Shown: positions 1 to 64,000 of the stretch, in pieces
How the letters are laid out: every line of letters starts with the position of its first letter
Numbering within the stretch: position 1 is the stretch's first letter
From: Microbulbifer salipaludis
GTDB lineage: Bacteria > Pseudomonadota > Gammaproteobacteria > Pseudomonadales > Cellvibrionaceae
Assembly: GCF_017303155.1 (NCBI RefSeq)
Contig: NZ_JAEKJR010000002.1
Location: 1,116,001-1,180,000, forward strand
DNA length: 64,000 bases
Reading direction: 5' to 3'
Translations under genes and position numbers: made by a program
The notes under the pieces: model-generated
What the model was told of the DNA's origin: nothing
Databases searched by the model: none
What the model saw: the letters and a program-made list of their open reading frames with translations, nothing else

Positions 1-701
1 GTCGCCGGTTCGGGCGGACGCGGGTGTGCATGGTGCGCTTTGGCAATGTGCTGGGCTCCTCAGGCTCGGTGATTCCACTGTTTACCGATCAGATCAACGC
101 GGGTGGTCCGGTGACCGTCACGCATCCCAAGGTGACCCGCTTTTTCATGACTATTCCCGAAGCGGCCCAGCTGGTCCTGCAGGCGGGGAGTATGGGACGC
201 AAGGGTGAAGTGTTTGTTCTGGATATGGGTGAGCCCGTGCGTATCCTGGATATCGCGCGTCGCCTGGTTCAGATCATGGGGCACACGGTACGCGACGAAG
301 CAAACCCGGATGGCGATATTGAAATCCAGATTACCGGGCTTCGCCCCGGTGAAAAATTGTACGAAGAGCTGTTGTTGGGGGATAAGGTCGCTGGCACCGA
401 TCATCCCTCCATTATGCGCGCCGAGGAGGAGCGCTTGCCCGGCGAGCAGCTGCAGCGGTTGATTGGAGAGTTGCGCAAGGCTTGTACCCTGCAGGATGCG
501 CAAAGTGTGCATCGGCTGCTGATCGAGGCGGTGAAAGATTACGCGCCCAAGCAGTCGCTGGTGGATACCGTGTGGGCCCAGTCAATGGAAGGACGTGATG
601 CGGGTATGTTGTCGGCTGGTGGTGCTGAAGTGAAGGCGTTGCCGCTGCCTGACAGGAGTGGGATGGAGCAGCGATTGAAAGGAAAATTGCCCGAGGTGTG
701 A
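1..701 (+). CDS. Nucleotide-sugar epimerase/dehydratase, CapD/FlaA1 family (3' part)
   Basis: This is the C-terminal part of a polysaccharide-biosynthesis NAD(P)-dependent sugar-nucleotide dehydratase or epimerase; the gene begins before the window and is open through base 1 in frame 3. Visible family signatures are [16 protein letters not shown], a [18 protein letters not shown] stretch, [13 protein letters not shown], and [12 protein letters not shown], which is the typical carboxy-terminal motif of WbpM/CapD-type SDR enzymes. Such proteins are usually membrane-anchored and make 4-keto-6-deoxy sugars for surface polysaccharides. That substrate role comes from the family, since the cofactor-binding half is not in the window. 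The last 50 residues are variable. A terminator follows 50 bases after the stop, so this gene probably ends its operon. Confidence 0.9.
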
Positions 702-751
702 GGTTCCCGGCCTGAGTTCACAGAGTTCAGTGATTAGGTTTGCAGCGATCA

Positions 752-784
752 GGCCCGGCGGATTCCGCGGGGCCTTTTCTTTGT
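752..784 (+). terminator. Rho-independent terminator after the CapD-like gene
   Basis: An inverted repeat GGCCCGGCGG / CCGCGGGGCC with an ATT loop region is followed on the plus strand by TTTTCTTT. It sits 50 bases downstream of the stop codon and reads in the direction of the CapD-like gene. Confidence 0.75.
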
Positions 785-796
785 CTGTCAGGCAAA

Positions 797-830
797 AGAA
801 AACCCCGCGACCTTTTCAGGTGCGGGGTTT
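797..830 (-). terminator. Terminator of the distal tRNA-Asn
   Basis: The stem AAACCCCGC / GCGGGGTTT is followed by TTTCTTTT when read on the minus strand. It lies directly downstream of the tRNA-Asn at 838-913. Confidence 0.7.
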
Positions 831-837
831 CATTATT

Positions 838-913
838 TGGCTCCGCCTGCTGGGCTCGAACCAGCGACCCAATGATTAACAGTCATTTGCTCTACCAACT
901 GAGCTAAGGCGGA
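838..913 (-). tRNA. tRNA-Asn (anticodon GTT)
   Basis: This is a 76-base cloverleaf on the minus strand. The acceptor stem TCCGCCT pairs with AGGCGGA, the discriminator is G, and the 3' CCA is encoded. The anticodon loop CTGTTAA gives GTT, and the T arm contains GGTTCGAGCC. The sequence is identical to the copy at 1013-1088. Confidence 0.95.
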
Positions 914-965
914 ATTTTGGGGTAGGGCAGCCACTTGGTGAAGGCGACCCAGAGAGAGCATAGCT

Positions 966-1006
966 CTAAATAAAATCCCCGTAGCCCTTCAAGGCTGCGG
1001 GGATTT
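966..1006 (-). terminator. Terminator between the two tRNA-Asn genes
   Basis: A 14-bp stem, AAATCCCCGCAGCC pairing with GGCTACGGGGATTT, is followed on the minus strand by TTTATTTAG. It lies just downstream of the promoter-proximal tRNA-Asn, so the two identical tRNAs are separated by a terminator. Confidence 0.7.
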
Positions 1007-1012
1007 TGAATT

Positions 1013-1088
1013 TGGCTCCGCCTGCTGGGCTCGAACCAGCGACCCAATGATTAACAGTCATTTGCTCTACCAACTGAGCTAAGGCGGA
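1013..1088 (-). tRNA. tRNA-Asn (anticodon GTT), second identical copy
   Basis: This 76-base cloverleaf is base-for-base identical to 838-913, with encoded CCA and anticodon GTT. It lies 40 bases downstream of a strong promoter-like sequence on the minus strand. Confidence 0.95.
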
Positions 1089-1134
1089 ACTGTCTGATCG
1101 GTCTTGCAAAAGCCGTCCCGGTCAGGTGGCGCGT

Positions 1135-1163
1135 ATCTTATAGAGCGGCCCAAAGCAGGTCAA
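1135..1163 (-). promoter_or_regulatory. Promoter of the tRNA-Asn pair
   Basis: On the minus strand, TTGACC (1158-1163), a 17-base spacer and TAAGAT (1135-1140) are followed by a GC-rich ACGCGCC discriminator. That arrangement is typical of stringently controlled stable-RNA promoters. The predicted start is about 40 bases before the first tRNA. Confidence 0.6.
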
Positions 1164-1239
1164 CCCTTTTACTCAAAAATAAGCCTTTGATTTTGCAGTG
1201 TTTATTTTCTCGCCGGTGACTGAGTGTGGAAGGGTATAT

Positions 1240-1269
1240 TTGTCGCACAGGTGCTCGTCCGCCTACAAT
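1240..1269 (+). promoter_or_regulatory. Possible uvrB promoter
   Basis: TTGTCG (1240-1245), an 18-base spacer and TACAAT (1264-1269) lie about 50 bases before the uvrB start codon. No LexA box of the CTG-N10-CAG type is recognisable in this gap. Confidence 0.35.
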
Positions 1270-1322
1270 TTCGGGCTAACAGACACGGGTATCCCGTGCG
1301 GATCGTTGTTGAGATAGTGCTT

Positions 1323-3329
1323 ATGGAAACGCGACCCTTCGAGGTGGTGAGCAAATACGAGCCGGCCGGTGACCAGCCGGCCGCAATCGAGTCTCTGGTG
1401 GAGGGCATTGGTGACGGCTTGGCGCACCAGACCCTGCTCGGTGTGACCGGGTCGGGCAAGACCTTCACCATGGCGAATGTGATCGCCCAGGTGCAGCGTC
1501 CCGCCATTGTGATGGCGCACAACAAGACCCTCGCGGCCCAGCTGTACGGTGAGCTGAAGGAATTCTTCCCGCGCAACGCTGTGGAATACTTCGTTTCATA
1601 TTACGACTACTACCAGCCCGAAGCCTACGTGCCATCTTCCGATACGTTTATCGAGAAGGATGCCTCGGTGAATGAGCATATCGAGCAGATGCGCCTGTCG
1701 GCCACCAAGGCTCTGATCGAGCGCAAGGACGTCATTGTGGTGGCCACGGTTTCGGCCATCTACGGTCTGGGCGACCCGGACAAGTACCTGAAAATGGTGT
1801 TGCACCTGGATCGCGGGGATATCGTGGATCAGCGCACCATCTTGCGGCGTCTCGCGGAGTTGCAGTACACCCGCAACGATGCCGATTTCCGTCGCGCCAC
1901 CTATCGGGTGCGCGGGGACATCATCGACATCTACCCAGCAGATTCGGATCTGGAGGCGGTGCGCCTCTCCCTGTTCGATGAAGAAATTGAAGAGATCACC
2001 CTGTTTGATCCCCTCACCGGGGAAGTGCTGCACAAGGTGCCGCGCATCACCATTTTCCCCAAATCTCACTACGTGACGCCCCGTGAAACCATCGTCAAGG
2101 CCATTGACCAGATCAAAGAGGAGCTGGAGGAGCGCCTGAAGCAGTTGCGTGAAAACAACAAACTGCTGGAGGCACAGCGGCTGGAGCAGCGCACCCGCTA
2201 TGACCTGGAGATGATGCAGGAACTCGGGTACTGCAACGGAGTGGAGAACTATTCACGCTACCTGTCCGGTCGCGATTCCGGGCAGCCGCCGCCCACGTTG
2301 TTTGATTACCTGCCCCACGATGCGCTGCTGTTTATTGACGAAAGCCACGTCACGGTGCCACAAATTGGTGGCATGTACCGTGGGGACCGCTCGCGCAAAG
2401 AGACGTTGGTGGAATACGGCTTTCGCCTGCCATCGGCCCTGGATAACCGCCCGATGAAATTTGAAGAGTGGGAGGCGCTTTCGCCGCAGACCATCTTCGT
2501 CTCTGCGACGCCGGGCAAGTACGAGGCGGAGCACGCAGGGGCCGTGATTGAGCAGGTGGTTCGCCCGACGGGGCTGGTAGACCCGGAAGTGGAAGTGCGC
2601 CCGGCGGCCACACAGGTGGACGATACCCTGTCGGAGATCCACCGCTGCGTGGCCAAGGATCAGCGGGTGTTGATTACCGTGCTCACCAAGCGCATGGCTG
2701 AAGACCTGACCGACTACCTGCGCGACAACGGCGTGCGTGTGCGCTACCTGCACTCCGATATCGACACGGTGGAGCGAGTGGAGATCATTCGTGACCTGCG
2801 TATTGGTGAGTTCGATGTGCTGGTGGGCATCAACCTGCTGCGGGAGGGCCTGGACATGCCGGAGGTGTCTCTGGTGGCCATCTTCGATGCGGACAAAGAG
2901 GGTTTCCTGCGCTCAGACCGTTCCTTGATCCAGACGATCGGCCGTGCGGCCCGTAACCTCGAGGGCAGGGCGATTCTCTACGCCGACAAGGTGACCGATT
3001 CCATGCGTCGCGCGCTCGACGAGACCCAGCGTCGCCGGGAAAAACAGCTGGCGCACAACGTCGAACATGGGATTACTCCGAAAGGTATCCACAAGAGTGT
3101 GGCGGATATCCTGGAGGGCGCGGTGGCGCCGGGCGTGCCCAAGTCCCGTCGCAAAGTGGCGGAGAAGGGCGGTGCCTACAAGGCAGACCAGAAGCCCCTT
3201 ACCGATCAGCAGCGCTGGGCGCGTATCGAACAGTTGGAAGAGCAGATGTACAATCACGCCAAGAATCTGGAGTTTGAGGCCGCCGCCAAGTTGCGTGATG
3301 AAATCACGCGGATCAAGGAGCAGGCCTGA
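1323..3329 (+). CDS. uvrB: Excinuclease ABC subunit B
   Basis: UvrB is the damage-verification helicase-like subunit of nucleotide excision repair, acting with UvrA, UvrC and UvrD in the cytoplasm. At 668 residues it has the family's normal length. Walker A GVTGSGKT is at residues 40-47, the beta-hairpin region follows with [10 protein letters not shown], and Walker B/DEAD is [10 protein letters not shown]. The conserved [11 protein letters not shown] and QTIGRAARN helicase motifs are present, and a C-terminal UVR domain binds UvrC. I chose the ATG at 1323 (METRPFEVV) rather than the longer frame open from 1224. The family begins there, and the best promoter candidate lies inside the longer extension. 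It appears monocistronic; a CCCGCTCG/CGAGCGGG hairpin (3345-3365) follows without a clear T-run. Confidence 0.97.
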
Positions 3330-3385
3330 TTGTTTCTTTTGTTACCCGCTCGCGGCGCGAGCGGGGTCTATGAGGTACCCCCACC

Positions 3386-4672
3386 ATGGTCGAGTTGCTC
3401 TCTCCCGCCGGCACCCTGAAAAGTATGCGTTATGCATTTGCCTACGGCGCCGATGCGGTTTATGTCGGTCAGCCGCGCTACAGCCTGCGTGTGCGCAACA
3501 ACGAGTTCAACAAGGTGGAGAACCTGGCGTCGGCCATCGAGGAGGCCCACGGGCAGGGTAAGAAGGTCTACGTGGCCAGCAATGTGGCGCCGCACAATGA
3601 CAAGTTACGCAGCTACCTGCGGGATATGGAGCCGGTCATCGCTATGCAGCCGGATGCGCTGATCATGTCGGATCCGGGGCTGATCATGCTGGTGCGCGAG
3701 CAGTGGCCCGACATGCCGGTGCACCTGTCAGTGCAGTCGAACGCGGTCAACTGGGCCACGGTGAAATTCTGGCAGCATCAGGGGCTGGAGCGGGTGATCC
3801 TCTCCCGTGAGTTGTCCCTGGATGAAATCGAGGAGATTCGCCAGCGCTGCCCGGAAATGGAGCTTGAGGTGTTTGTGCACGGCGCATTGTGTATGGCGTA
3901 CTCCGGGCGCTGTCTGCTCTCGGGCTACATCAATCACCGCGATTCCAATCAGGGTGCCTGCACCAATGCCTGCCGCTGGGAGTACAGTGCGCACGAGGCG
4001 CGGGAGACAGAAACCGGCGATCTCGTCGTACAGCAGGCGGAACCCCAGGCCATGTTGCTGCAAGAAAAAAGCCGTCCCGACGAATTGATTCCGGTGTACG
4101 AGGACGAGCACGGCACTTACATCATGAACTCCAAAGACCTGCGCGCGGTGCAGCACGTGAAGCGGCTGGTCGACATGGGCATTCACTCGCTCAAGATCGA
4201 GGGTCGCACCAAGTCACACTACTACGTAGCGCGCACTGCGCAGGTATACCGGCAGGCTATCGAAGACGCGAAAGCCGGGCGCGAATTTGACTTTGGCCTG
4301 ATGAAAAGCCTCGAGCACCTGGCCAACCGGGGGTACACCGAGGGCTTTTATCGCCGCCATGTGCCCAGCGAATTCCAGAACTACGAGAAGGGTGCCTCCA
4401 GCAATCCGAACCAGCAGTTCGTTGCTGAAGTAACGTCCGTGGATGGGGGCTGGGTTCAGGTCGATGTGAAAAACCGGTTTGAGCGCGGCGATACGCTGGA
4501 GCTGATTACTCCGCAGGGCAATCACCGGTTCCAGCTGCAGAGGATTGAGAACACCAGCGGCGACGCTGTGGATGTCGCACCCGGCTCCGGGCACACCGTG
4601 CGTATTCCATTACCTGTAACCCTGCCGCACGGGGTTGCGGAATACGCCATGCTGATGCGAGACCTCGGCTAA
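3386..4672 (+). CDS. trhP: tRNA hydroxylation protein, peptidase U32 family (TrhP/YegQ)
   Basis: The protein has 428 residues and belongs to the U32 'collagenase-like' family. The opening MVELLSPAGTLKSMRYAF and the GADAVYVGQPRYSLR stretch identify the YegQ/TrhP branch. In E. coli this branch is needed for prephenate-dependent 5-hydroxyuridine formation at tRNA wobble position 34. The U32 signature lies near residues 160-200 (VHGALCMAYSGRC, then NQGACTNACRW). Its four cysteines are the ones thought to bind an iron-sulfur cluster. A C-terminal beta-barrel-like domain follows from about residue 345. The protein is cytoplasmic. It converges on the Anbu gene across a hairpin. Proteolytic activity is doubtful for this branch, so the peptidase name is historical. 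Confidence 0.88.
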   Translation: MVELLSPAGTLKSMRYAFAYGADAVYVGQPRYSLRVRNNEFNKVENLASAIEEAHGQGKKVYVASNVAPHNDKLRSYLRDMEPVIAMQPDALIMSDPGLIMLVREQWPDMPVHLSVQSNAVNWATVKFWQHQGLERVILSRELSLDEIEEIRQRCPEMELEVFVHGALCMAYSGRCLLSGYINHRDSNQGACTNACRWEYSAHEARETETGDLVVQQAEPQAMLLQEKSRPDELIPVYEDEHGTYIMNSKDLRAVQHVKRLVDMGIHSLKIEGRTKSHYYVARTAQVYRQAIEDAKAGREFDFGLMKSLEHLANRGYTEGFYRRHVPSEFQNYEKGASSNPNQQFVAEVTSVDGGWVQVDVKNRFERGDTLELITPQGNHRFQLQRIENTSGDAVDVAPGSGHTVRIPLPVTLPHGVAEYAMLMRDLG

Positions 4673-4681
4673 CTCGCAGGT

Positions 4682-4706
4682 TGAGGGTGGTGCTGTACCG
4701 CCCTCA
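4682..4706. terminator. Hairpin between convergent trhP and Anbu genes
   Basis: TGAGGGTGGT and ACCGCCCTCA form a 10-bp stem with a 5-base loop between the two converging stop codons. There is no long T-run on either side, so the terminator role rests on position. Confidence 0.45.
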
Positions 4707-4707
4707 C

Positions 4708-5418
4708 TCACGGCATATCGTCAAACAGCAGCTTGATGCCTGCACTCCAGGACCGCCGCAAGCGGTTGAAATACGCATCATCCTCTTCAATCCGTTCCAT
4801 GCTCAGCTCCAGCGCGTCGTTGCGGTATACCGCAACGTCCAGCGGCATGCCCACCGACAAATTCGAGTGCATGGTGGAGTCGAAGGAAATCAGCGCACAT
4901 TTCACCGCCTGGTTCAGCCCGGTATCGTGGTGAATGATGCGGTCCAGGATCGGCTTGCCATATTTGCTCTCACCGATTTGCAGGTAGGGGGTATCGTTGG
5001 TGGCTTCGATGAAGTTTCCCTCGGGGTAGATATGGAAGAGGCGGGGTTCCTCGCCGCGTATCTGGCCACCGAATAACACATGACTACCGAAATCCACGCC
5101 GGCATTCTGCTGTCCGTGGGCATTGTGGGAAATGATCGACTTGACCTGCTCGCCGATCAGTTCTGCGGCGCGAAACAGGCTGTCGACGGAAAACAGGTTG
5201 GGCGTTTCCTCCTCGGTAATCTGGATTTGCAGGCGGCTGATCAGATTCTGTGAGGTGGCGAGGTTGCCGGATGTGAGCAAGGTAAAGCACCGCTCCCCGG
5301 GTTGCTGAAACTGGTGCATTTTGCGGAAGCTGGCAACCTGGTCGACACCGGCGTTGGTACGGGTGTCGGAGGCAAAAACCAGCCCCTCGTTCAATCGCAT
5401 GGCAATACAGTACGTCAT
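4708..5418 (-). CDS. Proteasome-type peptidase, Anbu (ancestral beta subunit) family
   Basis: The start is the ATG at 5418 (MTYCIAMRLNEG), preceded by AGGA; in-frame sequence further upstream has no family resemblance. The 236-residue product matches Anbu, an HslV-like N-terminal nucleophile hydrolase. Removal of Met1 would expose catalytic Thr2. The GLVFASDTRTNAG stretch is the proteasome-fold signature with the conserved Asp, and FRKMHQF supplies the expected Lys. A glycine-rich core (LLTSGNLATSQN, then VLFGGQIRGEEPRLF) follows. Anbu assembles as an open helical ring rather than a closed proteasome; its substrate is unknown. It is the last gene of a cassette with transglutaminase, alpha-E and ATP-grasp genes, 67 bases after the transglutaminase. 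This association is known from genome surveys of amidoligase systems. Confidence 0.9.
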   Translation of the reverse strand: MTYCIAMRLNEGLVFASDTRTNAGVDQVASFRKMHQFQQPGERCFTLLTSGNLATSQNLISRLQIQITEEETPNLFSVDSLFRAAELIGEQVKSIISHNAHGQQNAGVDFGSHVLFGGQIRGEEPRLFHIYPEGNFIEATNDTPYLQIGESKYGKPILDRIIHHDTGLNQAVKCALISFDSTMHSNLSVGMPLDVAVYRNDALELSMERIEEDDAYFNRLRRSWSAGIKLLFDDMP

Positions 5419-5485
5419 GGAAATCCTGTGCGCGTGATGTGCGCTGGAAAGGTAGCACCAGTGGCGAAGCTTGTCATGAGTCGGA

Positions 5486-6337
5486 TCACTGCTGTGCCTG
5501 TTGTTGTTCGTGTCGCTGCATTTTACTTTGCGCGGTGCGGCGATCGACCTGGTCCACCAGGGCATAGGCGTGCATATTTTCTGCGCCGCCGCCCCAGCGA
5601 ATGCCGCGTACCGGCGAGGCGTCGAGGTAATCAATCCCGTGGGCCAGTTTCAGGTGGTGGCTGGCGGTAGCGAGCCCGTTGCTCACATCAAAACTGTACC
5701 AGGCGTCGTCCACCCAAGCCTCCGCCCAGGCGTGACTGGCGATATGTTGGTCATCTCCGGCGTCCACATAGCCGCTGACATAGCGCGCCGGGATACCCAG
5801 CCAGCGGCAACAGGCAATAAAAATGTGGCTGTGATCCTGACACACACCAAAACCCTGGGCAAAGGCGTCGGTTGCGCTACTGTGCGCATGGGTCATGCCG
5901 CTGCGGTAGGGGATGCGTTCCAGCAGTGCGGCCATCATTTCAATCAATGCGTGACGGTCGGTGTGCAGTCGCTCGCCCGCAGGACGGAACCCGCGCGCAA
6001 ATTCGCGTATCGCTTCGCTGGGCTCCGTCAGCGGGGAGGTGCGTAGAAATACCTGCGGCGGTATCCGGTTTTCCCGCTCTGGCTGGTCTTCCTCGCTGAT
6101 CTCCGCCGTACCCTGGGCGCGAATGGTAATACCCTGATGCGGTTGGTCCACGGTGCATACGTGCAGTATGTTGCCGTAGGTGTCGAGGGTGCGATGCACG
6201 CTACCCGGTGCATCCAGATGCCAGTTCAGAATTTGCTGGCCCGCAGACGACTGGGGTGTCAGTCGCAGATACTGGATGCTGTGGGTCACCTCGGTGTCAT
6301 AGGTGAAGTCGGTGATATGGTCGATGCTGAGCTTCAT
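5486..6337 (-). CDS. Transglutaminase-like cysteine peptidase with N-terminal beta domain
   Basis: This 283-residue protein has the usual two-part build. An N-terminal bacterial transglutaminase-like region (MKLSIDHITDFTYDTEVTH, then YLRLTPQ) is followed by a transglutaminase core. The catalytic Cys is in GFGVCQDHSH, the His in IASHAWAEAW, and the Asp in YSFDVSNG, so the triad is complete. There is no signal peptide, so a cytoplasmic role is likely. Enzymes of this family hydrolyse or transfer amide bonds. In this cassette it probably processes a peptide tag or product made by the ATP-grasp/alpha-E pair; that role is inferred. The start overlaps the alpha-E stop by 4 bases, which indicates translational coupling. 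Confidence 0.9.
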   Translation of the reverse strand: MKLSIDHITDFTYDTEVTHSIQYLRLTPQSSAGQQILNWHLDAPGSVHRTLDTYGNILHVCTVDQPHQGITIRAQGTAEISEEDQPERENRIPPQVFLRTSPLTEPSEAIREFARGFRPAGERLHTDRHALIEMMAALLERIPYRSGMTHAHSSATDAFAQGFGVCQDHSHIFIACCRWLGIPARYVSGYVDAGDDQHIASHAWAEAWVDDAWYSFDVSNGLATASHHLKLAHGIDYLDASPVRGIRWGGGAENMHAYALVDQVDRRTAQSKMQRHEQQQAQQ

Positions 6338-7269
6338 GCGCCCTCCCAGTAACTGCGGTGAATCTCGTCGCCGATGGTGTGAATACGCCGCAGTAGATCG
6401 TTCAGGTACTCGTGCAAACCGAAGCGAAGGATGAAGTCGACCTCACCGTACTCCAGACGCGCGTGCAGTTCCGCGCACAGGCGCTTGGCGGCCTGGCCCT
6501 GCTCGCCCTCAATGGCGATCAGCTGGCTCATCAAGGCGCCGATACAGTAGCGCAGCGAGCGCGGCAGTTCCGCCGAAAGAATCAGCAGCTCGGTCACGTT
6601 GCGGGTGGAGAGCCCGCCGGTGTATTTATCGTGGTACGCCTCATAGGCGCCGAGGCTCTGCAGCAGGGCGTTCCACTGATAGAAATCAATCGCGTGATTG
6701 CTGTTGTGCTGGGATTCCATAACCTCCAGTTTTACCCGCAGGATGCGCGTGGTGTTGTCCGCCCGCTCGATAAAGGTCCCCAGGCGCATAAAGTGGAAGA
6801 CGTTGTTATGCAGCATGGTGCCGTAGGCGGCGCCGCGAAATTCGTGGGAGCGTTGCTTGATCCAGTCGATCAGGCTTTTTACTCCCTCGTGACTGATGCC
6901 ACGCTGGCGGCGATGGCGCAGTTCCAGCCAGGTGGCATTGATGCTTTCCCAGGCTTCCGAGGAGAGTTTGTCGCGCACGCTGTGGGCGTTGTCGCGGGCA
7001 GATCGAATGCTGCTGAATATGGAACCGTCATTACTTTCGTCGAACAGGAAGAAAGCCAGCAATGCCTCGGCATTGAGCTCCGGGTAGCTTTCGCGGAACT
7101 GATCCAAACGACCGGTGATGGTCAGCGGCGCCAGCAGTTCCTGCTGGCCGCCTTTCGAATTCGGCATCAGCGACATGTTGTGGCAGACATCCAGCAGGCG
7201 GGTGAGGTTCTCCGCCCGCTCCAGGCTGCGCGCCATCCAGTAAATACTGTTTGCGGTGCGGCTCAGCAT
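6334..7269 (-). CDS. Alpha-E domain protein (DUF403)
   Basis: The 311-residue, mostly helical protein opens with MLSRTANSIYWMARSLERAEN, the hallmark of the alpha-E superfamily. The family is always found next to circularly permuted ATP-grasp proteins, sometimes fused to them. It is presumed to be a partner or scaffold in peptide-bond or amide synthesis; no catalytic residues are established. The gene overlaps the ATP-grasp gene by 7 bases and the transglutaminase gene by 4 bases, so the three should be made in fixed ratio from one mRNA. The length is normal and the frame intact. Confidence 0.9.
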   Translation of the reverse strand: MLSRTANSIYWMARSLERAENLTRLLDVCHNMSLMPNSKGGQQELLAPLTITGRLDQFRESYPELNAEALLAFFLFDESNDGSIFSSIRSARDNAHSVRDKLSSEAWESINATWLELRHRRQRGISHEGVKSLIDWIKQRSHEFRGAAYGTMLHNNVFHFMRLGTFIERADNTTRILRVKLEVMESQHNSNHAIDFYQWNALLQSLGAYEAYHDKYTGGLSTRNVTELLILSAELPRSLRYCIGALMSQLIAIEGEQGQAAKRLCAELHARLEYGEVDFILRFGLHEYLNDLLRRIHTIGDEIHRSYWEGA

Positions 7270-8696
7270 ACGGCGTCCTCCAGTACCCAGGTGTCTTTGG
7301 TGCCGCCGCCCTGGGAAGAGTTGACCACCAGAGAGCCCTCGCGCAGTGCCACCCGGGTAAGTCCGCCGGGCACCAGTTTTATTTCATTGCCACTCAGCAC
7401 GAATGGCCGCAGGTCGATATGCCGTGGCGCAATGCCCTCATTCACCATGGTGGGGCAGGTGGACAGGCACAGGGTGGGCTGGGCGATGTAGTTGGCCGGG
7501 TTGTTGCGCAATAGCCGGCGGAAGGTGTCCAGCTCTTCGCGGCTTGCCATGGGGCCGATCAGCATCCCGTAGCCGCCTGCGCCGTGCACTTCCTTTACTA
7601 CCAGCTCTTCCAGATGGTCCAGCACATAGGCCAGGTCTTCCTCCCGCCGGCACACCCAGGTAGGCACGTTGTTGAGGATCGGCTCCTCGTCCAGATAAAA
7701 GCGGATCATCTCCGGCACATAGGGATAAATGGACTTGTCGTCGGCGACGCCGGTGCCCAGCGCATTGGCGAGGATGACGTTACCGTCGCGGTAGGCGGAA
7801 AGCAGCCCGGGTACACCGAGCATGGAGTCGGGGGCGAAGGCAAGCGGGTCGAGGAAGGCATCGTCGATGCGGCGATAAATCACATGCACCTGGCGTGGGC
7901 CGGTGGTGGTGCGCATGAAAACACAGCCATTGCGGACGAACAGGTCCGCACCTTCTACCAAAGGGACGCCCATCTGTTGCGCGAGAAAGGCGTGCTCGAA
8001 AAAGGCGCTGTTGTAACGCCCGGGGGTCAACACCACCACGCAGGGATTGTCGGCACCGCTGGAGCCCTGCAGGGTTTCCAGGAGCAGGTTGGGGTAGTGC
8101 TCCACTGGGGCCACGCTCTGCGCAAGAAACAGTTCTGGAAACAGGCGCATCATCATCTTGCGGTTTTCCAGCATATAGGAGACCCCAGACGGCGTGCGCA
8201 GGTTGTCTTCCAGTACAAAGTACTCGCCGTTGTTGTCGCGAATCAGGTCGACCCCGGTAATGGGTATGTAGTTGTTCCCGGGCAGGTCGACCCCAAGCAT
8301 CGCCACCTGGAATTGCTGGTTGGTCAGCACCTGTTCGGTGGGAATAATCCCCGCGTGCAGGATTTTCTGCTCGTGATAGATATCGTGTAGAAAGTGATTC
8401 AGCGCGGTAACCCGCTGGCGCAGGCCAAGTTCCAGGTGGGCCCACTCGGAAGCGGGGATGATGCGGGGGATCAGGTCGAAGGGGATCAGGCGCTCGGTGC
8501 CTTCTTCTTCGCCATACACATTGAAGGTGATCCCGAATCGTCGGAACAGGGTGTCGGCCTCGCGGCGCTTTTGTTCCAGGGTGGCGTCCGGCGTATTCTC
8601 AAGCCATTGCAGGTAGGCCCGGTAGTGCGCGTGGACGCCGTCGCTATGCAGCATCTCATCATAGAGGTGGGGTGCTGGTTGTTCGATGGCTGTCAT
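7263..8696 (-). CDS. Circularly permuted ATP-grasp type 2 protein (predicted amidoligase)
   Basis: This 477-residue protein is the first gene of the Anbu cassette. Its features match circularly permuted ATP-grasp type 2 proteins (DUF404/DUF407). They include the segment YDEMLHSDGVHAHY, GITFNVYGEEEGTERLIPFD near residue 55, the ITGVDLIRDNNGEYFVLEDN metal and ATP-binding strand near residue 150, and VVKEVHGAGGYGMLIGP near residue 375 with the ATP-grasp lysine and glycine-rich loop. The family is predicted to form amide bonds between a carboxylate and an amine at the expense of ATP. The natural substrate is not known. No signal peptide is present. The promoter should lie in the 307-base gap shared with tRNA-Val. 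Confidence 0.9.
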   Translation of the reverse strand: MTAIEQPAPHLYDEMLHSDGVHAHYRAYLQWLENTPDATLEQKRREADTLFRRFGITFNVYGEEEGTERLIPFDLIPRIIPASEWAHLELGLRQRVTALNHFLHDIYHEQKILHAGIIPTEQVLTNQQFQVAMLGVDLPGNNYIPITGVDLIRDNNGEYFVLEDNLRTPSGVSYMLENRKMMMRLFPELFLAQSVAPVEHYPNLLLETLQGSSGADNPCVVVLTPGRYNSAFFEHAFLAQQMGVPLVEGADLFVRNGCVFMRTTTGPRQVHVIYRRIDDAFLDPLAFAPDSMLGVPGLLSAYRDGNVILANALGTGVADDKSIYPYVPEMIRFYLDEEPILNNVPTWVCRREEDLAYVLDHLEELVVKEVHGAGGYGMLIGPMASREELDTFRRLLRNNPANYIAQPTLCLSTCPTMVNEGIAPRHIDLRPFVLSGNEIKLVPGGLTRVALREGSLVVNSSQGGGTKDTWVLEDAVC

Positions 8697-9003
8697 CCAT
8701 GGGTCCCCGTTTTATTGTGTGCCATTAATGGTGCAAGCACCGTGCCAGTGCCTGTGTTCCAGAGCGGGGCGTGCCTGTGCCCAAAACTGGGCCGAAGCGC
8801 CGGGTAGGGTGGTCAGCGGCCGGGCCGCACGGAGAGAGTGGCGAGGGGCAAAGCTGCCCGCGGTTATGGAAATCCCCCCAAGTGCTTGATTGGCGGAAAT
8901 ATTTTCTGATCTGGACAGTTGAAATGGCCAAAAGCCGGTGCTAAAGTTCGCGTCCTCTGCAGCGGGGCCTGTCTTATGTAGGTGTCCCGGTCTGCCACTC
9001 TTT
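8697..9003. other. Divergent intergenic region between ATP-grasp cassette and tRNA-Val
   Basis: No supportable open frame is present in these 307 bases. The right end carries the tRNA-Val promoter candidate. I found no confident promoter for the leftward cassette. Confidence 0.6.
8919..8947 (+). promoter_or_regulatory. Promoter of tRNA-Val
   Basis: TTGAAA (8919-8924), a 17-base spacer and TAAAGT (8942-8947) are followed by a TCGCGTCC discriminator. The site lies about 55 bases before the tRNA. Confidence 0.5.
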
Positions 9004-9080
<77 letters not shown>

Positions 9081-9202
9081 GTTTTCCACGAGTTTTTTCA
9101 TCTATCCTGATCTGACTCGTTCCGGGCCCTGGCCCAAACATCACTCACATGTGAATCATGCGGTCTTTCGTAGGGATCGCCACTGATAGATAAGGAAGTG
9201 CA

Positions 9203-11137
9203 ATGCCTGTTGTCACCCTCCCTGACGGTTCCCGTCGCGAATTCTCCAATCCTGTTTCCGTATTCGACGTTGCCAACGATATTGGCCCCGGCCTGGCAAA
9301 AGCTGCCCTGGCAGGCGTAGTCGACGGTAAGGAAGTGGATACCAGTTTTGTCATCGATCACGACGCCGCGCTGGCGATTGTGACCGACCGCCAGCCAGAA
9401 GGCCTGGAAATCATCCGTCACTCCACCGCCCACCTGCTGGCCCAGGCGGTCAAGCAGCTGTACCCGGGCGCCCAGGTCACCATCGGCCCGGTGATCGAAG
9501 ACGGCTTCTATTACGATTTCGCCTACGAGCGCCAATTTACCCCGGAAGACCTCGAGAAGATCGAGAAGCGCATGGAAGAGCTGGCCAAGGAAGATATTCC
9601 GGTCAGCCGCCGTCTGCTGCCCCGCGATGACGCGGTGAAGCACTTTCGCGAAATTGGTGAGGAATACAAGGCAGAGATCATCGCCAGCATTCCCACCAAT
9701 GAAGATATCTCCCTGTATCGCCAGGGCGACTTTGAAGACCTGTGCCGCGGCCCGCACGTGCCGTCTACCGGCAAGCTGAAGGCCTTCAAGTTGACCAAAG
9801 TGGCCGGCGCCTACTGGCGCGGCGACTCCAACAATGAAATGCTGACCCGCGTATACGGCACTGCCTGGAGCAACAAGAAAGAGCTTAAGGCCTACCTGCA
9901 CCGCATCGCCGAGGCGGAAAAGCGCGATCACCGCAAGCTGGCCAAGAAGTTCGACCTGTTCCATATCCAGGAAGAAGCGCCGGGCATGGTGTTCTGGCAC
10001 CCGAACGGCTGGACCGTCTACAGCACCGTTGAGCAGTACATGCGCGAGCGTCAGCGCGAGCGCGGCTATAAAGAGATCAAGACCCCGCAGCTGGTGGACT
10101 TCTCCCTGTGGCAGAAGTCCGGTCACGCCGACAAGTTCGGCGACGACATGTTTACCCTCACCAGCGACGAGCGTCAGTTCGCCATCAAGCCCATGAACTG
10201 CCCCTGCCACGTGCAGGTGTTCAATCAGGGCCTGCGCAGCTACCGTGATCTGCCCCTGCGCCTGGCGGAGTTCGGCTCCTGCCACCGCAGCGAGCCCTCC
10301 GGCTCCCTGCATGGCCTGATGCGGGTGCGCGGCTTCGTGCAGGACGATGGCCATATCTTCTGTACCGAAGACCAGATCCAGTCCGAGGTGTCCGAATTCA
10401 TGGACCTGCTGCACGCGGTTTATAAAGACTTCGGCTTCGAGGAAGTGATCTATCGTTTATCTACCCGTCCCGAACAGCGCGTCGGCTCCGACGAAAGCTG
10501 GGACAAGGCAGAGAAGGCCCTGGCGGACGCATTGAATGCCGCCGACCTGCCGTGGGAAGAGCTGCCGGGCGAGGGCGCCTTCTACGGGCCGAAAATCGAA
10601 TTCTCCCTGAAAGATTGCCTCGGCCGCGTCTGGCAGTGCGGTACTATTCAGGTGGACTTCTCCATGCCGGGCCGCCTGGATGCCCAGTATGTAGCGGAAG
10701 ATGGCTCCCGCCAGACCCCGGTGATGTTGCACCGTGCGACTCTCGGGTCATTCGAGCGTTTTATCGGTATCCTGATCGAGAACTACGAAGGTGCCTTCCC
10801 CACGTGGCTGGCGCCGCAACAGGTGGCGGTGCTGAATATTACGGATCGCCAGGCGGAATATTGCCAAAACCTTGAGTCCAAGCTGGGTGCAGAAGGTTTC
10901 CGCGCCGCTGCCGACTTGAGAAACGAGAAGATCGGCTTTAAAATCCGCGAGCACACGCTTCAGCGTGTTCCTTATCTGCTGGTAATTGGCGATAAGGAAG
11001 TGGAAAACAATACGGTCGCCGTGCGCACACGCAGTGGTGAGGATCTGGGAGCCATGACTTACGAGTCATTCCTTGATCTTATTCGCCAGGATGTGGCTCG
11101 CCGCGGCCGTTCGTCTATGGAAGGCGCTAACGCTTAA
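9203..11137 (+). CDS. thrS: Threonyl-tRNA synthetase
   Basis: The 644-residue product charges tRNA-Thr. The domain order is an N-terminal TGS domain ([10 protein letters not shown]...), the N2 editing domain with [11 protein letters not shown] near residue 73 and the zinc/editing cysteine in DLCRGPHV, then the class II catalytic core. The core shows [10 protein letters not shown] (zinc Cys) and [19 protein letters not shown] (motif 2). A C-terminal anticodon-binding domain holds [12 protein letters not shown]. The length matches the E. coli enzyme (642). The start has a good upstream AAGGAAG. It heads the conserved thrS-infC-rpmI-rplT-pheST-ihfA cluster, and infC begins 43 bases after its stop. 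Confidence 0.97.
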
Positions 11138-11150
11138 AGCGCCTTTCTAG
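11121..11150 (+). terminator. Weak terminator or attenuator at the thrS/infC junction
   Basis: AAGGCGCT (11121-11128) pairs with AGCGCCTT (11138-11145), spanning the thrS stop codon and followed by TTCT. The short U-tract suggests partial termination at most. Confidence 0.35.
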
Positions 11151-11180
11151 ACACATTATTAATTATCGGAGACGAGTGTT

Positions 11181-11720
11181 ATTAAACGAGATATGAAAGG
11201 AAAGTCCAAGAAGGCCCGTATCAATGATCAGATCGAGGCGTCGCAACTGCGACTGATTGGTGCGGATGGTGAACAGGTAGGTATTGTCTCTCTGGAAGAG
11301 GCGCTGGAACAAGCACAGAAAGCCAGCCTGGATCTCGTTGAAATTGCCTCGGACTCCGATCCCATAGTCTGTAAGATCATGGACTATGGTAAGCACATTT
11401 TTGAGGCCAAAAAGGCCAAAAATGCGGCTAAAAAGAAACAAAAGCAGCAGCAGATCAAGGAAATGAAGTTCCGTCCCGGTACCGATATCGGCGACTACCA
11501 GATCAAGCTGCGCAACCTGACCCGCTTCCTGGAAGCGGGCGACAAGGCAAAAGTCTCCCTGCGCTTCCGCGGCCGTGAAATGGCCCACCAGGAGCTGGGG
11601 ATGGAAATGATGCAGCGCATCGAGAAAGATCTCGAGGAGCTGGGTACTGTGGAGCAGCGGCCGAAGATGGAAGGCCGCCAGATGATCATGGTCATCGCGC
11701 CCAGTAAAAAGAAAAAGTAA
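11181..11720 (+). CDS. infC: Translation initiation factor IF-3 (ATT start)
   Basis: IF-3 binds the 30S subunit, prevents premature 50S joining and discriminates against non-canonical start codons. I place the start at the ATT at 11181, giving 179 residues (E. coli has 180). GGAG at 11168-11171 is 9 bases before this ATT but 21 bases before the first in-frame ATG at 11193. The ATT-AAA opening also mirrors E. coli infC. A rare start codon is the known device by which IF-3 represses its own translation. Conserved motifs seen are [15 protein letters not shown], the [15 protein letters not shown] stretch, CKIMDYGK and the C-domain [14 protein letters not shown] lysine-rich linker connects the two domains. 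Confidence 0.93.
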
Positions 11721-11864
11721 GGCTTGAGTAGCAATACTTGAGTCTTCTTTTCGGGAAGTGATCGGGCGACGGCTGCCTTCTCACTCCCGCATAGCCACAG
11801 GCCTCGGCCTGCGGCCCATTAAACAAAGCCCATTCGTGGGTCATTATTTACTTTGGAGTACAAA
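11721..11864 (+). promoter_or_regulatory. rpmI-rplT leader, candidate L20 autoregulatory region
   Basis: This 144-base untranslated gap lies between infC and rpmI. It contains short complementary segments (for example AGGCC/GGCCT and GGCCT/GCGGCC) capable of alternative pairing. In related bacteria ribosomal protein L20 represses rpmI-rplT by binding structured RNA here. The specific pseudoknot was not modelled, so the assignment rests on position and length. Confidence 0.3.
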
Positions 11865-12059
11865 ATGCCGAAAGCAAAAGTACACAGTGGCGCTGCCAAG
11901 CGCTTCAAAAAGACGGCTTCGGGCTACAAGCACAAGCACGCGAACAAGAGCCACATCCTCACCAAGATGACCACCAAGCGTAAGCGTCAGCTGCGCGGCA
12001 CCAACACTTTGAACAAGTCTGATGCCACCCTGGTCGATCGTATGCTGCGCGCCAAGTAA
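11865..12059 (+). CDS. rpmI: Large ribosomal subunit protein bL35
   Basis: This 64-residue basic protein ([20 protein letters not shown]...) is the standard bL35 of the 50S subunit. The ATG at 11865 is preceded by GGAG with a 6-base spacer, and the family begins MPK. An in-frame ATG twelve bases earlier overlaps the Shine-Dalgarno sequence and is not the start. It is co-transcribed with rplT, 36 bases downstream. Confidence 0.96.
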
Positions 12060-12095
12060 TTGGCTGCACACGTAAAGTTTTAAGAGGATATTGAT

Positions 12096-12455
12096 ATGGC
12101 CCGTGTAAAACGTGGTGTAGTGGCGCGTCGTAGTCACAAGAAAATTCTGAAGCAGGCTAAAGGTTATTACGGTGCGCGTTCGCGCGTATTCCGCGTAGCC
12201 AAGCAGGCAGTCATCAAAGCTGGTCAGTACGCTTACCGCGACCGTCGCGTTAAGAAGCGTAACTTCCGCGCTCTGTGGATCACGCGTATCAACGCCCAGT
12301 CCCGCGCTGAAGGCCTGAGCTACAGCCGACTGATTGCCGGCCTGAAGAAGGCGGATATCGCACTGGATCGCCGTGTTCTGGCTGATCTGGCGGTATACGA
12401 TAAAGCCGCTTTTGCTGCCGTAGTTGAAAAAGCCAAGGCAGCCCTGGCAGCTTAA
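12096..12455 (+). CDS. rplT: Large ribosomal subunit protein bL20
   Basis: The 119-residue protein ([20 protein letters not shown]...) is bL20, an early 50S assembly factor and the autorepressor of the rpmI-rplT unit in studied bacteria. It has the basic N-terminal extension that threads through 23S rRNA and the compact C-terminal domain ([15 protein letters not shown]). AGAGGA lies upstream of the start. A strong terminator follows. Confidence 0.97.
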
Positions 12456-12502
12456 TTAGCGCCTGCAGAATGAATCGGCCCGCAAGGGCGGATTTATGCT
12501 TT

Positions 12503-12543
12503 AAAAATAGGGAAGGGCTGTTTGGCTCTTCCCTATTTTTTTA
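12503..12543 (+). terminator. Strong rho-independent terminator after rplT
   Basis: AAAAATAGGGAAG (12503-12515) pairs with CTTCCCTATTTTT (12528-12540) and is followed by further T residues. A smaller hairpin, GGCCC-GCAA-GGGC, lies just upstream at about 12478-12490. The block separates rplT from pheS. Confidence 0.85.
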
Positions 12544-12584
12544 TCTGTATTGCCGATACAGAACGAATTCCTGACGCGGCGGGC

Positions 12585-13684
<1,100 letters not shown>

Positions 13685-13764
13685 CCGAATCCATTTTGCA
13701 GGGGCGAAAATCTGCCCGGTGAACCGCGCGAAGCGCGCTAGTAATACAGAATTAGAGACAGATT

Positions 13765-16155
13765 ATGAAATTCAGCAACGCCTGGTTACGGGAGTGGGTA
13801 AACCCGGACCTGACAGCACAACAGCTGGCCGACCAGATCACCATGGCGGGCCTGGAAGTAGACGCCGTAGAACCCGTAGCCGGCGCATTTTCCGGTGTAG
13901 TGGTGGGTGAAATCGTGGGCTGCGAGCAGCACCCGGACGCCGACAAACTGCGCGTGTGCAAAGTGAAGGGCCACCCGGACGGGGAGATGCAGGTAGTCTG
14001 CGGCGCACCCAATGCGCGCACCGGCATCAAAATTCCGTTCGCCCTCGTCGGCGCCAAACTGCCCGGCGATTTCAAAATCAAGAAAGCCAAGCTGCGCGGA
14101 GTCGAGAGCTTCGGCATGCTGTGTGCCCAGACCGAACTGGAACTGGGTGACGACAGCGACGGCATCTGGGAACTGCCCGAAGACGCCGTCACCGGCACCG
14201 ACCTGCGTGAATACCTGAAGCTGGACGACAGCACCATCGAGGTGGATCTCACCCCGAACCGTTCCGACTGCCTCGGCGTTGCCGGCATTGCCCGCGAAGT
14301 GGGCGTACTGAACCGCTGCGAAGTCTGCGAGCCGGCCATCGAGCCAGTTGCCCCGGTGATCGACGACAGCCTGCCGGTTTCCCTGCTGGCCGAAAATGCC
14401 TGCCCGCGCTACGTAGGCCGCATCATCCGCAACATCAATATCGATGCACAAACACCCCTGTGGATGCAGGAGCGCCTGCGCCGCAGCGGCCTGCGCAGCA
14501 TCGATCCGGTGGTAGACGTCACCAACTACGTACTGCTGGAGCTGGGCCAGCCCATGCACGCCTTCGACCTCGCCAAACTGAATGGTGGCATCACGGTGCG
14601 TATGGCAGAGCAGGGCGAGAAGCTCACCCTGCTGGACGAGCAGGAAGTGGAGCTGAATGCCGAGACCCTGCTGATTACCGACGAGAAAGGCCCGCTGGCC
14701 ATCGCCGGAATCATGGGTGGCCTGGATTCTTCCGTTACCAAAGCCACCAAAGACATCTTCCTGGAAAGTGCCTTCTTCAGCCCGTTGGCCATTGCCGGCA
14801 AGGCGCGTTCCTACGGCCTGCACACCGACTCTTCGCACCGCTTTGAGCGCGGCGTCGACTTCCGTCTGCAGGAAAAGGCCATCGAGCGCGCGACCCAGCT
14901 GCTGCTGGAGATCGTCGGCGGCGAGCCGGGTCCGGCCCACCTGCGCGAAGTCACTGAGGCGATGCCCGCCGAGCGCAAAATCACCCTGCGCCGCCAGCGC
15001 GTGAGCCGCGGCCTGGGCATCGACATGAGCGATGCCGAGATCGTCGAGATCATCACCCGCCTGGGGCTGGAAAAGATTGGTGAAGACGCTGACGGCTGGA
15101 CCTTCCTGGTGCCCAGCTTCCGCTTCGATATCGCCATCGAATCCGACCTGCTGGAAGAGCTGGCACGGGTCTACGGCTACAACCGTATCCCCAGCATAGC
15201 CATGAAGGCCGCGCTGGACATCGTGCCCCGCGCCGAAGCGGAGGTGGCGCAATCTCGCCTGGAGCAGACCCTGCTGGCGCGCGGCTATCAAGAGGCCATC
15301 ACCTTCAGCTTTATCGATCGCGACGCCTCCGCCAAATTCGACCCGGAAGTAGAGCCGGTAGCCCTGCAGAATCCCATCAGCGCCGAGCTCTCGGTCATGC
15401 GCCCAACCCTGATGGCGGGCCTGGTCAAAACCCTGCAGTACAACCTCAACCGCCAGCAGGATCGCCTGCGCCTGTTCGAGACCGGGCTGCGTTTTGTTCC
15501 CGGCCATGACCAGTCCCGTGAAGCCCTCAAGCAGGAGCGCATGATCGCCGGCCTGATCTACGGTACCCGTCAGCCAGAAGGCTGGGCCGGCTCCAAAGAT
15601 CTGGTGGATTTCTACGATATCAAGGCCGACGTGGAAGCCCTGCTGACCCATTACGAAGCCGAGGACGAGTTCACCTTCGCGCCGGCCAAGCACCCCGCGC
15701 TGCACCCGGGCCAGTGCGCCGAGCTGCTGCGCAACGGCGAGCCTGTGGGCGTACTGGGTGCCCTGCACCCGGAACTGCAGAAGGCCTACGACCTGCCCAA
15801 GGGCGCCTTCCTGTTTGAGTTGAGCCTGGATGAATTGGGGCAGGCGGTCATTCCTGCCTTTGCTCCGCTATCCAAGTTCCCGGAGGTGCGTCGCGACCTC
15901 GCCGTGCTGGTGGACGCAGAAATTCCCGTAGGCCAGCTGGCGCAAACCGCCATCGAAGCTTCCGGCGAATTTTTGACAGACTTCAACGTTTTTGACGTCT
16001 ATCAGGGCAAAGGCATTGATTTTAATAGAAAAAGTGTCGCGATGGGCTTGACCTTTCAGCATCCCTCGCGCACCCTTAACGACGAAGAAATCAATGCCGC
16101 CATTGATGCGGTAGTCGGTCAATTAGAACAAAAATACAACGCCAGCCAGCGTTAA
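13765..16155 (+). CDS. pheT: Phenylalanyl-tRNA synthetase beta subunit
   Basis: The 796-residue subunit has the usual bacterial domain order. An EMAP-II-like tRNA-binding OB fold lies at about residues 40-150 (VVGEIVGCEQHPDADKLRVC), followed by the B3/B4 editing domain and the B5 domain. The catalytic-like module follows, and a C-terminal FDX-ACB domain closes the protein (FPEVRRDLAVLVDAEIP to the end). It cooperates with PheS to charge and edit tRNA-Phe. The length matches the family (E. coli has 795). A long open frame on the opposite strand is a GC-driven shadow. Confidence 0.97.
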   Translation: MKFSNAWLREWVNPDLTAQQLADQITMAGLEVDAVEPVAGAFSGVVVGEIVGCEQHPDADKLRVCKVKGHPDGEMQVVCGAPNARTGIKIPFALVGAKLPGDFKIKKAKLRGVESFGMLCAQTELELGDDSDGIWELPEDAVTGTDLREYLKLDDSTIEVDLTPNRSDCLGVAGIAREVGVLNRCEVCEPAIEPVAPVIDDSLPVSLLAENACPRYVGRIIRNINIDAQTPLWMQERLRRSGLRSIDPVVDVTNYVLLELGQPMHAFDLAKLNGGITVRMAEQGEKLTLLDEQEVELNAETLLITDEKGPLAIAGIMGGLDSSVTKATKDIFLESAFFSPLAIAGKARSYGLHTDSSHRFERGVDFRLQEKAIERATQLLLEIVGGEPGPAHLREVTEAMPAERKITLRRQRVSRGLGIDMSDAEIVEIITRLGLEKIGEDADGWTFLVPSFRFDIAIESDLLEELARVYGYNRIPSIAMKAALDIVPRAEAEVAQSRLEQTLLARGYQEAITFSFIDRDASAKFDPEVEPVALQNPISAELSVMRPTLMAGLVKTLQYNLNRQQDRLRLFETGLRFVPGHDQSREALKQERMIAGLIYGTRQPEGWAGSKDLVDFYDIKADVEALLTHYEAEDEFTFAPAKHPALHPGQCAELLRNGEPVGVLGALHPELQKAYDLPKGAFLFELSLDELGQAVIPAFAPLSKFPEVRRDLAVLVDAEIPVGQLAQTAIEASGEFLTDFNVFDVYQGKGIDFNRKSVAMGLTFQHPSRTLNDEEINAAIDAVVGQLEQKYNASQR

Positions 16156-16281
16156 ACCGGTCCGCTCCGGGATACGTGGCTGATGCGCGTATCCCGAGAG
16201 CGTCTGCTACCGGGTTCCAAGCCGATGCGGTACCAGGCTTAAACCGGAGTCGACGCCTCTGAATCTGTTGGGCAGGAACCA

Positions 16282-16587
16282 ATGACAGAGGCACTGACCA
16301 AGGCCGGGCTCGCCGAGAAGTTGTACGAAGAGCTGGGTTTCAACAAGCGCGAAGCTAAAGAAATCGTCGAATATTTCTTCGAGGAAATCCGCAACGCCCT
16401 TGAAAATAACGAGCAGGTCAAACTGTCGGGGTTTGGCAATTTCGACTTGCGTGACAAAAGCCAGCGTCCGGGACGGAACCCGAAAACTGGTGAAGAAATC
16501 CCCATTTCCGCAAGAAGGGTAGTTACCTTCAAGCCGGGGCAAAAACTCAAGGCACGAGTAGAAGAAGATGCTGGAAGCGAGTCATAA
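16282..16587 (+). CDS. ihfA: Integration host factor subunit alpha
   Basis: This 101-residue DNA-bending protein works as a heterodimer with IhfB. The start [19 protein letters not shown], the [14 protein letters not shown] strand and the [13 protein letters not shown]-intercalating arm (proline at the tip) are diagnostic for IHF-alpha rather than HU. The location directly after pheT is conserved in gammaproteobacteria. AGGA lies 6 bases before the ATG. It overlaps the next gene by 20 bases. Confidence 0.95.
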
Positions 16588-16933
16588 CAGCGAACTCCCG
16601 GTAATCCCGGGCAAGCGCTATTTCACCATTGGTGAAGTGAGTGAGCTTTGTGCAGTCAAACCGCATGTGCTGCGCTACTGGGAACAGGAATTCCCGCAGC
16701 TCAGTCCGGTGAAGCGTCGCGGCAACCGCCGCTACTACCAGCACCAGGACGTCATCCTCATCCGCCAGATCCGCGCACTCCTGTACGAAGAAGGCTACAC
16801 CATCGGCGGCGCCCGCCTGCAGATGGAAACCGGCAGCTCAGAAAAAGTGCAGACCGTACAGCTGCAACAGGTGATCCCGCAAATGATCGCCGAGCTGGAA
16901 GGTGTACTGGAATTGCTGGAAGTGGAAGCCTGA
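16568..16933 (+). CDS. MerR-family transcriptional regulator
   Basis: The 121-residue protein has an N-terminal winged-helix domain typical of MerR ([25 protein letters not shown]), then [28 protein letters not shown] and a short dimerisation helix. No cysteine-rich metal-binding tail or other ligand domain is visible. It is the small MerR protein regularly found behind ihfA in pseudomonad-like genomes; its target is unknown. It starts inside ihfA, so the two are translationally coupled. Confidence 0.9.
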
Positions 16934-16965
16934 TCTAACCTGAGTCAAAAAGGCGCAAAACGGGC

Positions 16966-16993
16966 TTGCATTCCCTCCGTACTTCGGTATGAT
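16966..16993 (+). promoter_or_regulatory. Promoter of tRNA-Pro
   Basis: TTGCAT (16966-16971), a 16-base spacer and TATGAT (16988-16993) lie about 75 bases before tRNA-Pro. The promoter is bracketed by a 9-bp inverted repeat, AGGCGCAAA (16951-16959) and TTTGCGCCT (16993-17001). Confidence 0.55.
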
Positions 16994-17070
16994 TTGCGCC
17001 TCATCGCCAAGCGATGCCCCTTATAAATCAAGCACTTACGTAGTTTTTACCCCGCTTGATTTGCTCTTAT

Positions 17071-17147
17071 CGGAGTGTAGCGCAGCCTGGTAGCGCACCA
17101 CACTGGGGGTGTGGTGGTCGTCGGTTCAAATCCGGCCACTCCGACCA
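17071..17147 (+). tRNA. tRNA-Pro (anticodon GGG)
   Basis: This is a 77-base cloverleaf. The acceptor stem CGGAGTG pairs with CACTCCG, the discriminator is A, and CCA is encoded. The anticodon loop CTGGGGG gives GGG, and the T arm is GGTTCAAATCC. It borders the AT-rich island on its right, a classic position for integration. No second copy of its 3' end was found within the window. Confidence 0.95.
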
Positions 17148-17175
17148 TAAAACCGTTGTAAATCAACGACTTAGA

Positions 17176-17201
17176 AGCCCGCCAAGTTAGCGGGCTTTTT
17201 T
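17176..17201 (+). terminator. Terminator of tRNA-Pro
   Basis: AGCCCGC (17176-17182) pairs with GCGGGCT (17190-17196) and is followed by a run of six T, 28 bases after the tRNA. Confidence 0.85.
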
Positions 17202-17373
17202 GTGTTCGAAATTTAAGTCCATATTAAGTCCGGCTTGATTGTTGTTGTGCCGGAATCATGTATAGCGGTTGCTCTTGCCGCTAACGGATGTTTGCCGTCC
17301 GGAGTGCCTCTACCTCAACTTGTCGGTAGAGGGCGGCGGTGTCTTCGTGAAGGCTAAAGCGGATATTCCACCG

Positions 17374-20300
17374 TCACGATTTGAATTTCCTCTTAATTGA
17401 AATCCACGCTTCATTTAAGTTCAAACCTAAGCCAAAAAAGTTGGGCTTCAACTCAATAAACCGTGACCAATCAGCGGGAGGGTTGTGGAAAAGGTCCTTG
17501 ATGCTATTAAACTCTTTTCTTGTCATCGCTTTTAAGTCGGCATCTTTTTCCGCACGTGCTCTCGCGCTCTGCATTATCCATGCACTAATAGATTCTTTCG
17601 GGCGTGTCTTGGAGAGTTGAACTAGAGCTAGATATGTATCTTTTCCGGGAATTTCTTTTAGTGCAGAGAGAAGGCTGTTTCTGGCTTCTTGAGCATTATC
17701 ACGAAGTTGAGGTGTATATACCCCTTTTCCCATCCTATCAATGTCGTCTTCGACTCTTATGTATTTATGCATTAGTGCATAAAGGTCTTTCAAATACTTA
17801 GGCGAATTGTAGTTTTTGCGTGAGTTTGAATCTCTGCCTGATCCGCCAATCAAGTTAACTATGACGTGCATCGCGAACTCTGTTGCTTCTGAGTCGTCAC
17901 TCGCTTCTTCTAGGCGTTTGGAAAGTCTCTGAATGGCCGTATCGGGTTCAACGCCTATCCACACAGCAAGCCATAAAGCGGCATGATGTTTATCTTTGCT
18001 GGTTTCGCATTTATCTTTGGCAACTTGGATGATTTCTTGATCGGAGACAGTTGCGCTACATTGAACTATTTTTAATAGCTGATTCAAGTGTTTTAACGAT
18101 TTTGGTTCGGTCTCAAGTTTCTTTAACAGTTCAGGTACAAGATCATCCCATAGCGTTTGAGCGTTCCAGCTTGTTTTATCGATAATGTAATGGGCTTCCT
18201 GCCCATCTTGCGCTGTATCTAGCTCCCATTGAATTTCCTCAAGGACGCGATCAGCAACAATCTTAGGAAACTTTTTGTGTAGTATAGGGAACCAATTGGG
18301 GTAACCATTTAACTCTTGAAAGGCATAGCGACAAGCTAAACTAACCTCTTCACTGCTCAATTTGTCAGCCCAGCCGGAAACTTCTCCTGATTCTATTTCA
18401 AGGCCGGAAAGGCCTATAATGGTCGATATTGGAGTGCCGCCATTTTTTTCGTTTTCAGAAGGTAGGCTAGGTCTGTAGAGTCGCCATGAATAGATTAGGC
18501 CATCCCGAAACGATTCCGCTATTTTATCACCAAATTCTGGAATTAAGTCGCGCCAGTTCCCTTGGGTCCAATGTGTCGAGTCCCTTCTCAACTTTCGCAT
18601 GCGTGCCAATAGATAATTTTGCGCGTTTAAAACTTCATCTTTGGCAGCTATTTTCCTGAGGAGTTCTTTGTCTTTTAGTTTTTCAAAATTGGAATTTAGC
18701 CATTCCAGCCATTTTTCCTGATTTCTTCGGCGGTTTGCATTTCTTACCTTTTCTTTCCTTTTCCACTTGGCTTCCTCTGATTTCCACTTTTTTTGCTCTG
18801 CAGATTGTGCTGGAGGGCGTAGTAGATCTGTTAATCTAGCACTTAATTCGTTATTGTCCTTCGTTAGTTTTTTGAGCTGTTCCCTCCATTTTCTAGGGCG
18901 GTCATTTTCCTTATAGATTTGAAAGGAAAGTGACAAAGCAACTAGTTTGTCATCGAGCAAGTGTTTTTCAATGATTTCACTTTTCGCATGTTCAAAGTCG
19001 TCTTTTTCGAAATTCCAGAAGTTTCTAAGACTGTAGGCTTGCCAGAAATAAGTTAGCTTTTCACCCTTCTCTTGGTATTGATTTTTTCGTGTTAACTCAA
19101 CATCCTTCCAGAATATGGCAAAATTCAATTCCCTCCAGTTGGTAGATAAGGTTGAAATGCCGACAGTAAGTGATCTATCGTCGAAGTAATCTCGGTCCTT
19201 GAAAGGGGGTATTTTGGCAATTATTGAGAGGCACTCGGGATCTAAAGCATTTGGATGTCTTAATGTCAAAAGCCGCTCTGCAGCTCTGGCTGAGGGATTT
19301 AGGAGCCATCCGAATTTTTTAGATATTTCACAAAATTTCCTTTCAATTATTGGTGGACGGTCCAATAGCTCGTTTGATTTTTTTATGAATATGAGTGCTA
19401 GGTCAGGTTCAAGCCGTTCAGTAAATTGAGTTAAAGAGAATGTGAGCGCGTCAACATTATATTTTTTTCTGGCTTCAGTTTTCTCTATAGCATGGAATAG
19501 CCAATCTATGCTTTCTTTGGAGCTTTTTAGGCAGTCCACGACTTCAGTGAGTATTTGTCTGTCAATGCCTGAATTATCAGATAGGACGCTATCCATTACG
19601 TCCTGGAAGTCATGAGTTGAGCCAATTTCGTCTATGGCCTTTATTGCCGCTATCCTTGTGTATTTGTCGCAAGTGCTGTCAAGTGCGAAAGCTTTTGCTT
19701 CGGGTAGAGCCTTTTGTATATGGCCTTGCCAAATCATACGTACGAGGAAAGATGTGACGTTTGAGCTGTTTTTAAATTTTGTGATTAATGATTTTATTTC
19801 GTCCACCATATCTGGATTGGCAAATCGCTGTACGGCTGAGAATTCCGTTACCGATTGTCTGGACCTGCCTGAGCTCAGCTTTTTGCAGACATCTCGCAGT
19901 ATTTTCTTTCTTGTTTCGATAGGCAGTTTGCTAGGGTCGCCTCCCTCAAAAGTAAATTCTGGTTCGATATCAAAAGCTTTATTTCTGATTCTTTCGTCAA
20001 AGATAACTAGCCAAGATAAGACTGGCCGCATTGATGGTATTAGTACTTTGATGCCATATTGTTTTTTTATGAAAAGATCTTCAACTGCTTTTCGGGGTGT
20101 GCCTTTTTGAAGGGCGTCAATAATCCACTCTGCCGTAAGGTATTCCCTAACGGACCGATGATGAAAGCGTACGGTTCCATAAATGGCGTCATCAAATATT
20201 GGACGACTTAGTAGTGTCTTGCAGTCCTCGTTGCTCCAGTCCGGCAAAATTGAGCGAACGTCAATTCCGATCGCTCTCTCAGTTCCATCAGGAACTATAA

Positions 20301-21294
20301 TGGTGGCTATTTTCTGTAATGTGCAAGCCGCTGCAATGAGTTTGATTCCTTCGCGCGCTTTATCTATTGATATCGGGTTGACGGAAGCTGTGTTTTCTTT
20401 GCGCTCTTCAAGGCGTCTTTCAATACTACCTTCGACCAGTTCTAAGCGTGAGCCTATTCGCTTATTTTTGATCCAAAAGTCTATAACTTCTAATAAATCC
20501 TGTGGGCGCGTTGTATATGCCCAAGCATCCTGCCTGTCTATTTCTCGTAGAAAGTCGGAGGGGTCAGATATTCCTTTTTTTTGTATAAAATTTTCTACTT
20601 GTTCAGAGGATAGGTTTTTAATGGAATAAATTTTAAATCCGCTTTTTGAATTTTTTGTTTCCTCTGATATCTTCGTTTCTTTTTCATGTGATCCCTCAGG
20701 GAATAAAAATTCTTCATCTTCGAATCCGTCGTCTTTCTCCTCATCGAGTTCTTGATATTCAAGCTGCTTATTGCATAGATCTAGATCGGTTTTTGGTCTC
20801 CATGCATCAACTCTACCTGTTATTACGATGTGCACCCTTTGGAGGGCCGGAGAAAGTTCATTGGCTATCTTTCTAATGGACTGTTCAAAATCCAGCGTAT
20901 GCTTGAGTCTTGCTTCGTCTATTGAATCAAGAAGTAGCCAGCCTTCCTCATTGGATTGTAACCAACCCTTAAACTCTTCATAGCTGCCCTCTTCGAATGC
21001 CCCTTCCAGGCCATCAGGTATGTGTTCGAGTCGTAAAAAAAACGCAGCTTTTCCTTCTGATCTCAATTTGATAGCTGTTTGGCGTATCTCTTCAGTTTTC
21101 CCCGCTCCAGCCTCAGCTAGTAAAACAATACGATGCTGCCTTAGTAAGGCATCCCAGGCATAGTCCTTACCCAATCTAAGGCCTAAAGCTTCGGCTATTT
21201 CTAGATCATCGCTGTCCGCTTCAAGAGTGTAACCTCTGGGTAACTCAAAAAATGTACGGTTGAGTTCGATGAATTCGTCAGTTCTTGCTTTCAT
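17374..21294 (-). CDS. Large STAND/NACHT-like NTPase, probable antiphage defence protein
   Basis: This 1306-residue protein has an N-terminal P-loop NTPase. Walker A is AEAGAGKT at residues 60-67. Walker B is LLLDSIDEA at 120-128 and fits the D-[GAS]-hydrophobic-D-E signature of NACHT/STAND enzymes. A sensor-like VITGR is at 157-161. At 376-391 RFHHRSVREYLTAEWI resembles the conserved F-H-x-x-x-x-E-Y-L-A-A helix that closes bacterial NACHT modules. Acidic, low-complexity sequence occupies about 180-215. The remaining 900 residues are predicted helical-repeat sequence, with a highly charged Lys/Arg/Glu stretch near 820-880. No recognisable nuclease, TIR or transmembrane effector is visible. 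STAND NTPases of this kind sense phage proteins in known defence systems; that role here is inferred. The gene is much more AT-rich than the backbone. Confidence 0.7.
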   Translation of the reverse strand: MKARTDEFIELNRTFFELPRGYTLEADSDDLEIAEALGLRLGKDYAWDALLRQHRIVLLAEAGAGKTEEIRQTAIKLRSEGKAAFFLRLEHIPDGLEGAFEEGSYEEFKGWLQSNEEGWLLLDSIDEARLKHTLDFEQSIRKIANELSPALQRVHIVITGRVDAWRPKTDLDLCNKQLEYQELDEEKDDGFEDEEFLFPEGSHEKETKISEETKNSKSGFKIYSIKNLSSEQVENFIQKKGISDPSDFLREIDRQDAWAYTTRPQDLLEVIDFWIKNKRIGSRLELVEGSIERRLEERKENTASVNPISIDKAREGIKLIAAACTLQKIATIIVPDGTERAIGIDVRSILPDWSNEDCKTLLSRPIFDDAIYGTVRFHHRSVREYLTAEWIIDALQKGTPRKAVEDLFIKKQYGIKVLIPSMRPVLSWLVIFDERIRNKAFDIEPEFTFEGGDPSKLPIETRKKILRDVCKKLSSGRSRQSVTEFSAVQRFANPDMVDEIKSLITKFKNSSNVTSFLVRMIWQGHIQKALPEAKAFALDSTCDKYTRIAAIKAIDEIGSTHDFQDVMDSVLSDNSGIDRQILTEVVDCLKSSKESIDWLFHAIEKTEARKKYNVDALTFSLTQFTERLEPDLALIFIKKSNELLDRPPIIERKFCEISKKFGWLLNPSARAAERLLTLRHPNALDPECLSIIAKIPPFKDRDYFDDRSLTVGISTLSTNWRELNFAIFWKDVELTRKNQYQEKGEKLTYFWQAYSLRNFWNFEKDDFEHAKSEIIEKHLLDDKLVALSLSFQIYKENDRPRKWREQLKKLTKDNNELSARLTDLLRPPAQSAEQKKWKSEEAKWKRKEKVRNANRRRNQEKWLEWLNSNFEKLKDKELLRKIAAKDEVLNAQNYLLARMRKLRRDSTHWTQGNWRDLIPEFGDKIAESFRDGLIYSWRLYRPSLPSENEKNGGTPISTIIGLSGLEIESGEVSGWADKLSSEEVSLACRYAFQELNGYPNWFPILHKKFPKIVADRVLEEIQWELDTAQDGQEAHYIIDKTSWNAQTLWDDLVPELLKKLETEPKSLKHLNQLLKIVQCSATVSDQEIIQVAKDKCETSKDKHHAALWLAVWIGVEPDTAIQRLSKRLEEASDDSEATEFAMHVIVNLIGGSGRDSNSRKNYNSPKYLKDLYALMHKYIRVEDDIDRMGKGVYTPQLRDNAQEARNSLLSALKEIPGKDTYLALVQLSKTRPKESISAWIMQSARARAEKDADLKAMTRKEFNSIKDLFHNPPADWSRFIELKPNFFGLGLNLNEAWISIKRKFKS

Positions 21295-21516
21295 ATATTT
21301 TTTGGCTTTTACGTGAGCGAATTAAAATCCAAACTTATTAATTTATATCTAGGAAGGACTACGCTTGGGAATGTTGAATTATACAGCGATCTTAGATTGG
21401 GAATGAAATGGCTAAGAACCTCCATAAATCTTTTTGTGTTCAAAAAATGTACTGCGCCTCCCAGCATGTATTTCTGAAATCCTTCCGGGTGGGGAGTCCT
21501 TCCACTAGGCGTACAG

Positions 21517-22905
21517 TTATTGACAGTACTCCAAGGGAGGGGCATTCGCCCCTCCTATTGCTCTCGCTTCCGCTCTACAACTTTCGAATTCAGTAACCGG
21601 TCGAACCGTCCACTCGTGAAAGCGAGTGATGACCCGGGATTTGGCCTGGAATAGCAGCCCGATCAATTTTTGAGCTTCTTGGCCGTATTTGTTCAGCCCC
21701 GCTTTGACGACATGTAACGCCCGCAGCGGCAGGTCGGCCCGATCTGGAGTTGGGCCTCCGGATAGCTCGGTGAAGGTTTCCCAGTCTCCTTTGTCCGCAG
21801 CCTCGATGAGACCTTTCAGTAACTCGCTATCTATAGAATCCAGAGCGGCTTCTGCATGTTCACTGTGGGCAAGCCTGCGGGACTCCCGCCAGGCGGTAAC
21901 ACTGGGGCCGCCGATCTGCTGGAATTGACGGATCTTCCAGGTAGACGCCCAAGCACGGATGCGGATCGCACTCTCAATCGCGTCATGTCCATATAGGTCT
22001 TCGCCGACGTGCTCTCCGTCGATATTCTTGGCTATGTATTTAGCGATATAGCCTGCAGCAGTACCTTTGTTCGGGTCTATGTATTTGACGGTGAACCGCC
22101 TTTTCTGGGCTCCCGGTTCGTTGCCGTCTATCTCCAGCGCATAGTGGCGGAAGATGCTTAGTGCCTCCTTGACCTGCTCGGGTGCAATGAACAAGAGCAT
22201 GTGCCAGTGCGGGCAACCGTCGTGATGCGGTTCCACCACGCGGAAACCATAGGGCTGAATCTGGCTTCGCTTCAGTTTCGCCCGGATCTTGGCCCACTGT
22301 TGGTTGAAGTACGCCTGGACTTCGGCAGGAGTAGAGCCGTTGTACCGTGGATTGGGCTTACAGTTGGCCGACAGATGACTGTGGTACTTGGAAGGGGCGG
22401 TAAGAGTTAGGAATACCCCTTGCTCGCCACGCTTACGGGAGATCGCTTCAAACCCAGCCATTCGGGTCATGAGTTTGCTTCGCCGGTTGGCCAAGTTCGC
22501 TACACTTCGCTTCGCCACATCGAGCAAGTTGAAGACTTCGCCTAGCTCGTTGACCGCTTCCAAAGCGGCAAGCACCGCTTCATTTCGCTTCCATTGAGCG
22601 AGTTTTCGGTTCACCCCGTGGTTGCTGGCATAGATACCTGATCGCTTATTGACCAAGCCAAGATTGATATGGACCTCTTCCAGATACAAATCTTGAAGGG
22701 TGCGAATACCACGCCGCCATCAATCTGGACAGAAGACGCGGGCGAGCGCCGGCATTATCTCTTCTTGGCTTGCCTGAAGTGGATCGGGGTGGGGAAAAGT
22801 CAGCTGGCAGTTTTCGACCGCTTTAATGGTCTTCTTCAAGCCGTTGTGATACCGACCAGCTTTGTACTCAAGGAAGAAGGCTGCTTTCAGTGTGCCACTA
22901 CACTA
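21517..22905 (-). pseudogene. Broken P2 gpA-like replication endonuclease (HUH)
   Basis: The open part (21517-22689 from a TTG, 390 codons) carries the rolling-circle HUH motif in PHHDGCPHWHMLLF and the catalytic tyrosine motif YIAKYIAKNI. These are typical of phage P2 gene A / GPA-family Rep proteins. The reading frame continues upstream with family-like sequence for another 70 codons (AAFFLEYKAGRYHNG..., ending in ARVFCPD). It is cut by a TGA at 22720-22722 exactly where the family has a WWRR motif, so TGG has become TGA. A second stop, TAG, lies at 22903-22905, beyond which I see no homology. Intact relatives are roughly twice as long. It is therefore a truncated, nonsense-mutated relic; a residual shorter product from the TTG is possible but unlikely to replicate anything. 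Confidence 0.75.
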
Positions 22906-22964
22906 GGCAGTATCCACTGTTGAGACTAGAGCCAGGCTAATCCTCTATTAGGTGCGCGATTAGA

Positions 22965-22989
22965 GAGGCCGAGACTGTATCTCGGCCTC
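22965..22989 (-). terminator. Hairpin downstream of the lipase-like gene
   Basis: GAGGCCGAGA and TCTCGGCCTC form a perfect 10-bp stem with a 5-base loop, 37 bases beyond the lipase-like stop codon. It lacks a good T-run on the minus strand. Confidence 0.45.
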
Positions 22990-23025
22990 ATAAGTTGGCT
23001 CTACCTACGTTATTGATTGATCAGT

Positions 23026-24504
23026 TTAGAGCGCTGGCTCGAGGCAGTTTCTGGATCCTTCCAAGCAGGTACCATCCGAGTCATAGTTCGATACGAATAC
23101 GCTGCAAGTCATGGAATCATTATTGCCGTATGCATCTGTCACTGTCAGGCGAAAGGTGTGGTTCATTGACGTATTGTCTGGAGTGAAGACGGTAGTCGTG
23201 AAGGGGCCTTTGCCCGTACGGGTCGTCCCATTGGAAAGATACCAGGAATAAGTAAGGTTGGTGCCGTTTCTGCTCGCAGATCCATCGTCAGAGAAAGTAA
23301 CACTCGCATACTGGCCCTCTGCCGTCGAGGGCGTCACCTTACATTCGGCGATAGGCTCCATTGTTCGCTCCCGCAATGGAGTAAATTCTTCATGTTTATT
23401 AACTAGTTCATTATACCTTTGCACATCATTAGTATTTGCCATCCCGTTATGACTATAGGTTAGCCAGCTCTGTTTGTACCAAGATCCCTTGGTATCACTT
23501 AAATTCTGTGAGTTTACTTCTGCAAAGGCTCGAACCTTATGGCTCAAGAACTCAAAAAAGCTACCGATAAAGGGGTCGCCAGATAGGAGGTTATGAATAT
23601 ATAACAGTTCACGTTTTTCCGGCGTTTCAAAGGATGTATTTTCTAGGTCTGATAACCATGCCCAATAAGAAACATCTGTAAACCTTGGATTGTATACTTT
23701 GCTCGGGTAAGTGTTGAGCTGTGTGCCCAATTCATTATGTTGGTTATCTGGATTGGCAACTGGATCATACAGATGCACCATCACAGGAATTTCAGGAGAT
23801 TCCTCCTTGAATTTCGCTGCAAGATGAGTAACGAGTGCCCCCCCCCTACTGTGGCCTGCTAGATAAATAAACTTCAAGTTTTCCGTGTAGAACTTTTTCT
23901 TCAGCCACTGATAGTGAGCTTGAATTATTTCTCGTTGATTTGGGAGGGTGAAGTCATAATTAAATCTGGCGTCGACAGCGATTGCTATAAAGGTGCTCTC
24001 CATATCGAAGTCGCCATTAGTTGCAACCAGTTTTGGAACTGATCCAGGCATTATTGGCATATGGCCGTTGGCCAGTGTGGTGTCGTTATGATCAAACCAC
24101 CAATTCCAGTCATCACACATGCCAATATTGGATGCTTGGATGTCATTACTACTGAAGTACTGTCCCATAGAAAAATACATCAATGTATCAACGTTGCTGC
24201 GGGGAGGCTCATTGTAAGTGGCGATAATTGTGCGACGCTGTTTGTCCTTGGCGACATTATTATTTTCCCACTCATAAAAGTCGCTTTGAATCTTGTTGTT
24301 ACACGGAAAGAGAAGATCATTTCTGCAGTAGCTGACGCGCTGGGCGTAGGCGGTAGTGGGAAAGCCTGAGGTTAAACTAGTGATCCCGCAGCGATCGTAA
24401 GGTGAGACAGGAGGGGGAGGGTCAATTCCGGGGGGTAAGCCCTCATATGCAGACACTGTTACAGATATGAAGGATAGGCAAAGAAAGGTAATTATTCTGT
24501 TCAT
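23026..24504 (-). CDS. Secreted lipase-like alpha/beta hydrolase with PKD-like domain
   Basis: The 492-residue protein starts with a signal peptide (MNRIITFLCLSFISVTVSA, cleavage after about residue 19) and a proline-rich segment. The middle is a lipase-like hydrolase: IYLAGHSRGGALVTHLAAKF gives the GxSxG nucleophile elbow with Ser219, and VHLYDPVANPD supplies a plausible catalytic Asp. Residues 385-475 form a PKD/Ig-like fold (VTFSDDGSASRNGTNLTYSWYLSNG, then HTFRLTVTDAYGNNDS). The tail is cysteine-containing. It is probably exported and acts on an extracellular ester; the substrate is unknown. Its composition matches the island, so it may be phage or island cargo. It stands alone with a hairpin behind it. 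Confidence 0.7.
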   Translation of the reverse strand: MNRIITFLCLSFISVTVSAYEGLPPGIDPPPPVSPYDRCGITSLTSGFPTTAYAQRVSYCRNDLLFPCNNKIQSDFYEWENNNVAKDKQRRTIIATYNEPPRSNVDTLMYFSMGQYFSSNDIQASNIGMCDDWNWWFDHNDTTLANGHMPIMPGSVPKLVATNGDFDMESTFIAIAVDARFNYDFTLPNQREIIQAHYQWLKKKFYTENLKFIYLAGHSRGGALVTHLAAKFKEESPEIPVMVHLYDPVANPDNQHNELGTQLNTYPSKVYNPRFTDVSYWAWLSDLENTSFETPEKRELLYIHNLLSGDPFIGSFFEFLSHKVRAFAEVNSQNLSDTKGSWYKQSWLTYSHNGMANTNDVQRYNELVNKHEEFTPLRERTMEPIAECKVTPSTAEGQYASVTFSDDGSASRNGTNLTYSWYLSNGTTRTGKGPFTTTVFTPDNTSMNHTFRLTVTDAYGNNDSMTCSVFVSNYDSDGTCLEGSRNCLEPAL

Positions 24505-24577
24505 GAATCTATTTCTCTAAAGGATGCGGTTATTTAAGCTTGTACCTCACACTTAGCTTTAATACTTCTATGTTGAC

Positions 24578-24593
24578 TGTCGGCAAGCCGACA
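24578..24593. promoter_or_regulatory. Perfect 16-base palindrome upstream of the lipase-like gene
   Basis: TGTCGGCAAGCCGACA is a perfect inverted repeat 74 bases before the lipase-like start codon. It could be an operator for that gene; no cognate regulator is encoded nearby. Confidence 0.3.
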
Positions 24594-25580
24594 ATTTCAG
24601 TGCTCGACGACGCAACAGGGTGGAATTATATTTTAATATTTTCTAATTTACTGTGAGAAATTTCTACATAATTGTCATTGGTAAGGGCTTTTTCTCAGTT
24701 TTAAGCTTTTGCTTGGCGCTTGGTGACAACGGGAGCGTGACTGATGCGAGCAGCCTTGATCTTTCTCTCACTTTTGCCTGGAGGTGGTAAGGCACATGCT
24801 TTTGAGTGGAGCGCTGGGGAGTACGTAGAGAAGTTGTAGTGGCACGCTTAATTATTACATCGGTGACCTGAAAGGGGCCTTTAACGGTCTTCTTTATACA
24901 CAGGCTATAGAGAATGGGGGGCGAGCCTCCTCAGTGTCTCCTCTCTAGTGAGGATAATAATCTGGTGAGGATAATAATTTCACGACCATGCTCAAGGATG
25001 TTATTGCACAAATGCGCATCAATAATCGGCATATCAAGGCTAAAGATGTGTCGAATACCGCAGCAATAGCGCTAATCACCGCGATGGCCGATCTCTACCC
25101 CTACCTTCTTGTCCAACGTCTGGATAGCCATTTGGGCGGTGAGAATAGTTCAAGGGCTGAATAAGAGTCCCTGGCTATAGGTGGGTATGGGGACTCGATG
25201 TTCTTTCAGGCTTGAATGGTACAAATAAGTAAGCGATCAGTTTTCCACACCTTCGACGCGAGCATTGCTTTCTGGTAACCCTAAAGCCCGGACGTTCCAC
25301 GGTAGTAATGCCTGCATGGCGGTGAGAATTGTCGAATTGCCGTCTGAATAGTCTTTTCATATCGCGGTCCAGTGTGATTTTCAGGTTCCGGATACTTGCT
25401 TTGAGAGTCATCTCGGCTGTGGAATCGGACATGTTAAGGCGATAGGGGTGCACAATATGTGTACAGTTTAAATTGGGGGCCCATATCCTTAGTAATTCGC
25501 TATTGACCTGAAAGTGGTACATGCGTAACACTTTGTTTGTGAGGTAGCTCAATAAATATAAAAGTCATACGGACTCTCTT
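24594..25580. other. Gene-poor island segment
   Basis: Nearly 1 kb has no convincing gene. A 58-codon frame at 24988-25164 on the plus strand (MLKDVIAQMRINNRH...) has a helical, phage-regulator-like look, but no ribosome site at a normal distance. A 125-codon frame at 25175-25552 on the minus strand is Arg/His-rich and unlike any family I know. Neither is supported enough to call. The segment looks like degraded mobile DNA. Confidence 0.5.
24948..24978 (+). repeat. Tandem repeat, two copies of GTGAGGATAATAAT
   Basis: The 14-base unit begins at 24948 and at 24965, a 17-base period, just before the small unsupported frame at 24988. Confidence 0.7.
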
Positions 25581-25832
25581 ATGAAAGCAAAATTTTTTAT
25601 TCTCCTTTCAATCCTGGTTCTTAGCGGCCCAGCTTTTTCGCACAGTGGTAATACCGACTCCAACGGCGGCCATAACTGCAGCGAAAAATCAAAAAAGAAA
25701 GGCTTGTGCTCTGGCTATCACTATCATAGAAATTCAGTTACCAGCGCTGAGTTTGAAACCCCAAAGCCTCATCATTCAAAGACTGATACGAAGCTAAAGC
25801 AGTCAGCCAGTTCACCTATTACAGCGTCATAA
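25581..25832 (+). CDS. Small secreted YHYH-motif protein
   Basis: The 83-residue protein has a clear signal peptide (MKAKFFILLSILVLSGPAFS, cleaved near residue 20). The mature part opens with HSGNTDSNGGHNCS and continues to GLCSGYHYHR, the pattern of small 'YHYH domain' exported proteins: histidine-rich, one cysteine pair, about 40 residues. The tail is low-complexity and Ser/Thr/Lys-rich. The function of the family is not established; metal binding by the histidines is a guess. It stands alone in the AT-rich island with no operon partner. Confidence 0.7.
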   Translation: MKAKFFILLSILVLSGPAFSHSGNTDSNGGHNCSEKSKKKGLCSGYHYHRNSVTSAEFETPKPHHSKTDTKLKQSASSPITAS

Positions 25833-26174
25833 GTACGCTAGGTGCATTTCGTAGTTGGGACGTTGCACTGCGGCTCCAAGAGGGTCGCGGGTTCTTAAGC
25901 AAGTAATGGAAAATGTGGTGGGCGGGGTAATATGCATCATATTACAGCGTCACCACAGATTTCATGTTGCGATGTTCATTTCGCATTCTAGAAACCCCCG
26001 ATTATTGATTAAATTATTGTGACTAGGCTAGCAAGGGCTTCAAGTCAAATAGGATGCTCTGTCCAACAGTGGGCTCGCGGATTCGCTCTTCAATAGCTCC
26101 CGTAGGTTCGCCTTCGTATTTTTATTTTTGGTCCCTAAGAGGAATAATTGGGGGCAGAGTAAACAATCGTTTTC
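25833..26174. other. Non-coding degraded segment before the second rep trace
   Basis: No supportable gene is seen. It appears to be decayed island DNA running into the rep trace at 26175. Confidence 0.5.
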
Positions 26175-26252
26175 AGAAGCTTGCCATGGATCGAGTCCAG
26201 AGCGTCTTCTGCATACTCACTATGGACGAGCCAGTGAGACCCCCGCCACGCC
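26175..26252 (-). pseudogene. Short remnant of a second P2-gpA-like rep gene
   Basis: The minus strand reads AWRGSHWLVHSEYAEDALDS followed by IHGKLL. This aligns with AWRESRRLAHSEHAEAALDS IDSELL in the larger rep relic at 21.9 kb. The nucleotide match (for example around CCAGAGCG-CTTCTGCAT) extends over about 70 bases in the same orientation. Flanking sequence on both sides is unrelated, so only this piece of a second rep gene survives. Confidence 0.65.
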
Positions 26253-26265
26253 CATTTGAGGAAGC

Positions 26266-26757
26266 TTATTTTTTCTTGGGCGAAATCCGCATAGTGATAT
26301 CCGCATGGAAGACCTCCTCTCCATCGGTATCAAACACTCTCACGGGCATCACCACATCCTGAGCAGAATCCCAATGAAAGTCGTCCACCTTGCACACGGC
26401 GCGCAAATCGGTCTTGGCCATCTTCAGGTATTGCACAGTCATACCGACTGGAATCCAGCGGAAGTTGCCGTTCAGGGATATGTCCAGGCACACGCCTCCC
26501 GCAAGCTCTGCTGCGTTACACATGGCGATGGCGTGTACGGTTTTAATGTGGTTTTGCACTGCGCGGCGCTTTTTCAGTTTTACCTCAACCAGGCCCGGCT
26601 TTATCTGGGTGAAGCGGGGTTTGATCGAGCTGAAGTAGGGGGCGTTGAAGCAGACGATCTTGCTCACCAGCCAGCGGCCAAAGCTATTGCCCCCCAAGCT
26701 TTTCCAGAGTTTCAGGATGGGGCTTTTGGAGGGTAGGTAAGAGGGTGCGTAAGTCAT
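26266..26757 (-). CDS. DUF4442 hotdog-fold protein (putative thioesterase)
   Basis: The 163-residue protein from the ATG at 26757 (MTYAPSYLPSKSP) matches DUF4442 hotdog proteins. It has the segment FNAPYFSSIKPRFTQIKPGLVEVKLKKRR, the helix AIAMCNAAELAGGVCLD and the strands FRWIPVGMTVQYLKMAKTDLRA. Hotdog enzymes usually hydrolyse acyl-CoA thioesters; DUF4442 members lack a characterised substrate. An upstream GTG at 26793 is possible but adds no family sequence. The composition returns towards the backbone here, so this is probably the first chromosomal gene right of the island. A fragment of a homologous gene lies at 29.5 kb. Confidence 0.8.
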   Translation of the reverse strand: MTYAPSYLPSKSPILKLWKSLGGNSFGRWLVSKIVCFNAPYFSSIKPRFTQIKPGLVEVKLKKRRAVQNHIKTVHAIAMCNAAELAGGVCLDISLNGNFRWIPVGMTVQYLKMAKTDLRAVCKVDDFHWDSAQDVVMPVRVFDTDGEEVFHADITMRISPKKK

Positions 26758-27013
26758 CTGCCTTCTCTGTTTGGCCGTATCAGTGGTATACACATTTTTG
26801 CACCTTTGCCATCGGTTGAATAAGTATCAAACTGCCCGAGAAGCTTGTCCATACCGCTTATTGGCGCTCAGCCAGTGCCATTACGGAAGCCCGTTTTGAT
26901 GGTATGTGGAGATATCCGGAGCAGCGGCTGGCCCGGGTGGCCGCAGGTCTTGACCTGTGAGCGGGTAACTGGGCATGGTGGTAGCCAAGGATCTTTGGTA
27001 GGGAGGAGCCAGG

Positions 27014-27916
27014 ATGAATACGCTGGTTAAGTTGCTGTTGTTTGGGTGGATGATGTCCGGGTTGCTGATGGTTGCGGCCACGGCCTCGGGGGAGTCTCAG
27101 GAATCTGGGTACAAGCCGGTTGCGCCAAACCCCAGTTACAACGATGTAACGGCGCTCACATTCCGGGAGTATGACCGCAAGGTTCCCTATGGCGAGCACC
27201 CGGACCAGTACGCTTTACTCTGGCTACCTGACGATCCCGAGCCCGCGGGCAAGCCCACCGTTGTATTAGTACACGGGGGTTGCTGGCTGAGTGCCTATGA
27301 CATTAACCATACCCGCGCGCTGGCAACCGCTCTAGCTCTGGAAGGTTATCCCGTATGGAGCCTGGAATATCGTCGGTCCGATGAAAACGCCAGTAGCTGG
27401 CCGCAAAGCCTGCACGACTTGCAGCGCGGCGTTCAGGCAATCCGCAAACTTCCGCTCGACGGCTTGAATCACGATGAGGTGGTGCTCTTGGGTCACTCCG
27501 CGGGTGGGCATCTGGCCCTGTTGTTGGCGGCTTCCTGGGGCGAGGTGTTTACCGGGCAGGCGCCCAGGGTATCTGCGCTGGGGCTGGCGGCCATTACCGA
27601 TATTGCGGATTATGCGGGTGGCACCAATGGCTGCCAAAAGGCGGCTGCACTGTTTATGGGGGCAGCGCCCAGTGAAGCACCTGCGGCCTATGCGGCCGCC
27701 AACCCTGCAACGCTTGGTATCAATGTCCCGGTGATCCTTTTACAGGGCGACGGTGACCAGATTGTCCCCCGCGCGCAGCTCGAAAGCCTGCGAGCGGATA
27801 ATGTCACCACCAGAATTGAGCCCGGGGCCGGCCACTTTGACTGGGTGCACCCCGGTACGCCGGCGTTCCAGACCCTGCTGGAAACCCTGAGCCAGCTGCA
27901 AAATTACGATGCATGA
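27014..27916 (+). CDS. Alpha/beta hydrolase, kynurenine formamidase-like
   Basis: This 300-residue hydrolase has an N-terminal hydrophobic segment (residues 5-24) that looks like a signal peptide or anchor. The oxyanion motif VHGGCW is at 86-91 and matches the HGGxW signature of arylformamidases. The nucleophile elbow GHSAGG is at 160-165 (Ser162), a plausible Asp lies in LQGDGDQIVP, and His in GAGHFDWVHP. Kynureninase begins 16 bases downstream, so the likely reaction is N-formylkynurenine to kynurenine and formate. That assignment rests on the motif plus the neighbour. An exported formamidase would be odd, so a different ester or amide substrate remains possible. AGGAGCCAGG precedes the ATG. 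Confidence 0.75.
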   Translation: MNTLVKLLLFGWMMSGLLMVAATASGESQESGYKPVAPNPSYNDVTALTFREYDRKVPYGEHPDQYALLWLPDDPEPAGKPTVVLVHGGCWLSAYDINHTRALATALALEGYPVWSLEYRRSDENASSWPQSLHDLQRGVQAIRKLPLDGLNHDEVVLLGHSAGGHLALLLAASWGEVFTGQAPRVSALGLAAITDIADYAGGTNGCQKAAALFMGAAPSEAPAAYAAANPATLGINVPVILLQGDGDQIVPRAQLESLRADNVTTRIEPGAGHFDWVHPGTPAFQTLLETLSQLQNYDA

Positions 27917-27931
27917 CCAAGTGGTAGATGA

Positions 27932-29230
27932 ATGAGTTTGTTGGACGTTCTCACACAGTATCGAAAAGATCCCTCGTTGGCCGCAGGGCCTGCTTCGCTT
28001 TTGCCGGACGCCGAGACGCTGGACCAGAGTGACCCCCTGAGGCACAAGCGGGACGAGTTTCTATTGCCTGCACAGAGCGTCTATCTCGATGGCAATTCCC
28101 TCGGCCCGATGCCAGTCGCTGCCCGGCAGCGCGCGCAGGCGGTGCTGGACCAGCAGTGGGGGGAAGACCTGATCTGCAGCTGGAATAAGCACAGCTGGAT
28201 CGACCTGCCGCAAACAGTGGGTGACAAGATCGCCCCATTGCTGGGTGCTGCGCCGGGCCAGGTGATCTGCTGTGATTCCGTGTCGATCAATCTGTTCAAG
28301 GTGCTTTCCGCAGCCCTTGGGCTCAATCCCGGCCGGCGAAAAATAGTCTCGCAGCGGGATAATTTCCCAACGGATCTGTATGTGGTGCAGGGCTTGCAGC
28401 AGCTATTGGGCGACGCGCAACGCGAGCTGGAGGTATTGCCCGAGGAGGAGATTGAGGGCGCACTCGACGATCAGGTGGCGGTGCTTCTGCTAACACAGGT
28501 GAACTTTCGCAGTGGCTATGCCCACGATATTGCGCGGCTCACCCGGGCGGCGCAGGCGCATGGCGCGCTGGTAATCTGGGATTTGGCCCACAGTACCGGC
28601 GTGATGCCACTGGAGCTGGATCAGTGGAATGTGGACTTTGCCGTTGGCTGTGGCTACAAGTACCTTAACGGCGGCCCGGGTGCGCCCGCGTTTGTGTATG
28701 CCGCGCTCCGCCATCACGCCGCCCTGCGGCAGCCAGTGGCGGGTTGGATGGGCCACCAATCCCCGTTTGAATTCTCACCAGAGTACACCCCGGCAGGAGA
28801 TATCCGGCAGTTCCTGGCGGGTACCCCACCGATCCTCTCGATGAGCGTGCTGGATGCTGCACTGGATGTGTACCGCGATGTTGATATCAGGCAGGTGAAG
28901 CAAAAAGCACTGGATCTCGCGGACTATTTCGCTGCGCGGATGATGGAGTTCCCATCGTTGCAGTCACTTGAGCTGGCTACGCCGTTGGCGCATATCGAGC
29001 GGGGGGCGCAGCTGGCTTATGTGCATCCGCAGGCGTTCGCCATTTGTCAGTGCCTCATTGCCGAGGGGGTGATTGCGGACTTCCGTGCGCCCAATATCCT
29101 CCGCTTCGGTTTTTCTCCGCTCTACCTGAGCTTTCGCGACCTGGATAAGGCTCTTGAACGCTTTGCGGTCATCATGAAGGAGGAGTTGTACGCGCTCCCT
29201 GAGTTCAATGTCCGCAAAAAGGTCACCTGA
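27932..29230 (+). CDS. kynU: Kynureninase
   Basis: The 432-residue PLP enzyme cleaves kynurenine or 3-hydroxykynurenine to anthranilate (or 3-hydroxyanthranilate) plus alanine. Diagnostic features are VYLDGNSLGPMP near residue 50, WNKHSWIDLP, the ICCDSVSINLFK phosphate-binding stretch, WDLAHSTGVMPLELD with the PLP-pyridine Asp, and GCGYKYLNGGPGAP with the Schiff-base Lys near residue 246. It sits in a two-gene unit with the formamidase-like hydrolase. No tryptophan dioxygenase lies in the window, so the rest of the pathway must be elsewhere. Confidence 0.93.
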   Translation: MSLLDVLTQYRKDPSLAAGPASLLPDAETLDQSDPLRHKRDEFLLPAQSVYLDGNSLGPMPVAARQRAQAVLDQQWGEDLICSWNKHSWIDLPQTVGDKIAPLLGAAPGQVICCDSVSINLFKVLSAALGLNPGRRKIVSQRDNFPTDLYVVQGLQQLLGDAQRELEVLPEEEIEGALDDQVAVLLLTQVNFRSGYAHDIARLTRAAQAHGALVIWDLAHSTGVMPLELDQWNVDFAVGCGYKYLNGGPGAPAFVYAALRHHAALRQPVAGWMGHQSPFEFSPEYTPAGDIRQFLAGTPPILSMSVLDAALDVYRDVDIRQVKQKALDLADYFAARMMEFPSLQSLELATPLAHIERGAQLAYVHPQAFAICQCLIAEGVIADFRAPNILRFGFSPLYLSFRDLDKALERFAVIMKEELYALPEFNVRKKVT

Positions 29231-29469
29231 CAGGTTGCGGATTTTTCCGGGGCGACAGCACCCATGGTTTTGTTACAGAAAACAATGTTGTGCCTGTGTC
29301 CCGGTTTCTCTTCTGTCTGACACCCAATAGATGGGTGGCAGAGTCGAGTTTACGCACGTAAAAATCTATTTTTTGAAGTCGTCCAGGCCCTTTGGCCACT
29401 ACGACCTTCCCGAAAGAGGGTTGCAAGCCCTGTCAACTGTCACGCTGTTACTGGGCTACCGCCGACTAC

Positions 29470-29549
29470 ACACACTGCGATGGCGCGCACGATTCTAATG
29501 TGGTTCTGAACCGCGCGGCGTTTCTTCAGCTTAACCTCTACCGGCCCGA
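29470..29549 (-). pseudogene. Fragment of a DUF4442 hotdog gene
   Basis: The minus strand reads VEVKLKKRRAVQNHI then RIVRAIAVC. This is nearly the same as VEVKLKKRRAVQNHI KTVHAIAMC in the intact gene at 26.5 kb, and the frame then runs into a stop. The fragment abuts the stop codon of the CocE-like gene. The surrounding 29231-29469 holds no gene I can support. Confidence 0.7.
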
Positions 29550-31370
29550 TCAGTGTGGGATTACGGGCAGCTCTAGGTAGGAGGCGCGTTCGCCACCGAA
29601 CCAGACTGTGTTGTGCGCGGTGATATAGGTCGAGCTGGCCGCATTCGCGGCACCGGTGTTGAGGTTGCGCTCGATGCGCGGAAAGTTCGAGCTGCTGACC
29701 TCAATGCGAATACGGTGGCCCGCGGCAAAGTAGTTGCTGGTCGCATTCAGGTCCACGTCGATCGCATAGACCTTGCCGGGTACCATCAATTCTGGTTCGC
29801 GCAGCGAGTTTCGGTAGCGCATACGTTGTACACCTTCCTGTACGTTGTAGGCACTCCCATCGGGATACACGTCCACCAGTTTCACCGTGAAATCCGTGTC
29901 TTGCGCCGATGAGCTGACAAACAAGCGCGCACGGATCAGGCCGGTCACCTCGATACCTTTTTTCAGTGGCGGGCTGGTGTAGACGAGCACATCGTTGCGC
30001 ATCTCGATCGCGCGCTGGTCGTAGCCGCCGGCCTCCGTTTTGGATCCCGTGCAACAGGTGTGACCACCCAGGGAAGGCACCGGGTCGGCGGGATCGTAGG
30101 TAAACTGGTCTTTGCCGCGCAAGGCCGGTTCTTGGGTCGCCAGCTGCCCACCACCGTTAAGGCTATTCGCTGGCTGAGTGGACGAGAGATACCAGCGGGT
30201 TTTGCGGGTGCCGGGTATCGGCCAGGCATCCGCCGTGCGCCACTCATCGGCACCGAGCACGTAATAGGTCAGGAAAGGCCGCTGTACAGAAAGGCTGCGC
30301 GCGCCTTTGAGCCAGTAATCGTACCAGTCCAGTTGCATGTTCAGGTATGGGCGGCTGGTGTTTTTTAGCGTGCGCTCGCCGGCGCTGAGCTGCTCCTCCT
30401 GCTCGGGAAAATTGCAATGGGTGCCCGGTCCGATGACGACGTATTGATGTGTCTGCGCCTCGGTGGTGGTGGCGTTCGCTTTGAACTGGTTTGCCATCAT
30501 CAGGGTTTCCCGGGCGCCATAGTCGTACCAGGTATCGAAAAACAAATTGGGCACAGAGGTGCTGTCTTCGGCCTGCACCAGGTCCATCGAGCGGAAATAG
30601 TCGCCGTCCGGGCGACTGTTGCGCCAGTTCTCAAAGTCGGTGGGCGCGATACCGCTGCGCGATAGCAGCGATAGTACCGGGAGGGATTTGAGGTTGCCCA
30701 GGTAGCGGTCGAAATCCTGTTCTGGGGTTGCACGGTAGTGGTGACCGTGGTCAGCCTGGAACCATTCCGAGCGCTCGGCGCCGGTAAGCGGTGGTCCGTA
30801 GAAAATCTTGGAGCCATTGCTGGCGAACCAGCCTGCGGTCTGCCCCAGTTCGAAGGCGCCTCCGCTGAAGGATTGCCAGGCCCGCCCGGGCCGATAGTAG
30901 CCGGATGCGGCGGACTGGGGTTGTCCGACCACGAGAGCAGGGTGGCCGGTTGTCTGCAGTACGACCTGGGTTTCACCCAGGTAGGAACAGCCGCTCAGAC
31001 CCACGCGTCCATTGGACCAGGGCTGGTCCACAATCCAGTCCAGGGTGTCGACTCCGTCTTCGCGGCGCCCGCGCGCAACCGTATACACACCTTCGGATTC
31101 ATGGCGCCCGCGAATATCTTGGATCACTACCGCGTAACCGCGTTCGACCAATGCCTTCCAGGCGGGATTCCAGCCGAAAGTACCGTTTTTGTCGTAGACC
31201 GTGCGCACAAGGATAGTGGGGCGAGGGGTGTCCTCAGGTCCGTCGAAATAGACATCGGTAGACAGGTGAACCCCATCGAGCATGGACACCATCTGGCTTT
31301 TTAAAACCTGCATAGCGTCGACCGTACAGGAAAGAAGCGCGAGCAGCGCCACACAAGACCATCGTTTCAT
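29550..31370 (-). CDS. CocE/NonD family exported hydrolase
   Basis: The start is the ATG at 31370 (MKRWSCVALLALLSCTVDAM), which gives a signal peptide and 606 residues; the frame open upstream is a shadow of the GH2 gene. The X-Pro dipeptidyl-peptidase/cocaine-esterase fold is shown by GVHLSTDVYFDGPED, VIQDIRGRHESEG, the nucleophile motif GCSYLG (Ser129), FDTWYDYGA and GPGTHCNF (catalytic His region). A C-terminal jelly-roll domain (KKGIEVTGLIRARLFVSSSA, then GHRIRIEVSSSNFPR) completes it. Members hydrolyse esters or acyl-amino bonds. It is last in the dehydratase-to-beta-galactosidase operon, 76 bases after the GH2 gene, so an ester on the galactoside substrate is a reasonable target. Confidence 0.85.
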   Translation of the reverse strand: MKRWSCVALLALLSCTVDAMQVLKSQMVSMLDGVHLSTDVYFDGPEDTPRPTILVRTVYDKNGTFGWNPAWKALVERGYAVVIQDIRGRHESEGVYTVARGRREDGVDTLDWIVDQPWSNGRVGLSGCSYLGETQVVLQTTGHPALVVGQPQSAASGYYRPGRAWQSFSGGAFELGQTAGWFASNGSKIFYGPPLTGAERSEWFQADHGHHYRATPEQDFDRYLGNLKSLPVLSLLSRSGIAPTDFENWRNSRPDGDYFRSMDLVQAEDSTSVPNLFFDTWYDYGARETLMMANQFKANATTTEAQTHQYVVIGPGTHCNFPEQEEQLSAGERTLKNTSRPYLNMQLDWYDYWLKGARSLSVQRPFLTYYVLGADEWRTADAWPIPGTRKTRWYLSSTQPANSLNGGGQLATQEPALRGKDQFTYDPADPVPSLGGHTCCTGSKTEAGGYDQRAIEMRNDVLVYTSPPLKKGIEVTGLIRARLFVSSSAQDTDFTVKLVDVYPDGSAYNVQEGVQRMRYRNSLREPELMVPGKVYAIDVDLNATSNYFAAGHRIRIEVSSSNFPRIERNLNTGAANAASSTYITAHNTVWFGGERASYLELPVIPH

Positions 31371-31393
31371 GGGAGTGTCCGTTGGAATTTTGT

Positions 31394-31426
31394 GCCGGCA
31401 CCCCTGTTGAAGGGAGAGGTGCCGGC
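31394..31426 (-). repeat. Intercistronic hairpin between GH2 and CocE-like genes
   Basis: GCCGGCACC (31394-31402) and GGTGCCGGC (31418-31426) form a perfect 9-bp stem. No T-run follows, so mRNA stabilisation or processing is more likely than termination. Confidence 0.5.
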
Positions 31427-31446
31427 GGTTGGGAGTGCTGTGTTCG

Positions 31447-34686
<3,240 letters not shown>

Positions 34687-36243
34687 TTACCACCAGGCGA
34701 CGTAAAGCGCGGCGAGAATTAGGCTGATGCTGATAGCTGAGGTATTGGCCCCACGGCTGGTGGAGAAATCAATACCCTTGAGGTCAATCGCTTTGGCATC
34801 GGCCGTTTTGCCGGCCACCAGGATGCCGAGGCCGAGGCAAGCGAGGAAGACCAGGCCAACTCGGTCCATAAACGGCAGCTCCGGCCAGAACAGGCGAGCC
34901 AGCAGCGACAGCACCACTGAACCGATGCCGGCGACAAGCGCTGAGTTCGCATTTGCCTTTTTATAAAAGAAACCGAGCAGGAAAATCGCCACCACACCCG
35001 GGGTGAAGAACCCGGTGAACTCCTGGATGTACTGGAAGGCTTGTTCCATTTTTCCAAGCAGCGGTTCGGCAATAATCATAGCGGTGACCAGTGAGGTTGC
35101 CGCGGCAATACGCCCCACCATAACCAGACGATGCTCAGAGGGGGATTCCTCAAACAGCTTACGGTAGATGTCCAGGGTGAAGATTGTGGAGACGCTGTTG
35201 GCCATCGAGGCGAGGGAGGAGGCGATGGCGGCAACCAGTGCTGCAAAGGTCAGCCCCAGCAGGCCAGGCGGTACCAGCTTCATCATTTCCGGATAGGCCT
35301 GATCCGGGCGTTCGAGGTCTGGTGCCAACGCCAGCGCTGCAATACCTGGCAGGACCACGATCAGTGGCATCAGCAGCTTAAGGAAAGCGGCAAACACAAT
35401 ACCTTTCTGCGCTTCACGTAGGTTTTTGGCCGCCAGGGTACGCTGGGTGATGTACTGGTTGAAACCGAAGTAGGAAATATTCATCACCCACATACCTCCG
35501 ATCAGAACCGAGATGCCCGGTAGACTCACGTAGTCCTCGTGATCCGGGGAGAGGATCATGTCGAAGCTCTCTGGTGTGCGTTCCAGCAGAGTGCTGAATC
35601 CGGCGATTGCGCCGGCACCGTCGGCTAGGGTATCCAGTGCGAGGTAGCTCACCAGCAGGCCACCAAAAATCAGCAGGACAACCTGGATAATGTCCGTGAG
35701 TGCCACTGCCTTGAGGCCTCCGTAGAGCGAGTAGGCGACAGAGAACACTGCCAGGAAAATCATGCCGTGGAGCATTTCGATACCGGTGATGGTCTTGATC
35801 GCCAGTGCGCCCAGGTAGAGCACCGCAGTCAGGTTGACAAAGGTGTAAACCGCCAGCCAGAAAAACGCCATTACCATTTGCACACGCCCGTCAAAACGCT
35901 GCTCGAGGAACTGCGGCATGGTGTAAATTTTCTTTTCAAGAAAAATTGGCAGGAAAAATTTGCCAACAATAATCAGGGTAATTGCGGCCATCCATTCATA
36001 AGAGGCAATTGCGAGCCCAATGGCATAGCCAGAGCCGGACATGCCAATAATTTGCTCAGCCGATATATTGGCGGCAATAATGGAGGATCCGATTGCCCAC
36101 CAGGGCAATGAATTCCCGGCAAGAAAATAATCGGAACTATTTTTTTCATGTCCGGCTTTTTCCCGGGACACCCACCACGCGATTGTAATCAGGAACATGC
36201 AGTAGCATACAAATACTGCTATATCTGGCATGGTCATCGCCAT
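34687..36243 (-). CDS. Sodium/sugar symporter, SSS (SGLT-like) family
   Basis: The 518-residue inner-membrane protein has about 14 hydrophobic segments and SSS signatures: DYFLAGNSLPWWAIGSSIIAANISAEQIIGMSG (the unwound TM1 region), YSLYGGLKAVALTDIIQ, NISYFGFNQYITQRTLAAKN, and SLASMANSVSTIFTLDIYRKL (sodium-site serines). This is the vSGLT-like sugar branch. Between dgoA and a beta-galactosidase gene, the probable substrate is galactose with sodium. GGGG lies 6-7 bases before the ATG. The spacing to dgoA is 15 bases. Confidence 0.9.
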   Translation of the reverse strand: MAMTMPDIAVFVCYCMFLITIAWWVSREKAGHEKNSSDYFLAGNSLPWWAIGSSIIAANISAEQIIGMSGSGYAIGLAIASYEWMAAITLIIVGKFFLPIFLEKKIYTMPQFLEQRFDGRVQMVMAFFWLAVYTFVNLTAVLYLGALAIKTITGIEMLHGMIFLAVFSVAYSLYGGLKAVALTDIIQVVLLIFGGLLVSYLALDTLADGAGAIAGFSTLLERTPESFDMILSPDHEDYVSLPGISVLIGGMWVMNISYFGFNQYITQRTLAAKNLREAQKGIVFAAFLKLLMPLIVVLPGIAALALAPDLERPDQAYPEMMKLVPPGLLGLTFAALVAAIASSLASMANSVSTIFTLDIYRKLFEESPSEHRLVMVGRIAAATSLVTAMIIAEPLLGKMEQAFQYIQEFTGFFTPGVVAIFLLGFFYKKANANSALVAGIGSVVLSLLARLFWPELPFMDRVGLVFLACLGLGILVAGKTADAKAIDLKGIDFSTSRGANTSAISISLILAALYVAWW

Positions 36244-36258
36244 ATCGAACCCCTTTCG

Positions 36259-36891
36259 TTATTGTTTTGATGTGGATAGTTGTTGAATGCTTTCTATGTA
36301 TTGCAGTGCATGGTCGCCGACTTTTTCTGCACTGTCGCCGGGGCGGTAAAGGTCGCCACCGATACCAAACCCGCAAGCCCCGGCATGCCAGAATTCTTCC
36401 ATGTTTTGCAAGTTAATACCCCCAACCGCGAATATTTGTACATCTAACGGTAATACTGCGCGCAGGTTCCTGATATAGCCGGGTCCCAGGTCTCCCGAGG
36501 GAAATAGTTTCAAGGTTTTTGCCCCGGCAGCAATAGCGGCGAAGGCCTCTGTCGGGGAAAAAAAACCTGGAAATACGCTCATACCCTCGGAAACTCCATA
36601 CCGAATCACCTCCGGTTCGATATTTGGCGAGACAAGGAGGCGCGCGCCTGTCGCGCGCACGGCCCGTGCCTCGTCCAGTCGGGTCACTGTGCCAGCGCCA
36701 CACAGGGCCTGTTGGCCAAATTCTGCCACCAGCTGGCTGATGCTCTCGAGGGCATTGGGTGAGTTCAGTGGGACTTCAATGTACTTGATGCCTGCATCAA
36801 GCAATGCGCCGGCGATGGGAATGATTTCCGCCGGTGTTACACCACGCAAAATGGCGATCAAAGGCGGCGGAACTGCTGCGGTTTGGGTCAT
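36259..36891 (-). CDS. dgoA: 2-dehydro-3-deoxy-6-phosphogalactonate aldolase
   Basis: The 210-residue KDPG/KDPGal-type class I aldolase cleaves KDPGal to pyruvate and glyceraldehyde-3-phosphate. Family marks are LIAILRGVTPAE (catalytic Glu region), CGAGTVTRLDEA, LVSPNIEPEVI, and the Schiff-base Lys in AKTLKLFPSGDLGP. Phosphate binding is in FAVGGINLQNM and GFGIGGDLYRPG. The LKLFPSGDLGPG and galactonate context point to DgoA rather than Eda. It overlaps dgoK by 4 bases (ATGA). The cytoplasmic product feeds glycolysis. Confidence 0.93.
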   Translation of the reverse strand: MTQTAAVPPPLIAILRGVTPAEIIPIAGALLDAGIKYIEVPLNSPNALESISQLVAEFGQQALCGAGTVTRLDEARAVRATGARLLVSPNIEPEVIRYGVSEGMSVFPGFFSPTEAFAAIAAGAKTLKLFPSGDLGPGYIRNLRAVLPLDVQIFAVGGINLQNMEEFWHAGACGFGIGGDLYRPGDSAEKVGDHALQYIESIQQLSTSKQ

Positions 36892-37880
36892 GGGGAAATC
36901 CTCGCAAGTGCCGCGGTATCTGCCTGCAGAGTGCTGTTAGTGGTGTGAGTGGCGAGCGCAGCGAGACCGACGGCCGCGAGCCGGGCGCCATCGTGGGTTT
37001 GGCATGAAGTACCGAGGATACCCAGAGCGCGCTGGTAGAGCGCACACAGGCTTGAGCTGCCAATTACATGGATCGGATCCGTGGAGGTATGCTCCGCGCC
37101 TTTTTCGCGAAGCTCAGCGCCGATGAGTAATCCTGAAAGATAACTTTGCGCACTTGCCGGGGGAAGGTCACCCGCCAGTACCAGTGCGCGGGTGGCAAAC
37201 AGTTGTGAAGACAGGCCCCGTCGGCTGTCGTTCACGCCACGGCAGAACGCCGTGTCATCCGTACGCTGTTTGCCTTTGATGAGTATGCTGTGTGCTCTGA
37301 GACAGCTGAACAATTCTCCCGTGAGTGCCGTGGAAAAATGTCTGATCTGGCCATCTTCTATGCAGACCCACTTTGAGTGGGTGCCGGGCAGGCACAAGGT
37401 TGCGCGACGGTGGTTGGCAGCTTCTGTACTAGCCAGCCAGCCGACTACCTGGGTTTCCTCGCCCCGCATAAAATCGGGGCCGCCGGCGCTATTCTGGCAG
37501 CGCAGGCCCGGCACAATCGTGGCCTGGAGCCCATCGCTATCGATGGTGTGTAATGCGCGGGCCAGCGCATCCGGCGTCGCCGGACAGGCAAGATACGGCA
37601 CTTCCACCCAGCCGATGCCAGAACCCACCATACCGGAGAGGATCAGCGGCAACGCCGCCACGCTACCGAATTGCGCCTTGATCACCGTATGCAGGTAGGG
37701 TGCGAACTGTTCTTTCGCCAGCGTTGATGCGCCGCTCTCGGACTGAAAGCTTGCGAGTATTTCGCTGCTGGCCGACACCGCCATCATGCGAAAGCTGCTG
37801 GTGCCCCAATCCACTGCCAGTGCAATCGCCTGACAGGGTGTGGCTGTAGAATTTGTATCGATCACCGAAAGTGCCCCCAT
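36888..37880 (-). CDS. dgoK: 2-dehydro-3-deoxygalactonokinase
   Basis: The 330-residue ASKHA-fold sugar kinase phosphorylates 2-keto-3-deoxygalactonate. Seen are the N-terminal VDWGTSSFRMMAV phosphate loop, SGMVGSGIGWVEVPYLACPA, GLRCQNSAGGPDFMRGEETQ, CLPGTHSKWV, and HFSTALTGELF, all typical of DgoK. I prefer the ATG at 37880, which shares its A with the upstream TGA stop (TGATG coupling), over the TTG three bases earlier. It is the middle of a tightly coupled dehydratase-kinase-aldolase trio. Confidence 0.93.
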   Translation of the reverse strand: MGALSVIDTNSTATPCQAIALAVDWGTSSFRMMAVSASSEILASFQSESGASTLAKEQFAPYLHTVIKAQFGSVAALPLILSGMVGSGIGWVEVPYLACPATPDALARALHTIDSDGLQATIVPGLRCQNSAGGPDFMRGEETQVVGWLASTEAANHRRATLCLPGTHSKWVCIEDGQIRHFSTALTGELFSCLRAHSILIKGKQRTDDTAFCRGVNDSRRGLSSQLFATRALVLAGDLPPASAQSYLSGLLIGAELREKGAEHTSTDPIHVIGSSSLCALYQRALGILGTSCQTHDGARLAAVGLAALATHTTNSTLQADTAALARISP

Positions 37881-39610
37881 CAATGGGACTCCCGGCTGAC
37901 TTCGTCGCCGGAGCCGCCTGTCAGGAAGTTAAGGTCCGCGCCGCGATCAGCCTGCAACACCGTGTCGACGTACAGTTTGGCGTATCCGCGCTGGTAGGGT
38001 GACTCCGCGCGCTGCTGTTGCCAGCGGGCCAAGCGTTGCTGCAGCTCCTGGTCGCTGATGAGCAGCTCCAGGCTGCGCGCCTCGCCATCGAACGCAATCT
38101 CATCGCCATTTTGCACAACGGCCAGCGGGCCGCCGGCGTCGGCCTCGGGGGCAACATGCAGGATGACACTGCCGAACGCGGTGCCGCTCATGCGGGCATC
38201 GCTGATGCGCAGCATGTCGCGCACGCCCCGTTCCAGTAGCTTGCGCGGAAGCGCCATGTTACCCACCTCCGGCATGCCGGGGTAGCCCTTGGGGCCGCAG
38301 CCTTTCAACACCAGGATGCTGTGTTCATCGACCTCCAGGGCCGGATCGTCGATACGCGCGTGGTAGTCCTCGATCGATTCGAATACCACCGCGCGCCCGC
38401 GGTGCTTGAGCAGTTCTGGCGAGGCGGCGTTTGGCTTGATGATGGCACCTTGTGGGCAAAGGTTGCCACGCAGGACCCAGATGCCGGAGTTATCCTGTAC
38501 CGGGTTATCCGGATTGCGAATGACGTCATCGTTGTAGCACTCGGCAGTCTCCAGACGCGTGCCGAGCGTGTCGCCGGTCACAGTCATCGCCTCCAGGTGC
38601 AGGTGGCTGGCCATTTTTTTCATTACCGCCGGCAGGCCACCCGCGTAGTGGTAGTCCTCCATCAGAAATTTACCGGAGGGCATCAAGTTGACCAGCAGGG
38701 GGATGTCGCGGCTGAAGGTATCGAAATCGTCCAGCGAAAGCGGAACCTCCAGGCGGCCGGCAAGTGCGAGTAGGTGCATGACCGTGTTGGTTGATCCCCC
38801 CAGCGCCGCATTGACCTTGATGGCATTGATCAGTGCGTCGCGGTTCACAATATCCTTGATACGGATATTATCCTCGACAAGCCGCACGATCTCGCGGCCA
38901 GTCATATGTGCCATAGCCTGGCGCCGTGCGTCCACGGCGGGAATCGAGCCGTTATAGGGGAGGCAGAGACCGAGTGCTTCCACCAGGTTGGAAACGGTAG
39001 AAGCCGTGCCCATGGTCATGCAAACACCGCGTGATCGAGACATGCCGCTCTCCGCGGCAATGAAGTCGTCCATGGGCATGCGGCCAGCGCGAACGTCTTC
39101 GGAAAATTTCCACACGTCGGTGCCGGAGCCGATGTCGCGGCCACGGAATTTGCCGTTGAGCATCGGGCCTGAGGACACCACGATGGTGGGCAGGTTGACG
39201 CTCGCAGCGCCCATCAGCTGGCCGGGTGTGGTTTTGTCGCAGCCGCCTAGCAGGACTACGCCGTCAATCGGGTTGCCGCGGATCGACTCCTCCACGTCCA
39301 TCGACAGCAGGTTGCGAAACAGCATCGCCGTTGGGCGCATCTGGGTTTCGCCGAGGCTGGTGACGGGGAACTCCAGTGGCAGGCCTCCGGCTTCCCAGAT
39401 GCCGCGCTTGACGTATTCGGCGAGCTCGCGCAGGCCAGAATTACAGGGTGTGATTTCGGACCAGGTATTACATATCCCGATCACCGGGCGGCCGTCGAAA
39501 CAGTGGTCCGGGTAACCCTGGGCTTTCATCCACGAGCGGTGGATGAAGCCATCTTTATCCAGTTTCCCGTAGCTCAACTGGCTGCGGCGCTTATTCTTGT
39601 TGCTCGCCAT
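37880..39610 (-). CDS. IlvD/Edd family sugar-acid dehydratase (probable galactonate dehydratase)
   Basis: The 576-residue enzyme belongs to the iron-sulfur dihydroxy-acid dehydratase family, in the sugar-acid branch (arabinonate/galactonate/xylonate). Key marks are ICNTWSEITPCNSGL, LLGGCDKTTPGQLMGA (cluster Cys), SRGVCMTMGTAST (cluster Cys), ALGGSTNTVMHLLA, GNLCPQGAIIKP and DARMSGTAFGSVILHVAPEA. The dgoK and dgoA genes behind it make D-galactonate to 2-keto-3-deoxygalactonate the likely reaction; that is inference from context. I chose MASNKNKRRSQL (39610), where AGG is 9 bases upstream; the frame open to 39742 runs through the operator. It is the first gene of the six-gene operon. Confidence 0.88.
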   Translation of the reverse strand: MASNKNKRRSQLSYGKLDKDGFIHRSWMKAQGYPDHCFDGRPVIGICNTWSEITPCNSGLRELAEYVKRGIWEAGGLPLEFPVTSLGETQMRPTAMLFRNLLSMDVEESIRGNPIDGVVLLGGCDKTTPGQLMGAASVNLPTIVVSSGPMLNGKFRGRDIGSGTDVWKFSEDVRAGRMPMDDFIAAESGMSRSRGVCMTMGTASTVSNLVEALGLCLPYNGSIPAVDARRQAMAHMTGREIVRLVEDNIRIKDIVNRDALINAIKVNAALGGSTNTVMHLLALAGRLEVPLSLDDFDTFSRDIPLLVNLMPSGKFLMEDYHYAGGLPAVMKKMASHLHLEAMTVTGDTLGTRLETAECYNDDVIRNPDNPVQDNSGIWVLRGNLCPQGAIIKPNAASPELLKHRGRAVVFESIEDYHARIDDPALEVDEHSILVLKGCGPKGYPGMPEVGNMALPRKLLERGVRDMLRISDARMSGTAFGSVILHVAPEADAGGPLAVVQNGDEIAFDGEARSLELLISDQELQQRLARWQQQRAESPYQRGYAKLYVDTVLQADRGADLNFLTGGSGDEVSRESH

Positions 39611-39630
39611 ATGCATCGCCTGCAAAAATT

Positions 39631-39647
39631 TATTTATATGATAAATA
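39631..39647. promoter_or_regulatory. Operator (site A) before the dehydratase operon
   Basis: TATTTATATGATAAATA is a perfect 7-bp inverted repeat with a 3-base centre, 21 bases before the dehydratase start. It covers the -10 of the operon promoter and is identical to site B at 52808. This is a probable binding site for the adjacent GntR regulator. Confidence 0.7.
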
Positions 39648-39666
39648 GGAATAATCTGCATGGCAA
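39638..39666 (-). promoter_or_regulatory. Promoter of the dehydratase operon
   Basis: On the minus strand, TTGCCA (39661-39666), a 17-base spacer and TATCAT (39638-39643). The -10 lies inside operator site A, which fits repression. Confidence 0.5.
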
Positions 39667-39741
39667 GCGATGGGGAGGGCGGCGGAACTGCCGGATGGGT
39701 GCGCAGCCCATTGGCGTGAGGCAAGGGGGCCGTTAGAATCA

Positions 39742-39758
39742 CATTATTCTGATAAATA
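39742..39758. promoter_or_regulatory. Degenerate operator (site C) before the GntR gene
   Basis: CATTATTCTGATAAATA matches the 17-base operator at 13 positions, including the whole right half, and ends 10 bases before the GntR start. It suggests autoregulation. Confidence 0.5.
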
Positions 39759-39768
39759 TGGCGAAACT

Positions 39769-40476
39769 ATGATCAAGGCAGCAGGGCGTAACCTGACCCA
39801 CCAACTGGCCCACGACCTGGGTAATGCCATTTTGCAGGGCAAGTTTGCGAGTGATGCTTTTCCCTCGGAGGCTGAGCTGTCCGAGCGATTTGGCGTCAGC
39901 CGCAGCGCCACTCGTGAAGCGGTAAAGATGCTGACGGCCAAAGGCATCCTGTCCTCGCGCCCGCGCCAGGGGATCCGCATCATGCCGGAGAGTCACTGGA
40001 ACCTGTTTGATACCGACGTGCTGGACTGGATCTTGCGCAGTAAGCCGGGCCTGGATGTGTTGCGGGATTTTGTGCAGATGCGCGCGGCGATTGAACCCGA
40101 GGCGGCGGCGCTCGCGGCGCTGCGCTCAGATTCCGGGGGTATTGCTGAAATCGAAGCCGCTCTTGAGCGCATGCAGGCGGCAGAGCTTGGGCAGGATGAT
40201 GTGCTCGACTCCGATATCGCGTTTCACGGTGCGATTCTCAAGGCCAGCGGCAACCGGTTTTTTATCCAGTTGCAGCCATTCAGTGCAACGGCCCTGCGGG
40301 TCAGTATTCGCCATACCAACCGCTTTAAGGGGGTCAATGCGGCTGACACTGCATCACACGCCCGGGTGTTGAGCGCGATCAAACGCGGCAAGGATCAGCA
40401 GGCGCGCAAACTGATGCGCGGATTGATCGATGAGGCGCTGCAGCTGATTGAAGGCGAAATGCACGCAGCGTCTTAG
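39769..40476 (+). CDS. GntR-family (FadR-type) regulator, probable galactonate-pathway repressor
   Basis: The 235-residue protein from the ATG at 39769 has an N-terminal GntR winged helix (LAHDLGNAILQGKF, then PSEAELSERFGVSRSATREAVKMLTAKG and RPRQGIRI). A FadR-type FCD ligand domain follows, with metal-site residues in the order D..H (DSDIAFHGAIL) and later H (SHARVLSAI). It lies back to back with the dehydratase operon, as DgoR does with dgo genes. The probable ligand is a pathway sugar acid. The frame open upstream to 39670 is not used because it crosses the operator region. Confidence 0.85.
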   Translation: MIKAAGRNLTHQLAHDLGNAILQGKFASDAFPSEAELSERFGVSRSATREAVKMLTAKGILSSRPRQGIRIMPESHWNLFDTDVLDWILRSKPGLDVLRDFVQMRAAIEPEAAALAALRSDSGGIAEIEAALERMQAAELGQDDVLDSDIAFHGAILKASGNRFFIQLQPFSATALRVSIRHTNRFKGVNAADTASHARVLSAIKRGKDQQARKLMRGLIDEALQLIEGEMHAAS

Positions 40477-40486
40477 TAGTGGCCTG

Positions 40487-41392
40487 TCAGTCGGCGATAT
40501 CCCGATCCCTGTCGATAGCCGACTGCAGCCAGTCGCGGAATTTCTGGATCTTGGGTTGCTGTGCCTTGTCCTTGCGTGTGACGAAATACCAGTGGTTGGG
40601 GTTATCTACCCGATGTGCCGGGAAGGGTTCTACCAGAAGTCCGGCGGACAGCTCCCGCGAGACAAAAGGTTGCATCGCAAGGGCCACGCCTACGCCCTGC
40701 AGGGCCGCACTGAGCGCGTGGTCGTAACTGTCGAATTGCAGTCCAGCGGCTGGCTGCACGCCTTGCACACCGTTGCCTTCGAGCCACGTACTCCAGTCGG
40801 CTTCTGAGGGGTAGACCTGCAGAATCGGCGCCTGTGTGAGATCTTCCGGCTTTTCCAGTTGGTGCTGCGCCAGGATGCGCGGGCTGCACACAGGAAATAG
40901 CTGATTGGAAAACAGGTGCAGGTGGTCCAGATTGTTGCCGCCGGATCGGCCCACGCGAATACAGGCGTCCACCTCCTCGTGATCGAAGTCCACGTCGCTC
41001 TGCGACATGGTGAGCCGTACACTGACATCCGGATGGGTACGTTGGAAGTCGGACAGGCGCGGGATCATCCAGCGGATCGCGAAGGTACTGTAGAGTTGCA
41101 GTGTCAGTACTTTGGGTCGCTTGGGCGCAAGCAGGGATTCGGTGCCCTCGGAAATTTTTTCGAAGGCTTCGCGCAAAACCGGGTAGTACTGTCGTCCGCT
41201 TTTTGTCAGCGACACGGATCGCGCTTTGCGGACAAACAGCTCCAGGTCGAGGTAACGCTCGAGTAGCTTGACCTGATGGCTGATTGCCGAGTGGGAAACG
41301 CAAAGCTCATCGGCGGCATCGCGGAAGGAGCAGTGTCGCGCGGCCGCCTCGAAGCTGCGCAGCGCATTCAAGGGTGGAATTTTTTTGGCCAT
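40487..41392 (-). CDS. LysR-family regulator (GcvA-like)
   Basis: The 301-residue protein starts with a LysR helix-turn-helix of the GcvA/AmpR subgroup (IPPLNALRSFEAAARHCSF, then AADELCVSHSAISHQVKLLE). The effector-binding domain contains IRWMIPRLSDFQRTHPDVSVRL, DHEEVDACIRVGRSGG, and GVGVALAMQPFVSRELSAG. The target is unknown; it is divergent from the TPR-sulfotransferase gene with 133 bases between, so regulation of that gene is the natural guess. It converges on the GntR gene with a 10-base gap. Confidence 0.88.
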   Translation of the reverse strand: MAKKIPPLNALRSFEAAARHCSFRDAADELCVSHSAISHQVKLLERYLDLELFVRKARSVSLTKSGRQYYPVLREAFEKISEGTESLLAPKRPKVLTLQLYSTFAIRWMIPRLSDFQRTHPDVSVRLTMSQSDVDFDHEEVDACIRVGRSGGNNLDHLHLFSNQLFPVCSPRILAQHQLEKPEDLTQAPILQVYPSEADWSTWLEGNGVQGVQPAAGLQFDSYDHALSAALQGVGVALAMQPFVSRELSAGLLVEPFPAHRVDNPNHWYFVTRKDKAQQPKIQKFRDWLQSAIDRDRDIAD

Positions 41393-41410
41393 ATCATCGC
41401 TATGGTTGAA

Positions 41411-41427
41411 TTTTTATCATTTATTTG
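41411..41427. promoter_or_regulatory. Weak operator (site E) in the LysR/sulfotransferase gap
   Basis: TTTTTATCATTTATTTG matches the reversed 17-base operator at 12 positions and contains the full core TTTATCAT. It could tie the sulfotransferase gene to the galactoside regulon. Confidence 0.35.
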
Positions 41428-41525
41428 GGGCCGATTCGAGTTTGCCAGCAGGCCTTTGGGCGTGTCAATATTTTTGCTGAACCCTTACAAATTAAGGCTC
41501 GGCAGCGACCAGCTGCCGATGGCTG

Positions 41526-43619
41526 ATGAGCGATGACAGGCGCTTGCTGGATATCCCCGCATCCAGCGAACACAAACGAGAGTTGAAGGATATGGACCAG
41601 CTGCTGACAGCGGAAAGGCCGCGCGATAGTTTTGCCAAGGCCACCCACGCACTGAAGGCCAACCGTCCAAAAGAGGCCGAGACGATTTGTCGCAGCCTGC
41701 TCCAGCGCCATCCTGGCCACTTGCCCCATTTGCAACTGCTCGCGCACAGCCTGTCGCGACAGCAGCGCTTCGACGAAGCAGAATCCATACTGGCCAAAGC
41801 GCTTGAGCTGGACCCTAATCTGCCATCCCTTCACGACGAACTCGGCAGTCTGCAGGCACAGCGCCAGCGCTATGTCGACGCGGTGGCGGCTTTTGACCGC
41901 GCGATTGAGCTCGACCCGAACAATCCGCGTACCCATCAAAAACGGGCCAAGGCGCTGCACCTGCTGGGGCGCGACGATGAAGCGGAGGAGGCCTTTGACC
42001 AGTTCCTGCGCGGTGATCCCTTGGCTGCCCAAATTGCCGAGGGCGCGCGATTGTGGCGGGAAGGGAAACTTGATGACGCGGAGCCGTTGTTGCGCAAAGC
42101 TTTGCGCCAGGCACCGGACAATGTTGATGCAATGCGTTTTCTGGCACTGGTGCTACAGGACAGTGGCAAAAATCTGCTGGATGCCGAGGCGCTGTTGCGC
42201 AACGCCATTCAGAGGGCCCCCGACTTCCTGCCGGCACTGCAAAACCTCGGTGCCCTGCTGCTGGAGCGACAGCACTGGGAGGCCGCCGGCGAGATTTTTG
42301 CGCGCATTCTTGAGCTCGACGAGCGCAATGCCCTGGCATGGGCCTCACTTGGTCATGCCTGTACCCGGCGCGGCGAAGCGGAGGAGGGGCTGGCGCACTA
42401 CACCAGGGCGATCGAGTGCAATCCGCAAAGCGCCGGTGCGCATATGTCCCGTGGACACCTGCTAAAAACCCTTGGCCGGCAGGAAGAGGCGCTGGCGGCT
42501 TACCGGGAGTCCATCAGGCTTAATCCATCGCTGGGTGAAGTCTACTGGAGCATGGCAAACCTGAAAGTCTTCCAGTTTAGTGATGAAGAAGTGGCTGCGA
42601 TGCTCGAGCAGCTCGATAGCGACGACCTGGGGGAGGTGGCGCGTGTGCACTTTCACTTCGCCCTCGGCAAGGCGTTTGAGGATGTGCGCGATTACGATCG
42701 CGCGTGGCAACACTACCATGCGGGAAACCAGCTCCAGCGCCAGCAGGTTGAGTATGATCCGGTCGAGTACCAGGTGATGCTGGATGATATCCGCGAGCAA
42801 TTTTCCCCGGAGTTTGTCCAGCGTCATCGCGGTGGCGGATCGACACACGAGGACCCTATTTTTATTGTGGGCCTGCCGCGCACCGGGTCGACGCTGATCG
42901 AGCAAATCCTGGCAAGCCATTCACAGGTTGAGGGCACCGAAGAGTTGCCGAATATTGCGACGTTAGCCGCATCTACGGCGAAGTATCGCCGCGACAACGC
43001 GGTTTTCCCTCGCACCCTGGCGGATTTTGACGAGCGTGATTTTGAGCACTACGCACGCAAATACCTCGCCGAGGTCAAGCACCTGAGGGTAATGGGGCGG
43101 CCATATTTTATCGACAAGATGCCCAATAATTTTGCCTATGTGGGCTGGATAAAATTATTGTTCCCGCGTGCGAAAATCATCAATACGCGGCGTTTTCCTC
43201 TCGACAGCTGCCTCGGTGCTTACAAGCAGTTGTTTGCCAAGGGGCAGAATTTTACTTACGACATGCTGGAGTTGTCGGACTATTACCGCGACTACGTGCG
43301 CATGATGGCGCATTGGCACGACCTGTTTCCCGGCGAAATTCTCGATGTGCATTACGAGGATCATATGGAAGATTTCGAGGGGCAGGTCCGGCGCATCCTC
43401 GATTACTGCGGCCTGCCATTCGAGCCGCAGTGCTTGCGTTTTTATGAGAACCAGCGTGCGGTAAAGACCGCGAGCTCTGAACAAGTCCGCCAGCCGATTT
43501 ACCGCAGTGCACTGGGGCTATGGAAACGCTACGAGGCGCATCTCGGCATGTGGCAGGAAGAGCTCGCAGAGGTGATCGAACAGCTTCCGGAGCGGGTCCG
43601 GAAGCTGGCCGGTCAGTAG
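41526..43619 (+). CDS. TPR-repeat protein with C-terminal sulfotransferase domain
   Basis: This protein of up to 697 residues has an N-terminal array of about ten tetratricopeptide-type repeats (AKATHALKANRPKEAETICR, LEDP/LDPNLPSLHDELGSLQ, AYRESIRLNPSLGEVYWSMAN and others). A sulfotransferase domain follows from about residue 440. Its PAPS-binding loop is PIFIVGLPRTGSTLIEQIL, a second motif is FIDKMPNNF, and the 3'-phosphate site is KIINTRRFPLDSCLGAYKQ. No signal peptide is visible. The acceptor is unknown; TPRs suggest a protein or large substrate. A paralogue lies at 54.7 kb, and both neighbour TonB receptors. Neither start (41526, or an ATG at 41592) has a well-spaced Shine-Dalgarno. The stop overlaps the convergent gene by 7 bases. 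Confidence 0.88.
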   Translation: MSDDRRLLDIPASSEHKRELKDMDQLLTAERPRDSFAKATHALKANRPKEAETICRSLLQRHPGHLPHLQLLAHSLSRQQRFDEAESILAKALELDPNLPSLHDELGSLQAQRQRYVDAVAAFDRAIELDPNNPRTHQKRAKALHLLGRDDEAEEAFDQFLRGDPLAAQIAEGARLWREGKLDDAEPLLRKALRQAPDNVDAMRFLALVLQDSGKNLLDAEALLRNAIQRAPDFLPALQNLGALLLERQHWEAAGEIFARILELDERNALAWASLGHACTRRGEAEEGLAHYTRAIECNPQSAGAHMSRGHLLKTLGRQEEALAAYRESIRLNPSLGEVYWSMANLKVFQFSDEEVAAMLEQLDSDDLGEVARVHFHFALGKAFEDVRDYDRAWQHYHAGNQLQRQQVEYDPVEYQVMLDDIREQFSPEFVQRHRGGGSTHEDPIFIVGLPRTGSTLIEQILASHSQVEGTEELPNIATLAASTAKYRRDNAVFPRTLADFDERDFEHYARKYLAEVKHLRVMGRPYFIDKMPNNFAYVGWIKLLFPRAKIINTRRFPLDSCLGAYKQLFAKGQNFTYDMLELSDYYRDYVRMMAHWHDLFPGEILDVHYEDHMEDFEGQVRRILDYCGLPFEPQCLRFYENQRAVKTASSEQVRQPIYRSALGLWKRYEAHLGMWQEELAEVIEQLPERVRKLAGQ

Positions 43620-44533
43620 GGCCATACCTCCAGCCCATGGATCGCGTTGCGCACATCGCTCGATAGCCGCACGCTGAGGGCGGTCTCCCCGGACTTCAGG
43701 TCGTGCACCGCGATACTGGAGGGCGAGGAGCCGCCGGCTACCAGGGAGTCGCTGATGACGCAGAGCCCGCGGGCGAACCCGGCTCGGGCGATGCGACTTT
43801 CATCCAGTCCGACCCCGGTCAATTCTGTTTCGCCGTATTGCGGCACCCCGAAAGCCCTGTCACGGTCCTGGTCGCGGCTGGCAAAGCGCAGTACATCCGC
43901 GCGCGTATCATTGAACAGTACCCCGTCCTGAAATGGCCTGGCATTGTGGGTGCCGCCCGGCAAGGTCGCACTCATGTTTACGCCGCGGCCATTGAAGTGC
44001 AGCATACCGTCGGTGTTGAGCCCCGAGAAATACATACCGTCGCCGTTGCAATGAATACTGTTGAGGTGCAGCTTGTTCAGCATCAGTGGGCCCTGGTCTC
44101 CCTTCGGGTCAAAGGTCGCCGCACGGTAGCGCAGGCCGTCCGTGTCCACGGCCAGCGCCCAGTCAAAGGTTTCCGTATTCAGGTTGAATCCGAGGATGCT
44201 GTCGAAGCCGGTTGAGGTCAGGAAAAGTTGGTCCTGCCACAGGCATATTTCGTGGCAGTGCTTGAGGTAAGGGTTGCGCCATGAACCGATGGGGCGGAAG
44301 TCCGGCGTGTAGGCATACAGCTCGTCACTCGCGGCGATAAATATTCGCTCTCCCGCGCACGCGATACCGCGCAGTCCGCGGTCCCAGCCGCGCCCGCGCC
44401 AGTCGATATCCACCGTGTTCCAGTCCAGCATTTGCCGGGCCTGCTGGGTTGCCAGATCAACCAGGTAGACGCCGCCGTGGCTGTCGCCTTGCTGGCTTCC
44501 CCGTACGACTGAGGTCGCAATCAATGTGGTCAC
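43613..44533 (-). CDS. Beta-propeller-like protein of unknown function
   Basis: The start is the GTG at 44533, one base after the GH2 stop, with AGGAG 6 bases upstream inside the GH2 end. The longer frame is a shadow. The 306-residue product repeats a strand-rich pattern about every 45 residues (GGVYLVDLATQQARQML, GERIFIAASDELYAYTP, DQLFLTSTGFDSILGFN, DGMYFSGLNTDGMLHFNG, GLCVISDSLVAGGSSPSSIAVHD). That suggests a propeller fold, like SMP-30 or TPR-sulfotransferase-associated proteins. I do not recognise the family. There is no signal peptide. Coupling to the beta-galactosidase and TonB receptor and convergence on the sulfotransferase gene suggest a role in the same substrate system. Confidence 0.7.
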   Translation of the reverse strand: MTTLIATSVVRGSQQGDSHGGVYLVDLATQQARQMLDWNTVDIDWRGRGWDRGLRGIACAGERIFIAASDELYAYTPDFRPIGSWRNPYLKHCHEICLWQDQLFLTSTGFDSILGFNLNTETFDWALAVDTDGLRYRAATFDPKGDQGPLMLNKLHLNSIHCNGDGMYFSGLNTDGMLHFNGRGVNMSATLPGGTHNARPFQDGVLFNDTRADVLRFASRDQDRDRAFGVPQYGETELTGVGLDESRIARAGFARGLCVISDSLVAGGSSPSSIAVHDLKSGETALSVRLSSDVRNAIHGLEVWPY

Positions 44534-44534
44534 G

Positions 44535-47500
44535 TTATTCTCCTGATACTGCCAGTGGATAACCATCCGCCTGCTGGGCCTGAATAATAAAGCCGAAACG
44601 GTAAGCATCGCCGGCCAGTGAGTAGCGGCGCAAGGGTTGAGCGCCCCAGGAATTGTCCCCGCCGACACCCATTTGCGCGTAGTCGATGTGCAGCGATACC
44701 AGGTCTCGCGGCGCAATGGCGTTGACGTGGACATTGCCGGTGCGCGGGTTTACCGCATCCGGCACATTGCCGTAGGCAAAATCCTGCCATAGATAGTGGT
44801 GCGCAGAGAAGCCCAGCAGCGGTAGACCCTGTATGTGCAGGCCCTCGCCCTGGGAATTTTGCAATGACAACCACCGGGTATCGGTCTTGTAGCCGTTTTC
44901 CTGGGGGCGGCCGTAGGGCACGTATTGCGCGGCCACGCTACTGTGATAGATACCCACATCTGCTGCCAGCTGCCGGTCAGCGTAGTTCTCCATTGGCCCG
45001 CGTCCAAACCAGCGCAGTGCGTCATAGTCCGCTGGCAGGGTGGTGTGCATGCCGACACGCGGCCAGGGTGGGGTATCCGGCGCGCGTTGTACCTGATTGT
45101 TCACTTCCAGGCGGCCGTCACCGTGCAGGCGATACTGCGCGATCCAGTCTCCCAGGTGGCGGCCCTCGGTGCCGAGCATACGGTAGTGGGCGCGAATGCC
45201 AGACGCAGCCTCCGGCATGCGCTCCAGTGCATATAACTGCAGTGCGGGTGCGCGCCAGGCTGCTGCACGTGCAGGCATGTCGCTACCGCGATCGTTGTCA
45301 GTGGGTGCGCGCCAGAACTCGGGCTTGAGCGGGCTCAGCAGCAGCGCGTCGCCCTCGGTGCCGAACTGCTCGAGCAAGCCGGTGGAGCGGTTGAACACCG
45401 CCTCGACCCCGCCGGCGCGGAGCGTAAGGGCCTGCGGCGACTCCATCACGGTGACGGCGCCAACGGCCAGGGGCGCAGTCGCAGCGACAGTGGGGCTGCC
45501 CGGCAGCGGGAACTGGCTGCGAGCGACCTCGTGGCCCGCGGGCAACAGCGGCGAGGAGTCCCGCTGCACAGCCCAGAGGTCGAGGTGGTACTCGTAGCCG
45601 GGCTCGCGCCGCGGCAGTGGCAACTCCAGCACCTGGTTACCGCGCGCAGGGATTGGGGTGGCTTCGGTAAGCGTGCCGCCGGCAACCGGTTCACCATTGC
45701 GTCGCAATGACCAGTGCAGGTCGAGGCCGCTGGTATCGCTAAAGTCAAAGTCATTGTGCAGCCGCAGCAGGCCGCGGTTCAGGTCCACTGGCTGCCAGCG
45801 CAGCGGCTGATAGGCCCGTTTGACCTCCCAGTAGGCGGGTTGTGGGCTGCGGTCGGAAAACAGCAGTCCATTCATGTTGAAGTTGCCATCGCTCGGCACG
45901 TCATCGGGACCGTAATCGCCGCCGTAGGTCCAATAATTTCGGCCGCGCGCATCGCGTTCGAGCAGGCCCTGGTCGACCCAGTCCCAGATGAAGCCGCCAG
46001 AGAGAATGTCGTGCTCGCGGATTACGGTCCAGTACTCACGCAGGTTGCCGACGCTGTTGCCCATAGCGTGGGCATACTCGATCAGCAGGAATGGGCGATC
46101 GCCGTGTTCCTGGGCATATTTCTCCAGGTCCCAGTAGCGCCAGTACATACTCGAGTGGAAATCCGAGTGGCGCTCGCCCACGTCAGCCAGTTCACCCTCG
46201 GTCTCGTATTGCACCGGGCGGCTCGGGTCGGTCTTCTTGAGCCAGTGATAACCGGCACCGATGTTATCGCCGTCGCCCGCTTCGTTGCCGAGGGACCAGA
46301 TCACCACGGATGCAAAATTCTTGTCGCGCTCGAACATGCGCTGCACGCGGTCGAGGTGGTGCGCGCGCCATTCGGGCTTGTCCGCCAGGGTCTTGTCGGG
46401 CGCATAGCCGAATCCATGAGTTTCCACGTTGGCTTCATCGACCACGTAGAGGCCGTACTCATCCGTCAATTCGTAGAAGCGCTCGGGAAACGGGTAGTGC
46501 GAAGTGCGCACCGCATTCATGTTGGCGGCCTTCATCATGCGGATGTCCGCGAGCAGGGTTTCCTCATCGACCACGTGGCCGGTGTCGTGGTGATGTTCGT
46601 GCAGGTTGACCCCTTTGAGCTTGACCGCCTTCCCGTTGATGCGGAAGACGCCGTTACGTATTTCGAGTTCGCGAAATCCCACCCGGTGCCGAAAAGCTTC
46701 GAGCACCGCGCCTTGCGCGTCGCGCAGCGACACAACGAGGGAATAGAGGTTGGGTGTCTCGGCGCTCCACGGGCGTATCCCGGGAACCTCTTCCGCCGGG
46801 AAATGGATGTCCCGCTCGCCGGGAGCGATGGTAACGCGGAGGGCGCTGAGCTCCCGGTTGCCGTCGAGCAGCTGTACTTCCAGAGCGGACGGTTGTTCCT
46901 CCGAACCCGTGCCGGCGAGCTGCACCTGCAGCGACAGCAGCCCGGTCTGGAAATCGTTGGTGAGCCCGGCGTTCACGGTAAAGTCGCGGATGTGTGTTTG
47001 CGGCCGCGCGCTCAGGTAGACGCCGCGGGTAATGCCCGACAGCGACCAAAAGTCCTGGTCCTCCAGATAGGAGCCGTTGCTCCAGCGGAACACTTGTATC
47101 GCGACGCTATTGGTACCGGATTGGAGTAGTGAAGTGATGTCAATTTCCGATGGCGTTTTGGACCCTTCGCTGTAGGCGGCGTACTGGCCATTCACCCACA
47201 CATAGTAGGCGGAGGATGCCGCGCCGACGTGTAGGAAAACCTTTTGTCCGGCCCATTCTGCAGGCAGCTCGAAGCTGCGCAGGTAGCTGCCCACGGGGTT
47301 GTCGTGCTCGGGCGGGTTGGGCGGGTCCACGGTAAACGGGTATGGGATGTTGACGTAGATCGGGTAGCCGTAACCGTGGCGCTCCCAGTTGGCCGGAACC
47401 GGGATCTGTTCCCACTTTGCGGTGTCGAACCCGGGGGCGGCAAAGCCCTGCGGGCGCTCCGCGGGTGTGGCGCTATAGTGGAATTTCCACAGCCCGTTCA

Positions 47501-47705
47501 GCGATAGCTGCCGCGGGTTATCTCCTCCTGTCAGCGCTTGTGCCGCATCGGGGTAGGCGGTGAAGTGCGCGCGCGGCGGCATGACACCCTCGCGGATCAC
47601 TGTGGGGTCTTTCCAGTGTGCGCCCGGTAGGTCTTGTACCGCGGCCTCCCGGTCTGCGCAGGCGACCAGTAGCAGGGGCAGCAGGATCTGGTGCAGACGG
47701 GGCAT
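44535..47705 (-). CDS. GH2 beta-galactosidase, lipoprotein type
   Basis: The 1056-residue enzyme has a lipoprotein signal (MPRLHQILLPLLLVAC, lipobox with Cys16), so it should be tethered to a membrane, probably the outer membrane. The LacZ plan is complete: NWERHGYGYPIY, GSYLEDQDFW, LKGVNLHEHHHDTGH, acid/base Glu475 in SLGNEAGD, nucleophile Glu543 in LIEYAHAMGNS, and WFGRGPMENY near the C-terminus. AAGGAG is 6 bases before the ATG. It is between a TonB receptor gene (upstream, across a terminator-like hairpin) and the propeller gene. The order fits surface binding and trimming of galactosides. Confidence 0.92.
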   Translation of the reverse strand: MPRLHQILLPLLLVACADREAAVQDLPGAHWKDPTVIREGVMPPRAHFTAYPDAAQALTGGDNPRQLSLNGLWKFHYSATPAERPQGFAAPGFDTAKWEQIPVPANWERHGYGYPIYVNIPYPFTVDPPNPPEHDNPVGSYLRSFELPAEWAGQKVFLHVGAASSAYYVWVNGQYAAYSEGSKTPSEIDITSLLQSGTNSVAIQVFRWSNGSYLEDQDFWSLSGITRGVYLSARPQTHIRDFTVNAGLTNDFQTGLLSLQVQLAGTGSEEQPSALEVQLLDGNRELSALRVTIAPGERDIHFPAEEVPGIRPWSAETPNLYSLVVSLRDAQGAVLEAFRHRVGFRELEIRNGVFRINGKAVKLKGVNLHEHHHDTGHVVDEETLLADIRMMKAANMNAVRTSHYPFPERFYELTDEYGLYVVDEANVETHGFGYAPDKTLADKPEWRAHHLDRVQRMFERDKNFASVVIWSLGNEAGDGDNIGAGYHWLKKTDPSRPVQYETEGELADVGERHSDFHSSMYWRYWDLEKYAQEHGDRPFLLIEYAHAMGNSVGNLREYWTVIREHDILSGGFIWDWVDQGLLERDARGRNYWTYGGDYGPDDVPSDGNFNMNGLLFSDRSPQPAYWEVKRAYQPLRWQPVDLNRGLLRLHNDFDFSDTSGLDLHWSLRRNGEPVAGGTLTEATPIPARGNQVLELPLPRREPGYEYHLDLWAVQRDSSPLLPAGHEVARSQFPLPGSPTVAATAPLAVGAVTVMESPQALTLRAGGVEAVFNRSTGLLEQFGTEGDALLLSPLKPEFWRAPTDNDRGSDMPARAAAWRAPALQLYALERMPEAASGIRAHYRMLGTEGRHLGDWIAQYRLHGDGRLEVNNQVQRAPDTPPWPRVGMHTTLPADYDALRWFGRGPMENYADRQLAADVGIYHSSVAAQYVPYGRPQENGYKTDTRWLSLQNSQGEGLHIQGLPLLGFSAHHYLWQDFAYGNVPDAVNPRTGNVHVNAIAPRDLVSLHIDYAQMGVGGDNSWGAQPLRRYSLAGDAYRFGFIIQAQQADGYPLAVSGE

Positions 47706-47734
47706 GGGGGGCTCCTTATGTTTCGGTTGGCAGG

Positions 47735-47764
47735 CGAAAAAAGGCCGGCACTAGTGTGCCGGCC
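47735..47764 (-). terminator. Terminator-like hairpin between TonB receptor and GH2 genes
   Basis: On the minus strand, GGCCGGCACACTAGTGCCGG folds as a perfect stem (47743-47764) followed by TTTTTTCG. It should stop or attenuate transcription from the receptor gene before the GH2 gene. Confidence 0.75.
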
Positions 47765-47837
47765 AAGGGTGACGCGGTGAGAGCCATGCCCGCTGGGGCT
47801 GGGAGTGTCCGCGCGGTGAAAGGATGCTTTTTTTGGC

Positions 47838-50234
47838 CTAGCGGAAGTTGAAGTCTTTCTTGAAAGACAGCACCACTTCCCGCGGCCGGTTGTAGCTCGG
47901 CATATTCACGTAGCGTCCGACATCGGACCAGGTGCCGTTGCTGCCGAAACGCCAGTCGTAGCCGCTGTCGATCCAGCCCGCATTGCGGTCATCCCAGAGG
48001 TTGTACACGCTGAGTGTCGCCGTCCAGCTGTTTTCCTGCCACAGGCCAGCGGTGAGTGAGGCTTCCTTGCGGTCTTTAATAAGTGGGCGGCCCCACTGGG
48101 CGTTCCACCAGTCGTGGTTCATGGCTTCGGTCCAGCTGTGGTCGTAGCGGATCCAGCCGCCGATATCGCCAAACAGTTCCGGCACACTGTATTCCGCTCC
48201 CAGCCACCACTTGCTCGGCGGTGCCAGCGCCAGGCCTTGCCCCTTGGAGGCAATTAGCCAGTCTTGCGATGGATCAATTTCCGGGGCGGCATCGCTCAGG
48301 TAGAAGTCGTCGAGAATTTTCGAGCTGCTGCGGGCATAAGAACCCTCGAGCTTGAAGTTTTCGGTCATCTGGTAGGTCATGGTGGCTTCGATACCCGTTG
48401 CCTCGGCATCGCCGGCATTGACATGGCCGCTGACTTCCCAGAAGTAGGGGTCGCCAATATTGCGCTGCATATCCTCCCATTTCATCAGGTAGGCGGACAG
48501 GTTGAGCTGCAGGGAATTGTCCAGCCACTGGCTCTTCAGGCCGATCTCGTGGTTGAGCAGTTTGTCCGCACCGTATTCTTCTGGCAGCACACTTTCCCGA
48601 CGGATCTGGGAGTTGGCACCGCCGAGCCGGAAGCCTTCACTGTAGGTCGCATAGACCATGCGATCATCGTCGATGTGGTAGTTGAGGCTGAGCTTGTACA
48701 CCGTATCGCTGTCGACGCCCTGGAAGATGTCCAGCGGCAGGTAGTAACCGCGTGGCCAGAACTTCTGCTCGCTGCGGTCGCGGTCGTACTCGAACCAGCG
48801 CGCACCCACACCGGCCACCAGCTTTTCGGTAAGGTCGTAGCTCATTTCACCAAACACGGCCGTTTGCGTGGTCTTGGCGTTGTAGACTTCACCGTAGTAG
48901 TCATTGGTTTCCGGTACGTCGTACCAGTAATTGACGTACTGCCAGGAAGGGGTTTCGGTGTAGTTTTCAACCCGCCAGTACCAGTCCCAGAAGTCATCGG
49001 TCTCTTCATAAAACGCACCGGCCATCCACTGCAGGCGGCTGTCGCCCATGGAGGCGAGGCGGATTTCCTGGGATACGCGCTTGCCAGTCTGGTCGTTCAC
49101 GCGCTGTTCGTCTTGGAAGGCGGTGTCGTACCAGGTGCTGTAGTAACCGAATTCCCCATCCTGTACCCGCTTGGCGCGGATCTGCGCATCGAGGCTGTTG
49201 TCGAACTCGTAGTACACCTCGCGGTCGAGGAAAGAGCTGGTCATGGTCAGCTCGGCGAAGCCCAGGTCACCTTTAAAGGTGAGGCCTGCAGCCCACCAGT
49301 CATCGGTGCGCTCGTCCTTGAAAAAGCGCACGATTTCCAAATCGCCTTCTGCGGGGTCTGACTTCCAGTCGCCAGTGGAGCGCTGGGACTGCTGCATGAC
49401 CATCAATTCCGCATCCCAGTCCTCATTGATGGTCCACAGAGCACTGATGCGGGCGCCGCTCTGGTACCAGTCATTGAAGTCCTCTTCGACAACATCGCTG
49501 TTGAGCTCATCGGTGAAGACATTTTTGCCCTCAACGTTATCGATATAACCGGCGGACTTGGTGTCATAGGCGACGAGTCGCACGCTCAGTGTATCGGTCA
49601 CCAGCGGCAGGTTGAGCCAGGCTTCCGCGGTGTGGCCGGTCTCGCCTTCCTTGACGCTGGTGGCGTCGACCTTCACGGAGCCATAGGTACCGCTGTGGTC
49701 GGGCTTGTTGGTAATGATGCGCAGGGCGCCGGATTGCGAGCTGGAACCGAACAGGGTGCCCTGAGGACCCGGCAATGCCTCGACACGCTGGATGTCGACC
49801 ATGCGCGGATCCACCTGCTGGGTGGGCGACGTCATGGGAATTTCATCGAGGTAAACAGCGGCGGAAGAGTCGGTGCGCCACTCGCCGGTGCCGGTACTGA
49901 TGCCGCGGAACACGACCTCATTGCGCCCCGGCGTTTCGGCCACGGCAGACATGCTGGGGATTGCCTTGAGGTAATCCTGCATATTTTTAAAGCCGAGCTT
50001 CTCGATCTGCTCGGTGGTGAATGCCTGGATGCTCTGCGGCAGGTCCTGCATGTCCATTTCGCGCTTGGTGGCAGTAACGGTAATTTCCTCTACCGCTACG
50101 TAATTGCTCTCTTGTTCATCGCTCGCGACCTCGTCTTCGGCGAACGCTGCCATTGAGGTCAGCGATGAGGCCATGGCGAGGCTGATTGCCGCGGCCAGGG
50201 GCCTGCGTGCGGGGGGAATTGCCCGGAGTTTCAT
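47838..50234 (-). CDS. TonB-dependent outer-membrane receptor
   Basis: The 798-residue receptor has a long signal peptide (about 32 residues, cleaved before EDEVASDEQ) and a TonB-box-like EEITVTATKRE. A plug domain follows (IQAFTTEQIEKLGFKNMQDYLKAIP, RVEALPGPQGTLFGSSSQSGALRIITNKP), then a 22-strand barrel region ending in the aromatic-terminated REVVLSFKKDFNFR. It probably imports a galactose-containing oligosaccharide, since GH2 and operator site D sit beside it; the ligand is inferred. AGGAG lies 7 bases upstream of the ATG. It is the same subgroup as the receptor at 56.9 kb. Confidence 0.93.
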   Translation of the reverse strand: MKLRAIPPARRPLAAAISLAMASSLTSMAAFAEDEVASDEQESNYVAVEEITVTATKREMDMQDLPQSIQAFTTEQIEKLGFKNMQDYLKAIPSMSAVAETPGRNEVVFRGISTGTGEWRTDSSAAVYLDEIPMTSPTQQVDPRMVDIQRVEALPGPQGTLFGSSSQSGALRIITNKPDHSGTYGSVKVDATSVKEGETGHTAEAWLNLPLVTDTLSVRLVAYDTKSAGYIDNVEGKNVFTDELNSDVVEEDFNDWYQSGARISALWTINEDWDAELMVMQQSQRSTGDWKSDPAEGDLEIVRFFKDERTDDWWAAGLTFKGDLGFAELTMTSSFLDREVYYEFDNSLDAQIRAKRVQDGEFGYYSTWYDTAFQDEQRVNDQTGKRVSQEIRLASMGDSRLQWMAGAFYEETDDFWDWYWRVENYTETPSWQYVNYWYDVPETNDYYGEVYNAKTTQTAVFGEMSYDLTEKLVAGVGARWFEYDRDRSEQKFWPRGYYLPLDIFQGVDSDTVYKLSLNYHIDDDRMVYATYSEGFRLGGANSQIRRESVLPEEYGADKLLNHEIGLKSQWLDNSLQLNLSAYLMKWEDMQRNIGDPYFWEVSGHVNAGDAEATGIEATMTYQMTENFKLEGSYARSSSKILDDFYLSDAAPEIDPSQDWLIASKGQGLALAPPSKWWLGAEYSVPELFGDIGGWIRYDHSWTEAMNHDWWNAQWGRPLIKDRKEASLTAGLWQENSWTATLSVYNLWDDRNAGWIDSGYDWRFGSNGTWSDVGRYVNMPSYNRPREVVLSFKKDFNFR

Positions 50235-50306
50235 GTCTGTTCTCCTCGGGTGCGTTTATTGTAGTGCTCTCCCCCACGATCAAAGCTGCGGTCGCTAGGG
50301 GCTGCG

Positions 50307-50323
50307 GATTTATCATATAATTG
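50307..50323. promoter_or_regulatory. Degenerate operator (site D) between TonB receptor and hydroxylase genes
   Basis: On the minus strand, CAATTATATGATAAATC matches the 17-base operator at 14 positions, 73 bases before the receptor start and 118 before the hydroxylase. It could serve both divergent genes. Confidence 0.55.
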
Positions 50324-50440
50324 AGCTCCGGGAATTACCCGTGACAAAAATTTCAGCGGTGGTGAGGAAATTTCACCTATCTGGTGTGTCAACTCTGGAA
50401 TAGTGGAAGCCTCGACCGGTACTTAGCAGGCCTGTGTAAC

Positions 50441-51028
50441 ATGGAATTTGATGCCCCCTTCAAAATGCTCGAGCTGCGCGACTGCAGTGAGCTACACGCT
50501 TGTATCGCTGCCGCACCGCAGTCCGAATGGGAGACTAACCGCCTGCGCCAGCAAACCTTCGATGTGCACTACCAGACCCAATCTCTGGTGATGCTGTTTA
50601 TTAGTTGTAACCCTTGGCCGCAGGCAGAAATCTACCGCGAGGATGGCTGGGGCAGGCTCGCAAGTGCCGCCTTGCCGCTGATGCGTGAGGTTATCGAGCA
50701 GCACTATGAGCCGGGCGGAATCGTGCTGCGCGCCATGGCGGCGAAGTTGGTGCCTGGGGGGATCATCAAGCCCCATGTAGATGCGCACCCGTCATTTCGC
50801 CACGCACACCGCATTCATATCCCGATCACCTCCAATGCCAAGGTGCGCTTCAATATTGGTGGGCGCCCGTATCGCTTTGAGGTGGGCAAGGTCTATGAAC
50901 TGAACAACCAGTTACAGCACAGTGTTATGAATCGCGGTAGTGAGGACCGGATCACCTTTATCTTTGATTACCTGCCGCCCACTAAACGCGGACAAATTGC
51001 CGCATCTGGCGTGACAAGTCTCTGGTAA
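50441..51028 (+). CDS. Aspartyl/asparaginyl beta-hydroxylase-like dioxygenase
   Basis: From the ATG at 50441 the product has 195 residues. It shows the 2-oxoglutarate/Fe(II) fold of the Asp/Asn beta-hydroxylase family: IIKPHVDAHPSFRHAHRIHIPI holds the HxD iron pair, VRFNIGGRPYRFEVGKVYELNN the strands, and LQHSVMNRGSEDRITFIFDY the distal His and the 2OG-binding Arg. An in-frame start at 50384 is possible. Enzymes of this group hydroxylate protein side chains or small molecules; the target is unknown. It is divergent from a TonB receptor with a shared operator, an association also typical for TPR-sulfotransferases. Confidence 0.85.
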   Translation: MEFDAPFKMLELRDCSELHACIAAAPQSEWETNRLRQQTFDVHYQTQSLVMLFISCNPWPQAEIYREDGWGRLASAALPLMREVIEQHYEPGGIVLRAMAAKLVPGGIIKPHVDAHPSFRHAHRIHIPITSNAKVRFNIGGRPYRFEVGKVYELNNQLQHSVMNRGSEDRITFIFDYLPPTKRGQIAASGVTSLW

Positions 51029-51235
51029 GCGCATTCTCGAGATGCGGTGTGGTGTGGTGTTGCGGTGAGTGGTGGATTTTTCTCAACCGCAGGAGAATTT
51101 TCCTCAGTTGAACAAATGGGGAGAGGGTGAGGATACTCGGCGTCGCCAGGGTGAGCGGTGCCAGCCGGGTGTCGAGACGTTGCTCGCTGTGTTGAGTATT
51201 TCCTGGCCACAACAATAATCAATCAGGAATAAGCG

Positions 51236-52786
51236 ATGAAAAAACGAATCTCCACAGGGGGCCTGTTGGTTGCCCTGTTACTTATTGTCACGGCAATACC
51301 CGCATCTGCACTCACCGTTTCCCCGGATGATAGCGGCATTCGCTATACCGGCCGCTGGAACTTCGATAACCCGCAGGAGCCCTGGATTGGCTGGCAGGGG
51401 TCAACCATAGAAATTCAGTTTCAGGGCTCCAGTATCAGCGCGGACCTGAACCCCGGCGACAGCCACGAGTACTTTCGCGTGATTTTAAACGGTGTCCCGT
51501 CTGAGCAGCTGATCCGCCTGGAGCCGGGGCGTACCACGGTGACGCTGGCATCTGGCCTGGCGACAAACCAGTCGCACCATCTGGTGTTGATGAAGGAAAC
51601 CTTTTATGGCACCAACAGTGTCTTCTACGGTTTCGATATCGCCAATGGCGTAGTGCAGACGTTGCCGCCACGCCCGGCTCTGCGCATTGCCTATTTCGGC
51701 GATTCGAACATGGACGGCACTTCTCTCTATAGTGAAAAAGACCAGCAGGGCAATGATCCGCTATCGAGTGAGTCGGGCACCTACTACGCCTATCCTGCCA
51801 CCGTCGCGCGTATGCTCGGGGCGGAAATGCATCTGCAAGCTGCGGGCGGAGCGACCCTCTCTGGGCCCGGTGACAATACGGTTGCCAAGTTTATTTACTC
51901 ACCGGACTGGTACAACCAGGATCAGAATTACCGCAGCGGCTTCAACCCGCACGTCATTGTGGTCAATGCCGGCGCTAACGATATCAGCGGTATCAAGGGC
52001 AAGCAGCAAAAGAGCAAAGTGAAGGACCGCTTCAGGCTGGTAGTCAGCGAGCTGCGCAATGTGTACGGCGAAACGCCGCATATTGTGTTGTATAACGCCT
52101 ATGGCTGGGACCTGGACGAGCCGGCCAACTACACCCATGAACTCATCAGCGAAATCGGTGGAAAAATTTCCGTGATGCTTTACCCGTGGATGTGGGAGCA
52201 GTGGCACGGTTCCATGGTCGAGCACGCGGGGCAGGCGCGACTGCTGGCGGAGCATATCACCAACCTGGGGCTGGGTTTCTCCATCGTGCAGCCGGCGGAA
52301 ATCTTTGATGGTTTCGGGCGGAATTTTGATGTGGCCAACGGCAGCTTCGAATACGCGGCCCGGACCGGCTTCGAAGCCTTTGGCTGGCGCTATGTGGACG
52401 ATGGTGTCGAGCGCGTATACGACCCGGCGGGTGCTGCCGATGGCAATTACTATATCCGCCTGGCGGTGGGTGATCGGGTGCATCAGGGCGGCGATGCCAC
52501 CGGCGATTTCCAGCCCGGTGCGACCAGCGGCGGCCAGACCTATGTGGTGCGCGCCATGGTCCGCGGCACTGGCACGGAGCCCACCGCGCAGATTATTGCT
52601 GACTTTGAGGAGCAGGCGCTTTACGGGCGCAGCAATGCGCAGACCCGCAGTTTTGCCGTGGACGGTGTATGGCGCGAGTACACGGCTACCTTCACTGCAC
52701 CCGATGGCACCTGGAAAACTTACATCAACCTGAAGTCCGCCGGTGGTACGGTGGAGTTTGATGATGTTCGCATGAGCGCCCAGTAA
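51236..52786 (+). CDS. Exported SGNH esterase (CE2-like) with C-terminal carbohydrate-binding-like domain
   Basis: The 516-residue protein has a signal peptide (MKKRISTGGLLVALLLIVTA, cleaved near residue 25). An N-terminal jelly roll (residues 30-145) is followed by an SGNH hydrolase. Its block I is IAYFGDSNMDG with the catalytic Ser near residue 159, block III is VVNAGANDI, and the late His is in VEHAGQARLLAEHI. This jelly-roll plus SGNH order is that of CE2 carbohydrate acetylesterases. Residues 365-516 (VANGSFEYAARTGFEAFGW to VEFDDVRMS) look like a CBM4/9-type sandwich. It likely deacetylates a galactan or xylan outside the cell. AGGAATAAGCG precedes the ATG. Confidence 0.83.
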   Translation: MKKRISTGGLLVALLLIVTAIPASALTVSPDDSGIRYTGRWNFDNPQEPWIGWQGSTIEIQFQGSSISADLNPGDSHEYFRVILNGVPSEQLIRLEPGRTTVTLASGLATNQSHHLVLMKETFYGTNSVFYGFDIANGVVQTLPPRPALRIAYFGDSNMDGTSLYSEKDQQGNDPLSSESGTYYAYPATVARMLGAEMHLQAAGGATLSGPGDNTVAKFIYSPDWYNQDQNYRSGFNPHVIVVNAGANDISGIKGKQQKSKVKDRFRLVVSELRNVYGETPHIVLYNAYGWDLDEPANYTHELISEIGGKISVMLYPWMWEQWHGSMVEHAGQARLLAEHITNLGLGFSIVQPAEIFDGFGRNFDVANGSFEYAARTGFEAFGWRYVDDGVERVYDPAGAADGNYYIRLAVGDRVHQGGDATGDFQPGATSGGQTYVVRAMVRGTGTEPTAQIIADFEEQALYGRSNAQTRSFAVDGVWREYTATFTAPDGTWKTYINLKSAGGTVEFDDVRMSAQ

Positions 52787-52807
52787 GTGGCGATGGCTGC
52801 CCAACTT

Positions 52808-52824
52808 TATTTATATGATAAATA
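52808..52824. promoter_or_regulatory. Operator (site B) before the dehydrogenase/lactonase operon
   Basis: TATTTATATGATAAATA is identical in all 17 bases to site A at 39631. It lies 45 bases before the SDR start and contains a TATGAT that could be the -10. Confidence 0.7.
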
Positions 52825-52868
52825 TGGTAAATTGGGCGGCCAATAATTGAGTGACTTGAGGGGGCGCT

Positions 52869-53675
52869 ATGAGTGTCGACTGTGATCGGGTATTCGCATC
52901 GGGCAAGCTTGCCGAAATTACCCGGTACCCGGATTTACAAGACCAGCATGTATTCATTACCGGCGGTGGTTCCGGTATTGGTGCTTACTTTACTGCGGCA
53001 TTTGCCCTGCAAGGCGCGCGGGTTTCATTTTTGTCGACCCGCCCCGAGCCCGCGCAGGTACTGTGCGACGATGTCGAGGGTAATGGGGGAATTCGCCCGC
53101 GTTTTTATCGCTGTGATATCCGCGATCTGAGTGCGCTGCGTGCGGTAATTGCGCAAGCCATCGAGGATTCGGGCCCGGTTCATGTACTGGTTAACAATGC
53201 GGCGCGCGATACCCGGCACGACCTCGACAGCCTCACGCCGGATGCTTTCGATGACGCCATCAATACCAACCTTCGTCCGCAGTTTTTTGCCATGCAGGCG
53301 GTGGCACCGGGCATGGCCGCGGCGGGCGGTGGTGCGATGATCAATGTGGGTTCCAATTCCGCGAACCTGGCATTGGCGGGTTACCCGGCCTATGTGGCTT
53401 CCAAGGCGGCGATTGTCGGCATGACCCGCAGCCTTGCTCGCGAGCTCGGGCCGAAAAACATTCGCGTCAACGCGCTGGTGCCGGGTTGGGTGATGACCGA
53501 GCGCCAGCAACGCCTGTGGGTGACGGAGGAGGCGCTGCGAGAATGTATCGACAGGCAGAATCTCAAGTTCGCCATTCAGGGCGAGGATGTGGCTGAGTCG
53601 GTGCTATTCCTCGCTTCTCGCGCTGCCCGTGCGATCAGCGGCCAGTCGCTGATTGTCGATGGTGGGCGGGTGTGA
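52869..53675 (+). CDS. SDR-family dehydrogenase, probable D-galactose 1-dehydrogenase
   Basis: The 268-residue short-chain dehydrogenase shows TGGGSGIG (cofactor loop), NNAA, the catalytic Ser in NVGSNSAN, YVASK (Tyr and Lys of the active site), and PGWVMTERQ. With the coupled lactonase and the galactonate genes of the same operator group, oxidation of beta-D-galactose to galactono-lactone is the likely reaction. The family alone would not distinguish galactose, fucose or arabinose. It is cytoplasmic. The GTG start of the next gene overlaps its stop (GTGA). Confidence 0.85.
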   Translation: MSVDCDRVFASGKLAEITRYPDLQDQHVFITGGGSGIGAYFTAAFALQGARVSFLSTRPEPAQVLCDDVEGNGGIRPRFYRCDIRDLSALRAVIAQAIEDSGPVHVLVNNAARDTRHDLDSLTPDAFDDAINTNLRPQFFAMQAVAPGMAAAGGGAMINVGSNSANLALAGYPAYVASKAAIVGMTRSLARELGPKNIRVNALVPGWVMTERQQRLWVTEEALRECIDRQNLKFAIQGEDVAESVLFLASRAARAISGQSLIVDGGRV

Positions 53676-54580
53676 GCGCGCTGCGTGTATCCCTGCGCGA
53701 TACTCTGCCGGTCGCAAACCAGCTCGGTGAGTGCGTGCTGTGGGATGACCGTGCCGGGCTGGTGCGTTGGACCGATATCCTCGGCCAGCGGCTCTATTGC
53801 TATGACCCGGTCTCCGGGACCCTGTCCCATAACCGCCTGCCGCGTCGCCTGGCTTCCTTTGCGCTGACCTCCCGCGCGGATCTGTTGGTGGCGGCGTTTG
53901 ACGATCGGCTCAGCCTTTACGACACCGCCAGCGGCCAGGAGGAAACACTGTTCCTTCTGCCGGATACCCGCGAACTGCGCTTCAATGATGGGCGCGTAGA
54001 TCGCAGCGGCCAGTTCTGGGTCGGCTCGATGATCGAGAATGCCGGCAACCGCAGCGACGACCCTGAGCGCCAGGGCCGCCTGTATCGGCTCGACCGCGCA
54101 GGCGGGGTCAGCGCCATGCGCAGTGGCATTAGTATCAGTAACAGCCTGTGCTGGTCGCCGGACGGGCGCACCGCTTATTTTGCCGATTCCCCCGAGGAAA
54201 CGATCCGGGCGTTTGATGTCGATCCGCGCAGCGGGACTTGGGCCGAGCCGCGGGTGTTCGCGCGGACACCTGCAGGGGTGCACCCGGACGGTGCCACCGT
54301 GGACGCTGAAGGTTGCGTGTGGAGTGCCCAGTGGGGCAGCGGCAAGGTGGTGCGTTACAGCCCGCAGGGGGAGTGCATCGCGCAGATCGACTTGCCCGCT
54401 CGCCAGCTCACCTGTGTCGCGTTTGGCGGGGCGGACCTGAGCACGCTGTATGTCACCTCTGCCCGCTGTGACCTGACGCCGGCGCAGTGCGAGGACCAGC
54501 CCGTTGCCGGCCACCTGTTCGTGCTCGACACCAACATTCGCGGCCTGCCGGAGAGTCGCTATATCCTCGGGCGCGGCTAG
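53672..54580 (+). CDS. SMP-30/gluconolactonase family sugar lactonase
   Basis: The 302-residue six-bladed propeller begins at GTG 53672, overlapping the SDR stop by 4 bases. Conserved metal and active-site positions are seen in LGECVLWDDRAGLVRWTDI (metal Glu), RFNDGRVDRSGQFWVGSM (Asn and Arg), GISISNSLCWSPDGRTAYFADSP (metal Asn and Asp), and HPDGATVDAEGCVWSAQWGSGKVVRY. The expected reaction is galactonolactone to galactonate, the second step of the De Ley-Doudoroff route; the sugar is inferred from context. Confidence 0.9.
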   Translation: MSALRVSLRDTLPVANQLGECVLWDDRAGLVRWTDILGQRLYCYDPVSGTLSHNRLPRRLASFALTSRADLLVAAFDDRLSLYDTASGQEETLFLLPDTRELRFNDGRVDRSGQFWVGSMIENAGNRSDDPERQGRLYRLDRAGGVSAMRSGISISNSLCWSPDGRTAYFADSPEETIRAFDVDPRSGTWAEPRVFARTPAGVHPDGATVDAEGCVWSAQWGSGKVVRYSPQGECIAQIDLPARQLTCVAFGGADLSTLYVTSARCDLTPAQCEDQPVAGHLFVLDTNIRGLPESRYILGRG

Positions 54581-54739
54581 CGGGTTTGGCGCGCCGGCAC
54601 GTTGACAGATGACAGCGTACTCCGACACACTGAATTCGAAACCAAAAAACCAATAATAAGTTCGCCGCGTGTGGGCGTTGGCTCCGGGTCCGCCGCCGAC
54701 ACCGACGCAGTTGAACCGCGTTGTACGGGAGTCCCGCCG

Positions 54740-56758
54740 ATGTCCGCAACTGAAACCGGCAGTCTGGTCGATGCCATCAAGCAAGCCTATATGTTGCTGA
54801 ACCAGCAGCGCCCCGATCTGGCCCGCGCGCAGGCGCGTGAAATTCTCGATAGTGTCCCCGGCGAGGTCAACGCGCAGCTGGTGCTGGCCATATGCCAGCG
54901 CCTGCGGGGCGATATTACTGGCGCCCGCAGTGGGTTGCAGGAAATTCTTGCGCGCGCAGCGGACTTCGCCTCCGCCTGGCACGAGCTTGGTGTGTGTGAG
55001 GCGCGCCGGGGGGATCACCCCGCGGCCATCGCAGCGCTGGAGCGAGCCGTATCCCTGCAGCCGGCTCTGGCCGAGAGCTGGCTGGCTCTGGCCGAATACT
55101 ACACGGCGCGCGAGCAGCACGAGCGCGCGGCCCATGCGCGCACCCAGCACCTGCGTTACGCGATTGCCGGCGGCGATCCTGTCGGTGCTGGCGGTGGCCT
55201 CGCCAGTGCCTTTGCGCTGTTCGAGCAGGGTCGTATCGCCCAGGCCGAGGCGGCCTGCCGCGGCTACGTTTACCAGCACCCCACCGACGTCAACGCTATC
55301 CGCCTGCTGGCGGAAATCGGCGCGAAGGTCGGCGCGCTCGGTGATGTAGAAAACCTGCTGGCGCGCTGCCTGGCGCTGGCGCCGGACTTCCACTTTGCGC
55401 GCTTGCAGTACGCCGGTGTTCTCAATCGCCGTGAAAAGAGCGAGGCGGCGCTGATTGAGATCGAAAAGCTTGAGAGCATCCCGCGGCCGATTCCGGCGGT
55501 GCAGGTGTTGAAGGCGGCGGTGCTGGCCAAGCTCGGCCGCTATTCCGAGGCGATCGCCGTGTATGACAGCATGCTGGCAGAGCAACCGCGGCAGCCGGTA
55601 TTGCTGGTGAGTCGTGGCCACGCGCAGAAGACCGTCGGTGAGCAGGCTGCGGCGATTGAATCCTATCGCGCCGCCATCGCCTGTGAGCCCCACAACGGCG
55701 AGGCATGGTGGAGCCTCGCCAATCTCAAGACCTACCGTTTCGATGTCGACGAGCTGGCGCAGATGCGCGCGCAGCTCGCGCGCGAAGACCTGGACGAGGA
55801 GCCGCGCGTACAGCTGTTGTTTGCCCTTGCCAAGGGTGAGGAAGACGCTGGAGATTACGCGGCGTCTTTTGTCCACTATGAGCAGGGCAATGCCCGCAAG
55901 GCGCTAGCGGAGGGCTACAGTGCCGATGAGACCACGCGCGACACCGATCGGTTGATCGATACCTGTACCGCGGAGCTGTTCGCGGCTCAGGGAATGGGCG
56001 GCTGCGAAGATCCGGCCCCGATTTTTATCGTCGGCCTGCCGCGCGCCGGCTCGACCCTGCTGGAGCAGATCCTCGCCTCCCACTCGCAGGTGGACGGCAC
56101 CAAGGAACTGCCGGATATCCTCGCGCTGGTGCGCCGCTTGTCCGGCCAGCGCAAGCGCGAGGATGTCTCCCGCTACCCGGCGGTGCTCGCGCGCCTCAGT
56201 GCCGAGGAGCGCGCGGCGCTTGGCGCGGAGTACCTGGCTCGCACCCAAGTGCAGCGCGGCAGTGCACCGTATTTTATCGACAAGATGCCCAACAACTTTG
56301 CCCATGTCGCGCTGATCAAGCTGATTCTGCCCAATGCCAAGATCATCGACGCGCGTCGCCACCCCATGGCCTGCTGTTTCAGCGGCTTCAAGCAGCTGTT
56401 CGCCGTGGGGCAGTCGTTTACGTATGGGCTCGACAATATCGGCCGCTATTACCGCGACTACTTGCGCCTGATGGACCACTGGCATGCGGTGCTGCCCGGT
56501 GCGGTGCTGACCGTGCAGTACGAGGAGGTGGTGGCTGACTTGGAGCCGCAGGTACGACGCATCCTCGATTTTTGCGGTCTGCCGTTCGAGCCCGCTTGCC
56601 TGGAGTTTCACAAGACCCGGCGCTCGGTGCGTACCGCCAGCTCCGAGCAGGTGCGCCAGCCCATCAATCGTGACGGCCTGGCGGCGTGGGAGCCCTTTTC
56701 CCCCTACCTCGGCGACTTGCGTTCAGCACTGGGTGATGCGCTGGAGCGCTTTGCCTGA
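54740..56758 (+). CDS. TPR-repeat protein with C-terminal sulfotransferase domain (second copy)
   Basis: I start at the ATG at 54740 (MSATETGSLVDAIK) with GGGAG 8 bases upstream, giving 672 residues; the frame open from a TTG at 54602 has no ribosome site. TPR-like repeats fill residues 1-400. The sulfotransferase domain starts near residue 426 with PIFIVGLPRAGSTLLEQIL, then FIDKMPNNFAHV, KIIDARRHPMACCFSGFKQ and the C-terminal RTASSEQVRQPINR. The last is nearly the same as KTASSEQVRQPIYR in the first copy. It is 160 bases after the lactonase and 157 before a TonB receptor. The acceptor substrate is unknown. Confidence 0.87.
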   Translation: MSATETGSLVDAIKQAYMLLNQQRPDLARAQAREILDSVPGEVNAQLVLAICQRLRGDITGARSGLQEILARAADFASAWHELGVCEARRGDHPAAIAALERAVSLQPALAESWLALAEYYTAREQHERAAHARTQHLRYAIAGGDPVGAGGGLASAFALFEQGRIAQAEAACRGYVYQHPTDVNAIRLLAEIGAKVGALGDVENLLARCLALAPDFHFARLQYAGVLNRREKSEAALIEIEKLESIPRPIPAVQVLKAAVLAKLGRYSEAIAVYDSMLAEQPRQPVLLVSRGHAQKTVGEQAAAIESYRAAIACEPHNGEAWWSLANLKTYRFDVDELAQMRAQLAREDLDEEPRVQLLFALAKGEEDAGDYAASFVHYEQGNARKALAEGYSADETTRDTDRLIDTCTAELFAAQGMGGCEDPAPIFIVGLPRAGSTLLEQILASHSQVDGTKELPDILALVRRLSGQRKREDVSRYPAVLARLSAEERAALGAEYLARTQVQRGSAPYFIDKMPNNFAHVALIKLILPNAKIIDARRHPMACCFSGFKQLFAVGQSFTYGLDNIGRYYRDYLRLMDHWHAVLPGAVLTVQYEEVVADLEPQVRRILDFCGLPFEPACLEFHKTRRSVRTASSEQVRQPINRDGLAAWEPFSPYLGDLRSALGDALERFA

Positions 56759-56915
56759 GAAGCGTCGCCCTCGGCGGTCTTTTAAGGTGAAAAAAACTCA
56801 CCGGTTAGCGAAGAAGACTCGCTTGTCAGCGCCCGCAATTCCAACGACTCTTACCCCTTGAGTGGTAGTTTTTCTCAATCCCAGAAGTATAAAAACATTA
56901 ATAGGGGAATCAGCG

Positions 56916-59336
56916 ATGACTCGATCCAAAAACTGTCGGGCCGGTGAGCTCGGCCTGCGCCACAATCCGCTCGCCGGGCATATCCGCCGGCACATTCGCC
57001 AGTGCCGGGCGCCAGTGCTGGCCCTGGGCTCGGTGATAGGGCTCAGTGGCATGGTGGCACTGCCCGTTGTGGCTCAGGAGGGCGCCAAGCGCGCTCTGGA
57101 AGAAGTGACCGTAACCGCGCGCAAGCGTGACGAGAGCCTGCAGGATGTGCCGGTCAGCATCCAGGCGCTGGGCGAGCAGCGGCTGGAGCAACAGGGCGTT
57201 TCCGGTTTTGACGATTACGCGCTGCTGCTGCCGAGCCTTTCCTACCAGAGCGCCGGTCCCGGCCTGTCGCAGGTGTATATGCGCGGCGCCGCCGACGGCG
57301 GCGACGGTAATGCCTCTGGCTCGCAGCCGAGCGTGGCGATTTATCTCGACGAGCAGCCGGTTACCGCGATCGGCCGCAACCTCGACCTGCACATCTATGA
57401 CATTGCCCGTGTCGAGGCACTGGCCGGCCCACAGGGCACTCTCTACGGCGCCAGTGCCCAGTCCGGCACCTTGCGTATCATCACCAACAAACCCGACACC
57501 CAGGCGTTCTCCGCCGCGGTGGATGTCGAGGCGTCCACCACCCGCGACGGCGATCCCAGTCATGTGCTGGAGGGTTATATCAACGTGCCGCTCAGTGACC
57601 GCGCGGCGGTACGTCTGGTGGCATGGGACAAGGGCGAGGGTGGTTATATCGACAATATCCCTGGTACTCGCACCTATGGCCTCGCCAGCGAGAGTAGCTA
57701 TTCGCCGGTCACCCAGGTGACCGAGGACAATGCAGACCTGGTGGAGGAAAACTTCAACGAGCTGGACAATCGCGGCGCGCGTGCGGCCCTCAAAGTGGAC
57801 CTGAACGACCGCTGGACCGCGACTGCCAGTGTGCTGACCCAGCGCCAGGAGACCAGCGGTACCTGGTTCCACGATCCGGAAAATCCCAATGGTGAGGTGG
57901 GGGACCTGGAAGTGCAGCGCTATTTCCCTGATCGCAGCGACGATCAGTTCACCCAGTACGGTGTGAACGTGGAGGGTGATCTTGGCGCGGCCAGCCTGGT
58001 GTATTCCGGCTCAATGCTCGACCGCGATGTGGAATACGCATCGGACTACACCGCCTATGCGGACTATGCCAACTACGCCAATGCCTACTGGGTGCCGGCC
58101 TATGCGTGTTACTACACCGGTGGTCAGGCAGTGGAGCAGCCGTGCTCCAGCCTGGCGATCTACTACAACGATGACAACCGCTACCAGCGCCAGACCCACG
58201 AAGTCCGTCTGCAATCGCAACTGGACGGCCCGCTGCAGTATGTTGTGGGTGCCTTCATCGAGAGCGCCTCGCACGACTACCGGCAGGAGTGGGAAATGGA
58301 CGGCATGGCACAGGGCGCCGGCTTCCAGACCATGGATGAGCCGAACCTGTTCTACCTCACCGACCAGAAGCGTGAGGACCGTCAGCGCGCTGTTTTCGGT
58401 GAGCTTAGCTATGACCTCAGCGAGGATCTGACCGTCGCGTTGGGCGCACGTTTCTTCCGTGCCGAAAGTGAGCTGTCAGGCATCTCAGGATACGGTACGC
58501 AGTCACCGTGGACGCCCGATGCCGTGGTTGACAGCCGCGTGGAGGATAGCGACAAGACCCTCAAGGCCAACGTTACTTACCAAGTCTCGGAAGACATCAT
58601 GTTCTACGCGACCTACTCACAGGGCTATCGCCTTGGCGGCGTCAACCGGGCCAATAACGACCTGGTGCCGGTGCAGTACCGCCCGGACTTCCTCGACAAC
58701 TACGAGTTTGGCTGGAAGACCGAACTGCTTGACGGGGCATTGCGTCTCAACGGTGCCATCTACCGTATGGACTGGGAGGACACCCAGTTCACCCGCTATG
58801 ACTCCTCATATGGACTGCCGGTGGGGGTGACCCTGAATGTGGGCCAGTCGGAGATCCTTGGTATTGAATCCGATATTACCTACGCACTCACCGACAACTG
58901 GCTGCTGAGCGGCGGCTTCGCCTTCAACAATGCGGAGGTGAGTGAGGACTTTGTGGTGGGCAGCAACTTCGCCCCCGATGGCACCTCTCTGCCGAACGTG
59001 CCGGAGTTGAAGTACAACCTCACCTCGCGCCACAACTTTACCGTGGCTGGCCGCGACGCTTTTGCGCAGCTGACCTATGCCCATGTGGGTGAGTCCTATA
59101 ACGACCTGTACGTATTCAAGGGCGACAGTCCCGTGGACCGCCGCTCGGTGCAGGACAGTTATGACAACGTCAACCTGCGCGCCGGTGTGGACGAGGCGCA
59201 GTGGGGGCTCGATGTGTTCGTCAACAATCTGACCGACGAGCGCCCACAGCTCACGCGTTTCACCGCAGGCTATGACTCCAGCATCACGACCGCGCGCCCG
59301 CGTACACTGGGCGTCTCTTTCCGTCGTCGTTTCTGA
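56916..59336 (+). CDS. TonB-dependent outer-membrane receptor (second copy)
   Basis: Starting at ATG 56916 (AGGGGA 8-9 bases upstream) the receptor has 806 residues. A long signal region ends at VVAQEG near residue 57, followed by LEEVTVTARKRDESLQDVPV, the plug motif RVEALAGPQGTLYGASAQSG, and a barrel ending in TTARPRTLGVSFRRRF. It belongs to the same subgroup as the receptor at 48-50 kb, including the SxxSGxLRIITNKPD segment. No copy of the 17-base operator was found before it. It heads a five-gene run with SDR, oxidoreductase, carboxylesterase and BCCT genes, so its ligand may be an ester-bearing compound. Confidence 0.92.
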   Translation: MTRSKNCRAGELGLRHNPLAGHIRRHIRQCRAPVLALGSVIGLSGMVALPVVAQEGAKRALEEVTVTARKRDESLQDVPVSIQALGEQRLEQQGVSGFDDYALLLPSLSYQSAGPGLSQVYMRGAADGGDGNASGSQPSVAIYLDEQPVTAIGRNLDLHIYDIARVEALAGPQGTLYGASAQSGTLRIITNKPDTQAFSAAVDVEASTTRDGDPSHVLEGYINVPLSDRAAVRLVAWDKGEGGYIDNIPGTRTYGLASESSYSPVTQVTEDNADLVEENFNELDNRGARAALKVDLNDRWTATASVLTQRQETSGTWFHDPENPNGEVGDLEVQRYFPDRSDDQFTQYGVNVEGDLGAASLVYSGSMLDRDVEYASDYTAYADYANYANAYWVPAYACYYTGGQAVEQPCSSLAIYYNDDNRYQRQTHEVRLQSQLDGPLQYVVGAFIESASHDYRQEWEMDGMAQGAGFQTMDEPNLFYLTDQKREDRQRAVFGELSYDLSEDLTVALGARFFRAESELSGISGYGTQSPWTPDAVVDSRVEDSDKTLKANVTYQVSEDIMFYATYSQGYRLGGVNRANNDLVPVQYRPDFLDNYEFGWKTELLDGALRLNGAIYRMDWEDTQFTRYDSSYGLPVGVTLNVGQSEILGIESDITYALTDNWLLSGGFAFNNAEVSEDFVVGSNFAPDGTSLPNVPELKYNLTSRHNFTVAGRDAFAQLTYAHVGESYNDLYVFKGDSPVDRRSVQDSYDNVNLRAGVDEAQWGLDVFVNNLTDERPQLTRFTAGYDSSITTARPRTLGVSFRRRF

Positions 59337-59363
59337 GTTCGATTCAGAATCAGGGAGAAAACT

Positions 59364-60209
59364 ATGAACCTGGCCAATGGGGTGCCCGAAGGGCAGTTGA
59401 CTGGCAAAACTGCGCTGGTGACCGCCGGTGCCAGTGGCATCGGCCGCTGTATTGCGGAGACTCTGCTCGCCGCCGGTGTACGGGTGTTTGTGTGCGATGT
59501 GGACCGTGCGGCGGTTGTCCGTTTTCTTGGCGACAACCCCGCGGCCTCAGGGGCGGTAGTGGATGTGGCCGACGCGGTAGCGGTGGAGGGCATGTTCCGA
59601 CAGATCGAGCGGGAGTTCGGCTGCCTCGATATCCTCGTCAACAACGCCGGCATTGCCGGCCCCACCGCGCTGGTGGAGGATATTGAAACGGAGGCCTGGG
59701 ACCGCACCGTGGCGGTGGACCTGAACGGACAGTTTTACTGCACCAAGTATGCAGTGCCCATGATGAAGCGCGCCGGCAGCGGCGCCATCGTCAATATCTC
59801 GTCCAACGCCGCCATGTTCGGCTTTCCGTACCGCTCGCCTTATACCGCGTCCAAATGGGCCCTGATCGGGCTGACCAAGACCTGGGCGATGGAACTCGGT
59901 CCGCACAATATCCGCGTTAATGCGCTGTGTCCCGGCAGTGTAAAGGGGCCACGTATCGACGGTGTGATCGAGCGCGAGGCCGCCTCGCGCGGTGTGCCGG
60001 CGGCGGCGGTGCGTGATGTTTACGAACGCCAAAGCTCCATGCGCCTGTTCGTCTCCGCCGACGATATTGCGCAGATGGTGCTGTTCCTGGCGTCACCAGC
60101 TGGCGCCGCCATTTCCGGCCAGTCGATTGCGATCGACGGCCACACTGAATCCCTTTCCTGTGACATACATGTAAACCAAGAGGAAGCCAATGAAAGCTGT
60201 ATGGTTTGA
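59364..60209 (+). CDS. SDR-family oxidoreductase
   Basis: The 281-residue SDR has TAGASGIG (cofactor loop), VCDVDRA with Asp suggesting NAD(H) preference, NNAGIAGP, NISSNAA with catalytic Ser, YTASKWA with Tyr/Lys, and CPGSVKGPRID. AGGGAG lies 6 bases before the ATG. The last 20 bases overlap the next gene, and the C-terminal 20 residues extend past the usual IDGH end. The substrate is unknown. It is translated from the same unit as the second TonB receptor. Confidence 0.88.
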   Translation: MNLANGVPEGQLTGKTALVTAGASGIGRCIAETLLAAGVRVFVCDVDRAAVVRFLGDNPAASGAVVDVADAVAVEGMFRQIEREFGCLDILVNNAGIAGPTALVEDIETEAWDRTVAVDLNGQFYCTKYAVPMMKRAGSGAIVNISSNAAMFGFPYRSPYTASKWALIGLTKTWAMELGPHNIRVNALCPGSVKGPRIDGVIEREAASRGVPAAAVRDVYERQSSMRLFVSADDIAQMVLFLASPAGAAISGQSIAIDGHTESLSCDIHVNQEEANESCMV

Positions 60210-61176
60210 ACAATTCGGGGCTGCCCGTGACACCCTGGTGCTCGGCGACCAGCCAGTGCCGGAGCCCAAACAAGGTGAGGTTCTGGTGCGCTTAAAGGTG
60301 ACCGGGGTCAATCCGTCAGATGTGAAAAAACGCGCGGGGTCCTTCCCCAACCTGCTCGACGATGGCCTGGTGATTCCGCATTCCGATGGTGCCGGCATTA
60401 TTGAGGCGGTGGGCCCCGGCGGGGATGCCAGTCGCATTGGCGAACGGGTGTGGGTGTACCAGGCGCAGTATGGGCGGCGCCTCGGCACTGCGGCCGAATA
60501 TGTGGCGCTGGATGAGAAGCTGGCGGTGCCGCTGCCGGACAAAACCTCGTTCGAGATCGGCGCCTGCCTTGGCATCCCCGTTATGACCGCGCACCGTTGC
60601 GTGTTTGCTGATGGCGACGTCGAGGGTACGACCATCCTGGTCACCGGCGGTGCGGGTCGCGTGGGCTACTACGCAATCCAGTGGGCCAAGCAGGCCGGTG
60701 CGAAAGTCATCACCACCGCCAGCAACAGCGGCGACCGCGATACCTGCCTGGCACTTGGTGCCGATGCCGTGGTTAACCACCGTGAAGAGAACTGGGCGGC
60801 CGCCGTGCTCGATGCCAATGAGGGCAAGCCGGTGGACCGTGTGGTGGAAGTGGAGTTTGGCAAGAACCTGCCGCAGGTGCTCGACTGCCTGCGTATCGGT
60901 GGCACCATCGCCACCTATTCCTCCAGCCAGGATATGTCCCCGCAGCTGCCGTTCTACCGCATGATGTTCATGGATATCACCCTGCGCATGATTATTGTGT
61001 ACGCCATGCCGGAGCAGGCCAAGCAGGATGCGATCCGCGACATTACTGCCGCGCTTGAACTGGGCAAGCTCCAGCATCGTGTGGCCGATGTACTGCCGTT
61101 CGAGAAAATGGCCGAAGCCCACGAGATTATCGAGGGTGGAACCGTGCGCGGCTGCGTCGTGGTCGCGGTGGAATGA
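60190..61176 (+). CDS. Zinc-independent MDR family oxidoreductase (NADPH:quinone reductase-like)
   Basis: The 328-residue medium-chain dehydrogenase opens with MKAVWFEQFGAARDTLVLGD. It has GVNPSDVKKRAG, the NAD(P) fold loop TGGAGRVGYYAIQWAKQAG, and the closing LPFEKMAEAHEIIEGGTVRGCVVV. Structural and catalytic zinc cysteines are absent, so it is the quinone-oxidoreductase branch. GAGGA precedes the ATG inside the SDR gene. The role in this cluster is unknown; reduction of an unsaturated or keto intermediate is plausible. Confidence 0.88.
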   Translation: MKAVWFEQFGAARDTLVLGDQPVPEPKQGEVLVRLKVTGVNPSDVKKRAGSFPNLLDDGLVIPHSDGAGIIEAVGPGGDASRIGERVWVYQAQYGRRLGTAAEYVALDEKLAVPLPDKTSFEIGACLGIPVMTAHRCVFADGDVEGTTILVTGGAGRVGYYAIQWAKQAGAKVITTASNSGDRDTCLALGADAVVNHREENWAAAVLDANEGKPVDRVVEVEFGKNLPQVLDCLRIGGTIATYSSSQDMSPQLPFYRMMFMDITLRMIIVYAMPEQAKQDAIRDITAALELGKLQHRVADVLPFEKMAEAHEIIEGGTVRGCVVVAVE

Positions 61177-62825
61177 TCCCCGTCGCGGAAAAATTTTTCC
61201 GCGCGGCGGTACCGGTACTGGCACTGGCACTGGCGACGGTGCTGGTGCTGGTGCTGTTGCATTCCGGGCCCGGAGCCCGCGCCGAGCAGGTTTTGGTCGA
61301 TTCGGGGCCTGTGGCAGTGGCTGGCGAAGCGCACTGGAGCGGTCTCTGGCAGTCCAGCCATGCGGGGCAGAGGATCGCCAGCTACCGCGGCATCCGCTAC
61401 GCCGAACCACCCACCGGCGCCCGCCGCTGGCGCGCGCCCCACTTGCTAGACCCCGTCCCTGGCAATACCGATGCTTCCAGCTTTGGTGCCGCTTGCATGC
61501 AGACCAGTTACAACACCGACTGGTATGAGGATGTGGTGCGCAGCTTCGGTGGTGACCCGGCACTGGCACCACGCCCGGAAACAGTCAGTGAAGACTGCCT
61601 GTTTCTCAATATCTGGGCGCCCGATGGCGCGCGAGCACTACCAGTGATGGTGTTTGTCCACGGCGGCAACAACCTCGGTGGCTGGTCTCACGAGCCGAAT
61701 TATCACGGCACCGAGCTGGCAGCGCGGGAAGTGGTGGTGGTTTCGATCAATTACCGCCTGGGGGTGTTCGGTTTCTTTGCGCATTCGCAGCTGCGTGGAG
61801 AAGATCCCGACGGCGGGCCGGGCAATTACGGCCTGCTCGACCAGATCGCAGCACTGCAGTGGGTGCGGCAAAACATTGCTGGATTCGGTGGTGACCCCGC
61901 CCGGGTCACCGTGTTTGGCGAGTCCGCCGGCGGGGCGGCCATCGGTTACCTGATGGCCTCGCCACGGGCGCGCGGTCTGTTTCGCTATGCGATCCGACAG
62001 AGCGGCGCCTTCGATTTCTACGATGGTGGTGACCTCGCTGCTGAAGAAACCTACGGTGCGCAGTTCCAGCGCGACCTGGGCGCAGCGGGTATCGCGCAGA
62101 TGCGCGCCCTGCCAGCCGCGCAAATACTGGCCCAGGCACAGCAGACCTATCTCGGTGACCACGCGGCGGAAGACCAGCGTAATTTTTATCCGGTGCGCGA
62201 CGGGCGCGTGCTGCCGCACCTGCCGCGAGATGCCTACCGCCGGCCGCTGAACGGCCAGGCATTGCTCATCGGCTTCAATCGCGATGAGAGTCTGATGTAT
62301 GTGGGGCCGTCTGTCCGCGCCGACGACCTTACCAACTGGTGGCAGCAGTACTTCACCGGCGCGATGCCGCAGATTGGTGCGCTGTCTCCAGCGCGCCCGG
62401 CGCGCAACCGCATGGCGGAACTGCAGGATGCGACCTGGCAGGACTGCAGCAGCGCGGCGGTGGGTGAACTCGCCGCCCGCCACAGTGACATGCCTGTGTA
62501 CCTGTACCGCTTTGACCAGCTACGTGGCACCATGCAGGATAACCCCATCGGTGTTTATCACGGCGCAGAGCTGCCCTATGTGTTTGCTAGCCATGATGCC
62601 TGGCTGCCCACGAGCACAGCGGACCGCCGCACCACGGAAGTGATGCTGGGGTACTGGACGAATTTCGCAAAAACCGGCAATCCCAATGGCGACGGCCTGC
62701 CTCACTGGCCGCGCTTCCACGGGGATGGCCCGGCGATGCTGCTCAGTGCTGAACCGGGTGCTGGCTCCTGGGACCCGGACGGGCTGTGCGCCCAGCGTAC
62801 CGTCGCGTCTGCCCTGAATAGATAA
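61173..62825 (+). CDS. Type-B carboxylesterase, exported or anchored
   Basis: The 550-residue protein starts 4 bases inside the previous gene (ATGA overlap). A hydrophobic N-terminus (residues 10-30) looks like a signal peptide or anchor. The type-B core shows YRGIRYAEPPTG, SEDCLFLNIWAP (second family signature), VHGGNNLGGW oxyanion region, and VTVFGESAGGAAIGYL with Ser251. The catalytic acid and His are expected in GFNRDESLM and VYHGAELPYVF. It hydrolyses carboxylic esters; the substrate is unknown. The BCCT gene follows after 22 bases, so the released product may be imported. Confidence 0.9.
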   Translation: MIPVAEKFFRAAVPVLALALATVLVLVLLHSGPGARAEQVLVDSGPVAVAGEAHWSGLWQSSHAGQRIASYRGIRYAEPPTGARRWRAPHLLDPVPGNTDASSFGAACMQTSYNTDWYEDVVRSFGGDPALAPRPETVSEDCLFLNIWAPDGARALPVMVFVHGGNNLGGWSHEPNYHGTELAAREVVVVSINYRLGVFGFFAHSQLRGEDPDGGPGNYGLLDQIAALQWVRQNIAGFGGDPARVTVFGESAGGAAIGYLMASPRARGLFRYAIRQSGAFDFYDGGDLAAEETYGAQFQRDLGAAGIAQMRALPAAQILAQAQQTYLGDHAAEDQRNFYPVRDGRVLPHLPRDAYRRPLNGQALLIGFNRDESLMYVGPSVRADDLTNWWQQYFTGAMPQIGALSPARPARNRMAELQDATWQDCSSAAVGELAARHSDMPVYLYRFDQLRGTMQDNPIGVYHGAELPYVFASHDAWLPTSTADRRTTEVMLGYWTNFAKTGNPNGDGLPHWPRFHGDGPAMLLSAEPGAGSWDPDGLCAQRTVASALNR

Positions 62826-62847
62826 CAATAATCATTAGACAGAAGTA

Positions 62848-64000
62848 ATGGCGATGAAAAAGCACAGTGTTGACAAGCCCACCTTTGCACTCGCGGTCGG
62901 GGTCATTTTCCTGGTGTGTATGCCGCTGGTGCTGGCACCGGAAACTGGCGGTGCGACGCTAAAGGCTCTACATCAGTGGATTACCCAGCAGTTGGGGCAG
63001 GTTTATATACTGGCGGCCAATGCGGTGCTTATTTTTCTGGGTTGGCTGGCGTTCGGGCGCTTTGGCCAGGTGAAGCTCGGCGATGCCGAGGACAAGCCTG
63101 ATTACAGTACCTTTACCTGGGTGGGTATGCTGTTTTGCGCGGGCGTCGGCGCGGGGTTGATGTATTGGGCTGCCATCGAATGGGCCTTTTATTACGAGCA
63201 GCCACCGATGGGCGCAGAACCCGGCTCCGCCGCCGCGCTGCGTTGGGCCTCCTCCTACGGCATCTTCCACTGGGGACCGAGTGCCTGGGCCTTCTACTGC
63301 CTGCCGGCGGTGGCCATTGCCTATCCCTACTACGTGAAAAAAGTGCCGCTGTTGCGCTTTAGCACTGGTATGCACCATTTTCTCGGCAAGAACACCAGTG
63401 GTGTTACAGCGCGCGGCATCGACCTGATGTTTATGCTGGCGTTGCTGGGTGGTGCTGGCTCTTCGCTGGGCTTTTCCACGCCGATGATCTCCGCCGGCAT
63501 TGCGCGCCTCACCGGACTCGAGCAGGGCTTTGGCCTTGACGCCGCGGTGGTGGTGCTGAGTATCGCGATCTTCGCCGGCAGTGTGTTCTTCGGGCTGGAG
63601 CGCGGCTTCCGCAAACTCAGTGGCTTCAGCGTGCGCCTCGCCATCGGCCTGTTGCTGTTTATCCTGCTGGCTGGGCCCACGGCATTTATCCTCAAGACCG
63701 GTATCAACGCACTGGGTAATGTGCTGCAGAATTTTGTCAGCATGAGCACCTGGACGGAGCCCTTTGCCGACGGCGGCTTCGTCGAGGACTGGACCATGTT
63801 CTACTGGGCTTGGTGGATCGCCTATGCGCCATTTGTTGGCCTGTTCGTGACTCGTATTTCCCGCGGCCGCACCCTGCGCCAGGTGATCGTCGGTATGCTG
63901 GTGTTCGGCAGCCTGGGCTGTTCGCTGTTTTACATCGTGCTCGGCAACCTGTCGCTGTACCACTTTCTCGAGGGCAATGTGGATGTGGTGGCCATCCTGG
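62848..64000 (+). CDS. BCCT-family transporter (5' part, cut by the window end)
   Basis: The open frame starts at ATG 62848 (MAMKKHSVDKP; a second ATG is at 62854) and runs off the window without a stop, giving 384 codons. Hydrophobic segments begin at about residue 15. BCCT signatures are GMLFCAGVGAGLMYWAAIEW, ASSYGIFHWGPSAWAFYCLP, and GGAGSSLGFSTPMISAGI. The WAWWIAYAPFVGLFVTRISRGRT stretch carries the tryptophan-rich conserved segment that forms the betaine/choline binding box in the family. The substrate is unknown; quaternary or zwitterionic compounds are usual. It ends the TonB-SDR-oxidoreductase-esterase run. Confidence 0.88.
   Translation, partial: MAMKKHSVDKPTFALAVGVIFLVCMPLVLAPETGGATLKALHQWITQQLGQVYILAANAVLIFLGWLAFGRFGQVKLGDAEDKPDYSTFTWVGMLFCAGVGAGLMYWAAIEWAFYYEQPPMGAEPGSAAALRWASSYGIFHWGPSAWAFYCLPAVAIAYPYYVKKVPLLRFSTGMHHFLGKNTSGVTARGIDLMFMLALLGGAGSSLGFSTPMISAGIARLTGLEQGFGLDAAVVVLSIAIFAGSVFFGLERGFRKLSGFSVRLAIGLLLFILLAGPTAFILKTGINALGNVLQNFVSMSTWTEPFADGGFVEDWTMFYWAWWIAYAPFVGLFVTRISRGRTLRQVIVGMLVFGSLGCSLFYIVLGNLSLYHFLEGNVDVVAIL

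Follow-up and report, generated by a model that had tools for sequence, protein, structure and literature searches.

In the 64-kb stretch of Microbulbifer salipaludis DNA analysed here (the window), genes that would serve the uptake, hydrolysis and oxidation of galactosides lie in separate operons, which raises the question of whether a single regulator reads a single operator at all of them. A first-pass annotation had proposed that a 17-bp palindrome links five promoters of this galactoside locus. The 17-mer, TATTTATATGATAAATA, occurs exactly at 39631 and 52808 and nowhere else in the 3.98-Mb genome, so that the identical copies it had recorded are a unique pair. With up to three mismatches and both strands counted, five matches were found, a number reached in none of 100 shuffles. 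Counted genome-wide as distinct places, the same limit gives five, three of them within the galactoside locus. The 15-bp core, ATTTATATGATAAAT, is matched with at most one mismatch in the 3.98 Mb only at 39631, 50307 and 52808. These three best core matches in the genome fall in one 13-kb stretch that also contains the gntR gene at 39769-40476. The next-best match genome-wide is a single place with two mismatches, outside the window. Thus, strong sites are not scattered at random across the genome, whereas weak matches approach background: at up to three mismatches the core is matched 39 times and its reversed control 26 times.

Site A (39631-39647, plus strand), an exact 17-mer match, is a perfect 7-3-7 palindrome, TATTTAT-ATG-ATAAATA, and is kept as TATTTGTATGATAAATA in Microbulbifer sp. 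NKW57. It is a candidate operator that probably serves the dehydratase operon and is shared with the divergent gntR. A consensus scan found a promoter-like TTGCCA-17-TATCAT for this operon on the minus strand (39638-39666; 10/12), whose second hexamer, TATCAT at 39638-39643, coincides with the centre of the palindrome; the good -10 reported under site A is therefore borne out as a consensus match. The operon itself (minus strand) begins with an IlvD/EDD-family dehydratase (37880-39616; PF00920, PF24877) that scores above cut-off for NCBIfam PRK06131 and PRK13017, both dihydroxy-acid dehydratase subfamilies, while the L-arabinonate dehydratase model stays below its cut-off; its substrate is probably galactonate. 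It is followed by dgoK (2-keto-3-deoxygalactonokinase; 36888-37871; PF05035, 297.2 bits), dgoA (KDPGal aldolase; 36259-36891; NCBIfam PRK09140, 260.9 bits versus a cut-off of 207), a sodium/solute symporter (SSS; 34687-36243; TIGR00813 above cut-off), a GH2 beta-galactosidase-like enzyme (31447-34617; Pfam GH2 domains, Bgal_small_N) and, as last gene, a CocE/S15-type hydrolase (29550-31532; PF02129, PF08530).

An exact copy of site A, site D (52808-52824, plus strand), precedes the plus-strand dehydrogenase-lactonase operon. The short-chain dehydrogenase (52869-53675; PF13561), whose best NCBIfam model, D-xylose 1-dehydrogenase, stays below its cut-off, is a probable galactose dehydrogenase; the second gene encodes an SMP-30/gluconolactonase-type lactonase (53672-54580; PF08450). 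At this position NKW57 keeps a dyad site, ATTTATCATACAAAT, with CAT in place of ATG at the centre. No plus-strand promoter consensus was found at site D (there is one on the minus strand). A partial repeat, GATAAATATGGTAAATT (52817-52833, plus strand; 12/17), overlaps site D with a 9-bp shift and is of uncertain significance. Site C (50307-50323), described earlier as a 14/17 variant, is indeed one, on the minus strand and with one mismatch to the 15-bp core; that core, ATTTATCATATAATT, is identical in NKW57. Site C lies in the gap between a TonB receptor operon (minus strand) and an Asp/Asn beta-hydroxylase-like gene (50384-51028, plus strand; PF05118). The first minus-strand gene downstream encodes the TonB-dependent receptor (47838-50234; PF00593, PF07715), codirectional with a second GH2 beta-galactosidase-like gene (44535-47705; Pfam GH2, Bgal_small_N). 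No promoter consensus was found near site C.

The two remaining members of the proposed set fared less well. The weak site CATTATTCTGATAAATA (39742-39758, plus strand) ends 10 bp upstream of the gntR start and matches at 13/17 as described, being the sole four-mismatch place in the window. Its core is CTGATAAA, contrary to the claim that all sites keep ATGATAAA, and in NKW57 the right half is conserved and the left arm is not. It is plausible but degenerate, with a possible autoregulatory role. The last, CAAATAAATGATAAAAA (41411-41427, minus strand), upstream of a LysR gene, does score 12/17, but we rejected its membership: it is a single half-site without a dyad, and six places in the window reach this noise level (41411, 52817 and four elsewhere). 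Its 13-bp block is conserved in NKW57 and may serve the LysR gene, with no tie to the palindrome motif. Of the five promoters, three are thus firmly linked, one possibly, and one is unsupported.

The proposed regulator (39769-40476, plus strand) belongs to the FadR subfamily, as had been recognised at first pass. Both its N-terminal GntR winged helix-turn-helix (PF00392, 48.5 bits versus a cut-off of 27) and its C-terminal FCD effector domain (PF07729, 76.1 versus 24.3) score above threshold, whereas all 22 NCBIfam models listed stay below their cut-offs. Among solved structures the best sequence match is 7c7e, and the protein shares 34% identity over 162 aa with Escherichia coli DgoR. Arg45 and Arg49 of the recognition helix (FadR numbering) are invariant in 13 aligned orthologs; the FadR Arg35 position is Ala in the orthologs and Ser in one (G028).

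We assessed co-conservation in 48 Microbulbifer genomes, our own included, of which 14 carry GntR at 55% identity or more. An upstream site was defined as one with at most two core mismatches within 450 bp of the gene. In GntR-bearing genomes, such a site is present at all seven dehydratase orthologs (at least 85% identity; never more than one core mismatch), at 8 of the 13 dehydrogenase orthologs (at least 61%) and at 11 of the 14 gntR genes. These 26 best sites represent 21 distinct ones, five being counted twice in shared divergent gaps. No site was found upstream of the dehydratase ortholog in the only GntR-less genome that has one (G021; 0/1), nor upstream of the dehydrogenase ortholog in its only GntR-less counterpart (G061). 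Paralogous controls (14 dehydratase, 11 dehydrogenase and 9 gntR genes) gave 0/34. At most one region reached two mismatches in 20 dinucleotide shuffles per group, as did 0/4000 background windows. Across the 14 genomes that have GntR, whole-genome core matches at up to two mismatches numbered 107, compared with 50 when the core was reversed; the 34 genomes without it gave 256 versus 244. In the latter (e.g., G020, G010 and G067) single one-mismatch matches occur at background frequency. The closest relative, NKW57 (GntR 86%), has three sites with at most one mismatch at matching positions. The dehydratase keeps its site even in four genomes (G015, G023, G033 and G059) where a different contig or a long distance separates it from gntR. 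The five dehydrogenase orthologs without a site within 450 bp upstream lie approximately 10.5-15 kb from gntR, and four of them adjoin dgoK, dgoA and SSS homologs.

The palindrome was also recovered without prior knowledge of it. An unseeded Gibbs search with a palindromic 17-bp model, run upstream of 62 non-redundant gntR genes (leaving out six named Microbulbifer records and taking in Alphaproteobacteria), returned tATTTATAaTATAAATa with a score of 645.5, versus 333.7-368.0 in eight base-shuffled sets, the real set having 12 starts and each shuffled set one. An ATAT run (560.3) likewise scored above the shuffled sets. A set of 74 upstream regions, drawn without dereplication from beyond the named Microbulbifer records, includes 29 that contain a site with at most two mismatches (shuffle control: mean 0.50, maximum 3). 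At up to three mismatches, for which no shuffle control was run, the number is 54, about a quarter having none. Of 80 loci fetched around such gntR genes, 33 were annotated; 25 of these contain a pathway homolog (SSS, DgoK, DgoA, dehydratase, dehydrogenase or lactonase), 13 have dgoK or dgoA, and in eight no pathway homolog was found in up to approximately 10 kb. GH53 galactanase genes, too, have the site upstream in three relatives. Some Microbulbifer genomes have a GH95, GH31, GH35-like and TonB set beside GntR or its site, and some a GH53, GH2 and TonB set. Co-occurrence and distant targets strongly support the idea of one operator common to the locus and read by GntR, which is further backed by site absence in the two cases without GntR and by the unseeded rediscovery.

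The operator had been described as unlike known GntR half-sites, which needs correcting. Against the FadR-subfamily box TKGT-N3-ACMA (PMC4494728), the palindrome has the same dyad register and spacer, with A mostly replacing G (in the symmetrised matrix of the unseeded Gibbs search this position is A at 0.85 and G at 0.13). Some relatives' sites have one canonical half (ATTTGTATGATAAAT), and a Colwellia has two (ATTTGTCATACAAAT). The family's usual G is mostly missing although Arg45 is kept. BioR, the GntR/FadR-subfamily biotin regulator of Alphaproteobacteria, has the box TTATMKATAA (PMC4494728), whose TTAT/ATAA halves are shared with the palindrome, so A-for-G is precedented within the subfamily. 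We rejected a BioR identity, given the 3-bp spacer and galactose-pathway neighbours here versus a 2-bp spacer and biotin genes.

As a whole, these comparisons make it highly probable, in our view, that the palindrome is the operator of GntR 39769-40476, which would repress the galactose operons until an acid inducer appears. Sequence comparison shows the sites, their restriction to the locus, their co-conservation with GntR and galactose-pathway genes, and the promoter consensus that site A overlaps; from these we infer that GntR physically binds, that it represses and does not activate, and which compound is the inducer. A GntR dimer would bind ATTTRT-N3-AYAAAT with one winged-helix domain per half. 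Without inducer, it would block the galactonate operon promoter from site A, over the -10, the galactose dehydrogenase-lactonase promoter from site D, and the TonB receptor-beta-galactosidase promoter from site C; gntR itself would be limited from site A and perhaps also from the weaker match at 39742. Uptake of galactosides and oxidation of their galactose would then supply an acid of the De Ley-Doudoroff (oxidative) pathway, D-galactonate being the most likely one, which would bind the FCD domain, and GntR would leave the DNA. Several observations count against this reading: the five dehydrogenase orthologs and about a quarter of the 74 upstream regions that have no site, the eight annotated loci lacking a pathway homolog, the single one-mismatch matches in genomes without GntR, the AT-richness of a motif that overlaps a -10-like hexamer, the ATAT run in the Gibbs search, the absence of a promoter consensus near site C and on the plus strand at site D, and the mostly missing G.

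The position of site A over a -10-like hexamer makes repression, relieved by a galactose-pathway acid, the most likely mode, as does the galactonate-responsive repressor DgoR of E. coli (PMC12288454). It is rather unlikely, but deserves consideration, that GntR binds the site but activates, alone or in addition to repressing, or that the inducer is 2-keto-3-deoxygalactonate, galactose, galactonolactone or another sugar acid; the site-to-start distances, which vary widely (-26 to -275 from the matched start, best and second sites), and the inferred enzyme substrates, with several NCBIfam models below cut-off, leave room for this. Far less probable is that the sites are operators of another regulator, such as the GcvA-like LysR (40487-41392) or an unlinked factor. 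This LysR adjoins GntR and is conserved in NKW57 (91%) together with the half-site-like block upstream of it, and one Colwellia locus (L233) has a distant homolog (33%) near gntR. However, among the annotated Microbulbifer loci only that of NKW57 has it, and tblastn (E at most 1e-8) gave no LysR match in 12 loci of other Microbulbifer genomes (up to 20 kb; GntR at least 55%), nor in 10 further loci, several with the dehydratase and its site. The palindrome also has FadR-subfamily dyad architecture (PMC4494728), and site presence tracks GntR across genomes. LysR as a rival regulator is unsupported. Finally, a common AT-rich -10 element, suggested by the AT-rich core and by TATCAT lying within site A, is extremely improbable, given three core places at zero or one mismatch in 3.98 Mb (far below promoter number), the site-less paralogs and the dyad kept at NKW57 site D despite its altered centre.

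GntR and its proposed operator offer a testable system for galactose and galactan use, and partly xyloglucan use, in Microbulbifer; relatives occur in Cellvibrio, Alteromonadales and Sphingomonads. With slightly less than even confidence, we would extend this reading to the clade: in bacteria that degrade plant and algal polysaccharides, it would act as a general sensor of galactose catabolism inside the cell and, in both Gamma- and Alphaproteobacteria, couple galactan (in some genomes xyloglucan) breakdown to oxidative galactose use. Its DNA recognition would tolerate A or G at the family's G position with the contacting arginine unchanged. An A-for-G operator paired with that same arginine is a natural test of the amino-acid/base correlations published for the FadR subfamily (PMC4494728).

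Several known systems resemble the one proposed here. E. coli DgoR responds to D-galactonate and represses by binding inverted repeats that overlie the promoter of dgo (PMC12288454). It is of the same subfamily by sequence, is tied to a dgoK/dgoA pathway, has a dyad operator with a 3-bp spacer, and likewise has Ala at the FadR Arg35 position and keeps the recognition-helix Arg. Its reported IR1 holds TTGTAGTACAA (PMC12288454), compared with mostly TTATATGATAA here; its operon has dgoD and dgoT in place of the IlvD/EDD dehydratase and SSS symporter, and the targets here extend to genes for a TonB receptor and for glycosidases. The Halomonas DgoR regulon, as reported from comparative genomics, places De Ley-Doudoroff genes under one regulator, as proposed here, and is similar in gene content, since it includes an SSS transporter and a lactonase of COG3386 (PMC5507952). 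By gene context, the reported carrageenan locus of Pseudoalteromonas carrageenovora is also comparable: a GntR labelled galactonate operon repressor adjoins the galactonate dehydratase, lactonase and dehydrogenase genes of this polysaccharide locus (PMC6262041). In Cellvibrio japonicus, the described xyloglucan and galactan loci have enzyme sets resembling those beside GntR or its site in Microbulbifer, and xyloglucan oligosaccharides are reported to induce some of its galactosidase genes, including one located next to a galactanase and a TonB receptor. That study suggests that galactose set free may give a general signal, the xyloglucan-sensing proteins being unknown in it (PMC4285296). In two other Cellvibrio genomes (not C. 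japonicus) the site precedes GH53 and gntR; their xyloglucan-type locus has no upstream site, leaving GntR unsupported there as its direct regulator. GntR is a concrete candidate for the suggested galactose signal.

A scan of the window with the 17-mer found exact matches at 39631 and 52808 and a 14/17 match at 50307, as the first-pass annotation had it, and the whole-genome scan placed exact copies nowhere else. The 15-bp core within it, ATTTATATGATAAAT, occurs at 0-1 mismatch in only three places in the 3.98 Mb genome, all in the galactoside-locus stretch; the next-best match is a single 2-mismatch place outside the window. Site A (39631..39647, + strand) and site D (52808..52824, +) form the dyad ATTTAT-ATG-ATAAAT, and site C (50307..50323, -) reads AATTAT-ATG-ATAAAT, imperfect at one dyad position. 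Site A lies in the gap between the divergent dehydratase operon (first gene 37880..39616, -) and gntR, a FadR-type gene at 39769-40476, and the second hexamer of a minus-strand TTGCCA-17-TATCAT falls inside it.

Pfam and NCBIfam annotation places an IlvD/EDD dehydratase, DgoK, KDPGal aldolase, SSS symporter, GH2 and CocE/S15 hydrolase downstream of site A, a TonB receptor and second GH2 downstream of site C, and an SDR (52869..53675, +) with an SMP-30 lactonase downstream of site D. The locus reads as an oxidative galactose route plus uptake and beta-galactosidases, where we infer the substrates of the dehydratase and SDR. The reading frame at 43613-44623, which follows the second GH2 gene, had no Pfam match at 1e-6 and is conserved (81%) in Microbulbifer sp. 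NKW57, the closest relative. Two long reading frames in and beside the locus, 41526-43619 and 54602-56758, lie close to TonB receptor genes; following the first-pass label for one of them, we take both to be putative TPR-sulfotransferases. The window also holds an Asp/Asn beta-hydroxylase-like gene (50384-51028, Pfam). Such genes and tryptophan-halogenase-like genes (L164:13128-14675 by Pfam; L265:2745-4235 and L267:10608-12095 by tblastn, in fetched loci) recur next to TonB-receptor polysaccharide loci.

The original count of five sites sharing the core ATGATAAA was too generous. The place at 41411 is one of six with five mismatches (12/17) in the window and has no dyad; its 13-bp half-site block is nevertheless conserved in NKW57, and its membership of the set is very unlikely. 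The sole 4-mismatch place in the window, 39742, has instead the core CTGATAAA, and NKW57 retains its right half and not its left. Site D is also overlapped by a partial second site at 52817-52833, displaced by 9 bp, an arrangement like that of a double operator.

NKW57, whose GntR is 86% identical, has three sites with at most one mismatch corresponding to A, C and D, at positions 546834, 536164 and 533677 (10,670 and 13,157 from the first, compared with 10,676 and 13,177 here), and a fourth such place on another contig. By alignment the core of site C is identical, site A differs by one change (to TTGT), and site D is ATTTATCATACAAAT, with a flipped centre and a canonical AC in one half. The dyad is retained despite the flipped centre, as expected under selection by a symmetric protein dimer.

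Further support for GntR as the regulator, as initially proposed, comes from co-occurrence across a set of 48 Microbulbifer genomes (genus inferred), in which GntR orthologs (at least 55% identity) are present in 14, our own included. Taking the best core match in the 450 bp upstream, with dinucleotide-shuffle controls, we found the site at no more than one mismatch before 7/7 dehydratase orthologs (at least 85%) and at no more than two before 8/13 dehydrogenase orthologs (at least 61%) in genomes with GntR, versus 0/1 dehydratase (G021) and 0/1 dehydrogenase (G061) orthologs in genomes without it. Regions upstream of gntR matched at up to two mismatches in 11/14 cases and at up to three in 13/14, and 0/4000 background windows held the core at up to two. 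These 26 upstream sites represent 21 distinct ones, as five shared divergent gaps count for two genes (gntR/dehydratase in G000, G001 and G017; dehydrogenase/dehydratase in G015 and G059); the gntR copies G001:C9 and G017:C13 fall outside the upstream counts and have weaker sites nearby. At up to two mismatches, the 14 whole genomes with GntR gave 107 core matches versus 50 for the reversed control. The 34 without GntR gave 256 versus 244; stray matches, one-mismatch ones among them, thus occur in these genomes at the background rate. In G015, G023, G033 and G059 the dehydratase retains its site although it is on a different contig from gntR or, on the same contig, a long way from it. The five dehydrogenase orthologs with no site in the 450 bp upstream lie ~10.5-15 kb from gntR, and four of them adjoin dgoK, dgoA and SSS homologs. 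GntR very probably binds the sites. The neighbouring LysR (40487-41392) was rejected as the regulator, with no LysR match in 12 Microbulbifer gntR loci or in 10 further loci.

Paralogous families were also considered as carriers of the same site and rejected: 0/9 GntR paralogs (36-39% identity, from a more numerous group), 0/14 dehydratases (57-59%, all those listed) and 0/11 SDRs (45-50%, from 15 listed at 43-50%). A search for TNGT-N2-3-ACNA found TGGTTAAACAA or TGGTGAAACAA at -35 of the gene itself in 5/9 sister gntR loci (37-39% identity; L017, L097, L098, L101 and L102), and two single, non-recurring matches before the paralogous dehydratases. The operator of the sister group may differ from the present site. 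Genomes that carry this group also have a paralogous pair of dehydratase and SDR genes.

The comparison was extended to GntR relatives across classes. We read the gntR upstream region in all 80 named loci, the best 80 of 502 confirmed relatives; removing six Microbulbifer loci left 74. Among these 74 of the best 80, the core was found at up to two mismatches in 29 (shuffled mean 0.50, maximum 3) and at up to three in 54, while ATTTRT-N3-AYAAAT was found at up to one mismatch in 28 (shuffled mean 1.50, maximum 6) and at up to two in 55 (shuffled mean 12.1). An unseeded Gibbs search of 62 non-redundant upstream regions from the same best 80, with a palindromic 17-bp model imposed, returned tATTTATAaTATAAATa at 645.5 versus 333.7-368.0 in eight base-shuffled sets, these with one start each and the real-set solution reached by 2/12 starts; an ATAT run came second among the distinct solutions, at 560.3, and likewise exceeded the shuffled sets. 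Of the 33 annotated loci among the best 80, 25 contain an SSS, DgoK, DgoA, dehydratase, SDR or lactonase homolog and eight contain none of these; dgoK or dgoA homologs occur in 13, and four Sphingomonas/Sphingopyxis loci have SSS-dgoK-dgoA divergent from gntR.

Sites also occur beyond the pathway genes. G033 has seven places at up to one mismatch. One precedes the SDR (L041) and another the dehydratase operon, while two fall in the gaps next to GH53 genes, with a TonB receptor and a DUF5107/GH35 pair on the facing side. The remaining three, which may be due to chance, lie singly near a protein that has AbfB and alginate-lyase-like domains, a CBM2-GDSL protein (at a distance of 563 bp) and a GH5-CBM2 cellulase. 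The G001 cluster (L037) additionally contains a TonB receptor, GH53 and GH2. In G028, gntR adjoins GH95, TonB, DUF5597/GH42-like, GH31 and BNR/sortilin-repeat genes, followed by SDR-dgoK-dgoA-SSS homologs; GH95 adjoins gntR in G015 and G034 too. In our reading of PMC4285296, the G028 set resembles the xyloglucan locus of C. japonicus. The labels GH35-like and GH74-like are presumptive. Two Cellvibrio genomes carry ATTTATAWKATAAAT at up to one mismatch, the first at 6 separate places and the second at 3, against 1 and 0 for the control, each with one before gntR and one before a GH53 gene (Pfam). C. mixtus has another, flanked by a TonB receptor gene and a peptidase M3 gene; the rest have no shown link, one being inside a reading frame. 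Site control of the Cellvibrio xyloglucan-type locus was rejected, as two such loci had no site at up to two mismatches.

We propose that GntR probably acts as a repressor at site A, where it would cover the promoter. The inducer would probably be an acid of the oxidative pathway, with D-galactonate in particular somewhat favoured, and autoregulation of gntR through site A or 39742 seems rather likely. The regulon and motif were not found in the literature searched; both may stand in supplements or RegPrecise, which lay outside that search and limit any claim of novelty.

We regard the regulon as real and its kind as a known one, with an operator that is a variant. To regard the box as foreign to GntR proteins was too strict. 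In PMC4494728 the FadR-subfamily box is TKGT/ACMA with a GT-to-AC spacing of mostly 3 nt; the present TTAT-N3-ATAA has the same register, with A for G. The symmetrised matrix from the unseeded search (62 regions from the best 80 of 502) has A at 0.85 and G at 0.13 at that position, and single relatives among the best 80 carry one or two canonical halves. PMC4494728 also correlates FadR Arg35 with a G in the box, in our reading the K letter. Our GntR and its orthologs have Ala at this position (Ser in G028), as does the E. coli galactonate repressor DgoR, so that T at K fits the published correlation. Arg45, the other G-contacting arginine, is retained, and the correlation does not account for the absence of the second G. 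Judged by position, the Gln that precedes the wing glycine may be the counterpart of AraR Gln83, a residue in contact with A and T (PMC4494728, Table 1). The BioR box, TTATMKATAA, offers a precedent for a box of the TTAT/ATAA type.
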